From Bacteroidales bacterium (GTDB taxonomy: Bacteria; Bacteroidota; Bacteroidia; Bacteroidales; UBA932), in contig JAFVCK010000069.1 in the NCBI GenBank assembly GCA_017479265.1, positions 1 to 58,550 of the forward strand: a stretch of DNA of 58,550 nucleotides, written 5' to 3'. Shown here piece by piece: positions 1 through 58,550 of this stretch. The first letter of the stretch is position 1; every line of letters begins with the position of its first letter. Position numbers and translations under genes: made by a program. Below the pieces are notes generated by a model. It was not told where the DNA came from and made no database searches. It worked only from the letters and a program-made list of their open reading frames with translations.

Positions 1-124
1 CGAAATTTTATATGAGCCATTTTCGAGTCAGCTTCAAATCCGAAGAGGGCGCGAAGCCGGTGCTTCGTAACCGATGAGGATGCAGAAGATGGCCGGAAAG
101 GGCCATAGAAAATGAGAGCAATTA

Positions 125-140
125 TTTCAAAACAGCTTCT
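125..140. repeat. 16-base element shared with the hairpin at 25.34-25.38 kb
   Basis: The 16 bases here, TTTCAAAACAGCTTCT, are identical to the right arm of the perfect hairpin at 25366-25381. They touch the truA stop codon, so on the minus strand the element starts right after truA. Only one arm is present here. The sequence shows the identity directly. That it is a dispersed repeat is inference from two copies. In bases 1-139 I see no gene I can support; there is a short perfect hairpin at 89-106 (six-base arms). Confidence 0.5.
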
Positions 141-904
141 TAATATTCAACATCCGTGAGGAAGAGGCCGCGGGCGGGGACGGATTCGCCGGCACAGCAT
201 CGGTCGTGGCTGTCAAGAAGGGCAGGGATGGAATCAGGCGTGCGCCTGCCGCGTCCGACCTCCACCAGCGTCCCCACAATGGCACGCACCATATTGCGCA
301 GGAAGCGGTCCGCGCTCACCCTGAATACCAGAAGGTCGGAGCCATGAAGGAAAGGAAGTCCGCTCTCGAAAGGGTCGCATACGCTCCAGGAAGCCTCGGT
401 CACCGTGCAGACGGAAGTCTTGTTGTTCCCTCCGGTCTTCTCGAAACAGCTGAAATCATGAGTGCCAAGAAGGCAGCGTGCCGCGACATTCATGGCATCC
501 ATGTCCAGCTTGTATCCGCACTGCCACGACCAAGGCACGGCAAAAGGATTGCGGCCCCTGTCTATCAAGTACATATAACTGCGGCTCACCGCATCGAAAC
601 GCGCATGGAAATCATCGGGGACCTCCGAGACCTCGTGTACGCGCACGGAAACGGGCAAAATGGCATTTAATTTGCAGACCAAAACATTCGCGCCGAGGCG
701 GCCGGAAAAGCTGTCGAAATGGGCTGCATAGCGTATGGCATGCACCCCTGCGTCAGTCCTCCCGGCACCGGTGACGGATATCTCCTCTCCCATCAGGGTT
801 GACAGGGCGGCCTGAAGACATTCCTGGACGGAGGGGGCGTTCGGCTGGATTTGCCAGCCGCTGAAAGAGGTTCCGTCATACGAGAGCACAATCTTGTAGC
901 GCAT
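140..904 (-). CDS. truA: tRNA pseudouridine(38-40) synthase TruA
   Basis: Cytoplasmic enzyme that converts uridine to pseudouridine at positions 38-40 in the tRNA anticodon arm. The protein is 254 residues, the usual size. It begins MRYKIVLSYDGTSFSGWQ and carries the catalytic-aspartate motif GAGRTDAGVHA near residues 55-65; the RFLRNMVR stretch near the C-terminus is also typical. The frame stays open upstream to 1357, but that extension lies inside moxR on the other strand. A TATTTTTG promoter box just upstream (924-931) supports the start at 904. It is divergent from moxR with 36 bases between them. The family assignment is firm. Confidence 0.96.
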   Translation of the reverse strand: MRYKIVLSYDGTSFSGWQIQPNAPSVQECLQAALSTLMGEEISVTGAGRTDAGVHAIRYAAHFDSFSGRLGANVLVCKLNAILPVSVRVHEVSEVPDDFHARFDAVSRSYMYLIDRGRNPFAVPWSWQCGYKLDMDAMNVAARCLLGTHDFSCFEKTGGNNKTSVCTVTEASWSVCDPFESGLPFLHGSDLLVFRVSADRFLRNMVRAIVGTLVEVGRGRRTPDSIPALLDSHDRCCAGESVPARGLFLTDVEY

Positions 905-923
905 GGTATTGAATATTGAAATG

Positions 924-954
924 CAAAAATAACAAATTTTATGGAGAGCGTAAA
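924..954 (-). promoter_or_regulatory. Promoter of truA
   Basis: On the minus strand TATTTTTG (924-931) fits the Bacteroidetes -7 consensus TAnnTTTG, with TTTA 19 bases upstream (951-954) as an imperfect -33 TTTG. It would start RNA about 15 bases before the truA codon chosen. Confidence 0.5.
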
Positions 955-1933
955 CATTAAAGAGCTCAATGACCGCATCCAGCAGGAAAGTTCCTTCGTT
1001 GACCTCCTGACCATGGAGATGGGCAAGGTCATAGTGGGACAGAAGGCCCTGGTAGAGAATCTCATGATAGGACTTCTGTCCGGCGGCCACATATTGCTGG
1101 AAGGCGTGCCCGGTCTGGCAAAGACTTTGGCAATCAACACTTTGGCACAGGCCGTGGACGCAAAGTTCAGCCGCATCCAGTTCACCCCGGACCTGCTTCC
1201 CGCCGACCTCACCGGCACCCTGATTTATTCCCAGAAAGAAGGCCGCTTCGAGGTACACAAAGGCCCCATCTTCGCCAATTTCGTGCTGGCGGATGAAATC
1301 AACCGAAGCCCCGCAAAGGTACAGAGCGCACTTCTGGAGGCCATGCAGGAGCATCAAGTCACAATCGGAGAGGAGACTTTCCGTCTGCCTGAACCCTTCC
1401 TCGTAATGGCCACCCAGAACCCTATAGAGCAGGAAGGCACCTATCCCCTGCCGGAGGCCCAGGTGGACCGTTTCATGCTGAAGGTCGTGGTGGGATATCC
1501 CAAGAAGGACGAGGAGCGCCGGATTATAAGGATGAACAATTCCGGCGAATTCCCCAAGGCCGGCCCCGTGGTCAAGCCCGAGGACATCATAAGGGCCCGC
1601 AACGTGGTCAGGGACGTATATATGGACGAAAAGATAGAGAAGTACATAGTTGACATAGTATATGCCACAAGGACTCCCGGAGATTACAACCTGAAGAATC
1701 TCGAGGGCCTTATCTCCTACGGAGCATCCCCCCGTGCAAGTATCTCTCTGTCAATGGCTTCCAAGGCCTACGCCTTCATAAAGAGAAGGGGCTATGTCAT
1801 TCCGGAAGACGTGAGGGCCGTTTGCAACGAGGTCCTTCGCCACAGGATTGGACTCACATACGAGGCCGAAGCCGAAAACATCACCCCCGAGAACATTATC
1901 TCCCAGGTGCTCAATGCAGTAATAGTACCTTAA
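941..1933 (+). CDS. MoxR-family AAA+ ATPase
   Basis: A 330-residue AAA+ ATPase, full length for MoxR (AAA_3 plus AAA lid). The Walker A region is degenerate in the MoxR manner (EGVPGLAKT, near residues 52-60). Walker B is seen as FVLADEINRSPAKVQSALLEAMQE, split across residues 110-132, and the ATQNPIEQEGTYPLPEAQ segment follows. MoxR proteins act as chaperone-like ATPases working with DUF58 and VWA-domain partners, and exactly such genes follow here. The gap to the DUF58 gene is three bases, so co-transcription is likely. It is the first gene of the aerotolerance (bat) operon. The exact substrate is unknown. Confidence 0.93.
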   Translation: MESVNIKELNDRIQQESSFVDLLTMEMGKVIVGQKALVENLMIGLLSGGHILLEGVPGLAKTLAINTLAQAVDAKFSRIQFTPDLLPADLTGTLIYSQKEGRFEVHKGPIFANFVLADEINRSPAKVQSALLEAMQEHQVTIGEETFRLPEPFLVMATQNPIEQEGTYPLPEAQVDRFMLKVVVGYPKKDEERRIIRMNNSGEFPKAGPVVKPEDIIRARNVVRDVYMDEKIEKYIVDIVYATRTPGDYNLKNLEGLISYGASPRASISLSMASKAYAFIKRRGYVIPEDVRAVCNEVLRHRIGLTYEAEAENITPENIISQVLNAVIVP

Positions 1934-1936
1934 CGG

Positions 1937-2830
1937 ATGGAATCCAGCTCATCGGCAACCGACCTGCTGAAAAAGGTCAGGAAGATTGAAATCAGGACCA
2001 AGGCCCTGTCGCACCAGATTTTCGCCGGTGAATACCATTCGGCCTTCAAGGGCCGTGGAATGGCCTTCAGCGAGGTCAGGGAATACCAGTACGGCGACGA
2101 TGTCCGCAACATGGACTGGAACGTCACCGCCCGCCTGGGCAGCCCGTACGTCAAGGTTTTCGAGGAGGAAAGGGAACTCACGGTAGTGCTGCTGATTGAT
2201 GTCAGCCGCTCCGGGCTGTTCGGCACCACGGTACGCACCAAGCGCGACCTCACCGCCGAAATAGCCGCCGTGCTGTCCTTCTCCGCCATAATCAACAACG
2301 ACAAGGTCGGGGCTCTGTTCTTCAGCGACAAAGTCGAGCAGTTCATACCGCCCAAGAAAGGCCGCAGCCATCTGCTCCATATAATCAGGGAGATAATAGA
2401 CTACAAGCCCTCCTCGGACGGAACGGACATTGGCGAGGCCCTCCGCTACCTCACAGGAGCCTTGAAGAAAAAGTGTACGGCGTTCATGCTCAGCGACATG
2501 CTGGACGTGGATTCTCAGGGAAATCCCCGCTACGAGGATGCCCTGAAGGTCGCGGCGAACCGCCACGACCTGAGCGTGATACGGGTATGCGACCCCCGCG
2601 AGCAGAGCCTTCCCGACATAGGGCTGGTGAACATCAAGGACGCGGAGACAGGCAAGGGATACTGGGTGAACACAGGCAGCAGGCGCATGAGGGAAGCCTA
2701 TTCCAAGTGGTCGGCCGAGCTTGACGAGAAGACGGTGACCCTGCTCAACAGGCACAGGATAGACAACATCAAGGTGCAGACCTGCGACGATTACGTAAAA
2801 AGTCTGATAGGATTGTTCAGGGGAAGATGA
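1937..2830 (+). CDS. DUF58 domain protein of the bat operon
   Basis: A 297-residue cytoplasmic DUF58 protein. The DUF58 signature RGMAFSEVREYQYGDDVRNM lies near residues 40-59. A degenerate VWA-like fold follows, with LLIDVSRSGLFG resembling a MIDAS DxSxS motif near residues 90-101. No membrane segment is seen. In the MoxR/Bat systems this partner sits between the ATPase and the membrane VWA proteins. The stop overlaps the next start in an ATGA (2827-2830), indicating translational coupling. The family is clear; its biochemical role is not established. Confidence 0.9.
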   Translation: MESSSSATDLLKKVRKIEIRTKALSHQIFAGEYHSAFKGRGMAFSEVREYQYGDDVRNMDWNVTARLGSPYVKVFEEERELTVVLLIDVSRSGLFGTTVRTKRDLTAEIAAVLSFSAIINNDKVGALFFSDKVEQFIPPKKGRSHLLHIIREIIDYKPSSDGTDIGEALRYLTGALKKKCTAFMLSDMLDVDSQGNPRYEDALKVAANRHDLSVIRVCDPREQSLPDIGLVNIKDAETGKGYWVNTGSRRMREAYSKWSAELDEKTVTLLNRHRIDNIKVQTCDDYVKSLIGLFRGR

Positions 2831-3855
2831 AAAGTTTGATGCTCATAATCGCTCTGCTGCAGGGAATCATCCCCATGGAGGGGTCTTTCCTGCGCCAGAT
2901 GCAAAAACGCGACAGCGTCCTCATAGGAGACCAACTTCAGTACGGAGTGCTGCTGGAGGATGTGACGGAAGGCACCTCCTTCATGCTGCCGGACCTCTCC
3001 AAGGGCCTCAGGGACAGCGTGGAAGTGCTCGGAGGATGGCAGATTGACACGGTCAAGACCCGCCGCTACGGCAAGGGCCACAAAGTCCATGACATAGAGG
3101 TCCGCACCCTGATCAGCAGTTTCGACGAGGGGCTTTACGACCTCCCCCCAATCAGCGTCGTGAGGAAACTCTCGGACGGGCAGGTTGACACCCTGGTATT
3201 CAAGGGACTCAGCCTGGACGTGAGGACCATGCCCGTGGACACGGCTACATTCACCCCTCACGACATAAAGCCCCAGATGAAATATCCCGTCACTCCCGAC
3301 GAGGTGCTCCCCTGGGTAGGAGGACTCTGGGTCATTACGGCCATAGCCGTTCTCATCTGGGCCCTTCTGACCATGCGCCGCCGCAGGGAAGAGGTCCGTC
3401 AGGAAATGCTGGAGCCCGCCCACATAGTGGCCCTTCGCAAGCTGGACAAATACCGCAGCAGCAAGTTCTGGGCTCCGGAAAAGCAGAAGGCTTTCTATTC
3501 CGGAATCACCGACGCGCTGCGTGAGTATATGGCAAGAAGATACGAAATCGGAGCCATGGAAATGACTACGGCCGAGATTTTCGAGGCCCTCAGGGACACG
3601 GACGTTCCGAAGTATCTTTATACGGACATGAAGGGACTCTTCGAGCGCTCCGACTTTGTCAAGTTCGCAAAGATGACGGTTCCCGAGGAGGATAATGCCA
3701 AGGTGCTGCCTTCGGCAGTAAGGTTCGTCACGGAGACCTACCGAAGCGAAGTGGAGGCAGAGTCAGAAGCGGCCGAGGGCACTCCCGCCCAGGAGACCAC
3801 CCCGATGAACGAGGCCGCCCCCGAGGAGGACAACAGCAGGTTTATGCCAAAGTAG
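2827..3855 (+). CDS. Uncharacterised membrane protein of the bat operon
   Basis: A 342-residue protein of the type usually found between the DUF58 gene and batA in Bacteroidetes. The N-terminus is a weak signal or anchor segment (residues 2-18). A BatD-like beta-rich region follows to about residue 155. There is one membrane helix (VGGLWVITAIAVLIWALL, about residues 163-180) and a cytoplasmic tail rich in charged residues with helical segments. The tail end is acidic and low in complexity (AAEGTPAQETTPMNEAAPEE). It starts inside the DUF58 stop codon and ends three bases before batA. Position and topology suggest a structural partner of BatA/BatB; I do not assign a function. Confidence 0.75.
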   Translation: MKSLMLIIALLQGIIPMEGSFLRQMQKRDSVLIGDQLQYGVLLEDVTEGTSFMLPDLSKGLRDSVEVLGGWQIDTVKTRRYGKGHKVHDIEVRTLISSFDEGLYDLPPISVVRKLSDGQVDTLVFKGLSLDVRTMPVDTATFTPHDIKPQMKYPVTPDEVLPWVGGLWVITAIAVLIWALLTMRRRREEVRQEMLEPAHIVALRKLDKYRSSKFWAPEKQKAFYSGITDALREYMARRYEIGAMEMTTAEIFEALRDTDVPKYLYTDMKGLFERSDFVKFAKMTVPEEDNAKVLPSAVRFVTETYRSEVEAESEAAEGTPAQETTPMNEAAPEEDNSRFMPK

Positions 3856-3858
3856 AGT

Positions 3859-4842
3859 ATGTTTTTCGAATATCCAAATTTGCTATGGCTGGAAGTGGTG
3901 CCGGTGCTGCTGGTACTGCACTACATCTATATGGAAGTCAATGGCAGGGACCCTCATCTGAGGGTGTCTTCATCCGCTCCGTGGCTGGCCTCGGGGACAT
4001 CCGTCCTTAGCTGGCTGCGCCACCTGCCTTTCATTCTGAGAATTGCAGCCATAAGCCTGATTATCATAGCGATAGCCCGCCCGCGCTCATCCAGCGAGAT
4101 GCAGAAGGTGGACACTGAGGGAATAGACATAGTGCTGGCAATGGATGTCTCCGGCAGTATGCTCGCGAGGGATTTCACCCCCGACCGAATCAGCGCTGCC
4201 AAGGACATAGCCATAGAATTCATCGCCCAGAGGCCTTCCGACCGCATAGGCATAGTGGTGTTCGCCGGCGAGAGCTATACCCAGTGCCCGCTTACCACCG
4301 ACAGGGCCACCCTCATCAACCTCATGAAGGACATACAGACGGGCCTTATCGACGACGGCACTGCAATCGGCAACGGACTTGCGACGGCCGTGGCGAGGAT
4401 GAAGGATTCAGATGCCAAGAGCCGGGTGGTGATACTGCTGACGGACGGCGTGAACAACAGCGGAGAAATCACCCCGCAGACCGCAGCCGAGATTGCAAAA
4501 ACCTATGGCATAAGGGTTTACACCATAGGAGTAGGACGCGAGGGCACTGCCCCCTACCCTGTCATGACCCCCTTCGGAATCAAGTATCAGGATGTCAAGG
4601 TGGAAATCGACGAGGACCTGCTGAGGGAAATCGCCTCGTCAACAGGAGGAAGGTATTTCAGGGCCAAGGACAACACCAAGCTCTCGGAAATATACTCCGA
4701 AATCAACAAGATGGAAAAGACCCGCACCACCATAGACAGCTTCCCCATCTACAAGGAGCTGTACACGGGATACGGCCTGGCGGCGCTTGTGTGCCTGCTG
4801 ATAGAGTTGTTGCTTAAACTGCTGATGAGGAGGTTCGTATGA
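3859..4842 (+). CDS. batA: BatA, membrane VWA-domain aerotolerance protein
   Basis: A 327-residue inner-membrane protein. Helices occur near residues 8-24 and 52-72, then a von Willebrand A domain, then a final helix (about 305-322). The MIDAS motif is intact: DVSGSM near residue 96, with TDGVNNSG further on as the second metal-binding loop. The family was named from the Bacteroides aerotolerance operon, where loss of the bat genes lowers oxygen tolerance. The last bases overlap batB by four (ATGA). It probably pairs with BatB in the membrane; this is inferred from the shared architecture. Confidence 0.9.
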   Translation: MFFEYPNLLWLEVVPVLLVLHYIYMEVNGRDPHLRVSSSAPWLASGTSVLSWLRHLPFILRIAAISLIIIAIARPRSSSEMQKVDTEGIDIVLAMDVSGSMLARDFTPDRISAAKDIAIEFIAQRPSDRIGIVVFAGESYTQCPLTTDRATLINLMKDIQTGLIDDGTAIGNGLATAVARMKDSDAKSRVVILLTDGVNNSGEITPQTAAEIAKTYGIRVYTIGVGREGTAPYPVMTPFGIKYQDVKVEIDEDLLREIASSTGGRYFRAKDNTKLSEIYSEINKMEKTRTTIDSFPIYKELYTGYGLAALVCLLIELLLKLLMRRFV

Positions 4843-5852
4843 GTTATTATTTCGCACAAACGCAGTTTTTCTGGCTGTTGCTGCTGATTCCCATCCTGCT
4901 CATAGGCTACGGCCTGATTCAAGCGGCCAGGCGCAGGAAGGTGCGCTCGTTGGGTGACGAGGCCCTTGTAGAGCAGCTCATGCCCTCCCGTTCCCGCAGC
5001 AAGGGCTGGGTCAGGATGGTGCTGTTCTGCCTCGCGTGGCTGTTCTTCGTGACAGGGCTGGCAAGGCCTCTGATCGGGGCGAAGCTCTCCGAGCGCAAGA
5101 CAAAGGGCGCGGAAGTGATGATAGTGCTGGACGTATCCAACTCCATGCTGGCCCAGGACTATTCCCCCAACCGCCTGGAGAGGGCAAAGCTCTCGATTTC
5201 CCGCCTTGTTGACAAGCTCAAGGACGACAGGATAGGCCTGGTGGTGTTTGCCGGAAGGGCCTTCGTGCAGCTGCCCATCACCACGGACTACGTGTCCGCA
5301 AAGATGTTCCTCGGGAACATCTCGACGGGCTCCGTACCGGTGCAGGGCACGGCCATCGGAGACGCAATCAACACAGCCATAAGGAGTTTCAGCGCCCAGA
5401 GCGAAAAGAGCCGGGCCATAATAGTGATTACCGACGGAGAGAACCACGAGGACGACCCGGTGGCTGCCGCCAAGGATGCTGCCGACATGGGAATAGTGGT
5501 ATATACCATAGGAGTAGGCTCTGCTCAAGGCCAGCCAATTCCCATGAACGGAGACCTGCTCAAGGACAGGGACGGCAACATAGTCGTAACCAAACTGGAC
5601 GAAAAGACCCTCAAGGACATAGCCTCCGCCGGCGGTGGAGCGTACGTGCATGCCGGCAATGACGAATTCGGCCTCAACCCCATCATCAACGACATACGCA
5701 AGATGGAGGACGAGGAGTTCACCTCGCAGGTGTTCGAGGAGTTCGACGAGCAGTTCATGTACTTCTTCGCCGTGGCGCTCGCGCTGCTGGTAATAGAAAT
5801 GCTGATAGGGCGCAGACGTTCACGCAAACATTTGTTTGACAGCAAGATATGA
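4839..5852 (+). CDS. batB: BatB, membrane VWA-domain aerotolerance protein
   Basis: A 337-residue paralogue of BatA. Its organisation is the same: helix at residues 8-26, helix near 58-75, VWA domain, and a C-terminal helix ahead of a short basic tail (GRRRSRKHLF). The MIDAS motif is DVSNSM, with ITDGENHED as the later loop. The start overlaps the batA stop and the stop overlaps the batC start, both as four-base ATGA couplings. The tandem BatA/BatB pair is the normal arrangement in Bacteroidetes. Confidence 0.9.
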   Translation: MSYYFAQTQFFWLLLLIPILLIGYGLIQAARRRKVRSLGDEALVEQLMPSRSRSKGWVRMVLFCLAWLFFVTGLARPLIGAKLSERKTKGAEVMIVLDVSNSMLAQDYSPNRLERAKLSISRLVDKLKDDRIGLVVFAGRAFVQLPITTDYVSAKMFLGNISTGSVPVQGTAIGDAINTAIRSFSAQSEKSRAIIVITDGENHEDDPVAAAKDAADMGIVVYTIGVGSAQGQPIPMNGDLLKDRDGNIVVTKLDEKTLKDIASAGGGAYVHAGNDEFGLNPIINDIRKMEDEEFTSQVFEEFDEQFMYFFAVALALLVIEMLIGRRRSRKHLFDSKI

Positions 5853-6592
5853 AAAGATATATAATCATGGCGCTTCTGTTTCTCGTCAGCCTTCAGGCAT
5901 TCGCCCAGGCGGACAAGAAGGAGGTGCGCAGCGGCAACAGGCAGTTCCGCAAGGGAGAGTACAGGCAGTCGGACGTGAGTTACCGCAAGGCCCTGCTGAA
6001 GGACTCGACTTCCGTCGTGGCCAACTATGACCTCGCTTCCAACCTCTACCGCCAGCAGAATTACGACGAGGCGGCCAAGTATATTGCCAAGACAGAGAAC
6101 GTGGCTCCCGGAATGAAGGACGGGGAGAAGATATTTTTCAACCAGGGAGACATAGCCATAGCCCGGCAGGACTGGAAAGGAGCAGTGGATGCATTCAAGA
6201 AGGCCATGCTGATGGACCCTGAGGACATACAGGCGAAGGAAAACTACATCTACGCAAAGAAGAAGCTGGAAGAGCAGCAGAACCAGGACCAGGACCAGAA
6301 TCAGGATCAGCAGGATCAGAACCAGCAGAATCAGGACCAGAACCAGGACCCTTCGAACGAGCCGTCCGGGGACCCCTCGCAAGACCCTTCGCAAGACCAG
6401 CAGAACCAGGACAATCAGGACCAGCCTCAGGACCGGCAGAAGCAGCCCCGGCCTCAGGATGCCAAGATATCGCCCCAGCAGGCCCAGCAAATGCTGAAAG
6501 CCATTCAGGACAAGGAAAAGGAAACCCAGGATAAAGTGAACAAGGAGAAAGCGGAAGCGGCCAAGGCTGCACGCAAGGACAAGAACTGGTGA
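5849..6592 (+). CDS. batC: BatC, secreted TPR protein with Q/N/D-rich tail
   Basis: A 247-residue periplasmic protein. The signal peptide ends near ALQAFAQA (residues 1-20). TPR-like helices fill residues 20-140, in the order expected for BatC: RSGNRQFRKGEY, NYDLASNLYRQQNYDEAAKY, GAVDAFKKAMLMDPEDIQAK. From about residue 145 to 215 the protein becomes a Q/D/N/P low-complexity tract coded by near-repeats of CAG, AAC and GAC. A charged helical end follows. BatC proteins are thought to scaffold the Bat complex. The repetitive DNA (about 6278-6450) is prone to copy-number change. Confidence 0.87.
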   Translation: MKRYIIMALLFLVSLQAFAQADKKEVRSGNRQFRKGEYRQSDVSYRKALLKDSTSVVANYDLASNLYRQQNYDEAAKYIAKTENVAPGMKDGEKIFFNQGDIAIARQDWKGAVDAFKKAMLMDPEDIQAKENYIYAKKKLEEQQNQDQDQNQDQQDQNQQNQDQNQDPSNEPSGDPSQDPSQDQQNQDNQDQPQDRQKQPRPQDAKISPQQAQQMLKAIQDKEKETQDKVNKEKAEAAKAARKDKNW

Positions 6593-6593
6593 T

Positions 6594-9200
6594 ATGAATA
6601 TGAAAAGATTTATGCTTTCGCTGCTGTTTGCAGCATGCACCATAGCCGCCATGGCCCAGGGTGAAATCCGCGTGGAAGCCCCCAACATGGTCGGAGTAGA
6701 TGAGCAGTTCAACCTCACCTTCATAATCGAAGGCGAGGACAAGCCCGGCTCTTTCAGCTGGACCATATCATCCGATTTCCAGCTGGTCTGGGGGCCGCAG
6801 AAGGGCTCTTCAACCAGCATAAACATAGTGAACGGCAAAAGGACCAAGTCGGTGCAATACACTTATACTTACGTACTTATGCCGACCAAGACCGGCAAGT
6901 TCACCCTTCCTGCCGCATCCGCCACCATTAAAGGCAAGCAGATTTCTTCGAAAAGGGCCGAGATAGAGGTGCTGAGCAGCGGTTCCGCCGCAAAGAGCCA
7001 GTCCTCCTCATCCTCGGGCCGATCTTCGGGAGCCACCCGCAGCGGCACAGCCGACATAGCCCAGGACGAACTCTTCCTTCGTTTCAACCTCAGCAAGACC
7101 TCCGCCGTTATAGGCGAACCCATATACGCCACCCTCAAGATTTACAGCGCAGTGAACATCTCCGGCTTCGAGGATGCCAAACTGCCTTCTTTCAACGGTT
7201 TCTGGAGCCAGGAGACAGCCCCCTCGCAGATACAGTTCGCCCGCGAATCGGTAGGTGGACGGATTTATGACGCGGCACTTATCAGAAGCTACGTAATCAT
7301 TCCCCAGCAGGCAGGAGACCTCAGGATAGACCCTGCCGAACTGGTGACCCTCGTCAGCGTACGCACTTCGCGCCACACCGGCAGCATATTCGACGATTTC
7401 TTCGACAACGGCTATACGACTGTGAGAAAGAGGATTACGACCCCTGCCGTTACTGTGCATGTGGGAAGGCTCCCCGACGGCGCTCCGGCATCTTTCGGCG
7501 GCGGTGTAGGCTCATACAGCATTTCCGCCCACCTCACCCGCGACAGCCTCAAGACCCACGATGCCGCCTCTCTGCTGGTGACGGTATCAGGAAAGGGCAA
7601 CGTATCCCTTCTGGAGGCTCCCAAGGTCAAGTTCCCGCCGGACATGGACGTATATGACACCAAGGTCACGGTGAACTCCGAGAAGGGCAGCACTTCAGGC
7701 AGCAAGACCTTCGAATACCCCTTCATCCCCCGCAGCCACGGCGACTTTACCATAGAGCCCGTCGAGTATTCCTACTATGACGTGGGAAGCTCCGGATATG
7801 TGACTCTTAGGACCGGCCCCATTGAGCTCCACGTAGCCAAGGGAGCAGTCAGCGAGTCCTCGGGCAGCGTTTCCACCCTGCCTACGGTAGAGCGCAAGGG
7901 TGTCCGCAACCTTGGCGAGGACATACGCTACATTTCCATAAAGAAGCCTTCCATGGCCTCGGAAAGGACGGCTTTCGTGCGCAGTGCCCTGTACCGGGTG
8001 ATTGCAGCCCTGATGGTGCTCGCCGCACTCGTCGTATGGCTTGTCCGCCGCAAGGCCGAGCGCAACCGCGCCGACGTGGCCATGACAAGGAACAAGAGGG
8101 CCGGAAAAATGGCCATGGGCCGTCTGCGCCAGGCACGGGAATTCATGCAGAAGGGCTTGCAGACGGCATTCTACGAGGAGCTGCACAAGGCCCTGCTGGG
8201 ATTCGCTTCCGACAAGCTTTCAATCGGGGCGGAGGATCTCGGCAAGGACAGCATAGCCTCCCTGATGGAGAAGGCCGGCATATCCGGGGAACTCTCCGGC
8301 AGGTTCACCGCCCTGCTTGACAAATGCGAGCAGGCAAGATATTCCCCCGAGGGCGTTGAAGGCGGAATGGAGGGTCTGTACGAAGAGGCCCTGAACGTGA
8401 TTTCATCCATAGATTCGAATATGAAAGGACATAAGAAGGGCTTCGGAGCCGCGCTCATCGCGCTGGCAGTCATGACATTGACTTCCCTTCCTTCGCAGGC
8501 GCAGGACTACCCCGATTCCCTTTGGAATGCAGGTGTGGCGGCTTACGAAAACGGCCTGTGGGACAGCGCCGCTTCGGCGTGGGAGTCCCTCAAGGGCGCA
8601 GGCATCAGGGATGCCCGAATAGAGTACAACCTCGGCAATGCATATTTCAAGGCCGGAGAGTATCCAAAGGCTATCCTCGCATACGAGAGGGCTCTCAAGG
8701 AAGACCCTTCCATGGCTGACGCAAGGTACAATCTGGATTTTGCCAACTCCTTGATACAGGACAGGATAGACCAGGTGCCGGAGTTTATTTTCAAGGCTTG
8801 GATGCGCAAGGTGAGCTACCTGCTGTCTTCCAATGCATGGGCCGCAGTTTCGCTGGTGATGCTGGCCCTGACGCTCGGCATGCTGCTGCTTTTCCTGCTG
8901 TCTTCAAGCACGGGGCTGCGCAAGACAGGCTTTTTCTCGGCCATTGTCGCCCTGCTGCTTTGTGCCGGTTCACTGGGCTTTGCGCTCTGGCAGGAGGATG
9001 AGGCTACACGTGCGGACAGCGCCATAGTGATGAAGCCGGTTTCCGCCGTAAAGAGTTCACCTGCAGGCGATACGGACCTTTTCGTGATTCATGAAGGCAC
9101 GAAGGTGCGTATCCTTGACGATGTCGGTCAGTGGAAGAACATATCCCTCGCCGACGGCCGTCAAGGCTGGATCCGCTCCACTGATATCGAGGTCATCTGA
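6594..9200 (+). CDS. BatD-BatE fusion protein
   Basis: One uninterrupted 868-residue frame joins two usually separate aerotolerance proteins. Residues 1-609 are BatD: signal peptide ending AAMAQG, repeated Ig-like beta domains, a membrane helix near 469-487 (VIAALMVLAALVVWLV) and a cytosolic helical domain. Residue 610 is a Met (8421) beginning what looks like a complete BatE: an internal signal-peptide-like helix (MKGHKKGFGAALIALAVM), TPRs (NLGNAYFKAGEYPKAILAYERALKEDP), two helices near 740-790 and a C-terminal SH3-like domain. No stop or frameshift separates the halves. The fused form may be processed, or BatE may also be started internally; the sequence cannot decide. It overlaps the convergent next gene by eight bases. 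Confidence 0.88.
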   Translation: MNMKRFMLSLLFAACTIAAMAQGEIRVEAPNMVGVDEQFNLTFIIEGEDKPGSFSWTISSDFQLVWGPQKGSSTSINIVNGKRTKSVQYTYTYVLMPTKTGKFTLPAASATIKGKQISSKRAEIEVLSSGSAAKSQSSSSSGRSSGATRSGTADIAQDELFLRFNLSKTSAVIGEPIYATLKIYSAVNISGFEDAKLPSFNGFWSQETAPSQIQFARESVGGRIYDAALIRSYVIIPQQAGDLRIDPAELVTLVSVRTSRHTGSIFDDFFDNGYTTVRKRITTPAVTVHVGRLPDGAPASFGGGVGSYSISAHLTRDSLKTHDAASLLVTVSGKGNVSLLEAPKVKFPPDMDVYDTKVTVNSEKGSTSGSKTFEYPFIPRSHGDFTIEPVEYSYYDVGSSGYVTLRTGPIELHVAKGAVSESSGSVSTLPTVERKGVRNLGEDIRYISIKKPSMASERTAFVRSALYRVIAALMVLAALVVWLVRRKAERNRADVAMTRNKRAGKMAMGRLRQAREFMQKGLQTAFYEELHKALLGFASDKLSIGAEDLGKDSIASLMEKAGISGELSGRFTALLDKCEQARYSPEGVEGGMEGLYEEALNVISSIDSNMKGHKKGFGAALIALAVMTLTSLPSQAQDYPDSLWNAGVAAYENGLWDSAASAWESLKGAGIRDARIEYNLGNAYFKAGEYPKAILAYERALKEDPSMADARYNLDFANSLIQDRIDQVPEFIFKAWMRKVSYLLSSNAWAAVSLVMLALTLGMLLLFLLSSSTGLRKTGFFSAIVALLLCAGSLGFALWQEDEATRADSAIVMKPVSAVKSSPAGDTDLFVIHEGTKVRILDDVGQWKNISLADGRQGWIRSTDIEVI

Positions 9201-9669
9201 TAAAGGAAATCGCTCCGAAGACGCCGAAGGAGGCGAGCAGCATGATGACTCCGGCAAGGATAACGCCGGCCATCACATAGAGAACGCTTTTTTTGAAATC
9301 CATGTTGAGCATGCTGGCGGCCAGAGTGCCCGTCCATGCTCCTGTGCCGGGAAGCGGAATGCCCACGAAGAGCAGCAGAGCCCAGTAGAGGCCCCTTCCG
9401 GCCTTGGATTCGAGTTTGCGCCCGCCTTTTTCGCCCTTCTCAAGACACCATGTGAAAAAGCCGCCTATGAACTTCTTGTCCTTGCCCCACTCCAGTATGC
9501 GGCGGGCAAAAAGGAAAATGAAAGGCACAGGCAGCATGTTGCCTATGACGGCGATAATATAGGAAGGCACCAGGGGCAGCTCGAAGCCTACGGCATAAGG
9601 TATGGCGCCGCGAAGCTCAATCAGGGGCACCATGGATATCAGGAATACTATCAGATACTTCTTGAACAT
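9193..9669 (-). CDS. Small multi-drug export family membrane protein
   Basis: A 158-residue, strongly hydrophobic protein of the COG2426 type, annotated as putative small multi-drug export protein. The N-terminus (FLISMVPLIELRGAIPYAVG) matches the family signature and about four membrane helices are visible. The conserved turn GIPLPGTGAWTG lies near residues 103-114. The annotation as exporter rests on family naming only; the substrate is unknown. It starts on the last base of the upstream DUF6913-like gene, so the two are probably co-translated. Its 3' end overlaps the bat operon's end by eight bases. Confidence 0.8.
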   Translation of the reverse strand: MFKKYLIVFLISMVPLIELRGAIPYAVGFELPLVPSYIIAVIGNMLPVPFIFLFARRILEWGKDKKFIGGFFTWCLEKGEKGGRKLESKAGRGLYWALLLFVGIPLPGTGAWTGTLAASMLNMDFKKSVLYVMAGVILAGVIMLLASFGVFGAISFIR

Positions 9670-10202
9670 CAGCCTATTTTTGAAAGATAAGTCTTTACAC
9701 CTGAGAATATTTCATCCTCGGACAATATATTGTCTGAAGAATCTGAAATAACCATGTCGAAGGTGTCGCCGGGCAGCTGGACCCGCCCTATCTTGAACTT
9801 CGCGCCGGAGAATTTGGCCATGCACTCAAGGGGGAAACCGGTGCTGCGTATAAGCGAAATAAAAAGGTCGGGAGAGTATGATTTCAGCAGTTCGAGCTTC
9901 TCCTCGGAAGGCTTGCCGAACCAGTTGAGGTCGCGCCTCAGCACGGTATTGGTAATGCTCGTAATGAGCCTTTCCTCCGAATCCAGCTTGCGGAAATCGA
10001 AGAAGAACACCTCTCCCTTTATTCCGTTCTCGCGATAGAAGGCCTGTATGCTCATCTTGCACTTGTCGAAGGACGTGTCCTCAACGTCAATGAAAGTCAC
10101 GGCGGTACGGATATCCCTAAGGGGCATAATGCCCGTCGGCACATCGCTCGACAGCTTGGCAAGGCAACGCTTCCTGAAAAAATCTTTGACCGCTTCCAGC
10201 AT
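9669..10202 (-). CDS. DUF6913-like conserved protein
   Basis: A 177-residue soluble protein. It resembles the DUF6913 family of Bacteroidetes, judging by overall pattern (MLEAVKDFFRKR start; AVTFIDVEDTSF; FFFDFRKLD; PDLFISLIRS; SGAKFKIGRV). I recognise the family style but am not certain of the number. No catalytic motif, signal or membrane segment is seen. It lies one base after the kinase gene and overlaps the export-protein gene, so all three are likely one transcript. Function unknown. Confidence 0.6.
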   Translation of the reverse strand: MLEAVKDFFRKRCLAKLSSDVPTGIMPLRDIRTAVTFIDVEDTSFDKCKMSIQAFYRENGIKGEVFFFDFRKLDSEERLITSITNTVLRRDLNWFGKPSEEKLELLKSYSPDLFISLIRSTGFPLECMAKFSGAKFKIGRVQLPGDTFDMVISDSSDNILSEDEIFSGVKTYLSKIG

Positions 10203-10203
10203 C

Positions 10204-11211
10204 CTAACCCTCTATGTTTCCGCCGTTTGCAGCAATGAGTTCACGGATTTCCTGCTTGGCAGCCTTCCATCTGGGAACGTCTATCTTGGTACCGATTACT
10301 TCCACCACCTTGGCGGCGATTATGGAACCTATTTCTCCGCAGACGCGAAGCGGCATTCCGAGCGAATGGGCATACAGGAATCCTGCGGCGTAGGTGTCGC
10401 CCGCACCGGTAGCGTCTATGGTAGCGGCGGGCCAGGCCTCGATATAGTGGTACTCATCGCCCTGCCGGACCATGGAACCGTCCTTTCCTATCTTGACGAC
10501 GGCGATGTCGCAGTGTGTGGCAAGTTCCGCAAGAGCCTCGCGAGGCTCTTTCTTGGTGAAAGCGCGTGCCTCTGACTCGTTGGCGAAGACTATGTCCACG
10601 TAGCGGTCCACCAGATTGTGGAAGAAAGCGTCGTTGGACTCCACCACGTTATAGGATGCCATGTCTATGCTTATGGTGCAGCCGGCCGCCTTGGCCATCT
10701 GGGCCGCCTTGGCTATAAGTTCCTGATTCTGCACGAGATAGCCCTCGATATGGAAATAGTCATAGCCTTCGAAATACTCGGGCCTCAGGTCGTCCGGACC
10801 CATTTCCAGGGCAGAGCCCATATAGTCGGCAAAGGTCCTTTCGGCATTGGCTCCGGTGATGAAAACCATGCAGCGGCCGGAAGACTTGGTGCCATAGAGC
10901 ATGGTGGTCTTCACTCCGTACTGCTCCAGGGCGCTCTTGAACAGGCTGCCGAGCTGGTCGTTGCCTATCTTGCCTATGAAGCCCGAGGGCATGCCGAAAA
11001 TGGAGGTGCAGGTAATGGTATTGGCTCCGGAGCCTCCGGGGACATATTTCACTCCTATCTGCTCCAGGGCGGACCAGATACGGTCTCCGGTTTCCATGTC
11101 CACATGCTGCATGCTTCCCTTGGGAAGATGATATTCAGCCAGAAGGCTGTCGTCCGGCAGCACTGCCAGTATGTCCGTAAGGGCATTTCCGATTGCAAGT
11201 ACAGATTTCAT
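10204..11211 (-). CDS. PfkB-family kinase, probable adenosine kinase
   Basis: A 335-residue ribokinase-fold enzyme of full length. PfkB signature 1 is present as PGGSGANTITCTSIFG (about residues 57-72). Signature 2 with the catalytic Asp is DATGAGDTYAAGFLYAHSLG (about residues 265-284). Bacteroidetes homologues are usually annotated as adenosine kinase, which makes AMP from adenosine with ATP; other nucleoside or sugar substrates are possible. It has its own promoter at 11234-11265. It begins the kinase/DUF6913/export-protein transcript. The family is sure, the substrate is inferred. Confidence 0.85.
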   Translation of the reverse strand: MKSVLAIGNALTDILAVLPDDSLLAEYHLPKGSMQHVDMETGDRIWSALEQIGVKYVPGGSGANTITCTSIFGMPSGFIGKIGNDQLGSLFKSALEQYGVKTTMLYGTKSSGRCMVFITGANAERTFADYMGSALEMGPDDLRPEYFEGYDYFHIEGYLVQNQELIAKAAQMAKAAGCTISIDMASYNVVESNDAFFHNLVDRYVDIVFANESEARAFTKKEPREALAELATHCDIAVVKIGKDGSMVRQGDEYHYIEAWPAATIDATGAGDTYAAGFLYAHSLGMPLRVCGEIGSIIAAKVVEVIGTKIDVPRWKAAKQEIRELIAANGGNIEG

Positions 11212-11233
11212 CGCGCTTGATTGTTACAAAATG

Positions 11234-11265
11234 CAAATATAGCGGTTTTTGGGGGATTGTACAAC
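11234..11265 (-). promoter_or_regulatory. Promoter of the kinase gene
   Basis: On the minus strand TATATTTG (11234-11241) followed by CA is a perfect -7 box. GTTG (11262-11265) lies 20 bases upstream as an imperfect -33 TTTG. The RNA start would be about 15-20 bases before the start codon. Confidence 0.6.
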
Positions 11266-11266
11266 C

Positions 11267-12019
11267 CTATTGCTCGTCGGGAGCGTCATCCATGGGTGCG
11301 GAATCGCGCATGATACGAGCCCGCAGGTCCTCGTCCGTGGAGGCAAGGCGAATTCTCTCCCTGCTGGCCTTGAACAGCCTGTAGCAGAAATATATCAGCA
11401 CCAGGGTGAGGATTCCGGACCAGCCTGCGCCAAGGTTGCTGACGAAGACTATGGAGTCATATACGCCGTGAAGGAGTATGGGATAGAGTATAATCTTGGC
11501 TTTGGTGCCCTTGGGAGCAGATTCTCCGTAGAAATGATAGAGGGAATAGTAGTAGCCCATTACGACTGCGAAGGCGAAGTGCCCGGGTACGGCGAAAAGG
11601 GCGCGGCTCACGCTGACGCTGAACCAGTCCGCTCCTGCCGCCAGGACATATTCTATGTTCTCCAGTGTGGCGAATCCAAGGCCCACGGCTACGGCATATA
11701 CTATGCCGTCATAGCGCTCGTCGAACTCGGCGCAGTTCCGCAGCAACAACCACAGCATCAGCAACTTGGCACATTCCTCGGGAATGGCCGCGCCGAAGAA
11801 GGACACCCTTATGCAGTCCCAGAAGCCTTCGGGTTCGAGGGTGAAATAGCCCATGGCCATGAGCGGGCCGGAGATAAGGGAGGATACCATGGTGGCAAGG
11901 GCGCCGAAGCCGAAGCCCTTGACGACCAGCCGCACAGGTTCGGGATTGAAGTCCCTGTGATAGACATAGAACATCAGAACAAGAGCCGGAAGCACGGCGG
12001 CCAGAATCGGTATAAGCAT
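11267..12019 (-). CDS. PrsW-family glutamic intramembrane protease
   Basis: A 250-residue multi-helix membrane protein. The family motif EE with a following Lys is seen as AIPEECAKLLML (near residues 80-91). The later conserved segments HFAFAVVMGYYYSL and HGVYDSIVF are also present. PrsW proteases cut anti-sigma factors or other membrane proteins within the bilayer; the substrate here is unknown. The open frame extends upstream to 12076, but that extension translates a perfect inverted repeat (12025-12054). I therefore prefer the start at 12019 (MLIPILAAVLPALVLMFYVY). It follows the cytochrome c biogenesis gene by 69 bases. Confidence 0.82.
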   Translation of the reverse strand: MLIPILAAVLPALVLMFYVYHRDFNPEPVRLVVKGFGFGALATMVSSLISGPLMAMGYFTLEPEGFWDCIRVSFFGAAIPEECAKLLMLWLLLRNCAEFDERYDGIVYAVAVGLGFATLENIEYVLAAGADWFSVSVSRALFAVPGHFAFAVVMGYYYSLYHFYGESAPKGTKAKIILYPILLHGVYDSIVFVSNLGAGWSGILTLVLIYFCYRLFKASRERIRLASTDEDLRARIMRDSAPMDDAPDEQ

Positions 12020-12024
12020 ATACA

Positions 12025-12054
12025 GTAAATTTGAAGTCCAGACTTCAAATTTAC
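12025..12054. repeat. Perfect 14-base inverted repeat before the PrsW gene
   Basis: Arms GTAAATTTGAAGTC (12025-12038) and GACTTCAAATTTAC (12041-12054) are exact reverse complements with only CA between them. No T-run follows on the minus strand, so it does not look like an ordinary terminator. It sits five bases before the preferred PrsW start, where it could be an operator or a structure limiting translation. Confidence 0.75.
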
Positions 12055-12088
12055 ATCTTTTCTTCCTATTATGCAAAGAACAATGCTA

Positions 12089-14182
12089 TCAGGCGTAGGA
12101 ATGCATGCCGCCGAGAATCAGGTTCACTCCGAAATAGGTAATCAGCACCGACAGGAAGGCGAATATGGTGTACCAGTGGAAGAAACGCGCGGAAGCAAAG
12201 CCCCTCGCTTTCCGGCCCGACAGGGACCGGGAATGGAGGGTGGCGGCATAGACAAGTATGGTCACCAGCGCCCAGGTCTCTTTGGGGTCCCAGGCCCAGT
12301 AGTTGCCCCAGGAAACATTGGCCCAGACGGCACCGAGGAAGGTGCCGAAGGTCAGAATGAAAACCGCCGGGGTCAGCAGCACAAGGCTCACGTCACGCAG
12401 CATTTCCCTTGCCTCGGCCCTGCGCACGCAAACGCCCATGACACCGTTGAGCGCAACCATCCCGAAAAGGGTGTAGGACAGTATCATCGACAGCACATGC
12501 ACGGAAAGCAGAGGACTCTGCAGCACGGGCATAAGGTGGGTAATCCGGGGGTTGGCAGAGGCCATTGAAGCCATCAGCATGGTAAAGCCGGCGAGCAGGA
12601 AGCCAAGGGGCAGGGCCAGAGGGAACTTCCTGTATATCAGCATCATGAAAAGGCTGGAAAGCCATGCCATAAGCATCATCACGCTGTAACTGCCGGCAAA
12701 AGGGGCGTGGCCGGAGACATACCAGCGAAGAGATAGCACGACGGACAGATACACAAACAGCAGGGCGGCCAGGACGGCCAGCCCATGGCCAAGTCCGGCA
12801 GGCATCACCCTGCGCCCCCTTGAAATGCGAATGCCGCAGAAGACAAAGAGCAGAAGGCCGAGCGTAATGGAAGCCATGAATGGCACCATGGGACGGGAAA
12901 TGCGGTTATAGAGACGCTCCGCCCTCACATGCGACGCGGAAGGCAGCACACCGAGGGCAGTCTTCTCCTGATAGGTTTTCAGCTTGGTCAATATGGCCGA
13001 AAGCCCTTCCATGTCCCCTCGGGCTACCTTCTCGCCCATAAGATTCATGGACTTGCGTATGAAAAGCATCTGGTCCACAGGCATTTGCGAAGGCAGATGG
13101 CTCGCCGGAGAATACCACATCACCTCGCGAAGCGACGGGTCCTCCCGGCGGACGCTGTCGGAAGGGGCGTAAGGATATATGGTGAGCACGGCGGCTCCTG
13201 CCATCTGGCGCAGCATCCAGCGTTTTTCCTCCTCGACAGGACCGCCTTTATCCTTGGCTTTCAGCTTTATAGGCACATCGGCCCATGTAGAGGGATAGAA
13301 CAGCATTCCGGAGAGCACCTGATTGGCGCTGAAGCCCTGCACCCCGGCCTTGCCGTAAATCTTGAGGCAATACTCGCGGGCCATGGTCTCCACCGTGGTA
13401 ATCCTGTCGTTGTAGTAGATATAGAGGCCTCCCAGCTGGTCCGCCACATCCTCAGGAAGGACCCTGGGGGCCGCGGAGGCGCTCAGAGCAAAGGCCAGCA
13501 GGCACAGGGAGGAAGCGGACAAGCGACGCAGGGCAGCCCTGAAGCCTGTATTTCGCTGGAAGAAAAAGCCTATGAAAGACAAGAGCAGCAGCAAATATCC
13601 GGCATAGGTGATGCCTGTCCCACAGGGGTCATGGCTGACGGCCAGGGAGGACCCTTTCAAGTCCTCGTCATAATCCTGCTGATAGAAACGGAAACCCTTG
13701 TATTTCAGTATATGGTTCATTGATATTACGGCCAAGCCGCCGCCGGGTAGCCCCACCGTCGAACTGTAGTCCATGGGCGAGAGGGAACCCCTGTAATAGT
13801 CTATGTCGAAACTCTCAAGGCGGAGCGAAAAGGGCAGCATCCTCACTCCTCCGTCCACATCCGTGTACTCCGACACGCTCTCCCCCACCCGCAGGTGCAT
13901 GGTGCCGTTATGTCCGAAAAGATGGGAGACAAGGGCCCCGACGAGTACAACGACGAAGGAAAGGTGTATCATGAGGGTGGCGACGGCCCTGTAAGTACCT
14001 GACCTGAAGAGCCATATAACGCCGGCAACAGCCGCGACGGCCCACAGGGCTATGAACCACCACGAATGATAGACAGAGGAAAAGGCGGCGTCCGTGCCAT
14101 GCACCTTTTCGACAATGGTGGCAGCCATCATCGCCAGGATGAGGACCGCCACCGCCGTGAATGAAAATTTCTTAGATAGCAT
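12089..14182 (-). CDS. CcsBA-type cytochrome c synthetase (ResB-CcsA fusion)
   Basis: A 697-residue inner-membrane protein that carries haem to the periplasm and attaches it to CxxCH motifs (System II). The N-terminal ResB/CcsB-like half has several helices and a large periplasmic loop. The C-terminal CcsA half carries the tryptophan-rich haem-handling motif WGNYWAWDPKETW near residue 626, with the conserved histidines HVLSMILSYTLFG and FHWYTIFAFLS around it. The fused form is known in Bacteroidetes and epsilonproteobacteria. It overlaps the upstream di-haem protein gene by 11 bases, so that c-type protein is a likely client. Confidence 0.92.
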   Translation of the reverse strand: MLSKKFSFTAVAVLILAMMAATIVEKVHGTDAAFSSVYHSWWFIALWAVAAVAGVIWLFRSGTYRAVATLMIHLSFVVVLVGALVSHLFGHNGTMHLRVGESVSEYTDVDGGVRMLPFSLRLESFDIDYYRGSLSPMDYSSTVGLPGGGLAVISMNHILKYKGFRFYQQDYDEDLKGSSLAVSHDPCGTGITYAGYLLLLLSFIGFFFQRNTGFRAALRRLSASSLCLLAFALSASAAPRVLPEDVADQLGGLYIYYNDRITTVETMAREYCLKIYGKAGVQGFSANQVLSGMLFYPSTWADVPIKLKAKDKGGPVEEEKRWMLRQMAGAAVLTIYPYAPSDSVRREDPSLREVMWYSPASHLPSQMPVDQMLFIRKSMNLMGEKVARGDMEGLSAILTKLKTYQEKTALGVLPSASHVRAERLYNRISRPMVPFMASITLGLLLFVFCGIRISRGRRVMPAGLGHGLAVLAALLFVYLSVVLSLRWYVSGHAPFAGSYSVMMLMAWLSSLFMMLIYRKFPLALPLGFLLAGFTMLMASMASANPRITHLMPVLQSPLLSVHVLSMILSYTLFGMVALNGVMGVCVRRAEAREMLRDVSLVLLTPAVFILTFGTFLGAVWANVSWGNYWAWDPKETWALVTILVYAATLHSRSLSGRKARGFASARFFHWYTIFAFLSVLITYFGVNLILGGMHSYA

Positions 14183-15818
14183 CTATGAATTTGATAACCG
14201 CATCGCGGTCCTCCTTGGACAGCGCACGGAATTTCTCGACCGAGGCGCGGGCATCGCTCTCGGCGGCACCGTGCCACATTATAGCCTCCATGGTGTTGCG
14301 GGCACGGGCATCGTGCAGACGGTCGGCGTGACCGGAGCATATCATGGACAGTCCGCGTCCCCAAAGAGGAGTCGTACGGCACCAGCCGGTACGGATGTCA
14401 TTGACCATGTGAAGCCTGTGCTGGACCATGTCGGTGTAAGGCCAGATTGTCTGGTAAGGATATTTGGGCAGACGCTTGTCGCCTTTCTCGAAGAATCCGG
14501 CCGTGTCGTGGAACTCGTCGTCTCCGGTCTTCCAGGAAGGACGGTGGCAGGAGGCGCATCCCATTTCGCGGAACAGGCTGCGGCCCTTCTGCACCCGGGC
14601 ATCGGCGAGGTTTCGCGCCGCAGGAACGGCAAGGCCCCTGTGCCATACCATGAGGTCCACATAGTCCTCGTCGCTCATTTCGGCGGGCAATTCCTTGCTG
14701 GTCAGATAGTTGTATATATCCTGTTCAACATTTCCGGTCTTGTTCCACTCGGGGAATTTCTCGTAGAATTTCGCCTGCACGTCCTCGTCCTTGGACGCTA
14801 CCTGGGCATAATACACGCCAGCCAGGTCAAGGTAATGGTAGCGGCGGTCGCTCCTGGTGACATTGGTAATGTTCCAGATGGCGTTGGCTCCGGGACCGTC
14901 CTGGATGGTGGCGCGGGTCATGGCGTAGGTGAATTTCTTGGGAAGAGGGTGGGAAGGGTCCTGCTTGTTGGCGTACAGATAGGCCTCTACCCACTCGCCG
15001 TCCTTGAACATGCCGGGATTAATCTTGACCTCTCCGGGGAAATTCTCCTTGAAATATGCCTCCTGACGGGCGAATTCAGCCTTCAGGTCCTCCTCGTCTA
15101 TGGCATCCAGAAGGCCTGAACCATATATGCCTATGGTATTCTCCAGACGCACCTCCACGTCCTCGTAGGGAATCTCCACATTCTCCCCGCCGCGCTTTGC
15201 AATAAGGGGCACATAGTAGGCATCCTCGGCTATGGTGACTTCAGGATAAATGAGGCTGTAGGTCTCTCCGTCGGCGAATTTGTTGCCCCACTCGTCCGTG
15301 TATTCCTTCCAGGCTATGGATATTCCGTCCTCGTCTATGGGAGCCTTGAAAGGAGCCACGGCCTTGGTCTGGGGCATGCCTGCCAGGGACATCAGGTAGG
15401 CACTCGTGGTCTTGTCATAGACGACCAGCAGATAGCCGTTGCCCTTCTCTCCGGCACGGTACTGCTCCATTCTGGCACCGTGTCCGTAACCGGGATGGCA
15501 GTCCTTGCAGGAACTCCTTATGTAGAGGGGTCCCAGGCCGTTGAAAGGTTTGGACTCCTGCTTGAAGGCGTTGTCGAAGAAATATTCGCCATGTATGAAG
15601 GCCTCGCTCATGCCGGAATTGGTGACTGCCGGAGTCTCCTGCTCGTAGGCAAGGTAAGTCGAATTGAAAACAGTACCCAGTTCACCTCCCGAGAGGGTCT
15701 CTATCTCCACCTGCGTCATTTCGCGGGAAGGGTCGAGGGAAGGGTTGTCAACACCGCTGCCGCTGCTGCAGGACATTGCAGCGGCGGCCAAGGCAAAAAT
15801 TGCCACATACTTTCTCAT
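14172..15818 (-). CDS. Di-haem oxidoreductase lipoprotein (DUF1111)
   Basis: A 548-residue lipoprotein; the lipobox is AAAAMSC with Cys at about residue 17. Two c-type haem sites are visible: CKDCH near residue 103 and CASCH near residue 418, as expected for the DUF1111 di-haem/thiol oxidoreductase family related to MauG-type peroxidases. The segments MQ-proximal GRGLSMICSGHADRLHDARARNT (split, near the C-terminus) match the family's end region. The frame opens upstream to 15890, but the start at 15818 gives a proper signal peptide and clears the imelysin stop by 16 bases. In iron operons this family commonly accompanies imelysin; the reaction is not established. Confidence 0.88.
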   Translation of the reverse strand: MRKYVAIFALAAAAMSCSSGSGVDNPSLDPSREMTQVEIETLSGGELGTVFNSTYLAYEQETPAVTNSGMSEAFIHGEYFFDNAFKQESKPFNGLGPLYIRSSCKDCHPGYGHGARMEQYRAGEKGNGYLLVVYDKTTSAYLMSLAGMPQTKAVAPFKAPIDEDGISIAWKEYTDEWGNKFADGETYSLIYPEVTIAEDAYYVPLIAKRGGENVEIPYEDVEVRLENTIGIYGSGLLDAIDEEDLKAEFARQEAYFKENFPGEVKINPGMFKDGEWVEAYLYANKQDPSHPLPKKFTYAMTRATIQDGPGANAIWNITNVTRSDRRYHYLDLAGVYYAQVASKDEDVQAKFYEKFPEWNKTGNVEQDIYNYLTSKELPAEMSDEDYVDLMVWHRGLAVPAARNLADARVQKGRSLFREMGCASCHRPSWKTGDDEFHDTAGFFEKGDKRLPKYPYQTIWPYTDMVQHRLHMVNDIRTGWCRTTPLWGRGLSMICSGHADRLHDARARNTMEAIMWHGAAESDARASVEKFRALSKEDRDAVIKFIDAI

Positions 15819-15834
15819 ATGCTCAACAAATCTA

Positions 15835-17112
15835 TCAGTCAAACAGTGCGGAAGCGGCCTCGAGGGCATTCTGCAATCCGGTAACAGCATCTATGGCCTC
15901 CTTGACGGAAGCATCCTGGGAATTCTTGGCGAAAGGATACTTCATGCCGCCCTTGGAGAGGTTGTCTTCGCCTCCCTCGCCTATCTCGGAAAGGGCCTTT
16001 TCAATGCCGGAGACTATGGCCTCGTCCACCTTGGGGGCATTGGCCGAAAGGAAGCTGTGAAGGGAAACAGCGCTCTTTTCTCCTCCATAATATACATTCT
16101 TGATAGACAGGATGTTATTGTAGAAATCGGAGATGGAATTCCAGCTGTAGGGAGACTCGATATAGTCAATTCTCTTCTCTATGAGGCTCTCCACGTCCTC
16201 GTCGCTTGCGGGATAGCCGAAGTAGGGATATCCTATCTTTTCGGTGCCGACCTCGGTGCAGATGTCGATAGCGCCCTCGATGATGTCCTTCAGGACGGAG
16301 CCCCAGTTGTCATAGACGGACTTGAGCTTGTCGCCGGGATTCTTGAAAATGGTGCCGTAGTCGACGCCGAGGGAAGGATGCCTGTAGGAAAGGCCGGCTT
16401 TCTCGACGGCAGCCTTGCGGGCGGCATCGGGGTTGGCTGTCCAGGACACCTCCAGTTCGTAGCAGTAGTTGCGAAGGTCGGCGGCTATGGCTACCAGATA
16501 GTTGCCTATGGTAGCAAGGTCAACGGTGGTCTCCATCGTGCGGCCTTCCTTGGTGTAGGAAACGGTGAAAGGGTCCAGCGTGGAGAGTTCGCGAGCCTTG
16601 CCGTCAGCGAAGCAAACGAATTCAATGGCGTGGAAACCTACTATGGAAGCGAAGTCGTCCACCACGAACACGTCGTCCAGGTCATTGGCTGCAAGGGCGG
16701 CCTGCACGGTCGGGTCGGCCATGGTCTCGGGCCAGTCCACGAAGTCGAAAGGCCAGTCGTCGATATGGCCGTCAATTCCGAAACCGGAGTCGCCGGCTGC
16801 ACCGTAAAGGAAGGCTTCGCTGCGCTCCCAAAGGGCCCTGGTGGCCTTGTAGGCAGGAAGTATCGCATCCAGGTTGGCCTGGGTCTTGGCGCTGTTGAAG
16901 GCCACTATTTTCGCGTAGAGATTCTCGGCTTCATCGGAAAGTCCCTGATATGTAGGGAGTATGACATTGTCAACCACTCCGCCTACAAGTTTCTCTACAT
17001 CAGCGCACTTGTCGGAGATGTCCACCGTGGTGACATCGGGAAGCACCCTTTTGTTGCAGGAGACCGCCAGAACGGCTCCCATGGCAATTGCCATCGTGAA
17101 AATTTTCTTCAT
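15835..17112 (-). CDS. Imelysin-family (M75) lipoprotein
   Basis: A 425-residue lipoprotein with lipobox VLAVSC (Cys near 19). The imelysin hallmark GxHxxE is GFHAIE near residue 160, and ALWERSEAFLYGA near residue 95 is the second conserved helix. The fold is helical throughout. Despite the peptidase name, imelysin-like proteins are linked to iron handling: the EfeO component of the EfeUOB ferrous iron system contains this domain. It lies six bases after the outer-membrane barrel gene and before the di-haem protein gene. That order supports an iron-uptake or iron-oxidation role, which remains inference. Confidence 0.9.
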   Translation of the reverse strand: MKKIFTMAIAMGAVLAVSCNKRVLPDVTTVDISDKCADVEKLVGGVVDNVILPTYQGLSDEAENLYAKIVAFNSAKTQANLDAILPAYKATRALWERSEAFLYGAAGDSGFGIDGHIDDWPFDFVDWPETMADPTVQAALAANDLDDVFVVDDFASIVGFHAIEFVCFADGKARELSTLDPFTVSYTKEGRTMETTVDLATIGNYLVAIAADLRNYCYELEVSWTANPDAARKAAVEKAGLSYRHPSLGVDYGTIFKNPGDKLKSVYDNWGSVLKDIIEGAIDICTEVGTEKIGYPYFGYPASDEDVESLIEKRIDYIESPYSWNSISDFYNNILSIKNVYYGGEKSAVSLHSFLSANAPKVDEAIVSGIEKALSEIGEGGEDNLSKGGMKYPFAKNSQDASVKEAIDAVTGLQNALEAASALFD

Positions 17113-17118
17113 AGTATC

Positions 17119-18369
17119 TTATCTTTTGAAAAATCCTGAATACGCTATCCCAATATTGAAGGACGGCTCGTTGTTGTACGGGGCCTTGTAGAACCTGTGC
17201 GAGTACTCGGCCTTGATTACGATATCCTTTATGGGATAATAGTTTATGCCGAAGGCCACGCGGTTGCGGTCAGACCAGTTGTACTTGGTGGCGGTGTCCG
17301 TCGGAGGGACATAGCAGTCATAGTATTCGTAGCGGCCGAAAAGGTAGAGTTTCATGTCGGCAGGGCGCTTGGGCAGCAGTGAAAATACATCGTAACCTGC
17401 CTCTATCCCTCCGGCAAGAGCGGCCATTCCGACGTATGTGCTGGGAAGGAACTTCCTGGAATTGGAACGGTTACGGCTGCTTATGCCGTCTGCGTTGCCA
17501 AGGTGCCCGTAGTCGAAATTGCCCCTCGCCACGACATTGTATCCCTTGTACTCGAAATCGAAGGAACCTATGCAGAGCAGTCCCTTGAGGGCCGTCCTGT
17601 TGGAGGTGGGATATGCATCGTTGTCCGTGCCGCCAAGATAGGCGCTGAGGCCCATCCTGAGGCCGGGGACGGAGTAATTGTCCACCCTCAGCACGCCGGC
17701 GAATTCATTGCCGACCGTATATTCGTAGGCCGAAGCCGCGCCCGTCTTTATCCATGTGGAATTCTTGAACATGCGGTTGTTGAGTCCGGGGAGCAGCATG
17801 GCTTCATAGCGCCAGTGCGCCGTCCGGCCCCAGAAACTCACGCCTATCTGATGCCAAGTGCAGGGCATTATGGTATTCTCCCCTTCGGCGCGATAGACGG
17901 TAAAGAACTCCGTGGGCAGATGATGGCCGTTGGTGAGTCCCATTGGGACTATCAGCATGCCTGCCATTATGTTGGCCTCGGGACAGAAAGATTTTTGCAG
18001 CCAGAACTGCTCCAGGGCCACTTCTCCGCCCCTTTCTATCTCCTGCTCTATCTCTATGGCCTCGTCGTCTTCAAGTTCTATAGCGGCCTCCACGCCGCCG
18101 TGCTCGAATTCTATCTCCGTGCCCATGGACCAGCCCCGGCCGAAATCATAGCCCATCATTATGACCACATGGGGAAGATCGAAACGACCGTATCCTCCCA
18201 CCTTGTCGTAGCTATAGGTCGCCGGGTCGAGGAAGCGCCGGGGGCTGTCGCTGTAGAAATTATACGAATAAACCGCCTCTCCGTAGCCTCCTATGGTGAA
18301 CTTGTGCTGGGCTCCGCAATGGATGGCCGCACAAAGCAAAACGCTCAAAACAATAATCCTGTTCTTCAT
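17119..18369 (-). CDS. Outer-membrane beta-barrel (porin-like) protein
   Basis: A 416-residue protein. The signal peptide (MKNRIIVLSVLLCAAIHCGAQ) is followed by alternating aromatic strands such as FTIGGYGEAVYSYNFYS. It ends in a phenylalanine two residues before the stop-proximal Lys-Arg (AYSGFFKR), as in Bacteroidetes barrels. The number of strands suggests a porin-like barrel; an exact family is not recognised. An acidic tract (ELEDDEAIEIEQEIERGGE, residues about 112-130) may form a metal-binding or extracellular loop. The start at 18369 is preferred because the -7 promoter box covers the upstream ATG at 18393. It opens the imelysin operon. Confidence 0.75.
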   Translation of the reverse strand: MKNRIIVLSVLLCAAIHCGAQHKFTIGGYGEAVYSYNFYSDSPRRFLDPATYSYDKVGGYGRFDLPHVVIMMGYDFGRGWSMGTEIEFEHGGVEAAIELEDDEAIEIEQEIERGGEVALEQFWLQKSFCPEANIMAGMLIVPMGLTNGHHLPTEFFTVYRAEGENTIMPCTWHQIGVSFWGRTAHWRYEAMLLPGLNNRMFKNSTWIKTGAASAYEYTVGNEFAGVLRVDNYSVPGLRMGLSAYLGGTDNDAYPTSNRTALKGLLCIGSFDFEYKGYNVVARGNFDYGHLGNADGISSRNRSNSRKFLPSTYVGMAALAGGIEAGYDVFSLLPKRPADMKLYLFGRYEYYDCYVPPTDTATKYNWSDRNRVAFGINYYPIKDIVIKAEYSHRFYKAPYNNEPSFNIGIAYSGFFKR

Positions 18370-18390
18370 GGCTGTCGCATTTTTCGGCTG

Positions 18391-18422
18391 CAAAATTATT
18401 CCAAATCCAAGGAAAGGACAAT
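18391..18422 (-). promoter_or_regulatory. Promoter of the barrel-imelysin-CcsBA operon
   Basis: On the minus strand TAATTTTG (18391-18398), followed by CA, is a good -7 box. ATTG (18419-18422) lies 20 bases upstream and matches three of four -33 bases. I see no clear Fur-box palindrome over it, so iron control is not shown by the sequence. Confidence 0.65.
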
Positions 18423-18521
18423 CGCAATAAATGGCTATTGTAGCGCACTGGGATAGCCACTCGGTGGGGGTTTACGCAATTACTTGGTATTGCCCTGCGG
18501 CATAAATCCCTATTTGTCGGT

Positions 18522-18553
18522 ATTGGCGGATGACGCATTTGCCTATATCTTTG
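18522..18553 (+). promoter_or_regulatory. Promoter of a possible small RNA upstream of the hemerythrin gene
   Basis: ATTG (18522-18525), 20 bases, then TATCTTTG (18546-18553) followed by CA: a well-spaced Bacteroidetes promoter. It lies nearly 190 bases before the hemerythrin start, which has its own nearer -7 box. Confidence 0.5.
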
Positions 18554-18557
18554 CAAT

Positions 18558-18668
18558 CGAAACCAAAACCGGGGTGCCATCCCATTCCCCGGGCCATATT
18601 AGATAATAGTTTTAGATCCTTTTAATTGTTGTAATGAAAGTTCCCTCCTTGTGAAAGGAGGGGCTTTC
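18558..18668 (+). ncRNA. Possible small RNA or structured leader
   Basis: The 370-base gap between the barrel gene and the hemerythrin gene holds no supported protein gene. A plus-strand RNA from the 18546 promoter would contain a CCGGGG/CCCCGG stem (18569-18592). It would end in a strong hairpin, CCCTCCTT (18643-18650) paired with AAGGAGGG (18655-18662), extended by AAAG/CTTT at its base. There is no long T-run after it, so termination is uncertain. It may be an independent RNA or a long leader of the hemerythrin gene. I recognise no known RNA family. Confidence 0.3.
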
Positions 18669-18713
18669 GCCATATCCCCATAAATTGGGATTTTCCATTT
18701 GCCGCATAATCAG

Positions 18714-18721
18714 TATATTTG
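18714..18721 (+). promoter_or_regulatory. -7 box of the hemerythrin-feoAB operon
   Basis: TATATTTG followed by CA, 20 bases before the hemerythrin start codon at 18741. No well-spaced -33 TTTG is seen, so an activator may be needed. Its position supports 18741 rather than 18699 as the start. Confidence 0.5.
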
Positions 18722-18740
18722 CAGACTGAAATACCATGGC

Positions 18741-19445
18741 ATGACAAAAAAGGACAATACCATATTTTCCGCCGGAATGAAACTCGCGGATATGCTGGAC
18801 ATCAATCCCGGACTGCTGTCCCTCCTTCTGAGGGTCGGAATAAGTTTCGGCTTCGGAGACGAGACAGTGGAGGAAGTATGCCTTCGCAGCGGGCTGAATG
18901 TCAATACCTTCCTGCTGATATGCAATGTATATACCTTCGACGGATACCGCCCCGGCGCGGCTCTCATGCACAAGGCCGAGCCGGGAGACATCGTGAAGTA
19001 CCTGCACAAGTCGCACGACTACTATCTGCACATGGCCGACGAGTCCCTGCTTACGGCTCTTGAAAAAGCAGTCGAGCCTTGTGACGAGAAGCGCAAGTGG
19101 ATGATACGCAAGTTCTTCAAGGACTATCGCGAGGAGCTCGCCAAGCATTTCGAATACGAGGAGAAGGTGGTGTTCCCCTATGTGGAATCCGTGCTCGGGC
19201 ACAAGGCCAGCCCCGACTACAACATACTCCAGTACGAGGAGAACCATTCCAATGTCGAGGAGAAGCTCAGCGACCTCAAGAGCATAGTCATGAAATACCT
19301 GCCGAGGGAGTGCTCGGACCATGACATATTCCAGGTGCTGTTCATGATATACGCCCTTGAAGACGACCTGCGCAAGCACACATTCATAGAGGACGACATA
19401 CTGGTGCCGATAGTGAACAGATTGGAGGAAAATGAAAAGGAATAG
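18741..19445 (+). CDS. Hemerythrin-domain (RIC/ScdA-like) protein
   Basis: A 234-residue cytoplasmic protein. The N-terminal 70 residues look like a ScdA/DUF542-type segment (LSLLLRVGISFGFGDETVEE, where a Cys pair is absent). A hemerythrin HHE domain follows with di-iron ligands in order: HDYYLH near 91-96, HFEYEE near 135, NHSNVEE near 168 and HTFIEDD near 212. Such proteins bind O2 or NO, or help repair iron centres. It overlaps the LuxR-type regulator by 14 bases and is in line with feoA and feoB, so a role in sensing or buffering iron or oxidative stress is likely but inferred. Confidence 0.85.
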   Translation: MTKKDNTIFSAGMKLADMLDINPGLLSLLLRVGISFGFGDETVEEVCLRSGLNVNTFLLICNVYTFDGYRPGAALMHKAEPGDIVKYLHKSHDYYLHMADESLLTALEKAVEPCDEKRKWMIRKFFKDYREELAKHFEYEEKVVFPYVESVLGHKASPDYNILQYEENHSNVEEKLSDLKSIVMKYLPRECSDHDIFQVLFMIYALEDDLRKHTFIEDDILVPIVNRLEENEKE

Positions 19446-20034
19446 CAGGAAAGTGTTGCTCATTGAGCCCTCGGCGGTGATTGCCCGGGGGCTTGAGAGC
19501 GTGTTCGCAGGCCAGGGAGAGTTCGAGGTGTGCGGCATCCTGTCAGACCTCTCGCACAGCAGCGAGGCCCGCATCCGCAACATGGCTCCCGATGTCATGA
19601 TAGTGGACCCGGTGGTGTTCGACTACAGCACCAGGGCAGCCGCAAAGAGTTATCTGTCAGAGCTTTCCTCCGCCATGACCGTTGGTCTTCGCACCACTCT
19701 TCTGGATGACGGTTCCTTCAAGCAGTACGACGAGGTGATAGGTCTTTACGAAGAGCCTGCCGCCATAGTGCGCAAGCTGCGCGGTGCGGTGGAGTCCCGT
19801 CAGGATGCTCCCAGGAGCGAAGGCGAGGAACTGTCTTCAAGGGAGAAGGAAATCCTTGTCTGCGTGGCCAAGGGCATGCTCAACAAGGAGATAGCGGATG
19901 CATACAACATTTCCATATACACCGTAATCACCCACAGGAAGAACATCACCAGGAAAACAGGCATAAAGACGGTGGCCGGACTTACGGTATATGCCTTGCT
20001 GAACAACCTTATAGACATCAATTCTTTCGAATAA
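19432..20034 (+). CDS. LuxR/NarL-type regulator with degenerate receiver
   Basis: A 200-residue transcription regulator. The C-terminal LuxR helix-turn-helix is clear (LSSREKEILVCVAKG then NKEIADAYNISIYTVITHRK, residues about 136-172). The N-terminal half has a receiver-like pattern with a possible phosphoacceptor in MIVDP near residue 60. The acidic pair at the end of strand 1 is reduced to IEPS, and the conserved Lys of strand 5 is missing (IGLYEEP). Phosphorylation is therefore doubtful. No histidine kinase is nearby. It sits between the hemerythrin gene and feoA with six bases to feoA. It may respond through the hemerythrin protein; this is inference. Confidence 0.88.
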   Translation: MKRNSRKVLLIEPSAVIARGLESVFAGQGEFEVCGILSDLSHSSEARIRNMAPDVMIVDPVVFDYSTRAAAKSYLSELSSAMTVGLRTTLLDDGSFKQYDEVIGLYEEPAAIVRKLRGAVESRQDAPRSEGEELSSREKEILVCVAKGMLNKEIADAYNISIYTVITHRKNITRKTGIKTVAGLTVYALLNNLIDINSFE

Positions 20035-20040
20035 ACCGCT

Positions 20041-20244
20041 ATGAAACTTTCGGATTTGAAAACAGGAGAGCAGGCCGTGATTGCCAAGGTCGGAGGACAT
20101 GGCAGTTTCCGCAAGAGGCTGATAGAGATGGGTTTCATCTCCGGAAAGAAGGTCACGGTGGTGCTGAACGCCCCGCTGCGCGACCCCATTGAGTACCAGA
20201 TTCTCGGATACAAGATTTCCCTTCGCCGCGAAGAGGCGAAATGA
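20041..20244 (+). CDS. feoA: Ferrous iron transport accessory protein FeoA
   Basis: A 67-residue SH3-like protein, typical for stand-alone FeoA. The conserved pattern MKLSDLKTGEQAVIAKVGG, RLIEMGFISGKKVTV and DPIEYQILGYKISLRREEA is complete. FeoA works in the cytoplasm with FeoB in Fe(II) import. Its stop overlaps the feoB start by four bases (ATGA), so translation is coupled. Confidence 0.95.
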   Translation: MKLSDLKTGEQAVIAKVGGHGSFRKRLIEMGFISGKKVTVVLNAPLRDPIEYQILGYKISLRREEAK

Positions 20245-22433
20245 TAGAGGTAGTGAGCGAGAGCGAGGCCCGCGAGCATATAGCCGTGGAGCATGCCATG
20301 GAGACCCTGGAGGCCACTTCGAACGAGAAGGAGGCCATACTGAGGCGGGAAATGTCGGAACTGGCGGCCGAGCGCGAGCATGAGATACGGGTAGCCCTGG
20401 TGGGCAATCCCAACTGCGGCAAGACCTCCCTTTTCAACATAGCCTCGGGCAGCCACGAGCATGTGGGCAACTACAGCGGCGTGACCGTGGATGCCAAGGA
20501 GGGACGGTTCCAGTTCAAGGGATACAAGATAGTGCTGGTGGACCTGCCCGGCACATATTCCCTTTCCGCATACAGCCCCGAGGAACTGTATGTCCGCAAG
20601 AACCTGATAGACAATGTTCCCGACGTGGTCATCAATGTCGTGGACGCTTCCAACATAGAGCGCAACCTCTACCTGACGACCCAGGTCATAGACATGAACC
20701 TGCGCACGGTAATCGCCCTCAACATGTACGACGAGCTGCGTGCCAAGGGCGACAGCGTGGACATGGCCCAGCTGAGCCTGCTGCTCGGCGCTCCTGTCTG
20801 TCCTACCGTCAGCCGCGACGGAGAGGGCATTCCCGAACTGTTCGACACCGTAATCAAGATTTACGAGGGCAGCGACCCCAAGCTGTCCCGCCATATCCAT
20901 ATCAACCACGGTCCCGAGATAGAAAAGAGCATAGACAGGATAAAACTTATGCTCCAGAGGGACCAGGACCTGCGCAGCCGCTATTCAACCCGCTACCTCG
21001 CCATAAAATACCTCGAGAACGACAAGGATATAGAGAGGGTGCTGTCGGCCCTGCCTTTCACGGAGGAACTCAAGGCGGCCCGCAGCGAGGAGGAAGAGAG
21101 GATACAGGGACTCATGCATACGGGTCTGGAGTCCGCCATTGTGGATGCCAAGTACGCATTCATACAAGGTGCTCTCGCAGAGACATATACACGTCATCTC
21201 GAGGACAAGCCCCGCCGCACGGTTACCGACAAGATAGATGCCGTAGTGACCAACAAATGGGCGGCGTTCCCCATATTCATACTGCTTCTGTATCTTATAT
21301 TCCAGGCGACTTTCACCCTGGGAGACTACCCCATGCAGTGGATAGAATGGCTGGTGGGTAAATTCGGCGATTTCGTGGCCTCTTTCATGAGGGAGGGATG
21401 GCTGAAGGACCTGCTGGTGGACGGAGTCATAGGAGGAGTGGGCAGCGTGCTCGTTTTCCTTCCCAACATATTGATACTCTATTTCTTCATCTCCCTGATG
21501 GAGGATTCCGGATATATGGCCCGCGCCGCATTCATAGTGGACAAGCTGATGCACCGCATAGGCCTTCACGGCAAGAGTTTCATTCCCATGGTGATGGGCT
21601 TCGGCTGCAATGTGCCGGCCATAATGGCGACCCGCTCCATCGAGAGTCGAAAGAGCCGCCTTATCACCATAGCCATCATCCCCTTCATGTCCTGCGCCGG
21701 AAGGCTGCCCATATTCGTGCTGCTGGCCGGGGCTTTCTTCCCCCGGCATGCCGCCCTCGCCCTACTTGGCATATATGCCCTGGGTGTGCTCCTTGCCATA
21801 GTTTCAGCCTTGATAATCAAGCGTTTCGTCAAGGATGACGACCTTCCTTTCGTCATGGAGCTGCCGCCATACCGCGTGCCTACGGGCAAGGCCATCTGGA
21901 GGCATACCTGGGAGAAGGGCCGCCAGTATCTGGAGAAAATGGCTACCACGATTCTTGTGGGTTCCATCATAATCTGGACCCTCGGATATTTCCCCCGCCA
22001 CGAGGGGCAGAGCACCAGGGAGCAGCAGGAGAATTCCTACATAGGGCAGATAGGAAAGGCGGTCTCCCCTGCCCTTGACCCTCTCGGATTCGACTGGAAA
22101 ATGGACATAGGCCTGCTTACGGGAGTAGTGGCCAAGGAACTGGTAGTCAGCACTATGGGCGTGATGTATGCCCAGGGCGACGAGGAAGTCCCCACCGATG
22201 AAGAAACGGCCGATACCCAGCTGCAGGCCGCCCTCGTGAGTTCGGTCTCGCTTCCGGCCGCAGTAGCATTCATGATATTCGTGCTGCTGTACTTTCCTTG
22301 CATAGCCACCTTCGTGGCCATCAAGAACGAAACAGGCAAATGGCGCTGGGCCATAGCCGTCTGCGCCTACACCATGGTCGTCGCCTGGGTCATGGCCTGG
22401 ATTGGCTTCCACCTCACGGCGCTGCTGATTTAA
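20241..22433 (+). CDS. feoB: Ferrous iron transporter FeoB
   Basis: A 730-residue inner-membrane Fe(II) transporter with an N-terminal G domain. There is an acidic helical extension of about 50 residues, then G1 GNPNCGKTS (from about residue 54), G3 DLPGTYSLSAYSPEE and G4 NMYDEL. The guanine dissociation inhibitor region follows, then the membrane part. The two Gate regions are present, including GFGCNVPAIMATRSIESRKS and FMSCAGRLPIF. Length is normal for a FeoB without fused FeoA or FeoC. It ends the operon; I see no strong terminator after it. Confidence 0.96.
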   Translation: MIEVVSESEAREHIAVEHAMETLEATSNEKEAILRREMSELAAEREHEIRVALVGNPNCGKTSLFNIASGSHEHVGNYSGVTVDAKEGRFQFKGYKIVLVDLPGTYSLSAYSPEELYVRKNLIDNVPDVVINVVDASNIERNLYLTTQVIDMNLRTVIALNMYDELRAKGDSVDMAQLSLLLGAPVCPTVSRDGEGIPELFDTVIKIYEGSDPKLSRHIHINHGPEIEKSIDRIKLMLQRDQDLRSRYSTRYLAIKYLENDKDIERVLSALPFTEELKAARSEEEERIQGLMHTGLESAIVDAKYAFIQGALAETYTRHLEDKPRRTVTDKIDAVVTNKWAAFPIFILLLYLIFQATFTLGDYPMQWIEWLVGKFGDFVASFMREGWLKDLLVDGVIGGVGSVLVFLPNILILYFFISLMEDSGYMARAAFIVDKLMHRIGLHGKSFIPMVMGFGCNVPAIMATRSIESRKSRLITIAIIPFMSCAGRLPIFVLLAGAFFPRHAALALLGIYALGVLLAIVSALIIKRFVKDDDLPFVMELPPYRVPTGKAIWRHTWEKGRQYLEKMATTILVGSIIIWTLGYFPRHEGQSTREQQENSYIGQIGKAVSPALDPLGFDWKMDIGLLTGVVAKELVVSTMGVMYAQGDEEVPTDEETADTQLQAALVSSVSLPAAVAFMIFVLLYFPCIATFVAIKNETGKWRWAIAVCAYTMVVAWVMAWIGFHLTALLI

Positions 22434-22531
22434 GCTGCCGGGGTTAGGGCTTTGTCCTGCCATTTTTGTTGTCTCTGCGCGTGTTGTCCCAAGTTTTTAC
22501 GTTTTTGACCCTCGTCTAACGAAAAATGTTA

Positions 22532-22539
22532 TATTATTG
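22532..22539 (+). promoter_or_regulatory. Possible -7 box of the Rpn gene
   Basis: TATTATTG followed by CAGTC resembles the TAnnTTTGCA boxes elsewhere in this window, with one deviation. A TTTG at 22504-22507 is 24 bases upstream, wider than usual. RNA from here would carry both hairpins described at 22544-22593. Confidence 0.35.
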
Positions 22540-22543
22540 CAGT

Positions 22544-22593
22544 CCGGTTCGCCACTCGCTGGCGGGCCGGGCATTCTTCACGGTGAAGGATGC
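22544..22593 (+). repeat. Two adjoining hairpins in the Rpn leader
   Basis: First hairpin: CCGGTTCGCC (22544-22553) pairs throughout with GGCGGGCCGG (22561-22570), counting two G-T pairs. The second begins at the next base: GCATTCTTC (22571-22579) with GAAGGATGC (22585-22593), one G-T pair. The second covers the upstream ATG at 22590, which favours 22623 as the real start. They may control translation or mark the edge of a mobile unit. Confidence 0.55.
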
Positions 22594-22622
22594 TGTTTGT
22601 TCAACCTCTAATTCTTACAGTC

Positions 22623-23582
22623 ATGACAGATACGACAAACCTCACCGCCAAGCAGATGGACCGGTACATGGCCATCGTAAACGATGCCGAGAACCTCCGC
22701 ACCCTCACCGACATGGAGAAGGAACATCTCGTCAGGAGCATCCTCAGTTCCACATTCCTCGACCTGCTGTGCGACTTCGCCTTCCACTACGTCTTCCAGA
22801 GAGACCCGGACCTGCTGCTGATGCTCCTCAACGACTTCCTCCCAGAGAAGATTGTATCCATCGACCTCGACCCCAACATGCTCGCATCCCCCGTCCCTGC
22901 CGACAAGAAGCCCGTCATGGATGTCCTCGCGCACACGGAGGACGGCCGGCAGATTATCATCGAGATGCAGCAGGAGAAGAGGAAGGCATTCTTCCCCCGG
23001 CTCTACTATTATGGCTCCAAACTCCTTTCAAGCCAGCTTGGAAGCGGGCAGGATTACGCCGGTCTCCTTCCCGTCTATGTCTTCTGCTTCACCAATTTCA
23101 AATCAGCCCATCCCGGGTGTCCCGAGGAGCAGCTGGTGTATGAATACCAGCACAGGGAGAAGGTTGGCGGCGCTCCGTTCACCAATCTCCACACGACCTA
23201 CATCTGCGAGCTGCCCCGCCTGGCGGCGAAAGCACCGAAGGACATGAATCCCGTTGAGAGCTGGTTTTATATTTTGAAAAATTGTAGTACCTTTGCGGAT
23301 AAACCGGAGGGGCTGGACCCGCGCTACGACAAGGTGTTCGAGGCTGCGAAGACCAACCTGGTTCCGGACAACGAAAGAATCAAATACCTTAGAGCCATGT
23401 TATCTGATTACGACAAGAGGACTATCGGCGAGGCCTACTTCGAGGAAGGGGTCAAGGAAGGGGTCAAGGTTGGCAAGGCCGAGATTGTCAAGACAATGCT
23501 GGCAAAGGGCGCGGACATAGCGCTCATCTCGGAATATACGGGACTTTCCATAGAAGAAATATCATCCCTTGTTGCACAGTAA
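22623..23582 (+). CDS. Rpn-family PD-(D/E)XK nuclease
   Basis: A 319-residue protein of the Rpn recombination-promoting nuclease/transposase-like family (PDDEXK_2). The nuclease core is seen as LLCDFAFHYVFQRD, then PVMDVLAHTEDGRQIIIEMQ with the D...ExQ catalytic residues near residues 100-118, then RLYYYGSKLLSSQL. The C-terminal part (from about 258) is a variable repeat-bearing segment ending in an HTH-like AEIVKTMLAKGADIALISEY. E. coli Rpn proteins are toxic DNases reported to be inhibited by small proteins translated from within the same gene. A matching internal promoter-like site and ORF are listed separately. Confidence 0.85.
   Translation: MTDTTNLTAKQMDRYMAIVNDAENLRTLTDMEKEHLVRSILSSTFLDLLCDFAFHYVFQRDPDLLLMLLNDFLPEKIVSIDLDPNMLASPVPADKKPVMDVLAHTEDGRQIIIEMQQEKRKAFFPRLYYYGSKLLSSQLGSGQDYAGLLPVYVFCFTNFKSAHPGCPEEQLVYEYQHREKVGGAPFTNLHTTYICELPRLAAKAPKDMNPVESWFYILKNCSTFADKPEGLDPRYDKVFEAAKTNLVPDNERIKYLRAMLSDYDKRTIGEAYFEEGVKEGVKVGKAEIVKTMLAKGADIALISEYTGLSIEEISSLVAQ
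23265..23295 (+). promoter_or_regulatory. Promoter-like site inside the Rpn gene
   Basis: TTTT (23265-23268), 19 bases, then TACCTTTG (23288-23295) followed by C fits the phylum promoter apart from the last -33 base. The patch is AT-rich (about 23264-23290) inside an otherwise GC-rich frame. It lies about 100 bases before the internal ATG at 23397. Confidence 0.4.
23397..23582 (+). other. Possible intragenic small ORF of the Rpn gene (C-terminal 61 residues)
   Basis: An in-frame internal start (MLSDYDKRTIGEAYFEEG) would give a 61-residue protein with the EGVK repeats and the C-terminal HTH-like helix pair. In E. coli, small Rpn products made from the 3' part of the gene act as antitoxins. 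Here it is only a possibility, based on the promoter-like site upstream and the domain border. No ribosome binding site can be judged in this phylum. Confidence 0.25.
23445..23468 (+). repeat. Two in-frame 12-base direct repeats in the Rpn gene
   Basis: GAAGGGGTCAAG occurs twice in perfect tandem (23445-23456, 23457-23468), coding EGVK-EGVK. A change in copy number would keep the frame and alter only the linker length. Confidence 0.8.
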
Positions 23583-23623
23583 CAGCCTTGGCAGATTGCC
23601 CGCATGGAGGGTAGAGGCCGCAA

Positions 23624-24928
23624 TCATATGTATATGAGCAGGTTCTGTTGAATCTGCTCTATATGTTCCTCCCGGACGCCCGCGTCTTTCGCAAAAGTTC
23701 TCCACTGCGCAACCGTGTCCCTTATCTCGGAAATGATTCCGTGGGCCCTTCGGATGCCCATGTGGTCTGCCACAGCGAGTAAATCCCCTGTAGTGAAATC
23801 TGTAGTTTTCCCATTCAGAGACAGTTGGTGATGACGGGTCCACTTCCCTGCGGGATTATAGGAATAGCACATATCGTACGCGGGAGCCAGTCGCCAGTGA
23901 CCATCTTCATCCATCAGGAAAGAGAAGTTTTTTGTATGGTCATCATGATTACGTGCGAATACGTTGAATACCATTCTTCGGAAGAGTTGCTCAAAGGAGT
24001 CGTAATGCAGCGACAACTGACGCAAAATACCGAAAATCTCCTCATAGGAATGTCGGCTGTCTCTGTCCAGATGAGCCATCCCTGCGGCAGTGAGCATGTG
24101 TATTTTACTTCCTGAGTCCGTCCTGTCAAATCGCTTTGTCATAAAGTGATGGCAATCACCCTCCGGAAGAAGTTTGCAGGGTGTCATCTGTATCTTGCAT
24201 GCATCTGCCATCCTGTAATAAGCGTACTCAATGTTGCCTATCCCTCGCGGATTGTCGGTTATCTCATTGTGCTCTTGATAGATACCGCCATCAAATTTCA
24301 ATAGCCAGTAGGAGAATCCATCAGGGGCCGGCACTTGCCCTGAACGGACCTCATTAGTGTCGGGATTCCAAGCAATGATAGCCTTTGGTTTTGCCCCGCC
24401 GGCCGATGTCCCGACTCTTAATATATCCAAGATGGATTTATCTTTCCTGATTAGTTTTTCCTGAAAGACCTCACGCTCCTTCAAGATGGAATCCGAGAGC
24501 TCCATCAGTTCGCGGATATATATTTCTGTTGATTCATTTACGCCTTCAAGTTGATGAGCCGGAACAAATTCCAACGCACCCATTGCACGTTTACCTACAT
24601 AACAGAGCCTGTCCAATGGGGTGATATCAGCCTCGTTCTTACCCTGTGCCGCGAACCATTCAGTCACAAGTTGATTGCCGAATCTATCAGGAAGAGCATC
24701 TGCAACCAGACCTGGGAGACCGTGAAAACAATGAGAAGATCTATGGGCGGGGAAGGAGAAAACAGAGTGGAATCTAGAGAGCGGCATTGTAAGCGGAGCA
24801 ACGTCTAACCCGCTGCGACGGAAAGATTCATCAAACTCAAAATCTGCGAATCCTCTTTCACTATCCCAGCTCATTACGCCCACCCGTTTTCCCCAAAGGA
24901 AGATTTCGACTACGGAGACCTCGTTCAT
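23624..24928 (-). CDS. hipA: HipA-family serine/threonine kinase toxin
   Basis: A 434-residue HipA, normal length. Residues 1-105 form the N-terminal Couple_hipA-like subdomain (LPDRFGNQLVTEWFA). The kinase part has the nucleotide loop and autophosphorylation-type segment GTSAGGAKPKAI near 171, WLLKFDGG, MTKRFDR, the catalytic NHDDHTKN near 326 and the metal site APAYDMC near 350. HipA toxins inhibit growth by phosphorylating glutamyl-tRNA synthetase or related targets. Its start is one base after the hipB stop. Its codons are more AT-rich than the flanking operons, hinting at transfer. It converges on the Rpn gene with 41 bases between. Confidence 0.93.
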   Translation of the reverse strand: MNEVSVVEIFLWGKRVGVMSWDSERGFADFEFDESFRRSGLDVAPLTMPLSRFHSVFSFPAHRSSHCFHGLPGLVADALPDRFGNQLVTEWFAAQGKNEADITPLDRLCYVGKRAMGALEFVPAHQLEGVNESTEIYIRELMELSDSILKEREVFQEKLIRKDKSILDILRVGTSAGGAKPKAIIAWNPDTNEVRSGQVPAPDGFSYWLLKFDGGIYQEHNEITDNPRGIGNIEYAYYRMADACKIQMTPCKLLPEGDCHHFMTKRFDRTDSGSKIHMLTAAGMAHLDRDSRHSYEEIFGILRQLSLHYDSFEQLFRRMVFNVFARNHDDHTKNFSFLMDEDGHWRLAPAYDMCYSYNPAGKWTRHHQLSLNGKTTDFTTGDLLAVADHMGIRRAHGIISEIRDTVAQWRTFAKDAGVREEHIEQIQQNLLIYI

Positions 24929-24929
24929 A

Positions 24930-25220
24930 CTATCTCACACGTTTGGGTTTTCTGCCTTGATATTTAAGCATCTGCATCGGCGTGATGCGTTGCTCGGGTA
25001 CAAGGAGTTCCAGATTATCCAAAAGGCCCAAGGACCTTAATACCGAAAGGAACAGGGCTGTAGAAACCGGTTTCCCGGATTCAATTTTTCCCAAGGTATT
25101 TAAACTTATGCCGGATTGACTCGCAAGTTCACTTTGTTTAAGTTCTTGCGAGATTCTGTATTCTCTGATTCTCTTGCCTATCTCCTTCAGGATGGCAGGA
25201 TCGCTAAGTCCAGTATACAT
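24930..25220 (-). CDS. hipB: HipB-like XRE-family antitoxin
   Basis: A 96-residue DNA-binding antitoxin. The helix-turn-helix is IGKRIREYRISQELKQSELA followed by SGISLNTLGKIESGK, residues about 13-50. The C-terminus is basic (KYQGRKPKRVR). HipB neutralises HipA and represses the operon. The reading frame begins at 25241, but that ATG lies inside the -7 box at 25239-25246, so the start MYTGLSD at 25220 is preferred. It leads the two-gene hipBA operon. Confidence 0.9.
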   Translation of the reverse strand: MYTGLSDPAILKEIGKRIREYRISQELKQSELASQSGISLNTLGKIESGKPVSTALFLSVLRSLGLLDNLELLVPEQRITPMQMLKYQGRKPKRVR

Positions 25221-25238
25221 TATTAGTTCTTTTGCGCA

Positions 25239-25270
25239 CAAAAATAAAAAATAAATCGCTTGTTTGCAAA
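25239..25270 (-). promoter_or_regulatory. Promoter of hipBA
   Basis: On the minus strand TTTG (25267-25270), 20 bases, TATTTTTG (25239-25246): both boxes match the Bacteroidetes consensus exactly. It fixes the hipB start at 25220 with a leader of only about a dozen bases. Confidence 0.8.
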
Positions 25271-25272
25271 TA

Positions 25273-25295
25273 TTAACGCATTATCTTGACGTTAA
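25273..25295. promoter_or_regulatory. Possible HipB operator
   Basis: TTAACG (25273-25278) and CGTTAA (25290-25295) form a 6-base inverted repeat with 11 bases between, immediately upstream of the hipBA -33 box. HipB proteins bind such palindromes to repress their operon; the assignment here is by position only. Confidence 0.4.
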
Positions 25296-25337
25296 GTGTT
25301 GCATTTATGCGAATAATCTATTCAAATGGTGGTTGTT

Positions 25338-25381
25338 AGAAGCTGTTTTGAAATGGTTGCCGAAGTTTCAAAACAGCTTCT
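25338..25381. repeat. Perfect 16-base hairpin repeat
   Basis: AGAAGCTGTTTTGAAA (25338-25353) and its exact reverse complement (25366-25381) flank a 12-base loop. The right arm recurs at 125-140. It is upstream of hipBA and downstream of a minus-strand promoter at 25572-25603. It could end that transcript or be an inserted repeat end. Confidence 0.75.
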
Positions 25382-25414
25382 TAAAGGTTAACCGAAAAAA
25401 GATTTCCCGAAGGG

Positions 25415-25445
25415 ATTGCAATGCGGGGAGATTTTAGTAATTTTG
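25415..25445 (+). promoter_or_regulatory. Promoter of the candidate small RNA
   Basis: ATTG (25415-25418), 19 bases, TAATTTTG (25438-25445) followed by CA. Spacing and -7 match are good. No protein gene lies downstream before the terminator at 25602-25632. Confidence 0.55.
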
Positions 25446-25571
25446 CATTCAGTAACGGGAGAATAAGTTGCATCAAATGGTGCAAGTTATTTTTGGAACA
25501 TAAACACCGTCCCAATGTACGGAATAGAGACGGAATGCAGTATGAATTGAGACATTTGCATTTCCAAGTTG

Positions 25572-25603
25572 CAAATTTAAGCAAATCCCCTTTGTAAAGC
25601 AAA
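25572..25603 (-). promoter_or_regulatory. Minus-strand promoter antisense to the small RNA
   Basis: On the minus strand TTTG (25600-25603), 20 bases, TAAATTTG (25572-25579) followed by CA: an exact consensus match. Its transcript would run about 200 bases to the hairpin at 25338-25381. The -7 box shares bases with a stem of the plus-strand RNA, so the match could be partly coincidental. Confidence 0.45.
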
Positions 25604-25632
25604 AAAATCCTGAAAAGAATTCAGGATTTTTT
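25602..25632. terminator. Bidirectional intrinsic terminator
   Basis: AATCCTGAA and TTCAGGATT form a 9-base stem with a 5-base loop, extended by A-runs on one side and T-runs on the other. It can end the HAD lipoprotein transcript on the minus strand (gene stop at 25653) and the candidate small RNA on the plus strand. Confidence 0.85.
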
Positions 25633-25652
25633 CAACAATCTTTTCGATACGG

Positions 25653-26714
25653 TCAGTCAGCCGGGAAGGTGAAGTCCACTTTCTTTACGCCGTCGCCGTA
25701 AATGGTCTTGAAGTCGTCGCGCATGGAGATTACATGGTAACCGGCCGCTCGCCACTGCCCGCCGAGAGAAAGGGCCTTGTCGCGGTTGGCGTGGTCACGG
25801 TCGGGGTCGTCCGCAATCAGCATGAAAGCGGCGCTCGGTAGCTCATTGCCGAGGCAGTAGTTGTGCATGGCGCTGTCGCCTCCGCTGTTGCCAAAGGACA
25901 GGACGGGCACCTTGCCTATTTCCTGCGAAATCTGAAGCACCTTGTTGGTCTTGAGGTTCTTGATAATCAGCTGGTCCGTACGCACCAGGTCCTCCTCCCT
26001 GCCGAAGGTGTGATTGACACCCTCCTCTTCGCCCTGGGCGGTGGACTCGAGCTTCACGTCCATTCCGATTACCCTGTTGGGAGCTATTCCTATGGACTCC
26101 ACCAGGGCACGGCAGATGAAGCGGTCGGAGCCTGAGACCACATAATAGGTAAATCCGTTATCCTCCAGATAGTCAAATACTTCCAGCATGGGCTTGTAGA
26201 AGCTCCGGCCGTAGGTCATGCCCGTAAACCCGTTGGCGGGCTTGGATGCGTAGTCCTTGACGTAGGCGTCAAACTCCGCGAGGGTCATTCCGGCATAGGC
26301 CGTAGCGGCAGCCTGGGCGTGCTTCATGTCGAAATGGTCGGGCAGGGCGGTTCCGTTACGCACGAAATCCCTGATTTCCTGAGCGGTCTCCCTGACATCC
26401 GAAGGAGCCTTGTCCTTGTAGGAAGGGTCATCCAGCACCCTGTATTCCAACAGGTTGTATTCAAAATAGGTAGGATACAACTCGCCTACGAAAGTGCCGT
26501 CCATGTCAAAGGTGGCGATACGGTCTTCCGGCTTGATATAATTGGAGGAAGAGGGGTTCGTCACGTCCTGGACATAGTCCTGCAGGGCGGTGAGGGCCTC
26601 GCATGAATTCCACAGCGTGAAATAGACTTTCGGGGTATCCGGGCTCACCTTGTGGCAAGCTGCCAGAACCACCAGCATCAGTGAGAAAAGAAGTAATTTG
26701 CTTCGTTTAACCAT
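25653..26714 (-). CDS. HAD-superfamily phosphatase-like lipoprotein
   Basis: A 353-residue exported lipoprotein (lipobox VVLAAC, Cys about 20). HAD motifs are all visible: motif I FDMDGT near residue 69, motif II VSGSD near 196, a Lys in IIKNLKTNK as motif III, and motif IV SFGNSGGDSAM near 277. The pattern is that of phosphoserine-phosphatase-like HAD hydrolases. The substrate is unknown; its location outside the inner membrane suggests phosphate release from periplasmic or surface compounds. It is a single-gene unit with its own -7 box and a strong terminator. Confidence 0.83.
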   Translation of the reverse strand: MVKRSKLLLFSLMLVVLAACHKVSPDTPKVYFTLWNSCEALTALQDYVQDVTNPSSSNYIKPEDRIATFDMDGTFVGELYPTYFEYNLLEYRVLDDPSYKDKAPSDVRETAQEIRDFVRNGTALPDHFDMKHAQAAATAYAGMTLAEFDAYVKDYASKPANGFTGMTYGRSFYKPMLEVFDYLEDNGFTYYVVSGSDRFICRALVESIGIAPNRVIGMDVKLESTAQGEEEGVNHTFGREEDLVRTDQLIIKNLKTNKVLQISQEIGKVPVLSFGNSGGDSAMHNYCLGNELPSAAFMLIADDPDRDHANRDKALSLGGQWRAAGYHVISMRDDFKTIYGDGVKKVDFTFPAD

Positions 26715-26733
26715 ACAATTGTCATTTACAGTG

Positions 26734-26741
26734 CAAATTTA
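26734..26741 (-). promoter_or_regulatory. -7 box of the HAD lipoprotein gene
   Basis: On the minus strand TAAATTTG followed by CA, 20 bases before the start codon. No convincing -33 box is seen at the normal distance. Confidence 0.5.
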
Positions 26742-26784
26742 GCGATTTTTTTTAGAAGCTGCCACTATCGGGGCGGATAAAGAC

Positions 26785-26810
26785 AAAAATCCCCGGCACG
26801 GAGGCCGGGG
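26785..26810 (-). terminator. Terminator of the SusC/SusD operon with DUF5018
   Basis: CCCCGGC (26791-26797) pairs perfectly with GCCGGGG (26804-26810), and a T-run follows on the minus strand (26785-26790). It lies 24 bases after the DUF5018 stop. Confidence 0.85.
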
Positions 26811-26834
26811 AAAACTTACTATGTCGTCAAAGCA

Positions 26835-28445
26835 CTAGAGCTGCTTACGGGTAAGGGTATAAGTGGTGTAACCTGCGGGAGCACCATCAGAAACAGCAAG
26901 GATAAAGCTGGTTACGATGTGACCTTCCTGGGTAGCAGAATCATAGACATAAGCAACTGAAGGCTTGTTGTTGGTAGGAGCCTCAGCATAACCCTGAACA
27001 GTGCTCAAAAGATACTGGTCACCCTCATTGTTAAGATAGTAATCAAGGTTCTGGACAGTGAAATATGCATTGACAACGCCGACATGGGCAATAGCTGCGA
27101 AGTTGTGACCGGCATAATTGAAGGCCTTGATATTGGCAACGAAGTCGGTATTTCCATATCCGAGAGGGCCTGCGTGCTTGAGAGGATCGCTGACAAGATT
27201 GTTGGCAACGAGAGCGCCGGGCATTTCGATATTTTCACCGTCGGCACCGTTACGGACATAGAGGAGGGAACCTCCAAGACGCCACCAGCTACCACCGGTA
27301 TTGCCATCCCACTCAGGAGATGCACTGGCAACTACATAGATACCGCCAAGAGGCTTGCGGTCTGCAGGATTCTCAGCAGTGTCGTTGGGATCGGGAGTGA
27401 TAGCGATTGCAGAAACATTCTGACCGGAGGAAACTCCACCGTTAAGACCGCCTGCATAGAAATACTCCAGATCGGTATTTCCATTGCAGCTGTCGCCGGG
27501 ACGGTTGTCAAGAGTCTTGGTATCGAACCAACGCCATGCGGTACCGCTGACCTTGCCCTCGGTGAATGTCCAGAAGTGATGCTTTCCGTCGCGACCGGGA
27601 GCATAGACGAATGCATAGAGAGTTCCGTTGATGTCACCGGAAACATTGAGATACTGTGCTACATTTGCAGCATTCTCATAAATCTGGGTAGGGGCCTTGT
27701 CATAGCCGTCCTTCCATGCGAAGATACGGGTAGAAAGAATGTTGTCAGAACCGGTGCAGGCCTCAGAGAAAGCAGCATCGCCGTAACCAACGGTAGCAAT
27801 GAGGACACCATTGTCATCATTTGCCATTGCAACGATGGAACCATTGCCAAGAGCATCCACATTCAGGTCGCCGACCTTGTTGAGGGACAGGTCGAAGACA
27901 TTGCCTTCGGAATCCGCGAATTTGTCAGTTGCGCAGAAAGCGTGGTTGTTGCCTCCGAAAGAAGCAGCGCTTACAGCACCCATAGACTCTGCGGATTTCT
28001 CTACACCCTTCTTTATATCAACGGTGTACTGGACCTCGGCAGGTTCAACTGAATAAGTCTTGGCAGTTGTACCATCCTCAGCTGTTACTTTCAGGTCAAC
28101 GGGCTTAGTCCAATCGGTGATTGTAGCAGGATCGGGAGAAATGGTAGCCTTGTCAGAAATCTTGACGGTAGCAACGGCGTTGGAGAGAGCCTTTGCCTGC
28201 TCAGGCTGATAAGTAAGTTCGATGTAGTTCTCCTCATCGAAAATCTGGCCTTCGATAACTACATCTCCGCCCTTGACGGAGAATTCAAGAATCTTGCAAG
28301 CCTTGCTCTTCTCAGCAGGAACGGGCTCCTCGGAAGGATTGTCAGAAGGCTCATCGGAAGGATTTGTGGAAGGCTCCGGAGTCTTGTTACAGGCAACTGC
28401 ACCTACCATGAGTGCGGATGCCATCAAAAGAAAAATCTTTTTCAT
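26835..28445 (-). CDS. DUF5018-like surface lipoprotein
   Basis: A 536-residue lipoprotein (lipobox VGAVAC, Cys about 19). A PS-rich tether follows (PEPSTNPSDEPSDNPSEEP). Next is an N-terminal beta domain with the phrase ILEFSVKGGDVVIEGQI then YQPEQAKALSNAVATVKIS, shared in style with the small lipoprotein encoded just upstream. The rest (about 145-536) is a repetitive, glycine- and aromatic-rich beta domain that may be a propeller. It occupies the SusE/SusF position after SusC and SusD. It likely binds the ligand imported by the SusC/D pair, which is unknown. The DUF5018 label is from pattern memory. Confidence 0.7.
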   Translation of the reverse strand: MKKIFLLMASALMVGAVACNKTPEPSTNPSDEPSDNPSEEPVPAEKSKACKILEFSVKGGDVVIEGQIFDEENYIELTYQPEQAKALSNAVATVKISDKATISPDPATITDWTKPVDLKVTAEDGTTAKTYSVEPAEVQYTVDIKKGVEKSAESMGAVSAASFGGNNHAFCATDKFADSEGNVFDLSLNKVGDLNVDALGNGSIVAMANDDNGVLIATVGYGDAAFSEACTGSDNILSTRIFAWKDGYDKAPTQIYENAANVAQYLNVSGDINGTLYAFVYAPGRDGKHHFWTFTEGKVSGTAWRWFDTKTLDNRPGDSCNGNTDLEYFYAGGLNGGVSSGQNVSAIAITPDPNDTAENPADRKPLGGIYVVASASPEWDGNTGGSWWRLGGSLLYVRNGADGENIEMPGALVANNLVSDPLKHAGPLGYGNTDFVANIKAFNYAGHNFAAIAHVGVVNAYFTVQNLDYYLNNEGDQYLLSTVQGYAEAPTNNKPSVAYVYDSATQEGHIVTSFILAVSDGAPAGYTTYTLTRKQL

Positions 28446-28473
28446 AATAAATTGTTAATAAAGTGGTTGATAA

Positions 28474-28875
28474 TTACTTGGACGAAATATAGCCCCAAAC
28501 CTGATACTGTTTGGAAGTACCGGTCTGGACTGAAGTTACAGTCAGTGTAATCTTAGGATTGCCTTCGTCATCCCTTGTCACATCCCAGAACCTGTCGCCC
28601 AGTTGGGGACTGATATGGGCATCAAAGAAAACGGTAGCGGTCAATTTTACCTTGGTAAGGTCGAAATTGTCTTTTTGCGAACGAGGAACGACAAACACGA
28701 TTGTGCCCGCTTCCTGGTCTATAGTAGCCTCCACGCTGGTGCGGACGGCTCCGGTGCTGAGCATAATCATAGACGTTATCTGCACGTCGTCATGCACAAA
28801 GGGGTTCACAGCCTTCTTGCAGGATGCAAGGGCGAACAGCAGCAATATCGCTGCGATATATCTTAACTTTTTCAT
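28474..28875 (-). CDS. Small lipoprotein with DUF5018-type N-terminal domain
   Basis: A 133-residue lipoprotein (MKKLRYIAAILLLFALASC). After the lipobox there is a single beta domain: ITSMIMLSTGAVRTSVEATI, DLTKVKLTATVFFDAHISP, and KITLTVTSVQTGTSKQYQVW. This corresponds to the first domain of the neighbouring larger lipoprotein, so the two may be diverged duplicates. The start at 28875 lies four bases after the susD stop; an upstream ATG at 28902 would overlap susD and lack a signal peptide start. It probably assists the SusC/D complex at the surface. Confidence 0.72.
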   Translation of the reverse strand: MKKLRYIAAILLLFALASCKKAVNPFVHDDVQITSMIMLSTGAVRTSVEATIDQEAGTIVFVVPRSQKDNFDLTKVKLTATVFFDAHISPQLGDRFWDVTRDDEGNPKITLTVTSVQTGTSKQYQVWGYISSK

Positions 28876-28879
28876 ACTG

Positions 28880-30574
28880 TTACCAACCGGGATTATTGAC
28901 ATGATTCAAAGCCGTATTGTTATTGAGTTCGGACAGAGGCAATGCGAAGCAATAGAATCTGTCCATGAACAACCTCTTGGAACCGGCATCGATATCACAC
29001 TCTTCGTATTTAAAGGTATCGTCCGGATTCTTGGTAATCTTCACTCCATGGAAACTCTTGTCATTCAGCCTTTCAACAGCAAGTCTCCACCTGCGGAGGT
29101 CCCAATAGCGGAAGTTCTCGCCGGCGAGTTCCACCTTGCGCTCCTGCTCGAGAAGAAGCATGAATTCTTCAAGGCTGGCAGCGGGCTTTGCAGGAAGACC
29201 CACGCGGCCACGGATATCGTTGAGAGCCTTCAGGGCATCGACGCTGTTGGCGCTCCAATCCTTCTGGGCAAGAGCCTCGGCCTTGTTGAGAAGAACTTCT
29301 CCATAACGCAGAAGGATATCGAAGTGGTTGCTGCCCTTTTCGTCCCAAGAATGGTCGTTCTCCGTAATGAATTTACGATAATAATATCCGGTACAGGTCG
29401 AGTTGCGGCCGGCAGTTTCCTCGAATTCCTGGATTCCGTCAACTCCGCCGACGAAAGACTCGATTTTCCTGCCTTCCCAATCCTCATTATTGTAAATAAT
29501 CGTGGCGTAGAACCTGGGCTCACGGCCGGAGAAGGGGTCACCTCCCCAAGCGGCGGGATTGGCATTGTAATCAGCCCAAGAGAAGGCGGTACCGTCGGCC
29601 ATCTCGTAGCTGTCGGCGAGTTCGGCCGTAGGACAGATCACATAGGCAGACGCACGGTTGTTATGATGTGGAGTATCACCTGAAGGACGGAAAACGGCAT
29701 CGGCGTTATGGCTCAGGCCATCAGCGAGAAAGCTTATGGTCATGATGTTCTCGACACTCTTCTGGTCAGCAAAAACATTGGCGTATGAAGGATCCAGAGC
29801 AGCTCCAAGCTTTGCGCACTCATCGGCGGCAGAGATTACCTCATCCCACTGCTTGGCATAGAGGGCTACCCTTGACAGGAAACCGTAGGCGGCAACGCTG
29901 GTCATACGGGTAAAATTGGACTCTTCCCAAGACTGGGGGAGATCCGTGGCGGCCGACTTGATTTCGTCGATTATCCACTGCCACGATTCGGCGTAACGCA
30001 TACGCTGCTTGTTGTTTCCGGCGGGCCCCTCAAGCTTGTCGCGAAGAATCATGCCTCCCGGACGGTCTTCGGTGTCATTCTCATAACCGTAAACACGCAT
30101 GATGTAGAAATACTGCATAGCGCGAAGGAAACGGATCTCTGCTTTACGCTTCTTGATGAATGCTTCGTCATACATTCCTCCATAAGTCTCTACATCACGG
30201 AAGAACTCGTTGAAACGGCGGATTCTCGTATAAGAGTCCGCCCAGTTCCCAAGAATCGAAGCATCATTGTCAGTAAATACCTGAGTACCGATATTAAGAC
30301 GGTTGTAACGCCTCTCCTGCATATAGTCGCCATCCTTGAGGACATCTGTCATGCAGTCGGTATATTGGTTAGTGAGCATATATAGGGTGGATTTCTCCCT
30401 GACCGCTCCGTAAAGGCCTATCACATACTGGTCGAGAATAGCCTCGTCACCGGACCAGATGACATCCTGGGTCAGACGGTCGCTGGCAGGGATATCCACG
30501 ACATCTTTGCAGGAGACTGCGGCGCAAACGGCAAATCCTGCACACAAGAACATGTTTATTATATTCTTTTTCAT
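28880..30574 (-). CDS. SusD/RagB-family nutrient-binding lipoprotein
   Basis: A 564-residue SusD homologue, full length (lipobox VSC after residues 1-19). The helical TPR-like family pattern is evident: IRRFNEFFRDVE, FLRAMQYFYIMRVYG near the middle, and the C-terminal signature YGEVLLNKAEALAQ, LNDIRGRVGLP, LEQERKVELAGENFRYWDLRRW. It caps the SusC barrel and delivers ligand. The start (MKKNIINMF) is 14 bases after the susC stop. The ligand is unknown since no glycoside hydrolase or other enzyme is encoded beside it. Confidence 0.93.
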   Translation of the reverse strand: MKKNIINMFLCAGFAVCAAVSCKDVVDIPASDRLTQDVIWSGDEAILDQYVIGLYGAVREKSTLYMLTNQYTDCMTDVLKDGDYMQERRYNRLNIGTQVFTDNDASILGNWADSYTRIRRFNEFFRDVETYGGMYDEAFIKKRKAEIRFLRAMQYFYIMRVYGYENDTEDRPGGMILRDKLEGPAGNNKQRMRYAESWQWIIDEIKSAATDLPQSWEESNFTRMTSVAAYGFLSRVALYAKQWDEVISAADECAKLGAALDPSYANVFADQKSVENIMTISFLADGLSHNADAVFRPSGDTPHHNNRASAYVICPTAELADSYEMADGTAFSWADYNANPAAWGGDPFSGREPRFYATIIYNNEDWEGRKIESFVGGVDGIQEFEETAGRNSTCTGYYYRKFITENDHSWDEKGSNHFDILLRYGEVLLNKAEALAQKDWSANSVDALKALNDIRGRVGLPAKPAASLEEFMLLLEQERKVELAGENFRYWDLRRWRLAVERLNDKSFHGVKITKNPDDTFKYEECDIDAGSKRLFMDRFYCFALPLSELNNNTALNHVNNPGW

Positions 30575-30588
30575 ATTCTGCTCCTCCA

Positions 30589-33500
30589 TTAGAATGTTAC
30601 ATTAAGACCGACGCTGTAAGTCCTCTGCTGGGGATAATAACCGTTGGTCAGGCCGGGGTTTTCCGGATCCAGATAGGGGAAATGGGAGAGAGTGAACAGG
30701 TTGGTACCTGCAAGATATACCATTACCCTCGACATTTTTGCCTTGCGGGTAATTCTTTCAGGAATGGTGTAGCTCAGCTGGAGGTTCTTAAGACGGATGT
30801 ATGAGCCATCGATGACCCACCTGTCGCAAAGCACGGCGTTGTTGGGGTTATATGAAGAACGCAGACGGGGATAGTATGCATTGGGATCCGGATTTGCAGG
30901 ATCAAAGGACTGCTCGACCAGATATCTGAATGCATTGCCGCCGGCTCCATACCAGGGACGGGTGAACATGGTATTGTCGGAAGAACCGCCAAAGGCCACG
31001 CCATTCTTGTCGTAATTACCGCAGATGATGAAGTTGGTCAAGGTGACACCATAGAACAGAGCCGACAGAGCGAAGCCCTTGTAAGACATCTCTATATTTA
31101 GGGATGCGTTCATCTCAGGCAGCTTGGAATAACCCAGCCATACATAATCACGGTTGTCGCGGGTAATCTTTCCGTCGCCGTTGGTATCGACATATCGGAA
31201 AGCACCGATTTCGACAGTGCCGGAAGGAGGGGTAGGAGCTGCATCGACTTCTTCCTGGGTCATGAACAGTCCGTTGGTCTTGAATCCGTACCACTGTCCC
31301 AGAGGCCTGCCGATTTCAATATTCTCGAGAGAATACTGGTCGGAAATATAGCGGGACAGAACCTTGTTCCTTGACCACGAAAGATTTCCGGTAATCGAAT
31401 AGTTGAATCCGGAAGGCAGCCAGTTGTCATGGCGTATGATGAGTTCGAAGCCCCTGTCGTCCATGGAACCGGTGTTCTGCCAGGTAGGGTTCTCTCCACC
31501 GAGGGAAGGAGAATAGTTGTTGCCGCCGCTTTGTTCGAGGATACGGTCCGTATATTTATAGAACCAGTCGAATCCTATGGTGAGTTTGTGCTTGAGGACA
31601 GTGAGGTCGAAACCGAAGTTATAAGCGGTAGTGTGGGACCAGGTCAAATCACTGTACACATAGGGATTGGTCGTATAGAAACCATATACCGGCTGTCCGC
31701 CAAGCGCCCAGGTGACACTCTTGCTGTTCTCAAAAGTAGAAAGGTAAAGATAAGGGGCGACATCGCTCGAACCGAGCTGACCTACGGATGCACGGAGTTT
31801 CAGATTGTCAATCCAGGTGACATTGCGCATGAAATTCTCCTTGCTCATTATCCAGCCCAGGGACAGTGAGGGGAAGAAGCCCCATCTGCCTTCAGGAGGG
31901 AATACGTATGATGCTTCCTCTCGTGCTGAGAGTTCGACCAGATACTTTTCGGCATAGTTGTATCCCAGACGTACTACGAAACCTGCGTTGCCGGTAGTCT
32001 TGTGGGAGCCGCTCTGGTAAGGATTGCTCTGCTCGGTTCCAAGGTCTATGTCAACAGGATTCGCTGCAGCATATTTCTTACGCCATGCACCCAGGAGGTC
32101 CTCGTAATATTTGGTCCTCTCGAACAGCGCAAGGACGGTAACGTTATGCTTTCCGAACGTGCGGTCATAGTTAATCTGGGGCCTCAGGGTGACACTGTTG
32201 CTCCAGTTCGTATGTTTGTTGAAACTATGCATTTCAATGCCTTCGGAAGTGTACTGGGCAATCTTGAAAGTATTTCTGTCAAAGCCATATACGGTAGTCT
32301 TCTGGAGGAACTGGTGCTCAGAATCCATATTATAGTTGACACCTCCGAAGAAGGAAAGCCTCAATCCGCGCAGGAAGGTCCTCTCAGGGAAAACATATTC
32401 GAGATTGCCCCTGGCCTGCCACTCCCAGGTCTCCCAAGTATGGGATCCGGAATTGGCCACTTCGTTGTTAGGGGAAAGTACAGCGCCGTTGTTGAGCATT
32501 CCGAGCGGCCATACACGGCCATTGTCGTCTGTATAGGTGCTGGCCAGGATAGGAAGCATGTAATTGGCTCGCTGTATGGGGTTGAAGTAACCCTGGTTGC
32601 CCATTGTAGCGTCATCGAATCCTGCGGAGTATCTCTTGGAGCGGCGAAGGGAAAGGTTGGCGTTGAAGGACAGGCCCTCGACAATCTGGGCATTCACATT
32701 CGCACGAACGTTGAAACGGTTGTAACCGGTATTCTTCACGGTACCTATCTGGTCCATGTAACCAACACTGCCAAAGTAAGTTACCTTATCCGTACCTCCG
32801 TTCACTGAGACATTGTGCTGCTGGAGAATACCAACCTTGTTGTAAATTTCATCGCGCCAGTTGGTATTGGCATAGACGCCGTCCTTCTTCATCTGCTCTA
32901 TAACCTCCGGAGTCCATTTGGGGGCTAGCCCGTCATTGGCGAGAGCCTTGTTGTACCAATAAATGTATCCTGCCTTGTCGTTGGGGTCGTCCGTTCCTGT
33001 CAGGAGCTCGGCCTCGTTGACATTGCGGGTCACGGTGAAAGAACCGTCGTAAGATACTGTAGCGTGGCCGCTCTTGCTTCCGCTCTTGGTAGTGATGATG
33101 ATGACACCGTTGCCTCCACGAACGCCATAGACAGCCGCGGCAGCAGCGTCCTTCAGCACGGATATACTCTCTATGTCATTGGGATTCAGGAAGTTCATGG
33201 AACCGCTTTCCATTCCGTCGATGATATATAGAGGGCGGTTGTTGGAACCGTAAGTGGATAAGCCTCGGATGGTAATATCGGCGGCATCGGCACCAGGAGT
33301 ACCGGTGGACTGAACCGCTGTGACACCTGCGAGCTTACCGGTGAGCATGTTGGAGACGTTGGTCTGGGGGGCCTTCTGGAGGTCCTTGGTGGTGACGGAC
33401 ACGACGGAACTTGTCATGAGTTCCTTCTTCTGCTCGCCATAGCCGATGACCACGACTTCGTCAAGGAAAAGATTGTCCTCCGAAAGGACCACCTTCATTC

Positions 33501-33792
33501 CGTCCTTTGCCGCTACGTCGATGTCGGCATAGCCGATGCAGGTCACTGTGAGGGTGGCTCCTGCAGGAACGGAGATGGTGAAACGGCCGTCCAGGTCAGT
33601 GTTTACACCGGTGGTGCTGCCTTTGAGTATGACAGCCGCACCGGGGACAGGATTGCCGCTATTGTCTGTCACGATGCCCGAAATCTTGACTGTAGCCTGC
33701 TCGGCTGCGGATACGGAAGACATTCCGCAAACCGCAGGGGCCACCAGCAAAACCATGGACATCAGTAACATTGTCAGTTTAGTTGCTTTCAT
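30589..33792 (-). CDS. SusC/RagA-family TonB-dependent transporter
   Basis: A 1067-residue outer-membrane transporter. Order: signal peptide (to about SVSAAEQA), carboxypeptidase-like regulatory domain (VKISGIVTDNSGNPVPGAAV), TonB box region and plug (DEVVVIGYGEQKK, IRGLSTYGSNNRPLYIIDG, RGGNGVIIITTKSG), then the 22-strand barrel ending in GLNVTF with the C-terminal Phe. Start 33792 (MKATKLTM) gives a normal signal peptide; an upstream ATG at 33825 overlaps the putative -7 box. It imports an oligomer or peptide in partnership with the SusD next to it. Confidence 0.95.
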   Translation of the reverse strand: MKATKLTMLLMSMVLLVAPAVCGMSSVSAAEQATVKISGIVTDNSGNPVPGAAVILKGSTTGVNTDLDGRFTISVPAGATLTVTCIGYADIDVAAKDGMKVVLSEDNLFLDEVVVIGYGEQKKELMTSSVVSVTTKDLQKAPQTNVSNMLTGKLAGVTAVQSTGTPGADAADITIRGLSTYGSNNRPLYIIDGMESGSMNFLNPNDIESISVLKDAAAAAVYGVRGGNGVIIITTKSGSKSGHATVSYDGSFTVTRNVNEAELLTGTDDPNDKAGYIYWYNKALANDGLAPKWTPEVIEQMKKDGVYANTNWRDEIYNKVGILQQHNVSVNGGTDKVTYFGSVGYMDQIGTVKNTGYNRFNVRANVNAQIVEGLSFNANLSLRRSKRYSAGFDDATMGNQGYFNPIQRANYMLPILASTYTDDNGRVWPLGMLNNGAVLSPNNEVANSGSHTWETWEWQARGNLEYVFPERTFLRGLRLSFFGGVNYNMDSEHQFLQKTTVYGFDRNTFKIAQYTSEGIEMHSFNKHTNWSNSVTLRPQINYDRTFGKHNVTVLALFERTKYYEDLLGAWRKKYAAANPVDIDLGTEQSNPYQSGSHKTTGNAGFVVRLGYNYAEKYLVELSAREEASYVFPPEGRWGFFPSLSLGWIMSKENFMRNVTWIDNLKLRASVGQLGSSDVAPYLYLSTFENSKSVTWALGGQPVYGFYTTNPYVYSDLTWSHTTAYNFGFDLTVLKHKLTIGFDWFYKYTDRILEQSGGNNYSPSLGGENPTWQNTGSMDDRGFELIIRHDNWLPSGFNYSITGNLSWSRNKVLSRYISDQYSLENIEIGRPLGQWYGFKTNGLFMTQEEVDAAPTPPSGTVEIGAFRYVDTNGDGKITRDNRDYVWLGYSKLPEMNASLNIEMSYKGFALSALFYGVTLTNFIICGNYDKNGVAFGGSSDNTMFTRPWYGAGGNAFRYLVEQSFDPANPDPNAYYPRLRSSYNPNNAVLCDRWVIDGSYIRLKNLQLSYTIPERITRKAKMSRVMVYLAGTNLFTLSHFPYLDPENPGLTNGYYPQQRTYSVGLNVTF

Positions 33793-33822
33793 AATCGTCT
33801 TTGTGGTTTTACAATTATTCCG

Positions 33823-33853
33823 CAATTTTAAGTATTTTTAATATCAAAAACAA
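33823..33853 (-). promoter_or_regulatory. Possible promoter of the SusC/SusD-DUF5018 operon
   Basis: On the minus strand TAAAATTG (33823-33830) deviates from the -7 box at one base. TTGT (33850-33853) lies 19 bases upstream. Weak match; such loci are often driven by regulated promoters. Confidence 0.3.
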
Positions 33854-33883
33854 GATTATTCGCTTTTATTCGACAATTATTGT

Positions 33884-33891
33884 TATTTTTG
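33884..33891 (+). promoter_or_regulatory. -7 box of the DUF975 gene
   Basis: TATTTTTG followed by C, 50 bases before the start codon at 33942. The -33 region is AT-rich with no clear TTTG. Confidence 0.5.
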
Positions 33892-33941
33892 CGCCTTGAA
33901 CGGTTTACATTTGCGCCGAAAGTTAAAACAATTTTATCTAT

Positions 33942-34607
33942 ATGACAAATCAAGATTACAAAAATGCAGCGCTCAATGCGCTTAGCGGCAACTGGGCCCC
34001 GGCGCTCATCCTGATGCTTGTCATCATCGTCGTAGAGGCCGTCATAGGCGGCTATCAGGGCTACCAGCTCATCGCGTACTACCCCAATCCTGCCCCGAGC
34101 GGCTTTGGCGACATTCTGTCCAGCCTTGCAAGCCTGCTGGTAATCGCTCCTCTTGGAGTCGGTGTCTGCAATGCGTTCAAGGACCTTGTAAAAAGCGGAG
34201 ACAACAACCTCCTGGAGAACAGTTTCAAACAGGGATTCGTCCAGGGATACGGCCGCAACCTTCTGACAATGCTGCTGATAGGTATCTTCGTTACGCTCTG
34301 GACCTTCCTTCTTATCATCCCCGGAATCATAATGGCTTACGCATATTCCATGGCTCCCTATATCATCAAGGACCATCCCGAACTCTCCCCCATGGAGGCC
34401 ATCAAGGCCAGCCGCGCAATGATGAAAGGCCACAAGTTCGACCTGTTCTACCTGCATCTGAGTTTCATAGGATGGATGCTGCTGACAGTGCTCACCTGCG
34501 GCATAGGTTTCCTCTGGCTGGCTCCCTACATGGAGTCCGCCCAGGCAGCGTTCTATCTTGACATAAAGGGTGATTCGGACGTGATATACGCCGAAAGGGT
34601 GCTATAG
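33942..34607 (+). CDS. DUF975-family membrane protein
   Basis: A 221-residue protein with about four to five hydrophobic helices (ALILMLVIIVVEAVIGG, LASLLVIAPLGVGVCNAF, LWTFLLIIPGIIMAYAYSM, LTVLTCGIGFLWLAPY). The segment LLIIPGIIMAYAYSMAPYI followed by MEAIKASRAMMKGHKFDLF is characteristic of DUF975 membrane proteins. The N-terminus (MTNQDYKNAALNALSGNW) is also typical. Function is unknown. It is a single-gene unit and its last six bases overlap the convergent rimM. Confidence 0.85.
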   Translation: MTNQDYKNAALNALSGNWAPALILMLVIIVVEAVIGGYQGYQLIAYYPNPAPSGFGDILSSLASLLVIAPLGVGVCNAFKDLVKSGDNNLLENSFKQGFVQGYGRNLLTMLLIGIFVTLWTFLLIIPGIIMAYAYSMAPYIIKDHPELSPMEAIKASRAMMKGHKFDLFYLHLSFIGWMLLTVLTCGIGFLWLAPYMESAQAAFYLDIKGDSDVIYAERVL

Positions 34608-35081
34608 AAGGCCGTCGGGAATCGTCATCTGCAATTCCCTCGAATCTTCATCTACGGACAGTATGAGGTCCTCGTGCAGAGGCAACATCATCTGTCCGTT
34701 TTCCGTGTCCACAAGAAGACAGGGATTGCCGGGAATGGGCTCCACCCCGGACACGGTGCCGCGAAGCGTACCGTTTTCATCAAGCACCTTCCAGCCTGTG
34801 AAATCCTCTTCCTGAGCGTCATCAAGGGCATCGCACCATACGCTCCTGCCGACGAGTTCTTCGGCATCCTCGAGAGTGCTTGTCCCCGTGAAACGGACTA
34901 TAGCCTTGACACTGCCGCGAGGAATGACTTCTTCAATGAAAAAGGGGACCGGAAGTCCATCGAAATCGATGTAAACCGGTCCCTCGATTTGTTCGGGGTC
35001 AACCTCGGGGAAACTCACGAGAACCCTCCCCTGTGTCCCGTCGGATTTGAGAATCCTGGCAATCTGTACCTTTGCAGGCAT
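34602..35081 (-). CDS. rimM: Ribosome maturation factor RimM
   Basis: A 159-residue protein that assists assembly of the 30S subunit head by binding S19. The N-terminal RimM beta barrel (ARILKSDGTQGRVLVSF) and the C-terminal PRC-type barrel (DFTGWKVLDENGTLRGTV, PGNPCLLVDTENGQMMLPLHED) are both seen, at normal length. Its start overlaps the rpsP stop by one base. The rpsP-rimM pairing is the common bacterial arrangement; trmD does not follow here. Confidence 0.93.
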   Translation of the reverse strand: MPAKVQIARILKSDGTQGRVLVSFPEVDPEQIEGPVYIDFDGLPVPFFIEEVIPRGSVKAIVRFTGTSTLEDAEELVGRSVWCDALDDAQEEDFTGWKVLDENGTLRGTVSGVEPIPGNPCLLVDTENGQMMLPLHEDLILSVDEDSRELQMTIPDGLL

Positions 35082-35608
35082 TATGCCTCGGCGTTCTCAA
35101 CAGGCTCTGCGCTCTGCTCGGCCTGCTCAGCTTTTGCTGCTGCAAGGGCTTCCTCACGCTTCTTGGCGAGAGCGGCTGCCCTTTCGGTATTGACTTTTAC
35201 CTCTGCTTCCTTTGCAGCGCGGGCCCTTTCGGCTGCAGCCTTTGTCAGGCCGGCCTTCTTGGCCTCGATCTTGGAATCCCTGCCAGCCTTCCAGTCGGCG
35301 AACTTGCGGTCTGCCTGCTCCTGGGTAAGGGCTCCCTTTGCTACGCCGCCTTCCAGATGCTTGCGAAGAAGAACACCCTCGTAAGAGAGAATCCTGCGTG
35401 CGGTCAGGGTAGGCTGGGCACCGACATTGAGCCAGGCAAGAGCCTTCTCGCTGTCGAGAACGATGGTAGCGGGGTTGGTGTTGGGATTGTACGAGCCAAT
35501 CTGCTCGATGAAGCGTCCGTCGCGAGGTGCGCGGGAGTCGGCCACAACAATGTGGAAGAATGCGAAATTCTTCTTTCCGTGGCGCTGAAGTCTGATTTTA
35601 ACAGCCAT
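35081..35608 (-). CDS. rpsP: 30S ribosomal protein S16
   Basis: A 175-residue S16. The first 80 residues are the conserved core ([51 protein letters not shown]). After that comes a long Ala/Lys/Glu helical tail, usual for Bacteroidetes S16 and absent from E. coli. It is driven by a promoter at 35661-35691 and is followed by rimM. Confidence 0.97.
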
Positions 35609-35660
35609 TGTGAATCTGTATTAATTGTTAAACCTTATGCCCTTTGCTCGAAAGAGCCTG

Positions 35661-35691
35661 CAAATATACGAAGAATTCGCGTATTCCGAAA
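35661..35691 (-). promoter_or_regulatory. Promoter of rpsP-rimM
   Basis: On the minus strand TATATTTG (35661-35668) followed by CA is an exact -7 box, with TTTC (35688-35691) 19 bases upstream. The leader is about 45 bases. Confidence 0.65.
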
Positions 35692-35727
35692 ATATTTCAA
35701 AAATTTTATCATTTTTTGACGAAAAAA

Positions 35728-35758
35728 TTTGGAGATTCACTTTTTCTGCGTAACTTTG
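35728..35758 (+). promoter_or_regulatory. Promoter of tRNA-Leu
   Basis: TTTG (35728-35731), 19 bases, TAACTTTG (35751-35758) followed by CA: an exact match to the Bacteroidetes promoter at both boxes, 20 bases before the tRNA. Confidence 0.85.
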
Positions 35759-35777
35759 CAGTCCCAAAGTAGAGAAT

Positions 35778-35860
35778 GCGGTTGTGGTGAAATGGTAGAC
35801 ACGCTACTTTGAGGGGGTAGTGGGCGATGGCCCATGGGAGTTCGAGTCTCCCCAACCGCA
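35778..35860 (+). tRNA. tRNA-Leu (anticodon GAG)
   Basis: An 83-base class II tRNA. Acceptor arms GCGGTTG and CAACCGC pair exactly. The anticodon stem is CTACT/GGTAG with loop TTGAGGG, placing GAG at 35811-35813. A long variable arm TGGGC/GCCCA and a T arm GGGAG/CTCCC with TTCGAGT loop follow. The 3' CCA is not encoded. It has its own promoter and terminator. Confidence 0.97.
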
Positions 35861-35865
35861 CTTCA

Positions 35866-35892
35866 GGCGTTCCTCAAAAGGAGCGCCTTTTT
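35866..35892 (+). terminator. Terminator of tRNA-Leu
   Basis: GGCGTTCCT (35866-35874) pairs with AGGAGCGCC (35879-35887) with one G-T pair, followed by five T. Confidence 0.85.
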
Positions 35893-35993
35893 CGTATTCC
35901 ACAGCCTTGGCCTTTTCGGCCAAAAGCAGGCCTATAGGCACGAAAATCCAACATTTTGTCCGTTTTGTCCAAACGCGCACGCGTGTATGCAGT

Positions 35994-36001
35994 TATCTTT
36001 G
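35994..36001 (+). promoter_or_regulatory. -7 box of the coiled-coil lipoprotein operon
   Basis: TATCTTTG followed by CAGTC. The nearest TTTG (35964-35967) is 26 bases upstream, more than the usual 19-21, so -33 recognition is unclear. RNA from here meets a terminator-like hairpin at 36046-36072 before the first gene. Confidence 0.5.
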
Positions 36002-36045
36002 CAGTCAGTAGCAGATAACGAAACTGACCTTTGAAAAAACGTATC

Positions 36046-36072
36046 GGGCGCTCCAAAAAAAGCGCCCTTTTT
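36046..36072 (+). terminator. Terminator-like hairpin in the leader of the lipoprotein operon
   Basis: GGGCGCT (36046-36052) pairs perfectly with AGCGCCC (36061-36067), followed by five T. It lies between the -7 box at 35994 and the start codon at 36110, so it would stop or attenuate transcription unless overcome. Confidence 0.75.
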
Positions 36073-36109
36073 ACGAAATAATTCCACGAAATAATAATGC
36101 GACGTTTAT

Positions 36110-37444
36110 ATGAAAAAATTGTTCTACTACCTGGCAGCGGCTGTGGCGCTCGCTTCCTGCTCCGGCAGCAAAGATGACGGTCCGTCGGAAGACCCGTCCA
36201 AGGACGGACAGCCTGACGTGAAGGTGGAAATCCGCATGGAAGGCTCGGAAGCGGCTTTTTCAACAGAGATAAGCCATTCGGTAAGGGTCCGCGAATATGC
36301 CAACATCGAAGTTCAGATTACTCCTGCGGATGCCGCTGCGAAAATCACATACGAAACTGACGATATCAACATTGCCAGGGTAAGCCGCAATGGCACCATC
36401 ACCGGCCGCAACGAAGGCAAAACCGACATCAAGGTGCTCGCTGACGGAGCCGTCAAGGCCGTATGCCACCTCACCGTGGAGGAATATGAAGCGGTGGTGA
36501 CGGAATTCAACCTGGACGTGTCGGAAGTGGAGATGGAATGGGGTTCTACCATGAGGACCGTCGTCAAAAAGATAAGTCCTTCCGCCATTTCCGTGGGAGA
36601 CACCAGATTCGAGTTCTCCTCCTCGGATGAAAGCATATTCACCGTTGAGAACGATGAAGACGGATTCGGTTGCAAGATAACGGGCGAACACCCGGGCGAG
36701 GGCACTCTCCACGTGGAAGTCAAATCCGCCACCCTGGACATTCCTGTCGTCATTACCAAAAAGAGGGTGGGCCTTGAGTCCTGGCGCTTCGAGGGTCCCT
36801 TCAACAATATGGAGCCTCAGGTGTTCCACAAGGAGGCCCTGACTGTCTATTATCCCACCTTTACCGACGTATATCTGTTCGATGAGGTGTCTCGAAAGCG
36901 TCTGGATGACGGCTACAACGGCAAATACAGCGTGGACAATAACAACAAGGAGACAGTCAACGCCGCCGCGTTCGAGGATTGCGTAAGCCTGGCTGCAAAG
37001 GGCAACGGCACCTCCGATGACGAGGGATGGGGCTCCGTGACCCTCCATTATGAAAACGATCTCGTCGTCTCGGACATCGACCTTGAAATCGAATTCCGGG
37101 GATTCAACGGAATGCACGGAGACATGACCATAGTCGAGGACAACCCCAACAGTGACGATTACGGCAAGGACCTCTGCACTCAGACGCACAGCATTTCCTC
37201 GAAAGGCTTCATCAAGATCCGTCTGGGCCGCAAGAGCGGAGAGGAGCTCAAGGGAGTCTATCGCCCCAATTCGGACAGGGAATGGGTGAAACTCGTAACT
37301 GAAGGACTCGACATAGTCCGCTGGGACAGCCGCACGCTCTACCTCTATGCGACGGTTTCCAAAGATGCGACCCAGTGCATGGTATTGTTTCAGGGCCAAT
37401 ATGGCTCAGTTAAAATTCTTGTAGTAAACTATACAGTCAAATGA
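36110..37444 (+). CDS. Surface lipoprotein with Ig-like (BIG2-type) domains
   Basis: A 444-residue lipoprotein (MKKLFYYLAAAVALASC, then GSKDDGPSEDPSKDG, an acidic tether of the kind that sends Bacteroidetes lipoproteins to the surface). Residues about 35-125 are a BIG2-like domain (ANIEVQITPADAAAKITYET, ISRNGTITGR-type turn seen as VSRNGTITGRNEGKTDIKVL). A second Ig-like stretch follows to about 215. The C-terminal half (about 220-444) is an unrecognised beta-rich domain. Its stop overlaps the next start by four bases (ATGA). It opens the five-gene lipoprotein operon. Function unknown. Confidence 0.78.
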   Translation: MKKLFYYLAAAVALASCSGSKDDGPSEDPSKDGQPDVKVEIRMEGSEAAFSTEISHSVRVREYANIEVQITPADAAAKITYETDDINIARVSRNGTITGRNEGKTDIKVLADGAVKAVCHLTVEEYEAVVTEFNLDVSEVEMEWGSTMRTVVKKISPSAISVGDTRFEFSSSDESIFTVENDEDGFGCKITGEHPGEGTLHVEVKSATLDIPVVITKKRVGLESWRFEGPFNNMEPQVFHKEALTVYYPTFTDVYLFDEVSRKRLDDGYNGKYSVDNNNKETVNAAAFEDCVSLAAKGNGTSDDEGWGSVTLHYENDLVVSDIDLEIEFRGFNGMHGDMTIVEDNPNSDDYGKDLCTQTHSISSKGFIKIRLGRKSGEELKGVYRPNSDREWVKLVTEGLDIVRWDSRTLYLYATVSKDATQCMVLFQGQYGSVKILVVNYTVK

Positions 37445-38598
37445 AAACAAAGTTATTGACCATCCTATGCGCCATGCTGTGCGGGGCGGCAGTGCTCTCC
37501 TGCGATGGCTACGATGCAGATGCCGAACTCAAGGCACTTGAGGAGGAAATGGACCGTCTCGAACAGGAGGACAAGCACATAAGGGAGCATTTCTTGGAGA
37601 AGATAAACTCTCTGCGGGGCCGACTTACAGAACTCATCTCCCAGGTGGAGCAGGAACTTAATGACAAGATTGAACAGGGCGGCCGTGCTGTGCTGAGTGC
37701 ACTTAACAAAAAAGTCAGTGCACTGACAAAAAGAATCAACGACGGCTTTGACAGTACCAGGGACTATATGGACGAGTCCTTTTCCAAATGCGAGAATCAC
37801 ATACAGGATACTTTCGAAGCCCTTGCGAAGAAGCAGCAGGCATTGGAAATAAAGATTGACGATGCCCGCATCAAGGGGGAAGAGGATCATCTGGCTGCCC
37901 TGATGATTATGGAAAAGAATCTTGGACTGATTACAAAGGACGTCGAGAACGTCCAATCGGCCATCAAGAAAGTGGAAGACCGTCTTTCCAACGCAGAGGA
38001 TATGAAAAGGAGGGCACAGAAGGTGTCTGTTGCCCTGGATGACCTTGATGAAGCCTATTCGGAAATGGAGAGACAGCAGCTCAGCCTTTTGAAGGCCCTG
38101 GAGGACGAGATTACCGACGATTATCTCGCCAGTCTCACATCGGCCCAGCTCGCCCAGGTCAAGAATCTCGTAGCTGAGGCGGAAGATATCCTGGATGATA
38201 TTGAAGCCTGCAAGAACAATCTCTCTGGTCGGGCGACTGATTCCGAAGACTACCTTTCCCAGATGGAGGACCTTGCCGATTTCGTGGACAGTATGAACAG
38301 CGACTATGATTCGATAGTCGGGGACCTTCTCGACGGAATCTCCGACATCGAGGAATTCTGGGAGTTTTTCGAAGATAACGAAGCAGCAGACTGGTATGAT
38401 GAAATTGATTCTCTTGTGGAGGAGAACCGTTCACTCTATCAGGAAGTCCTCGCAAATATCGAGGAACAGAATGACAGAATCGAAGATTTTTACAGCGTGG
38501 TGTGGGACTGGTATGATACCGTGGAAGGCGACTGCAATGATGTCTATAATTATGCAGACCACGCAAAGGACAAAGCAGAAGAAATAATGAACCTATGA
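37441..38598 (+). CDS. Coiled-coil lipoprotein 1
   Basis: A 385-residue lipoprotein (lipobox AAVLSC, Cys 21, then DGYDADAELKALEEEMDRLE). Nearly all the mature protein is predicted helical with heptad patterns: an N-terminal mixed-charge coil (about 25-235) and an acidic second half (about 236-385) rich in D/E with few prolines (EDYLSQMEDLADFVDSM). The phrase LTSAQLAQVKNLVAEAED near residue 240 corresponds to LTEDQIRDVNEMLESIQN in the third protein of the set. No globular domain is seen. The gene is coupled by ATGA overlaps on both sides. Not a family I recognise. Confidence 0.8.
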   Translation: MKTKLLTILCAMLCGAAVLSCDGYDADAELKALEEEMDRLEQEDKHIREHFLEKINSLRGRLTELISQVEQELNDKIEQGGRAVLSALNKKVSALTKRINDGFDSTRDYMDESFSKCENHIQDTFEALAKKQQALEIKIDDARIKGEEDHLAALMIMEKNLGLITKDVENVQSAIKKVEDRLSNAEDMKRRAQKVSVALDDLDEAYSEMERQQLSLLKALEDEITDDYLASLTSAQLAQVKNLVAEAEDILDDIEACKNNLSGRATDSEDYLSQMEDLADFVDSMNSDYDSIVGDLLDGISDIEEFWEFFEDNEAADWYDEIDSLVEENRSLYQEVLANIEEQNDRIEDFYSVVWDWYDTVEGDCNDVYNYADHAKDKAEEIMNL

Positions 38599-39710
38599 GA
38601 ACCAAGTATCTGATTCTTGCCATCTGCGTGATGGCGGCATGTGTTTCCTGCAGCAAGCAATATGACGATAGGATTGCGGCTCTGAAAGAGAGGTCGGAAG
38701 CCTTGCACAAGGCCGACAAGGAAACCAAGGATATGCTGATTGGGGAGATGAATCGCCTGTCAGACGATATCGACAACCTTCTCTTTCAAATGGAAGACAG
38801 GGTCCTGGACAGGCTCGATAAGATGATTCAGGGAGTTGAAGACAAAATCCTGGAGCAGAATGTCCTCGTCAACAAATCCATCAAAGAGCAGTCCGATAAA
38901 CTCGACAGGGATATTTACCAGTGGCGCAGCGACCTTGACAAAATGGTGGAGGACAACACTCTGAAACTGGAAAATAGCAGACAGACTCTGGAAAAAAGCC
39001 TGCAGAAGGCTATTTCCGAGGGGAACTACACCCTCGTTTCCAGAATTCGTGCAGGATTGAAAAATCTTGACGCCTTGAAAGGAGGCCTGGGCACTTATGT
39101 TAAAAAGGTACAGGCGAGGGTAGATGCCCTGGAAGACCTTGAAAAGCTCACGACGGACACCAAAAAGGCTGTGGATGACCTGAAATGGCGCAGGGAAGAT
39201 ATGCTTGTTGCCTTGGATGAATATGAGGACAGGATGTCAGCTATTATTGAATCTGAATTGGAGAAAAATGCAAACTCCAACCTGTGTGATGCAGTGGACT
39301 ATATGATATCCCTCTACGAATCGGCCAGAGATATCTATGAGGAGTCCGCCGGCTACCTGGACGATATAGACTCCTACTTCTCTTCACTCCCTGACATTGA
39401 GGGACTTTTGAGTGAAACGCAGGCCATCCTGGACAACTGCTCAGAGGTGGAAAGCATGCTGGATGACATGGATAATGGGACTGTTGACGATGTCCTCGCC
39501 ACGCTGTCCGATGCAATTGAACACGCCTCTGAGGGGGATGTTTCCATCGCGGATGTCGAAAGCGCCTATGATGAGGTTCTGAAAAACAGTCACGATTTTC
39601 TCGACGATACCAACGATATAATGGACACTTTTGACAACGTCATAGGAATCCTTGAAGACGAGATTGGAAATGTGGAGGCCCTGATTTCCGATGTAGAAGG
39701 CAAATTCTGA
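38595..39710 (+). CDS. Coiled-coil lipoprotein 2
   Basis: A 371-residue lipoprotein (lipobox AACVSC, then SKQYDDRIAALKERSEAL). The organisation matches its neighbours: a heptad-rich N-terminal rod (KLDRDIYQWRSDLDKMVEDN, DDLKWRREDMLVALDEYEDR), a short hinge near residue 225 (NANSNLCDAVDYM), then a strongly acidic helical end (VESMLDDMDNGTVDDVLATL). It starts inside the previous stop codon. The three proteins share length, layout and charge asymmetry, but sequence identity by eye is low. They may form rods standing out from the outer membrane; this is inference. Confidence 0.8.
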   Translation: MRTKYLILAICVMAACVSCSKQYDDRIAALKERSEALHKADKETKDMLIGEMNRLSDDIDNLLFQMEDRVLDRLDKMIQGVEDKILEQNVLVNKSIKEQSDKLDRDIYQWRSDLDKMVEDNTLKLENSRQTLEKSLQKAISEGNYTLVSRIRAGLKNLDALKGGLGTYVKKVQARVDALEDLEKLTTDTKKAVDDLKWRREDMLVALDEYEDRMSAIIESELEKNANSNLCDAVDYMISLYESARDIYEESAGYLDDIDSYFSSLPDIEGLLSETQAILDNCSEVESMLDDMDNGTVDDVLATLSDAIEHASEGDVSIADVESAYDEVLKNSHDFLDDTNDIMDTFDNVIGILEDEIGNVEALISDVEGKF

Positions 39711-39745
39711 TTTCCGTCGCGGAGGACAAATAAATGATTCAGAAG

Positions 39746-40894
39746 ATGAAAAGAATTATTTGCATTGCAGCCATTCTGCTGTCTGTAGTGACGGCATGTG
39801 GCACGAGGTCTGAAATAGAGGACTTGAAAAAAGATGTAAAATCGCTGAAAGAGGCCGATGCCGCCCTGTGGGAGGAGATGACCGCGGCGATAGATGCCCT
39901 TGAGAAGGATTTGTTCGGCCGGATTCAGGCGACGAAAGACAGGCTGAACAAGACGATTGACGAGGCTCTTGCAGACCTGTACGGGCTTATGGACAATAAA
40001 TTGGCCGCCACGCAGAAATATTTTGAAACAGAAATAGCTTCCAAGCGGGAAAAGATAGACAACAATGTCAAGCAGGTCAAAGAGAGCAACGACAAAGCCA
40101 TGGAAAGCCTGGATATGGCCCTTGACTACACAAAAGAACAACTCCAGAAGGCGCTGGACGAAAGTCAGCAGGAGAGGGCCGAGCTTTTGGAGCAGTTTGC
40201 CACAGAGATAGAAGGCATGCAGAAGCAGCTGGAGGAGGTTTGGCTTTCTGTTGACACCTGGCGCGAGCGGCTTGACAATCTTCAGGATGAAGGAATCTAC
40301 AGGGATATTGAAGAGATGGAAGAGAATCTCAAAGTGCTGCAGTCCTTCGAGCTTCAGGAGAGAGTGGATTTCCTCGAAGAGAAACTGAAAAAATATGCTG
40401 CTATCATTCTGGATGACCTGACTGAAGATCAGATTCGGGATGTGAACGAAATGCTTGAATCCATCCAGAACTACTACAGCGAAGTCGAAAACTTCATGAG
40501 CGAGGCCGATGACATGACAGACGAAATGGAAGATCTTCTGAGCGAGTGGGAGTCAAGTGCAAATGACCTGTTCGATGAAATAGCCTCCTATACGTCCGAA
40601 CTCGACGACAGGCTGGTTGCTTTTTCCGATGAGATAGAATCCTCATACGAAGAAGCCGTCGGTCTTGTTGAAAATGCTGAGAGCTGGAAGTCCCGCCTGG
40701 AGTCGGTCCAGGAGGATTTGGAGACCTTCAATGACAAGACCTTGGCGATAGAAGATGAATACGACGGCAACCGCGAAGATGTGTACTCAAAGACTCAGGA
40801 TATCATTGAAACACGAAACTATCTGTACGATTTGAGTCAGGATTTGACGGATGTGTGCTCACAATTCGAAGACAGCCACCCTTGGTTATTTTGA
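39746..40894 (+). CDS. Coiled-coil lipoprotein 3
   Basis: A 382-residue lipoprotein. The start MKRIICIAAILLSVVTAC (39746) gives a clean lipobox; an ATG at 39734 would add four residues. The N-terminal rod (EIEDLKKDVKSLKEADAALW, KLAATQKYFETEIASKREKI) runs to about residue 220. After LTEDQIRDVNEMLESIQN comes an acidic helical tail (MTDEMEDLLSEWESSANDLF). It ends DSHPWLF. The gap to coil 2 is 35 bases and to the next gene 18 bases, so all five are likely one transcript. Function not recognised. Confidence 0.8.
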   Translation: MKRIICIAAILLSVVTACGTRSEIEDLKKDVKSLKEADAALWEEMTAAIDALEKDLFGRIQATKDRLNKTIDEALADLYGLMDNKLAATQKYFETEIASKREKIDNNVKQVKESNDKAMESLDMALDYTKEQLQKALDESQQERAELLEQFATEIEGMQKQLEEVWLSVDTWRERLDNLQDEGIYRDIEEMEENLKVLQSFELQERVDFLEEKLKKYAAIILDDLTEDQIRDVNEMLESIQNYYSEVENFMSEADDMTDEMEDLLSEWESSANDLFDEIASYTSELDDRLVAFSDEIESSYEEAVGLVENAESWKSRLESVQEDLETFNDKTLAIEDEYDGNREDVYSKTQDIIETRNYLYDLSQDLTDVCSQFEDSHPWLF

Positions 40895-40912
40895 TTAATA
40901 TTACACCAATAT

Positions 40913-42313
40913 ATGAAAAAGTTACTTTACATTACAGCAGCATTGCTGGTGGCGCTGGCCGCCTGCAAGAAACCGGATGTGACACCGGACCCTTCCAAGG
41001 AGCCCTCCACAAATCCTTCGGAAGAGCCCTCCGGCAGTCCTTCATCAGACGATCCGAGTTCAAGCCCTGAATCGGAACTCAAAGTGAGCGTCAAGCTTTC
41101 CGATGTTTATGACATTGAAGGGACAAAGGCAAAGGTTGATATAACCATTACTGTAGAGAACAACAAGTCGGACGATGTTTTCGTGGCCGTTTTTTGCAGT
41201 GACAATAAAGAAGACTTCCACGAGGACGTAGCCGAATTGAATCTCAAGATACCGGTTCCCAAGCAGACCGTAGAGCTCTATCACCTTGACCCGGCAACCA
41301 CCTACTATGTCTTGGCCGGGGTCGAGATAGACGATGCCTGGACAAACAGCAATGTCGTATCTTTCACTATGCCTGAGTCTCCGCAGCTCAACATAGAGAT
41401 GGAGACCGGAGAAGCGGATGAAATCAGGCTGCATAATGCAATCCTCTACGGCAGCGCCACAGTCACCAATGCGCCTGCCGGATGGGAGCCGGCAGAAAGC
41501 TGGTTCTATCTTAGCAGCAAGGAGAAGAAGGCTGACGACATTATCAGCAACGGCATGAAGTTCTACGCAGGAACGGTCGATGACCCCGACATATCCTCAG
41601 AAATTGAAGACCTCGAGGCCGGTACGAAATACTATTATGTACTCTCTGCCGAGGCCGATGGAAAGGTATTCCATGGAGATGTCCGTTCCTTCACGACAAA
41701 ATCTTTCGGCGAAGTAGCCAAGGCCGTCGACCTGGGCCTGTCGGTAAAGTGGGCAGATGTCAATCTAGGCTCTGAGTATTATTGGGACAACGAGGAGTAT
41801 TTCGCATGGGGAGAAACCATGTTGAAGTATGAATTTACCGTTGAAAACTACTCGCTGTGGGAAGTAGATGGCAGTGGTAACATAACCGTCACCAAGTACA
41901 CCGGAAAAAATGGAAGCGATACGGCTAAGAAACTGTCCCTTTCCGATGACACCGCCTACAAGCTTATGGGACGCGAGTGGAAAATGCCAACCAAGGCCAA
42001 CTTCGACGAACTCATCGAAAAGTGTATCTGGGAATGGGTTTCAAGCTCTTCATGCTATAAGGTCACAGGCCCCAGCGGCGAATCTATCTACCTCCCCGTG
42101 CGCAGTTTTATGGATGAAGATGACCTGCATTGGAACTGTATGGGAAAACTCGCTTTCTACTGGGCATCAGACTTCGACTATAACAGCGACGAAGAGACTT
42201 TTTCGTACGCACTCAGGCTCAACACCACCTGGTACAAGCCCAACTATACATACGTTGTCACCGATTTGGAGCGTTACTACGGCTGCGCAATCCGCGCCGT
42301 CGCGAGAGAGTAA
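40913..42313 (+). CDS. Lipoprotein with FN3-like modules and FISUMP-like domain
   Basis: A 466-residue lipoprotein (lipobox VALAAC, then a PS-rich tether with DPSKEPSTNPSEEPS). Two FN3-like modules cover about 55-165 and 165-270 (YHLDPATTYYVLAGV; DLEAGTKYYYVLSAEADG). From about residue 275 comes a FISUMP/Fib_succ_major-type domain: VDLGLSVKWADVNLG, FAWGET, REWKMPTKANFDELIEKC, then YYGCAIRAVARE at the end. That domain is common in Bacteroidetes surface proteins of unknown function. It closes the operon and is followed by a bidirectional hairpin terminator. Confidence 0.8.
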   Translation: MKKLLYITAALLVALAACKKPDVTPDPSKEPSTNPSEEPSGSPSSDDPSSSPESELKVSVKLSDVYDIEGTKAKVDITITVENNKSDDVFVAVFCSDNKEDFHEDVAELNLKIPVPKQTVELYHLDPATTYYVLAGVEIDDAWTNSNVVSFTMPESPQLNIEMETGEADEIRLHNAILYGSATVTNAPAGWEPAESWFYLSSKEKKADDIISNGMKFYAGTVDDPDISSEIEDLEAGTKYYYVLSAEADGKVFHGDVRSFTTKSFGEVAKAVDLGLSVKWADVNLGSEYYWDNEEYFAWGETMLKYEFTVENYSLWEVDGSGNITVTKYTGKNGSDTAKKLSLSDDTAYKLMGREWKMPTKANFDELIEKCIWEWVSSSSCYKVTGPSGESIYLPVRSFMDEDDLHWNCMGKLAFYWASDFDYNSDEETFSYALRLNTTWYKPNYTYVVTDLERYYGCAIRAVARE

Positions 42314-42333
42314 CATTCCATGCCGCATATAAT

Positions 42334-42371
42334 GCAGTCAAGGCCGCCCCTTCCGGAGCGGCCTTGATTGC
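42334..42371. terminator. Hairpin between convergent operons
   Basis: GCAGTCAAGGCCGC (42334-42347) pairs with GCGGCCTTGATTGC (42358-42371), one G-T pair, 10-base loop. It lies between the stop codons of the lipoprotein operon (42313) and the amylase gene (42386). There is no T-run, but its place and stability suggest it ends both transcripts. Confidence 0.65.
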
Positions 42372-42385
42372 GTATATCAGATTGC

Positions 42386-45300
42386 TTAGTTCAGGGCGAA
42401 CACCACGGAACTGTATCCGGGGAGGGTAACCGTAGCACCGTCCGCCATGTTGCCCGACACCGTGACCTTGCCGTTCGCCACCAGTATGTTGGAAGAGGAC
42501 ACGTTCTCTCCCGGCCAGCGGACCACGCCTGTGGTGTGGGAAGAGAAGTTGTGCAGCACAAGCACCACCTTGCCGGAGCCGTCGTTGGCATGCAGATACC
42601 ATCCTGCAACATGGCCGTCATAGCCTGAATAGCTGCGCTCGTCAGCCTCGGGATAGCCGTCCGCAAGGGCGGGATTGATGTTCCTTGCATAAGCGAAATG
42701 CCTGTAGAGGGTCAGCAATGAAGTCTCGTCCTCGCTCTGGCTCTCAACGCTGATGGATGAGGTCAGCATATTCCAGTCCACCTTGTTGGAAACGCCCTTG
42801 GAGGCCGCTGAAGACTGGGAAGAGGTCCACATTATAGGAGTACGGACATACTCGTCACCTCCTGCCTTGGTGCCCCAATAGCCAAGTTCCTCGCCCTGAT
42901 AGATGTAGGGACGGCCGGCTGCCGTCAGCAGGACTGCGGCTGCAAGGCGGATCTTCGGCTTGTAATTGCCGAGGGTAGAAGCGGTACGGTCCTCGTCATG
43001 GTTGGCCAGCTTGGGCGTAGCTATGGCATCGGTGCGCTGCTCTTTGTGATTGTACCAACGATAAGGCAAGGACTGGGGGAAGTTCTGACCGTAGCCGGCA
43101 TTCCAGATGGTCTCACCGCCAAGGCACTCGCGAAGGTCCCACCAGAACTGGAACTCGAACAGGGCCGGCAGACACTGGTAGAAAGGAGTGCAGTCGCCGT
43201 CGCCGGAGAGCACCTCGCCTACCATGAATATGTCGGAATCGCTCCAGGACAGGCCCGTGCGTGAGGAAGCGTTATCCTTGTATATCTTGTTGCAGGCGGA
43301 GTAGAAGGCCTTCCAGAAAGCCTTGTTCTCGGGGCCTGTCTCGTTGCAGTAGATATGCTTGACGGCATCCAGACGGAATCCGTCAACACCCATCTTGAGC
43401 CATTTCTCGGCGCTTCCCACCACGGCCTTGAAGGCTGCGGAAGAAGCCACGTCGGTGGACTTGCCATAGTCGAAGTCCACGAACATTCCCGTTCCGAACT
43501 CTGTATAATAGTAGTACATGTCGCCGCCCGGCATCACAATGTTCAGCACATCGTCGCTCTCGCCCTGGTACAGGGTATGGGCCACGCCGTACTGGAGCTG
43601 GTCACCTGTCTTGTTGAAACCCCACTTCGTACCCTTGGACCAGTCGTCGGCCTTGGTGGTACGGATAAGGCAGCCCCATGAAGACTCGAAATCAAGCACA
43701 AGCACATATTTGTTCGTACCGTTGTCGGCGAACTGCGTGTAGGTGCTGCTGCCCCAGAAGAGGTAACGGGCAGGATTGTTATGGCTTGCGGAAGGCGATG
43801 TCACCGCATCCGTAGTCTTGGAAACCGTCATGGTAGGAGCGGAAGCATTGCTCCAGTCAAGTTCAATCTTCAGCCTTTCCTTTCCGCCTCCGCCAATCAG
43901 AACGGGGAACCACTTGCCGCTGTCATATCCGCAGTTGGCCTGAGGAATCTTGCCGGCCGCAACATCGGCCTGAGGATTCTTGGACAGGGAATAATAGTTC
44001 CAATAAGGGGATGAGGTGCCGTTCTTCTTGACATCGAGGAACCACTTGTTCTGGTCGCCGCTGTGGTTGATTACATAGTCAAGATAGATGCGGATATTGT
44101 GCTTGTGGGCCTCTGAAACGAGTTTCTGGAAGTCGGCCTCGGTTCCGAAACGGGGGTTGACGGTCTCATAGTCAGTCACATCGTATCCATGATAGGACTG
44201 GGCAGGCTGTATAGGAGACAGCCACAGGCCGGTCACGCCGAGACGGTCGAAATAATCGAGTTTCTCGGTAATGCCGTTGAAGTCACCGTAGCCGTCGCCG
44301 TTGGAATCGCGGAAGCTGAACACATTGACCTGGTAGGTAAGGCCGGAAGCCTTGTCGGAGGGCACCTTGACGAAAGCGTCGGGGTCGAAGTCTCCGCCGA
44401 GGTCCACTTCGGGCTTGCCCTCGGCCTCATGGGTCCAAGCAGTGCCGGCAGCAAGTATATAGGCTATCTTCTTCTCCGCGGCAAGATAAATGTCATACTC
44501 CCCTGCCGTGGCGACTACCATGTTGCCGCCGGAAGAAACCATGTCCATCTTGATGCCGATGGTGACATTGTTCTCCGTGTCGGCAGCGCCAAGGCCCAGG
44601 TTGTTGCTCCAGGTGCGGTTCTGGCGGAACTTGAGTTTCTCGCCTGCGGCTATGGAAACGCCCTTTGCGACCTCCCAGTAGCCTTCCGTATCCATGGGGA
44701 AGTCATAATCCCAGTTGGTAGAGCCGAGGGTGCCGATGATGGTCCAGGAACTGGTGCCGAACTTGATTTCCTTGGGCTCGATTCCCTTTCCGCTCACTCC
44801 GGGAGCGGCAGGGTCATCTATAACGGACACGCTCTTGCCGTCGAAGGCGAAGTACATGGTGGTATTGACCGTAAGGTTGCTCCATGCAGGGTCCTGAGTA
44901 TCGGGAGCGGGATACTGGTTGGAGCCTCCGTCGTTGAGAATCAGGCTCACGCCGGACACATCGGTGAATCCTGAAGCCTCCCAGTAGGTATATGTATATT
45001 CTCCTATTACCTTGGTGCCGGAAGCATAGGTGCCCGGCCAGCTGCCGTAGGGCTGATATCCGCCGCCACCGGCATACGCATACATGTAAGGAGTATCCCA
45101 GGTGGAATTGTTGAGCACGTATATACGCACGTTCTCGCCCTCCTGCCGGTCGCCCTTGGCATCTCCGTGGGCGAATTCATCTCCGGCCTTCTCCACATAG
45201 AGAATCATGTAGGAAGGATGGATGTAGAAGTCATATTTGCCTGCGGCAATCTGGAAGTTGCCTCCGTTGTCTGCCAGGGCATACTTGCGGTCTATCGAGG

Positions 45301-45955
45301 GCTGGCCTGCACCTGCGCCGAGGTTGAGGTCCCATGCGCCGTCCTTGCGGAACTTGAAGAGGTCCTCGGCAGCGATGTCTATGTCAAATGCAGCCGTCCA
45401 TCCACTCTGCACGTCCTCGTACATGGGGATATCCTCGTCATCGGAAAGACCCCAGTTATGGCCCATGAGGGTGCCTGTCACGCCCCAGGTGGAAAGCAGG
45501 TCGAAACGCTCGCGGGGAATGACCTCGCCGGGCTCCTCGGGCTCCTGGGAAATATCAGGGTTCACGGAAGGGTCGCTGCTGACCTCCGGCTCCGGCTCTC
45601 CCTTTCCGGACTGGCGCACCGGTATGTCCAGGGTCACGGAAGGATTGGACACCAAGGAGATGTGTATGGTACAACTGCGCTCTACTCCTTCATTGGGGCT
45701 GGCCGTTGCAATCACGGTCTTGGGCCCCGTCGCGGCCTTTTCATCTAATTCAAGCCATGCCTCGGACACCTCTGCGGTCCAGGCAGCCTTGGTCTGCACC
45801 GCGAATGGCTTGGCATCGCCGTCTCCCTTGAATGTCAGCTCGCTGACATTGGACTTGATCTGGGTGTCGGTCGGCTCCACCTCCCCTCTCTTCTTGCAGG
45901 AAAAGAGGGTTGAAACAGTCAAAAGGACCAGCACCGTACTAAATAATCTTTTCAT
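42386..45955 (-). CDS. Multimodular GH13 alpha-amylase lipoprotein
   Basis: A 1189-residue surface lipoprotein (lipobox TLFSC). Modules in order: BACON domain (about 30-110); a PS-rich linker; a SusE/F-like starch-binding domain (about 147-255, WGVTGTLMGHNWG); a CBM26-like module (about 275-370, VRIYVLNNSTWDTPYMYAY); a second SusE/F-like domain (about 393-510, SWTIIGTLGSTNWD); then GH13 from about 540. Catalytic residues: Asp in DGFRLDAVKH near 861, Glu in FMVGEVLS near 914, Asp in LANHDEDR near 984. A stretch of about 130 residues (680-810) is inserted before region II, where SusG carries CBM58. It should cut alpha-1,4 glucans. It is six bases after the other amylase gene. Confidence 0.92.
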   Translation of the reverse strand: MKRLFSTVLVLLTVSTLFSCKKRGEVEPTDTQIKSNVSELTFKGDGDAKPFAVQTKAAWTAEVSEAWLELDEKAATGPKTVIATASPNEGVERSCTIHISLVSNPSVTLDIPVRQSGKGEPEPEVSSDPSVNPDISQEPEEPGEVIPRERFDLLSTWGVTGTLMGHNWGLSDDEDIPMYEDVQSGWTAAFDIDIAAEDLFKFRKDGAWDLNLGAGAGQPSIDRKYALADNGGNFQIAAGKYDFYIHPSYMILYVEKAGDEFAHGDAKGDRQEGENVRIYVLNNSTWDTPYMYAYAGGGGYQPYGSWPGTYASGTKVIGEYTYTYWEASGFTDVSGVSLILNDGGSNQYPAPDTQDPAWSNLTVNTTMYFAFDGKSVSVIDDPAAPGVSGKGIEPKEIKFGTSSWTIIGTLGSTNWDYDFPMDTEGYWEVAKGVSIAAGEKLKFRQNRTWSNNLGLGAADTENNVTIGIKMDMVSSGGNMVVATAGEYDIYLAAEKKIAYILAAGTAWTHEAEGKPEVDLGGDFDPDAFVKVPSDKASGLTYQVNVFSFRDSNGDGYGDFNGITEKLDYFDRLGVTGLWLSPIQPAQSYHGYDVTDYETVNPRFGTEADFQKLVSEAHKHNIRIYLDYVINHSGDQNKWFLDVKKNGTSSPYWNYYSLSKNPQADVAAGKIPQANCGYDSGKWFPVLIGGGGKERLKIELDWSNASAPTMTVSKTTDAVTSPSASHNNPARYLFWGSSTYTQFADNGTNKYVLVLDFESSWGCLIRTTKADDWSKGTKWGFNKTGDQLQYGVAHTLYQGESDDVLNIVMPGGDMYYYYTEFGTGMFVDFDYGKSTDVASSAAFKAVVGSAEKWLKMGVDGFRLDAVKHIYCNETGPENKAFWKAFYSACNKIYKDNASSRTGLSWSDSDIFMVGEVLSGDGDCTPFYQCLPALFEFQFWWDLRECLGGETIWNAGYGQNFPQSLPYRWYNHKEQRTDAIATPKLANHDEDRTASTLGNYKPKIRLAAAVLLTAAGRPYIYQGEELGYWGTKAGGDEYVRTPIMWTSSQSSAASKGVSNKVDWNMLTSSISVESQSEDETSLLTLYRHFAYARNINPALADGYPEADERSYSGYDGHVAGWYLHANDGSGKVVLVLHNFSSHTTGVVRWPGENVSSSNILVANGKVTVSGNMADGATVTLPGYSSVVFALN

Positions 45956-45961
45956 ATCGAG

Positions 45962-48094
45962 TTATTGTTTGAATACAACTGAAGAGTTGCCGCCAAGGGT
46001 GAGGGAACTTCCTGATACCGAGAAGGTTCCGAGACTGACGACGGCTTCCGAGAGCTTGTCGCCGGAAAAGTCCAGGGTAATCTGCGAAGAGCCGAAGTTA
46101 TGCACTACGAGCATCTTCTCCCCTGAATCGGCCTCCATGTACCAGACGGCAGGAGCACCGACCGAGGAATTGGAATCGTTATACTTTGCGTGGCGGGCCA
46201 TGCTACCCGCTCCGAGGGACTCCCAGGTGTTGCGGGCCTCGGCAAAGCGCTTGTAAACATTCAGTATGGAATCATCATTGCCGCTCTGTGCCTCGACTGA
46301 AATCGAAGGCGTGAGCATGGCATTGTCTATCTTTCCGGAGAGTTTCTTGGAGGCCAGGCCGCTGCCGTCCGACTTCCACATGATAGGGGTACGCACCCAC
46401 TCGTCGCCGCTCTGCTTGCTGCCCCAGTAGCCGAGTTCCTCGCCCGAATAGATATAGGGCTCGCCGCCGGCAGTCAGCAGCACCGCCCCAGCCTGCTTCA
46501 TCTTGGGAAGGCTCTTGCCGAGGGTCGTACCGGTACGGTCCTCGTCGTGGTTGGACAGTTTGGAAGCCTCGACATAGTCGCTGCGGTACTTGGCATACAG
46601 GGGCTGATAAGAGGCTATGTCCTTGTAGAAATAGCAGCCCGTACCGTTGTTGAGAGCCCACTGCAGGCGGTTCCAGAAGCTGAACTCGAAGAATCCGGGC
46701 ATGCCGGCATAATAGGGAGCCACCTCCCCTGCCTCGCTGTACTGCTCTCCCACCATGTAGAATTCGCCCTTGCCGCCGGAGAGCTTGTAGGCGCGGTTGC
46801 AGCGGTCGTACCACTTGCCCAGGAACACGGGGTTGTCCGTGCTGTTGGCATTGTGATAGATATGCTTGACGGCATCAAGGCGAAGGCCGTCTATCCCGAA
46901 GCCTATCCACTTGTCCACGGTTGAAGCCAGATGATTGAATGCCAGGGACTTCTCGCTCTCGGAAGCCTTGTGGTAGTTCCAGTCTGCGAACCAGTCCGTC
47001 CACATGTGGGAATGGTAGAATTCGCCTGCGGCGAAAGTGATGTCATTTGCGGCATCTCCGCTGACGAGGGTCTTGGGAGTGCCGAAGGTAACTGCCTGGT
47101 CGCCCACTGCCGCACCCCATTTGTCGTTGCCCCACGAAGAGGTGCTTGTCCTTATGAGGAAGCCCCAGTCGGAGTCGAAATCGACGGTAATCTCAAACTT
47201 GTTGCTGCCGGCAGAATACATGCGGACATTGCCCTTGGTGCCGTAGAAAAGGTATTTCTGCACGGAAGCATCGCTGTTGGAGGTCTGTGCAGGCTCGGTC
47301 GTTTCGGTGACCGTAACCGTAGGTTTTGAAGAATTGGACCAGTCCAGCAGGAAGTGGAAACGGCCCTTGGCACCAAGTCCGGAAGAAACCGGGGACTTGT
47401 ACCACTGATTGCCCTGATAGGCATCCGGCGAATTGGATGGAATCATCTCTATCCTGCCGGCTGCTATATCGGCCTTGGGATTGGAAGAGAATATGAAAGC
47501 GCTCCTCCATTCGCTGCTCTTGCTCCTGGCCGCCGCAAGGAAATAAGGATGGTCCTTGCCGGCATGGTTCAGAACATAGTCCAGATATATCTTTATGCCC
47601 TTCTGGTGGGCTGCATGGATAAGGCTCCTGAGGTCATCCTCGCTGCCATACTCCTTGTTGACGGCGGAATAGTCGGTAATGTCATATCCATGATAGGACA
47701 TTGCAGGATGAATAGGAGACAGCCAGATGGCCTTGCACCCTAGGGACTCAATGTAGTCAAGGTGCTGCTCTATTCCCTTGAAGTCGCCTATTCCGTCGCC
47801 GTTGCTGTCGGCGAAACTATAGACCAGCAGCTGATAGGTGATGGTGCCTTTCTTGCCGCTGTCCACGAAGTCGTCTTCCCTTTGTGAAACATAGATCTGG
47901 GCGGAATGGTCGGTCCCGTCACCATGGGAAGGGTCATCGTCTTCTACAGGCTCCGACGATGCATCAGGTGAGGATGAGGCATCCTCGGACACGGGGTCGC
48001 CCGAGCCATCGATTACATTGTTCCTGTCCTTTTCGCAAGACAGCAGAAGCCCTGCGGAAATGATAACCGAAATAAGCAGACTGAAACGTTTCAT
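45962..48094 (-). CDS. SusG-like GH13 alpha-amylase lipoprotein
   Basis: A 710-residue lipoprotein close in size and layout to SusG. The lipobox is GLLLSC, followed by an acidic tether (SGDPVSEDASSSPDASSEP). GH13 region: DYVLNHAGKDHPYF, Asp in DGLRLDAVKH near 406, Glu in FYMVGEQYSE near 450, Asp in LSNHDEDR near 516. An insert at about 228-358 matches the CBM58 position of SusG. It hydrolyses starch at the cell surface so SusC can import the products. Start 48094 (MKRFSLL) is used because the ATG at 48118 lies in the terminator hairpin. It is probably a paralogue of the next gene's catalytic part. Confidence 0.92.
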   Translation of the reverse strand: MKRFSLLISVIISAGLLLSCEKDRNNVIDGSGDPVSEDASSSPDASSEPVEDDDPSHGDGTDHSAQIYVSQREDDFVDSGKKGTITYQLLVYSFADSNGDGIGDFKGIEQHLDYIESLGCKAIWLSPIHPAMSYHGYDITDYSAVNKEYGSEDDLRSLIHAAHQKGIKIYLDYVLNHAGKDHPYFLAAARSKSSEWRSAFIFSSNPKADIAAGRIEMIPSNSPDAYQGNQWYKSPVSSGLGAKGRFHFLLDWSNSSKPTVTVTETTEPAQTSNSDASVQKYLFYGTKGNVRMYSAGSNKFEITVDFDSDWGFLIRTSTSSWGNDKWGAAVGDQAVTFGTPKTLVSGDAANDITFAAGEFYHSHMWTDWFADWNYHKASESEKSLAFNHLASTVDKWIGFGIDGLRLDAVKHIYHNANSTDNPVFLGKWYDRCNRAYKLSGGKGEFYMVGEQYSEAGEVAPYYAGMPGFFEFSFWNRLQWALNNGTGCYFYKDIASYQPLYAKYRSDYVEASKLSNHDEDRTGTTLGKSLPKMKQAGAVLLTAGGEPYIYSGEELGYWGSKQSGDEWVRTPIMWKSDGSGLASKKLSGKIDNAMLTPSISVEAQSGNDDSILNVYKRFAEARNTWESLGAGSMARHAKYNDSNSSVGAPAVWYMEADSGEKMLVVHNFGSSQITLDFSGDKLSEAVVSLGTFSVSGSSLTLGGNSSVVFKQ

Positions 48095-48106
48095 AGGGAA
48101 AATATT

Positions 48107-48144
48107 TAAAAGTGGCATACGGCCACGTCCCGCCGTATGCCACT
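48107..48144 (-). terminator. Terminator or attenuator between the SusE/F and amylase genes
   Basis: AGTGGCATACGGC (48111-48123) pairs perfectly with GCCGTATGCCACT (48132-48144), 8-base loop. On the minus strand it is followed by TTTTAAATATTTT. It would reduce read-through from susC-D-E/F into the two amylase genes. Confidence 0.8.
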
Positions 48145-48158
48145 TAGGTTAAAAGAAA

Positions 48159-49667
48159 TTACCTATTTACGACAGCAGTACCTGCGTTGAAGTCGAAGGT
48201 AACCTTCGATCCGGCTATAACATTGAATGCGGGAAGTTCAGCATTGTCCTTCTCACCGGCATTGCCGGCGTCCTCGGCGGGTGTCCAGAGGCCACGGTAC
48301 ATGATACCGCCCTCTCCGTCGGGTTTGAACTCATGCTGCCACCAATCGAATGCGGACTTGCAGTAAACGCGGAGGTCGCCGTCAGCTGCGGCGGTCACGG
48401 TGGCTGTTCCGTTGACGTTGTCAACAGTACCTGCTATGGCATTCTCAAGTTTCCACATGTCATCGCCTTCTATACCGGTGCAAGGTCCGGTGATAGCGAT
48501 TTCAGTTGCCTGAAGAGTCATGGTGTCATCGGGGATGTTGATGGAGATAGTCCACAGACCGTCTGAAGGAACAACAACGTTGCCATCGCCGTCGAAAGTG
48601 ATGTTCTCGCTGTTATTTGCACGGCCGGCGAATGCCTTGCTCCAGTTGTCAGGCTCGTTGATGGTGCTGAACTTGAAGCCTTCACCTGCCTTGAAGAAGC
48701 GGGTAACAACAAAGCAGCCATCCTTCCAAGGAGTCTTGGGAAGCCTTACGATTCCTTCGGAGCCAAATGTCCAGTTGCCGAATGCTGCACCGATCATGTA
48801 CATCTCGGTAGGGAGTTCGGACTTTGCAGTCTGATTGAGAGTCATGGAGAAGGACTTGTCAAATGAACCTGCAGCAAGCTTGAAGGTGAGGGTAATGTCA
48901 TAAATACCGGCACCGTCGGAAGCAGGAATATTGTCCTTGGGAAGGAAGTCCTTGCCAAGGGAAGTCTCAGCCTTTACCTTTCCGGCATCGTCGAGGGTAA
49001 CCTTCCAGTAGTTGCCGGTTGCGAACTTGAAGCCGTTTCCAGCGAGCTCCTGACCCTTGAAAGTCCAGGTAATACCGTCATTGCTGAAGGTAGTGACAGC
49101 GGGATCGGAAGCAGTGAAGCCCCAGCTGTTCATGTCACCGCGGACACCGAAGTTGCTGGCATCGAGGAGAACGATCTGTGCTCCGCCTGCAGCATCGAGG
49201 TCGCCGCTCTTGTTGATATCGAGAACGATGTGATACAGACCGGTCTTAGCAACCTTCATTGCAGGAGCGGTATCGCCGGTCTGGAGAGCACCCTTGAGGA
49301 CAGACTCAGGGTTATCGCCGTAACTTTCGTTGTCGGAAGGGGTCTGGAACTCCTTGAGCTCAGCGCTGTAACGGACCTTCTTGCCAGCCTCGTTGTAGAT
49401 GAGATAGAACTCCTTGCCGCCCTCGAGAACGATATACTTCTCGAACATACCCTCACGGGATTCCTTGGTAACCTCGTTGACACCTGCGGTCATCACGCAA
49501 GTTCCTTTGATATCAGAGCTTCCTGTTGCCTCACCGGCTACATAGAAACCATCCTCAACAACTGCATCCCAGTTAATGTCAGAGTCTTTTCCATTGTTCT
49601 TGTTGCAAGAAGCAAGGGAAAGAACCATGAGAGCAGTTGCTCCAAGTACATAAAATACTCTTTTCAT
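48159..49667 (-). CDS. SusE/SusF-like starch-binding lipoprotein
   Basis: A 502-residue lipoprotein (MKRVFYVLGATALMVLSLASC). It has the SusE/SusF layout: an N-terminal domain (about 30-165), then tandem Ig-fold starch-binding domains (FGVRGDMNSWGFTASD near 180; MYMIGAAFGNWTFGSEG near 300). The C-terminal region (about 390-502) is another beta domain ending in VTFDFNAGTAVVNR. Aromatic residues in the WGF and NWTF segments are the usual starch-contact type. It holds starch at the surface for the SusCD complex. Located 55 bases after susD. Confidence 0.87.
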   Translation of the reverse strand: MKRVFYVLGATALMVLSLASCNKNNGKDSDINWDAVVEDGFYVAGEATGSSDIKGTCVMTAGVNEVTKESREGMFEKYIVLEGGKEFYLIYNEAGKKVRYSAELKEFQTPSDNESYGDNPESVLKGALQTGDTAPAMKVAKTGLYHIVLDINKSGDLDAAGGAQIVLLDASNFGVRGDMNSWGFTASDPAVTTFSNDGITWTFKGQELAGNGFKFATGNYWKVTLDDAGKVKAETSLGKDFLPKDNIPASDGAGIYDITLTFKLAAGSFDKSFSMTLNQTAKSELPTEMYMIGAAFGNWTFGSEGIVRLPKTPWKDGCFVVTRFFKAGEGFKFSTINEPDNWSKAFAGRANNSENITFDGDGNVVVPSDGLWTISINIPDDTMTLQATEIAITGPCTGIEGDDMWKLENAIAGTVDNVNGTATVTAAADGDLRVYCKSAFDWWQHEFKPDGEGGIMYRGLWTPAEDAGNAGEKDNAELPAFNVIAGSKVTFDFNAGTAVVNR

Positions 49668-49722
49668 AATTGATTTTTTGATTGTTGATTAAAAAGTTTG
49701 TATTTGTTAGATTTTAGTAGTT

Positions 49723-51438
49723 CTAATAACCTTCATTCTGTGTCCATACAGGGTTGCCGGAAGCATCACGCACGGACTTTTCCAGCACCGAGAACGGAAT
49801 CGGGAACCACTTGCGGTAATCATCCTTGGCAGTAACGAAATCGACATAGTCGCTGTCATTGAACTTGCCGAAGCGGATGAGGTCGCGGCGGCGCATGTTC
49901 TCCCATGCAAATTCACGGCCACGCTCGTCGAGAATGCCGTCCAGGGTCAGAGCCTGGGGATAGGCGGCCTCGTAAGCGGCGGCGGGATTGGCATCGTACG
50001 CGAAGGCACGCTTGCGAAGAGTCTGGAAATCAGCGCTTGAATATCCGGAAGTACCTGTTCCTCCGCGGAGTATGGCCTCTTCCTTCATCCAAAGCACGTC
50101 GGCATAGCGGAAGAGCACGAAGTCGTTCTCGCTGTATTTGTACTTGCCGGCCTTGTCGATTTCATACTTGATGCTGCGGGCTCCCTCAAGGTCCGTAGCC
50201 TCGGAAAGGCTGGAGACTTCCTTCACTATGACAGCGTCGGACTGTGCCTCGTCCTTGTCCTTGCAAAGCTTGCCGTCTGCATCATAGATAGGACCGAGGA
50301 ACCATCCCCACTGCTTGGTGTCGTTGGTGCCGAGACCCTCGTTGCCGGGGCCGCGGACATCGCTGGCAGCATAACGGTCGATGAATGAAGGACGGGCGCA
50401 GAAACCGTTCCAAGGGGTCTCAATCATCTTGTAGGTCTTCTGATGGTTGTAATTCAGGGTCAGAAGGGCGATACGGAGCTTGTTGAGCATCATTCCGTCA
50501 CCGCCTGAACGCTCGTCGATGTCGGCCTCGCCGTTCTCCACGATGACGAAAATGTTCTCGCGGCTGGAGGAGTTGTCAATCTTGAAATTGGCGAAATAAT
50601 CAGGTTCTATGCTGTATGACCCTGCATCGATAACGGCATCGCAGCAGCGGACCGCATTGGTGTAAAAGTCTGTAGCAGAAGTGATTGCCGAAGTAAACGT
50701 GTTGTCAATCTCGATATTGGAAGGAGTGCAGTCGAAAGACTCGGCATTGAGGTACAGACGGGCCAGGAGGGCGTATGCGAAGCCCTGTGTGGCGCGGCCG
50801 TAATAGAGGGCACGGGTACCGTCATTAACCTGAGGAAGATTGGGAGCATTCTTCTCCAGGCAGTTGACAAGGTGAGACCAGACCTTGGAAGGCTCCATGA
50901 GGGGGTCGTCGGCCTTGTCCACAAATTCCTCAAGATAAGGAATGCGGCCGAAGCAGTCGAAGAGCATGTAATAATAATAGGAACGCATTACTTCCAGCTC
51001 GCCTATATACTGTGCAAACACATTTTCAGACATGGAAGCCTTGTTGTTCTCCAGGGTCTTTATGAGTTTGTTGCAGAGCACGGCACCCTGTATGGTAGTG
51101 TTCCAGATATTCTTGAAAGCGTTGCCCATCTCGTTCCAGTTGTGGGTATTGAGATTCTTCCAATAACCTCCGTCTTCCCAGTCCTTGTCGGGCATACGTG
51201 TAGGATTCAGGCCCTCGTCTGCGGTCAGGGTAACTACGCCCCAATATCCCCAGTGGTCATGCAGCCACTTGACATCTGCATAGCACTGACCCACGAGAAG
51301 AGCCACGTTTTCCTCATTGGTCATAAGGTCGGCCGTCGTAGGGCTGCCGTAATTCTTCTCCTCAAGCATAGCGTTGCAGGACGCGAAGAAAGGGAGCGCC
51401 AGAGCTGCGGCCATTATAGCGATAATTATCTTTTTCAT
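49723..51438 (-). CDS. susD: SusD starch-binding lipoprotein
   Basis: A 571-residue SusD-family lipoprotein (lipobox FFASC). Family pattern: YIGELEVMRSYYYYMLFDCFGRIPYLEE, the conserved ARLYLNAE helix, FRYADVLWMKEEAILRGG, RGREFAWENMRRRDLIRFG and the C-terminal WFPIPFSVLE. Located 13 bases after susC with the SusE/F gene downstream, it is part of the starch locus and probably binds malto-oligosaccharides. The gene symbol is by locus context rather than detailed ortholog analysis. Confidence 0.93.
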   Translation of the reverse strand: MKKIIIAIMAAALALPFFASCNAMLEEKNYGSPTTADLMTNEENVALLVGQCYADVKWLHDHWGYWGVVTLTADEGLNPTRMPDKDWEDGGYWKNLNTHNWNEMGNAFKNIWNTTIQGAVLCNKLIKTLENNKASMSENVFAQYIGELEVMRSYYYYMLFDCFGRIPYLEEFVDKADDPLMEPSKVWSHLVNCLEKNAPNLPQVNDGTRALYYGRATQGFAYALLARLYLNAESFDCTPSNIEIDNTFTSAITSATDFYTNAVRCCDAVIDAGSYSIEPDYFANFKIDNSSSRENIFVIVENGEADIDERSGGDGMMLNKLRIALLTLNYNHQKTYKMIETPWNGFCARPSFIDRYAASDVRGPGNEGLGTNDTKQWGWFLGPIYDADGKLCKDKDEAQSDAVIVKEVSSLSEATDLEGARSIKYEIDKAGKYKYSENDFVLFRYADVLWMKEEAILRGGTGTSGYSSADFQTLRKRAFAYDANPAAAYEAAYPQALTLDGILDERGREFAWENMRRRDLIRFGKFNDSDYVDFVTAKDDYRKWFPIPFSVLEKSVRDASGNPVWTQNEGY

Positions 51439-51451
51439 ATCTTCTCGAATT

Positions 51452-54439
51452 TTAGAACAGGCTGATATTCAAACCGATAAGAATGGTTGCCACAGGCGGA
51501 TAGAAGGAGCAGTAGTCGATACCGCCATCCCATACGGAGGTAGTGTTGACTTCGGGATCCATTCCGCTGTATCCGGTCAGGGTGAACAGGTTCTGTCCGG
51601 TGAGGTAGAGCCTTGCGGACTGGATGTACTTGTTCTCCTTGATCCGGAAAGTGTAGCCGATGGTGAGATTGTCGAGCTTCATGTAAGAGCCGTTCTCAAG
51701 GAAGTAGTCGGAGAAGTGGGCCTTCTGGGTCAGGGTGGTATTGGCACCTGCGACATCCTTCATGAAAACGTTCTTGCTGTTGGCTGACATAGGACCGTAA
51801 GCCCAGCGGGTTACGTTCAGAATCTTGTTGCCCACGACACCGCGGAGGAACATGGTGAAATCCCAGTTCCTGAAACGGACGGTGTTGTTCCATCCGTATG
51901 TGAACAGAGGCTGTGCATTGCCTATGACCTGACGCTGGGACTCGACTGCATTGGCATCGGAAACGTTGCCGCCTGCAGGAGTGTAGTAATACCAATCGCC
52001 GGTGCTGGGATTGATACCCATGAACTTGTAGCCGTAGAAGGAGCCGACGGGCTGACCCTCGACAAGAATCTGGGTATTGGTGTTCATGATACCGTTCTCA
52101 CCCACGCCGCCGGAAGTGGTCTCCGTGTAGTTGAATCCCTTGGAAGGGTCGGACAGGGAGGTAATCTTGTTGCGGTTGAAGGAAATGGTAGGAGTCGTGG
52201 TCCAGGTCACTTCCTTGGTCTGCACGGGGACGAAACTCACATTGAGTTCGACACCGAAACTGTCCATCTTGCCGGCATTGGCAAGAAGGGTAGTGTACTG
52301 GTAAGGAGGAGTAGGCACCTCATAGTCCCAGAGCAGGTCGGCGGTATGGCGGTAATAAACATCCAGGCTACCGTATATCCTGTTCTTCAGGAAAGCGAAA
52401 TCGACACCGAAGTTGTACTCGTATTTCTTCTCCCAGCGAAGGTCGGGATTGACATTCTGGGAAACGGTATATGTATAAACGTAAGCACCGTTGTACCAGA
52501 AGGTTCCGCCGTTGGAGAGAAGTTCCACGCTGCGAAGGTCGCTGCCAAGGTTGTTACCCGTGACGCCGAAACCGGCCCTCACTTTGAGGTCGTCCACCCA
52601 CTGGGCCTTGCTCATGAAGTCCTCGCCGCTGACTCTCCAACCTGCGCTCACTGCGGGGAACCAGCCCCACTTGTTGTTGGCACCGAAACGGGAAGAACCC
52701 TCGCGGCGTATTGAAGCGGAAAGCAGGTATTTCTCCTTGTAATTGTAGTTGGCACGGGCGAACTGGGCGATAAGGGTGTTGGAGTTGCGGGTCGAACCGA
52801 GTTCCATGTACTTCTTGGAAGCGTCTCCGTTGCCCATCTGGTAGTACTTCATGATGTCGGGTGCGGCAAAGCCCTTGTTGGCCATGTCGCTTCCGTCATA
52901 GAAGAAGTTCTGGTAGGATACGCCTGCCACGGCTGCGATGCTGTGTCCGTTGAAATTGCGGGACCAGTCGGCGGTCAGTTCGAACAACTTGTTGAAAGAG
53001 GTGTTGTTGCTGCGTCCGGCCTTGCCTGAACCGGCGGCATCCGTGTTGATGACCTTGTTGTACCAGTAGCTGGCGTTGTCGCCTTCCTCAAGGGCTGCGA
53101 AACCGCTGACCTTCAGGCCCTGGACAGGCTTGATGTTAACGGTAGCCTTGATGCTGCCGCGGAAGAAGTTGCCGTTGCCGTAGGACTCCTTCTGGTTCAT
53201 GTTCTCGACAGGGTTGACGAATCCTGTTTCTTCGCTGCGCCAGAAGTAACCGTTGGGAGTGGTCTCGTCATAGACGGGATAGGTAGGATTCAGCAGGGCC
53301 GCATTCTTGAAATCACCGCAGAAATAGTCGTTGCGGTAGTGCATGTAGCTGAGGTCGTACTGGAGGTCGAGCCAGCCGTCGAGGGCCTTCTGTCCTGCGG
53401 CTATCTTGGCCATGATTTCCTGGCGGTTGGTGTTCTTGGCTATACCCTGGGCATCCTTGTAATTGAGGGAAGCGCGATAGTTGAACTTGCTGGAAGAACC
53501 GACGATAGCCACATTGTGGTTGTGGGCGATAGCGGCGGTGCGGGTCACTTCCTTCATCCAGTCAGTGCTGTAGGTTTCACCTGCAGGGCCTGTATAGACA
53601 TTGCCCACAGCCTTGCCACCGGAAAGTTCTGCAAGATTGCGGAACTCCTCTGCCGTAGCCATACCTGTGCCATGGTTGCGGAAGGAAACGGAACCGTAGC
53701 CCGAATACTCCACGCGGGTGTGGGCGGTCTCTGAGAATGCATCGCCCCTCTTGGTGGTGATGATGATAACGCCGTTGGTACCGCGGGTACCGTAGATAGC
53801 GGCGGCGGAACCGTCCTTGAGGACATCCATCGATGCGATTTCATCGGAAGAAATGTTGTCGATGTTGCTCACGGGAACACCGTCCACGATAAACAGAGGT
53901 GAGGTACCTGTACCCTTGTCCAGAGTGGAGAATCCACGAATCTGGATGTTGTAGCCTGTCTGGGTAGGGTCGGAAGTGGTCTTGATGACATTCAGACCGG
54001 CAACCTTGCCCTGAAGCAGACCCATGGGGTTGGTCTTGACACCGGCGTTGAAGTCCTCGCTCTTGATGGAAGCGACGGAACCGGTGACCTCCTTTTTCTT
54101 CTGGGAACCGTAACCGATGACGACGGTCTCCTCCAGCATCTCGTTGTCCTCCTTGAGGGTGATGAGAGCGGGGACCTCGGAAGCCACAAAGGTCTGAGTC
54201 TTGTAACCTATGCAGCTCACTTCGACAATGGCTGATGCCCCTGAAACATAGAATTCGAAGTCTCCGTCAAGGCCTGTGGAAGTACCTGTGGAAGTACCCG
54301 CTTCGAGCACGGTGGCACCGATGACGGGTCCGTAAGTATCTTCGACAACGCCCTTCACCAGGTACTTGTCCTGGGCGGAGACGGACGCGGAAAACGCCAT
54401 TGCGGCGATGATTCCGGCTATTGTCAAAATCCTTTTCAT
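51452..54439 (-). CDS. susC: SusC TonB-dependent starch-oligosaccharide transporter
   Basis: A 995-residue outer-membrane protein, the usual size of SusC. It has a signal peptide (to SVSAQDKY), a carboxypeptidase-like domain (VKGVVEDTYGPVIGATV), a plug (EETVVIGYGSQKKKEVTGSV, IRGFSTLDKGTGTSPLFIVDG, RGTNGVIIITTKRG) and a barrel ending GLNISLF. It imports malto-oligosaccharides across the outer membrane with TonB energy. It follows the MFS gene by 14 bases and is followed by susD by 13. The pairing with two amylases and malQ supports starch as substrate. Confidence 0.95.
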   Translation of the reverse strand: MKRILTIAGIIAAMAFSASVSAQDKYLVKGVVEDTYGPVIGATVLEAGTSTGTSTGLDGDFEFYVSGASAIVEVSCIGYKTQTFVASEVPALITLKEDNEMLEETVVIGYGSQKKKEVTGSVASIKSEDFNAGVKTNPMGLLQGKVAGLNVIKTTSDPTQTGYNIQIRGFSTLDKGTGTSPLFIVDGVPVSNIDNISSDEIASMDVLKDGSAAAIYGTRGTNGVIIITTKRGDAFSETAHTRVEYSGYGSVSFRNHGTGMATAEEFRNLAELSGGKAVGNVYTGPAGETYSTDWMKEVTRTAAIAHNHNVAIVGSSSKFNYRASLNYKDAQGIAKNTNRQEIMAKIAAGQKALDGWLDLQYDLSYMHYRNDYFCGDFKNAALLNPTYPVYDETTPNGYFWRSEETGFVNPVENMNQKESYGNGNFFRGSIKATVNIKPVQGLKVSGFAALEEGDNASYWYNKVINTDAAGSGKAGRSNNTSFNKLFELTADWSRNFNGHSIAAVAGVSYQNFFYDGSDMANKGFAAPDIMKYYQMGNGDASKKYMELGSTRNSNTLIAQFARANYNYKEKYLLSASIRREGSSRFGANNKWGWFPAVSAGWRVSGEDFMSKAQWVDDLKVRAGFGVTGNNLGSDLRSVELLSNGGTFWYNGAYVYTYTVSQNVNPDLRWEKKYEYNFGVDFAFLKNRIYGSLDVYYRHTADLLWDYEVPTPPYQYTTLLANAGKMDSFGVELNVSFVPVQTKEVTWTTTPTISFNRNKITSLSDPSKGFNYTETTSGGVGENGIMNTNTQILVEGQPVGSFYGYKFMGINPSTGDWYYYTPAGGNVSDANAVESQRQVIGNAQPLFTYGWNNTVRFRNWDFTMFLRGVVGNKILNVTRWAYGPMSANSKNVFMKDVAGANTTLTQKAHFSDYFLENGSYMKLDNLTIGYTFRIKENKYIQSARLYLTGQNLFTLTGYSGMDPEVNTTSVWDGGIDYCSFYPPVATILIGLNISLF

Positions 54440-54453
54440 TGAAAAATATTAGT

Positions 54454-55815
54454 TTAGTTTGTCTGTTTCTTTGTATTGATGAGTCCGACCGAGAGGGAGC
54501 CCAGGACGAGGAACACGGCCGCCACTATGAACATGGCGGGCTGGGAGCCTCCTACAAGGCTGATCACAAGACCGCCGGTGGCTGCCGCGACTATCTGGGG
54601 AAGGCAGATGGTGCAGTTGAACAGGCCAAGGTAGGAACCCATGTAGGGACTGCCTTCGAGAGCCGTTGTCAGCAGGGCGAAAGGCAGGGCGAGCATTGCG
54701 GCCCAGGCCGTTCCGATAAGGAAGTAACTGACGAAGAGGGCATACTGGTTATGCACGAACATCACCGAGGCGAAGCCTGCGGCTCCGACAAGGAGGCTGA
54801 CCACGTATGCCAGCTTGACATTCTTAAAACGCGGAATCACGAGGGCCCAGAGGATGGAACCTATTGCCTGTATGGCGAACACTACGCCCACCCAGTTGCC
54901 GGCGGCCTGATACTGCGCCGACGAGGTGACGAGGGTGCCGTTTTCATCCACGGGACAGCCGAAGCAGTTCTGGGCTATGGCTCCGTTGGAATATGTCCAC
55001 ATGTAAAGGAAGGCTGCCCAGCAGAAGAACTGCACAAGACCGACGGTCCAGAAGGCCTTCGGGGCCTTCACGAGCAGCTTCATGAGGCCTTCGCCCTTCT
55101 GGGACTGCTGCTTGGAGAGGTCTATTCCGTGGAACTCGGCATACTCCTTGGGAGGCATCTCCTTGACCTTGAAGAAGGTGAAGAGCACGCATAGGATAAG
55201 TATGGCCGCTCCGCAGTAGAAGGAATATATCACAGAGTCGGGAATGACTCCTTCCGGGGCTTCGTTGGCTATTCCTATCCACGTAAAGAATATAGGGAAG
55301 AGATAGCCGACCAGGGAGCCTGCGTTGCACAGGAAACTCTGTATGGAATAGGCCTCGGTCTTCTGCTCGTCGCCGACCATGTCGCCCACCATCATCTTGA
55401 AGGGCTGCATGGCCACATTGATGGAGGTGTCAAGGAAAATCAGCGAGAACAGACCGAACCACATGGCCATGTTCAGGCCGAGGAACAACCGGCTTGAAAA
55501 ATGCAGGCTGCCTGCGTTGGGCAGGAAGACCATCACCAGCACGGCTATTATCGCGCCTATGAGGAGATAGGGCTTGCGACGGCCCATGCGGGTCCATGTC
55601 CTGTCGGAATACTTGCCGATGAGGGGCTGGACTATCATACCCATGAGGGGCGGCAGAATCCAGAAGAAAGAGAGCTGATGGGGATCGGCTCCCAGGGTCG
55701 CAAAGATGCGGCTGATATTGGCGCTCTGGAGAGCATAGGCAATCTGGACTCCGAAGAAACCGAAGCTCAGATTGAACATCTGCCAGAAGCTAAGTTTGTT
55801 GGTTTTACTGCTCAT
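54454..55815 (-). CDS. MFS maltose/maltodextrin transporter (SLC45-like)
   Basis: A 453-residue inner-membrane protein with 12 helices. The N-terminal region LSFWQMFNLSFGFFGVQIAYALQ and the motif GKYSDRTWTRMGRRKPYLLIG (loop 2-3) mark the SLC45/MalI-like maltose MFS family common in starch loci. A later pair (FLIGTAWAAMLALPFALLT) is also typical. It moves maltose or maltodextrins from the periplasm to the cytoplasm, linking SusC to MalQ. It heads the susCDE/F unit, with its own -7 box upstream. Substrate assignment rests on family and position. Confidence 0.88.
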   Translation of the reverse strand: MSSKTNKLSFWQMFNLSFGFFGVQIAYALQSANISRIFATLGADPHQLSFFWILPPLMGMIVQPLIGKYSDRTWTRMGRRKPYLLIGAIIAVLVMVFLPNAGSLHFSSRLFLGLNMAMWFGLFSLIFLDTSINVAMQPFKMMVGDMVGDEQKTEAYSIQSFLCNAGSLVGYLFPIFFTWIGIANEAPEGVIPDSVIYSFYCGAAILILCVLFTFFKVKEMPPKEYAEFHGIDLSKQQSQKGEGLMKLLVKAPKAFWTVGLVQFFCWAAFLYMWTYSNGAIAQNCFGCPVDENGTLVTSSAQYQAAGNWVGVVFAIQAIGSILWALVIPRFKNVKLAYVVSLLVGAAGFASVMFVHNQYALFVSYFLIGTAWAAMLALPFALLTTALEGSPYMGSYLGLFNCTICLPQIVAAATGGLVISLVGGSQPAMFIVAAVFLVLGSLSVGLINTKKQTN

Positions 55816-55835
55816 AAAATATGTGGCAAATCGTG

Positions 55836-55843
55836 CAAAGTTA
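55836..55843 (-). promoter_or_regulatory. -7 box of the starch operon
   Basis: On the minus strand TAACTTTG followed by CA, 20 bases before the MFS start codon. The expected -33 position has no TTTG, which suits a regulated promoter. It lies in the 81-base gap after malQ. Confidence 0.55.
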
Positions 55844-55896
55844 CAAAATCATTTTCAAAACGCCATTGATTAGCAAGGTTTTTTAACCTATATGGG

Positions 55897-58284
55897 CTAT
55901 ATACCGCGTCCGGAGGCCTTCACAAGGGCATGCAGGTGGGAATTGAAATCAGTCTGCTCCTGTAGCTGCTCAAGGGTAAGATGCATGCGGTAACGCCAGT
56001 AATAGCGCGGAATGGCAGGCACGTTGATGCGCTCGTCGGAAGGATTGCCCTGATAGCGTACGCCGCCGTCAATTGACAGCCAGTCCTGCAGAGGAAGCAC
56101 GGTCAGCATGGCAGGTGACTTAAGGTGCGAATCCACTATCTTCTCGCACACCCACGGCTCGCAATACCACGGCACTTCTCCGCTGCAGCCGAGCATGTTG
56201 TAGTAGAAATGGGCCGTAACCTCGCGGTCTTCCTCCCACCATGCCCTCAGGGGGCTGGTATCGTGGGTGCCGGTAGCGCATACGCAATAATAAGGGTATG
56301 CTGCGGGGTTCGCGAACTCCTCTGTGACCGACTTGGGCATACGCTGAATCTCAAGAGACAGCACTCCAAGTTCGCTCATTGCCGAAGGCACGCAGTCGGG
56401 AATCATTCCAAGGTCCTCGCCGCAGGTGAGCATGTCGGTGGTGCCCAGCAGGGAAGGCAGCTTGAACATGGCCGAATCCTTCCAGAACTGATTGTGTCTC
56501 TTGTAGAAGAAATCGTTGTACAGGGCGTTGTAGCGGTCTTTCTGCCAGCCGTCCAGCCAGCCGTACATACCTGTATTCTGACCGCCGATGCGGGGATGGT
56601 AATAGCCCTGCCGCCTGGGATCTTCGATAAACAGCACGTTTGTCTCGTCTCCGTCCGGAGTGCTGAGGCGCACGGGGTCGAAGCCCATGCCGCGAAGCTC
56701 GTCTCCGCTGTATGGCAGAGCGGGGCTGAAATGGCCCATGAGGCCGCTCTTGTACCTGGCAGGAATCTCCCATATACGGAAGAATCCGAGGATATGGTCT
56801 ATTCTGAAAGCGTCGAAATACTCGCTCATCTTGCGCATGCGGGCCTTCCACCAGGCAAAGCCGTCCTCGGACATTTTCTCCCAGTTGTACGTAGGGAAGC
56901 CCCAGTTCTGGCCGTCCGCGGAGAATGCATCCGGCGGTGCTCCCGCCTGCGAATCCATGTGGAAGAGTTCGGGATATGCCCAGGCATCCACGCTGGTGCG
57001 GCTTATTCCTATGGGAAGGTCGCCCTTGAGGCCCACTCCCCTTTTGTGCGCATAGGTCACGACATCCTTGAGCTGCTTGTCAAGATGGTATTGTTCGAAG
57101 CAGTAGAAGCCTGTCTCGCCGGGATGTTCGGCAGCATACTTTTTGGCCTTTGCCAGAGTATATTTTGCATATTTGCCCCACTTGGAAAAGTCGGGGGTGG
57201 AGAATTCGTCACGCAGGCAGCTGAAAACGGCATACGGAATCAGCCAGTGGTCGTTGGCCTGGCGGAAAGCCTTGTACTGCTGCGATGCCTCCAGCTTCGC
57301 CCCGCTCTGGGCGTATGCGCGGCGCAGCAGGCGTGCCTTTTCGTTGTTCACCCTCTCGTAATCCACGGCGGGAAGGGCGTTAAGTTCCTCTTGCAGAGCC
57401 TTGTAGGCCTTATCGACCCTCACTCCGGCATCCGGCAGGCTGATGAACTGAGGATGCAGGGCGAAGGTGGAATTGGCATTGTACGGATAGGAATCCTGCC
57501 ATGTGCCCGTCATGGTGGTGTCGTTGATAGGAAGCAGTTGCAGAAGATTCTGTCCGGTGAGAACCGCCCAGTCCACAAGTTTCTTTATATCAGCGAATTC
57601 GCCTATGCCGAAACTGCTTTCGGTCTTGAGCGAGAACACGGGAACTGCAGTACCTGCGCCCCTCCAGGGCATATCGGGGAAGGAAACTGCCATGGCCCTG
57701 ACCTCATGCACTTCCGGGACTGCCTGGATGTGGTTGGAAGAATTCTCCCAGACCACGGCTTCGCCTGTTTTCTTGTTTATTATCAGGAACTTGTATTCAA
57801 ACTTTTCCTTGACATCGAGGGTGATTCTCCACTCCGGAGCGAATTCGTCGGACAGCGGCAGGAACTTTTTCCATTTGCCCAGAGCCTTCGAACTGCCGGC
57901 TATGGCTACCACCTGGTCGCTGCGCACCTGCGGGGCAGTCAGAATCAGGGTCAGGTTGCCGATTCCCTTGTCCGGGGTCCTCTTTTCGCGGCGGAAAACC
58001 ACCTCCGTAAAGAACTGGCTGCAGAAGGGGGAATTGCCGCAGCCGTCGTTCCATCTGTCATATATTTCGAGATCCTTGCCCTGCGGAGCATGGTGGCTGC
58101 GCCATTCCCTGCGGACGCTAACGCCGTCCCTTCGGACCTCATAACAATATTCTTCGGCTATGGAAGGAAGTGCCGCCTTCCAGAGGCCAGCGCCGGAATA
58201 TTCCATATCCACGGCTTTCCTGCCGCCCAGGAGGACTATACGCTCTCCCCAGACAGTATTGTATTCAAGAGTGATGTTTACCAT
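55897..58284 (-). CDS. malQ: 4-alpha-glucanotransferase with CBM20-like N-terminus
   Basis: A 795-residue cytoplasmic GH77 enzyme of the DPE2-like type. No signal peptide is seen. Two CBM20-like beta domains precede the catalytic part: about 1-80 and about 105-205 (LTLILTAPQVRSDQVVAIAG, LGKWKKFLPLSDEFAPEWRI). The catalytic part has the Asp nucleophile in FRIDHILGFFR near 496, the acid/base Glu in TCGEDLGMIP near 619, and the Asp in GTHDTSPLRAWWEED near 674. It transfers glucan units to turn imported malto-oligosaccharides into usable products. It is the first gene of the starch region, with its own -7 box. Confidence 0.93.
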   Translation of the reverse strand: MVNITLEYNTVWGERIVLLGGRKAVDMEYSGAGLWKAALPSIAEEYCYEVRRDGVSVRREWRSHHAPQGKDLEIYDRWNDGCGNSPFCSQFFTEVVFRREKRTPDKGIGNLTLILTAPQVRSDQVVAIAGSSKALGKWKKFLPLSDEFAPEWRITLDVKEKFEYKFLIINKKTGEAVVWENSSNHIQAVPEVHEVRAMAVSFPDMPWRGAGTAVPVFSLKTESSFGIGEFADIKKLVDWAVLTGQNLLQLLPINDTTMTGTWQDSYPYNANSTFALHPQFISLPDAGVRVDKAYKALQEELNALPAVDYERVNNEKARLLRRAYAQSGAKLEASQQYKAFRQANDHWLIPYAVFSCLRDEFSTPDFSKWGKYAKYTLAKAKKYAAEHPGETGFYCFEQYHLDKQLKDVVTYAHKRGVGLKGDLPIGISRTSVDAWAYPELFHMDSQAGAPPDAFSADGQNWGFPTYNWEKMSEDGFAWWKARMRKMSEYFDAFRIDHILGFFRIWEIPARYKSGLMGHFSPALPYSGDELRGMGFDPVRLSTPDGDETNVLFIEDPRRQGYYHPRIGGQNTGMYGWLDGWQKDRYNALYNDFFYKRHNQFWKDSAMFKLPSLLGTTDMLTCGEDLGMIPDCVPSAMSELGVLSLEIQRMPKSVTEEFANPAAYPYYCVCATGTHDTSPLRAWWEEDREVTAHFYYNMLGCSGEVPWYCEPWVCEKIVDSHLKSPAMLTVLPLQDWLSIDGGVRYQGNPSDERINVPAIPRYYWRYRMHLTLEQLQEQTDFNSHLHALVKASGRGI

Positions 58285-58310
58285 ATATAAGTGTCATCAA
58301 ATGTGTTATG

Positions 58311-58318
58311 CAAATATA
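58311..58318 (-). promoter_or_regulatory. -7 box of malQ
   Basis: On the minus strand TATATTTG followed by CA, 26 bases before the malQ start codon. No clear -33 TTTG at the normal distance. Confidence 0.55.
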
Positions 58319-58341
58319 ACATAAAATACGATAAATTGTTT

Positions 58342-58349
58342 TAACTTTG
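58342..58349 (+). promoter_or_regulatory. -7 box of a short leader transcript
   Basis: TAACTTTG, eight bases before the ATG of a 24-codon ORF and about 100 bases before a strong terminator. No good -33 box is seen. Confidence 0.4.
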
Positions 58350-58357
58350 TAAAAAAT

Positions 58358-58432
58358 ATGAGTTTGTACAGTTACTTCAGAATTTCAAAGCCATCCCCCT
58401 CGAAGGTTGCGCCCGGTAGTTTGACAGCATAA
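58358..58432 (+). CDS. Possible leaderless 24-residue peptide
   Basis: The ORF begins MSLYSYFRISKPSPSKV and stops at 58432. With RNA expected to start near 58354-58357 it would be almost leaderless. A terminator follows 20 bases later and another gene begins at 58526. The arrangement is like a regulatory leader peptide, but there is no run of one amino acid. Its coding status cannot be proven from the sequence. Confidence 0.25.
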   Translation: MSLYSYFRISKPSPSKVAPGSLTA

Positions 58433-58451
58433 TTTTCGATTTTTTTGTTAG

Positions 58452-58475
58452 AAGTCCCTGTGGGGGCTTTTTTTT
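58452..58475 (+). terminator. Intrinsic terminator in the leader region
   Basis: AAGTCCC (58452-58458) pairs with GGGGCTT (58463-58469, one G-T pair) and is followed by a T-run to 58475. The G-run could instead pair with CCCCC near 58395, giving an alternative fold. Confidence 0.8.
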
Positions 58476-58490
58476 GTCAAATATTATTTT

Positions 58491-58498
58491 TATATTTG
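58491..58498 (+). promoter_or_regulatory. -7 box of the gene at the window end
   Basis: TATATTTG, 28 bases before the ATG at 58526. TTTG at 58473-58476 is only 14 bases upstream, too close for a standard -33 box. Confidence 0.45.
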
Positions 58499-58525
58499 TG
58501 GTATATAAAGGTATATATTACAGAT

Positions 58526-58550
58526 ATGAGACTTATTGTCAAGCAAAGCG
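58526..58550 (+). CDS. Start of a gene cut by the window end
   Basis: The frame ATG-AGA-CTT begins MRLIVKQS and continues past the window edge. Only eight codons are visible, so no product can be named. The -7 box upstream and the terminator before it support a real gene start. Confidence 0.4.

What the first reader, a model, noticed from the sequence alone, without database searches (positions are those of the whole stretch)
36110..42313. Five-gene lipoprotein operon with three consecutive all-coiled-coil proteins
Five lipoprotein genes lie head to tail, three of the four junctions being four-base ATGA overlaps or gaps under 40 bases. Genes 2-4 (385, 371 and 382 residues) are of near-equal length and consist almost wholly of heptad-pattern helix, with a mixed-charge first half and an acidic second half. 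Genes 2 and 3 of the coil set share an LTxxQ(I/L)xxV phrase at the hinge. They are flanked by an Ig-like lipoprotein and a FN3/FISUMP-like one, both with surface-type tethers. I know no described system of this shape. A rod-like surface or periplasm-spanning assembly is a reasonable guess.
Basis: partly seen in the sequence, partly recalled or inferred. Interest (0 to 1): 0.75.

Follow-up and report, generated by a model that had tools for sequence, protein, structure and literature searches.

The report
Mobile three-coil surface lipoprotein operon
A Bacteroidales genome related to rumen bacteria carries a gene cassette for an Ig-like lipoprotein and three related, almost entirely helical lipoproteins that stand together in the same order in the six places found; they probably build a shared rod on the cell envelope, but what that rod does is not known.

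Summary
In detail: five head-to-tail lipoprotein genes, the middle three (A, B, C; 385, 371, 382 aa) helical, mixed-charge then acidic. Corrections: the shared first 140 residues follow an 11-residue (hendecad, about 3.65 residues/turn) not a heptad pattern in 15 of 15 sequences, and the LTxxQ phrase is in A and C, not B. The unit (Big_2 lipoprotein-A-B-C) recurs as six loci in 4 of 400 sampled genomes of the genus (twice in the window's own genome), and in no other of 393 genomes sampled across the order. A, B and C are paralogues; each forms its own clade and their trees show no supported conflict, so they are inherited as a triad. In the one close pair measured they are under purifying selection. 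The cassette is accessory: a sister genome has an empty site where its relative holds a 7.8-kb insert, and the window copy lies 3' of tRNA-Leu at a variable spot. No Pfam, NCBIfam or PADLOC family fits the coils. Best reading: a horizontally moving module for a hetero-oligomeric helical stalk on the outer membrane, with an Ig-like partner. Hetero-assembly, surface exposure and function are inferred; AlphaFold monomer models of A and C are low-confidence and lean towards folded-back bundles.

The parts
35778..35861 (+). tRNA-Leu(gag), directly upstream; the operon lies at its 3' side, a variable spot in the genus
35955..35972 (+). upstream element TTNGTCCNNTTNNTCCAA, drawn from the leaders of the three five-gene cassettes (window, L032, L033); promoter or regulator site (role inferred)
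   Evidence: in 7 genomes scanned, one hit at each of the three source sites (by construction), 1 other hit in G000, none in the 4 other genomes; the reversed control pattern hit twice
36110..37444 (+). gene 1: Big_2 (Ig-like) lipoprotein, 444 aa; a homologue heads all six loci
37441..38598 (+). coil protein A, 385 aa lipoprotein
37522..37941 (+). A: 140-residue gap-free hendecad block (residues 28-167)
38595..39710 (+). coil protein B, 371 aa lipoprotein
38667..39086 (+). B: 140-residue gap-free hendecad block (residues 25-164)
39746..40894 (+). coil protein C, 382 aa lipoprotein (386 aa if started at 39734)
39809..40228 (+). C: 140-residue gap-free hendecad block (residues 22-161)
40913..42313 (+). 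gene 5: lipoprotein, 466 aa, FN3/FISUMP-like by eye; present in 3 of 6 loci (window, L032, L033)

Best explanation
An accessory, horizontally moving gene cassette for a three-chain helical lipoprotein assembly of the outer membrane. Shown: A, B and C are homologous to each other, stand as a triad in one order behind a Big_2 lipoprotein in six of six loci, are under purifying selection in the one close pair measured, share an uninterrupted 140-residue hendecad segment next to the lipid anchor and an acidic distal half, and lie in differing gene neighbourhoods, with an empty site in one sister genome. Inferred: the three chains, each lipid-anchored, pack in register through the hendecad segment into a nearly straight hetero-oligomeric stalk (140 residues of helix span about 21 nm by arithmetic), with the acidic halves as the distal part; the Ig-like lipoprotein and, in the five-gene form, the gene-5 lipoprotein act as partner or tip proteins; the whole serves attachment or ligand capture at the cell surface.
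For: Six loci read Big_2 lipoprotein-A-B-C. Profile-profile homology A-B, B-C, A-C with probability 98.9-99.6 over 325-340 columns, scores 131-182 against at most 54 for reversed controls. In the 18-protein tree A, B and C are each one clade (support 85/94, 100/100, 100/99), and the single-type trees share the two deep splits with no supported conflict. 140 gap-free columns across 18 proteins and 98.0-99.0 degree periodicity in 15 of 15; 11/3 gives 3.67 residues per turn, slightly right-handed and close to an unstrained helix (PMC4786415, passages). dN/dS 0.08-0.19 for A, B, C between G273 and G278. The quarter next to the anchor is the most conserved, mean identity 0.39-0.44 against 0.20-0.34 further on. 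Empty site in G273 and a tRNA-Leu-adjacent variable spot.
Against: No direct evidence of interaction: the charge cross-correlation between chains of one locus differs from that between loci by at most 0.012 at any shift (no error bars computed). AlphaFold monomer models of C and A (mean pLDDT 69 and 74, pTM 0.47 and 0.53) break the chains into several long helices, and their alignment to elongated helical bundles suggests that they fold back; this fits a self-contained bundle as well as a stalk. C lacks acidic residues at +2 to +6 after the cysteine in 4 of 6 loci, so surface display of C is doubtful. 11-residue amphipathic helices also occur in lipid-binding proteins. All genomes with the cassette are incomplete MAGs, so mis-binned contigs cannot be excluded. 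Nothing identifies a ligand.
Confidence: 0.5

Rival explanations
1. Three paralogous coil lipoproteins that each form their own monomeric bundle or homo-oligomer; the operon is a set of alternative or additive surface stalks, not one complex.
For: AlphaFold monomer models of A and C lean towards chains folded back on themselves; no hetero-specific charge signal.
Against: One A, one B and one C in one order in six of six loci; trees without supported conflict; no locus seen with a member lost or doubled (within the candidate caps of the searches).
Confidence: 0.22
2. A periplasm-facing spacer or scaffold anchored in the outer membrane, reaching towards peptidoglycan or the inner membrane.
For: About 21 nm for the 140-residue block is of periplasmic scale (arithmetic and recalled dimensions); C lacks acidic residues after the cysteine in 4 of 6 loci.
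Against: No peptidoglycan-binding domain among the Pfam matches of the five window proteins; the partner is an Ig-like domain; patchy occurrence (4 of 400 genomes) fits a dispensable surface trait better than an envelope scaffold; an acidic residue at +2 to +6 is present in 6 of 6 A and 5 of 6 B.
Confidence: 0.15
3. A tripartite alpha-helical pore-forming toxin of the Nhe/Hbl/Ahl kind, lipid-anchored.
For: Three adjacent genes for related, helical proteins of 371-385 aa; one very weak match of C to the alpha-xenorhabdolysin A family (E 0.33, 10.2 bits against a cut-off of 125).
Against: No hydrophobic head: the highest 19-residue Kyte-Doolittle mean is 1.04 in 18 chains, whereas two of the three Ahl and Nhe components have hydrophobic stretches of 22-63 residues (PMC6602965, passages); no HBL-type Pfam match listed at E up to 1; lipoboxes.
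Confidence: 0.04
4. Amphipathic lipid-coating helices of the apolipoprotein kind, for example for outer-membrane vesicles.
For: 11-residue periodicity; sub-threshold Pfam Apolipoprotein match (C, E 1.6e-6, 28.4 bits against a cut-off of 90) and apolipoprotein A-IV chains in a PDB search with the B profile (E 0.0014 and 0.0098).
Against: Narrow hydrophobic stripe: two of 11 positions at 0.75-0.76 LIVMF, the others at most 0.36, and LIVMF only 26-28% overall, as expected for a coiled coil; strongly acidic distal half.
Confidence: 0.05

Closest known systems
Bacteroidota surface lipoproteins with a short coil after the lipobox (DUF4988-type; name recalled)
   Same: Lipobox followed at once by an acidic YDxEI...L coil; the phylum search matched the first 91 profile positions to such a protein in a 934-codon open frame (L096)
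   Different: There the coil seems a short stalk before long non-coil sequence; here nearly the whole 370-390 aa is helix and three paralogues stand in a row
Trimeric autotransporter adhesin stalks (recalled; a reference title on their right-handed coil segments was seen in PMC4786415)
   Same: Long surface coil with a non-heptad, nearly straight or right-handed segment joined to a heptad-like one
   Different: Here lipid-anchored, three different chains from three genes; no beta-barrel anchor or head domain among the Pfam matches
Tripartite alpha-pore-forming toxins (Nhe, Hbl, Ahl)
   Same: Three adjacent genes for related helical chains of like length
   Different: No hydrophobic head or tongue, lipoboxes present, no HBL-family match
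Hetero-trimeric coiled coils such as fibrinogen or the Nsp1 nucleoporin trimer
   Same: Paralogous chains in one rod is the analogy; sub-threshold match of C to Fib_alpha (22.6 bits, cut-off 29.9) and of the B profile to Nsp1/NUP62 chains (E 9.2e-6)
   Different: Eukaryotic; the matches cover only 103-126 residues and look like generic coil similarity

Membership tests
Tripartite alpha-pore-forming toxin (HBL/Nhe/Ahl) | Three adjacent genes for related helical proteins | tested here: met
   helix by model for A and C only, B by periodicity
Tripartite alpha-pore-forming toxin (HBL/Nhe/Ahl) | Hydrophobic head or tongue in at least two components | tested here: not met
   maximum 19-residue Kyte-Doolittle mean 1.04 over 18 chains; feature as in PMC6602965 (passages)
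Tripartite alpha-pore-forming toxin (HBL/Nhe/Ahl) | Match to the HBL family by profile | tested here: not met
   not among the families listed at E up to 1 for A, B or C; one search lists alpha-xenorhabdolysin A for C at E 0.33, far below its cut-off
Trimeric autotransporter adhesin | C-terminal beta-barrel anchor | tested here: not met
   models of A and C are all helix (B not modelled); no such family listed for A, B or C
Outer-membrane lipoprotein | Signal peptide with lipobox cysteine | tested here: met
   exact cysteine unclear in B of the window and C of L006
Surface-exposed Bacteroidota lipoprotein | Acidic export signal directly after the cysteine | tested here: inconclusive
   acidic residue at +2 to +6 in 6 of 6 A, 5 of 6 B (the miss uses a doubtful cysteine), 2 of 6 C; signal as in PMC5080379 (passages)
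Known coil family in Pfam or NCBIfam | Score above the curated cut-off | tested here: not met
   none of the listed matches of A, B, C reaches its cut-off
Hetero-trimeric coiled coil | Physical A-B-C complex | not testable with these tools
   multimer prediction not on hand; the charge test is inconclusive

The most novel reading that the evidence does not exclude
A new kind of bacterial surface appendage: a hetero-oligomeric, lipid-anchored stalk made of three co-inherited paralogous hendecad helices with an acidic distal half and an Ig-like partner, exchanged between rumen Bacteroidales as a discrete cassette.
Probability: 0.35. Interest if true: 0.78.

Novelty: new variant of a known kind. 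Interest (0 to 1): 0.58.

Why it matters
If the triad forms one rod, it would be a lipid-anchored, hetero-oligomeric coiled-coil appendage of a design not met in the searches made here, in a large genus of mostly uncultured bacteria. It would also give a natural system (three paralogous chains, five clearly diverged sets) for learning how hendecad coils encode hetero-specificity, and it marks a mobile surface trait in rumen bacteria whose cell-surface biology is little known.

Tried and rejected

Recent transfer between G273 and G278: first taken from 95% identity of the block against 68% of the neighbouring AraC gene, then doubted because gltX is also 94-95% identical, then partly restored by synonymous distances: A, B, C and gene 5 0.09-0.18 against miaA 0.51, the flanking lipoprotein 0.59 and part of gltX 0.22. 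Only these three flank genes were measured and gltX is nearly as low, so transfer after the split is likely but not proved; the empty site is the firm part. The gene-1 pair failed in that script (my coordinates were out of frame) and is not in the table; its protein identity is 85%, lower than the 95-98% of A, B, C and gene 5, with the difference at its start. No clear orthologous place of the L032 flank was found in G278 (partial matches of 71-78%).

Heteromer test by charge cross-correlation: no locus-specific signal. A regulon for the upstream element: none seen; in 7 genomes it hits its three source sites and one other place in G000, and the reversed control hits twice. Relatives of B in phage, plasmid and viral-contig collections: none. 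Coil A alone as query: 1 of 61 relatives, the own genome. Beyond the genus: order sample 1 of 393 genomes, the own one (which also held a few other genomes of the genus and family); phylum sample 4 of 395, own plus three with partial coil matches of 91-109 positions. In the profile searches only the best 4-6 candidates per genome were scored, and the genome-contig scan rested on one short B motif, so distant triads could be missed.

Literature: searches aimed at such a system and at its context showed no described system of this shape in their listings; beyond listings I saw only passages of PMC5080379, PMC4786415 and PMC6602965. The library lacks most subscription journals.
Full report
What is there. 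Window 36110-42313 holds five ORFs on the + strand: a 444-aa lipoprotein with a Big_2 Ig-like domain above the Pfam cut-off (42.2 bits against 22.8), three helical lipoproteins A (385 aa), B (371) and C (382, or 386 from an upstream ATG), and a 466-aa lipoprotein that looks FN3/FISUMP-like by eye but reaches no curated cut-off. Two junctions are ATGA overlaps and the other two are gaps of 23 or 35 and of 18 bases. A tRNA-Leu(gag) gene lies upstream at 35778-35861.

The same unit elsewhere. The window's own genome (G000, 77 contigs, 89% complete) has a second set on contig C19: Big_2-like lipoprotein, A', B', C', without gene 5. Position by position identity is 28-29%, and A of the window is 18-23% identical to the B and C proteins. 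A profile of the six coils matched 12 of 300 genomes of the genus: four with triads, eight with single partial matches inside open frames of 639-1411 codons. The B profile found the same four genomes among 400. The six loci (G000 twice, G273 twice, G278, G115) read Big_2-type lipoprotein, A, B, C; gene 5 follows in three (window, L032, L033). The Big_2 domain passes its cut-off in the window, L034 and L035 and scores 20.4 against 22.8 in L006; the L032 and L033 proteins were not scanned but are 65% identical to the window protein, and L006 matches it over about 130 residues. Outside the genus nothing comparable was seen: 1 of 393 genomes in an order sample, the own, and in a phylum sample of 395 the own plus partial coil matches in three. 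Only 4-6 candidates per genome were scored, so this is a lower bound.

A, B and C are one family kept as a triad. hhalign gives 99.3, 98.9 and 99.6% for A-B, B-C and A-C over 325-340 columns; against reversed profiles the best is 89.7% over 110 columns, with about a third of the forward score. In a tree of 18 proteins A, B and C are each one clade (support 85/94, 100/100, 100/99). In the single-type trees two splits recur with support in each type, window+L032+L033 and L034+L035; the L032+L033 pair has support in the 18-protein tree for each type but is left open in the separate B and C trees; no supported conflict was seen.

Anatomy of the coils. After the lipobox, 140 columns are gap-free in the 18 proteins. 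Hydrophobic residues there repeat at 98.0-99.0 degrees in 15 of 15 sequences (L033 left out as a near copy of L032), about 3.65 residues per turn; power at the heptad angle is at most 0.5 against peaks of 2.0-3.7, and 300 column shuffles of the mean profile reach at most 0.93 against 3.05. This is a hendecad (11/3) coil, slightly right-handed and nearly unstrained (PMC4786415, passages). Folded modulo 11, two positions are 75-76% LIVMF and the rest at most 36%: a narrow core stripe, as in a coiled coil. In the last 150 residues the best angle is 101.5-102 in B and C, near the heptad, and 99.5-101 in A; second halves are net -36 to -49 in 18 of 18. No stretch is hydrophobic enough for a membrane span (highest 19-residue mean 1.04). 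AlphaFold models from six-row alignments are all helix: C with helices 21-138 and 227-377 and shorter ones between, A with breaks near 80, 146, 224-233 and 313; mean pLDDT 69 and 74, pTM 0.47 and 0.53. B was not modelled. Their structural neighbours are elongated bundles of many kinds, which leans towards chains folded back on themselves; the models do not test hetero-assembly. The LTxxQ phrase of A and C begins at a helix break in each model (about residue 232 in A and 225 in C); the break is of low confidence in C only.

Selection and mobility. Between G273 and G278 A, B and C have dS 0.09-0.13 and dN/dS 0.08-0.19, so they are maintained. In G278 the cassette with a divergent TPR-AraC regulator lies between miaA and a lipoprotein-gltX pair, an insert of about 7.8 kb (L033 890-8675); in G273 the same flanks are aligned 27 bases apart on one contig (L053), and G273 carries a cassette on another contig. 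The synonymous distance of A, B, C and gene 5 (0.09-0.18) is lower than that of miaA (0.51) and the flanking lipoprotein (0.59), and little lower than gltX (0.22). These genomes are MAGs, so the contig with the G273 cassette could be mis-binned; the empty site itself is read within one contig. In the window the operon follows tRNA-Leu. Of the 29 best-matching rpsP loci of other genomes (from a sample of 101, ranked by match to a query that includes the tRNA), 20 keep rpsP and tRNA-Leu within about 260 bases, 3 have the tRNA 0.85-1.2 kb away and 6 lack it in the stretch held; in none of the 20 does the coil operon show in the up to 1500 bases behind the tRNA (only 293 in L072), and what follows is varied, though three pairs of loci share a neighbour (neighbours judged by eye). 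I saw no integrase in the cassettes (by eye), so the means of movement is unknown. An upstream element is shared by the three five-gene cassettes.

How it most likely works. Shown: homology of the three, strict co-occurrence, purifying selection in one pair, lipoboxes, a shared gap-free hendecad segment, an acidic distal part, accessory status. Inferred: in-register packing of the three chains into a nearly straight stalk of about 21 nm plus an acidic distal part, partnered by the Ig-like lipoprotein, on the outside of the outer membrane, serving attachment or ligand capture. The weakest links are hetero-assembly (no direct signal) and sidedness of C. I put about 0.5 on the whole reading, higher on 'A, B and C work together' than on 'outside the cell' or 'adhesion'.

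Compared with what is known. By the tests made it is not a member of the tripartite pore-forming toxins (no hydrophobic head, no profile match above cut-off, lipoboxes) nor of trimeric autotransporters (no barrel). It shares the lipobox-plus-coil start with Bacteroidota surface lipoproteins such as L096. The paper searches named under Tried and rejected listed no described system of this shape, in a library that lacks most subscription journals. I therefore rate it a new variant of a known kind (surface lipoprotein operons), with a categorically new appendage as the bolder reading.

Noticed in passing
window 36049-36075: A G+C-rich inverted repeat followed by a run of T lies in the leader between the shared upstream element and gene 1 (by eye); it could attenuate the operon.
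   Followed up: no
window 28880-33825 and 42386-48118: SusC/SusD-like genes (by eye) and two SusG-like alpha-amylases (Pfam Alpha-amylase, SusG_CBM58) flank the region; an amylase-family gene also lies beside the second set in L006. Probably the ordinary richness of such genomes in carbohydrate loci.
   Followed up: partly
tRNA-Leu(gag), window 35778-35861, and its counterparts in L061-L088: The 3' side of this tRNA is a variable spot across the genus; in L064 a recombinase-like gene lies there (by eye).
   Followed up: partly
L032 11283-12917 and L033 7035-8675: Divergent TPR-AraC regulators (HTH_18, TPR) beside two cassettes are only 63% identical, while A, B, C and gene 5 of these cassettes are 95-98% identical.
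   Followed up: partly
L034 7078-8310: A separate lipoprotein joining Big_2 repeats to a domain with a sub-threshold Lcl_C match (FISUMP-like by eye) lies downstream of this set, as if gene 1 and gene 5 types were fused.
   Followed up: no
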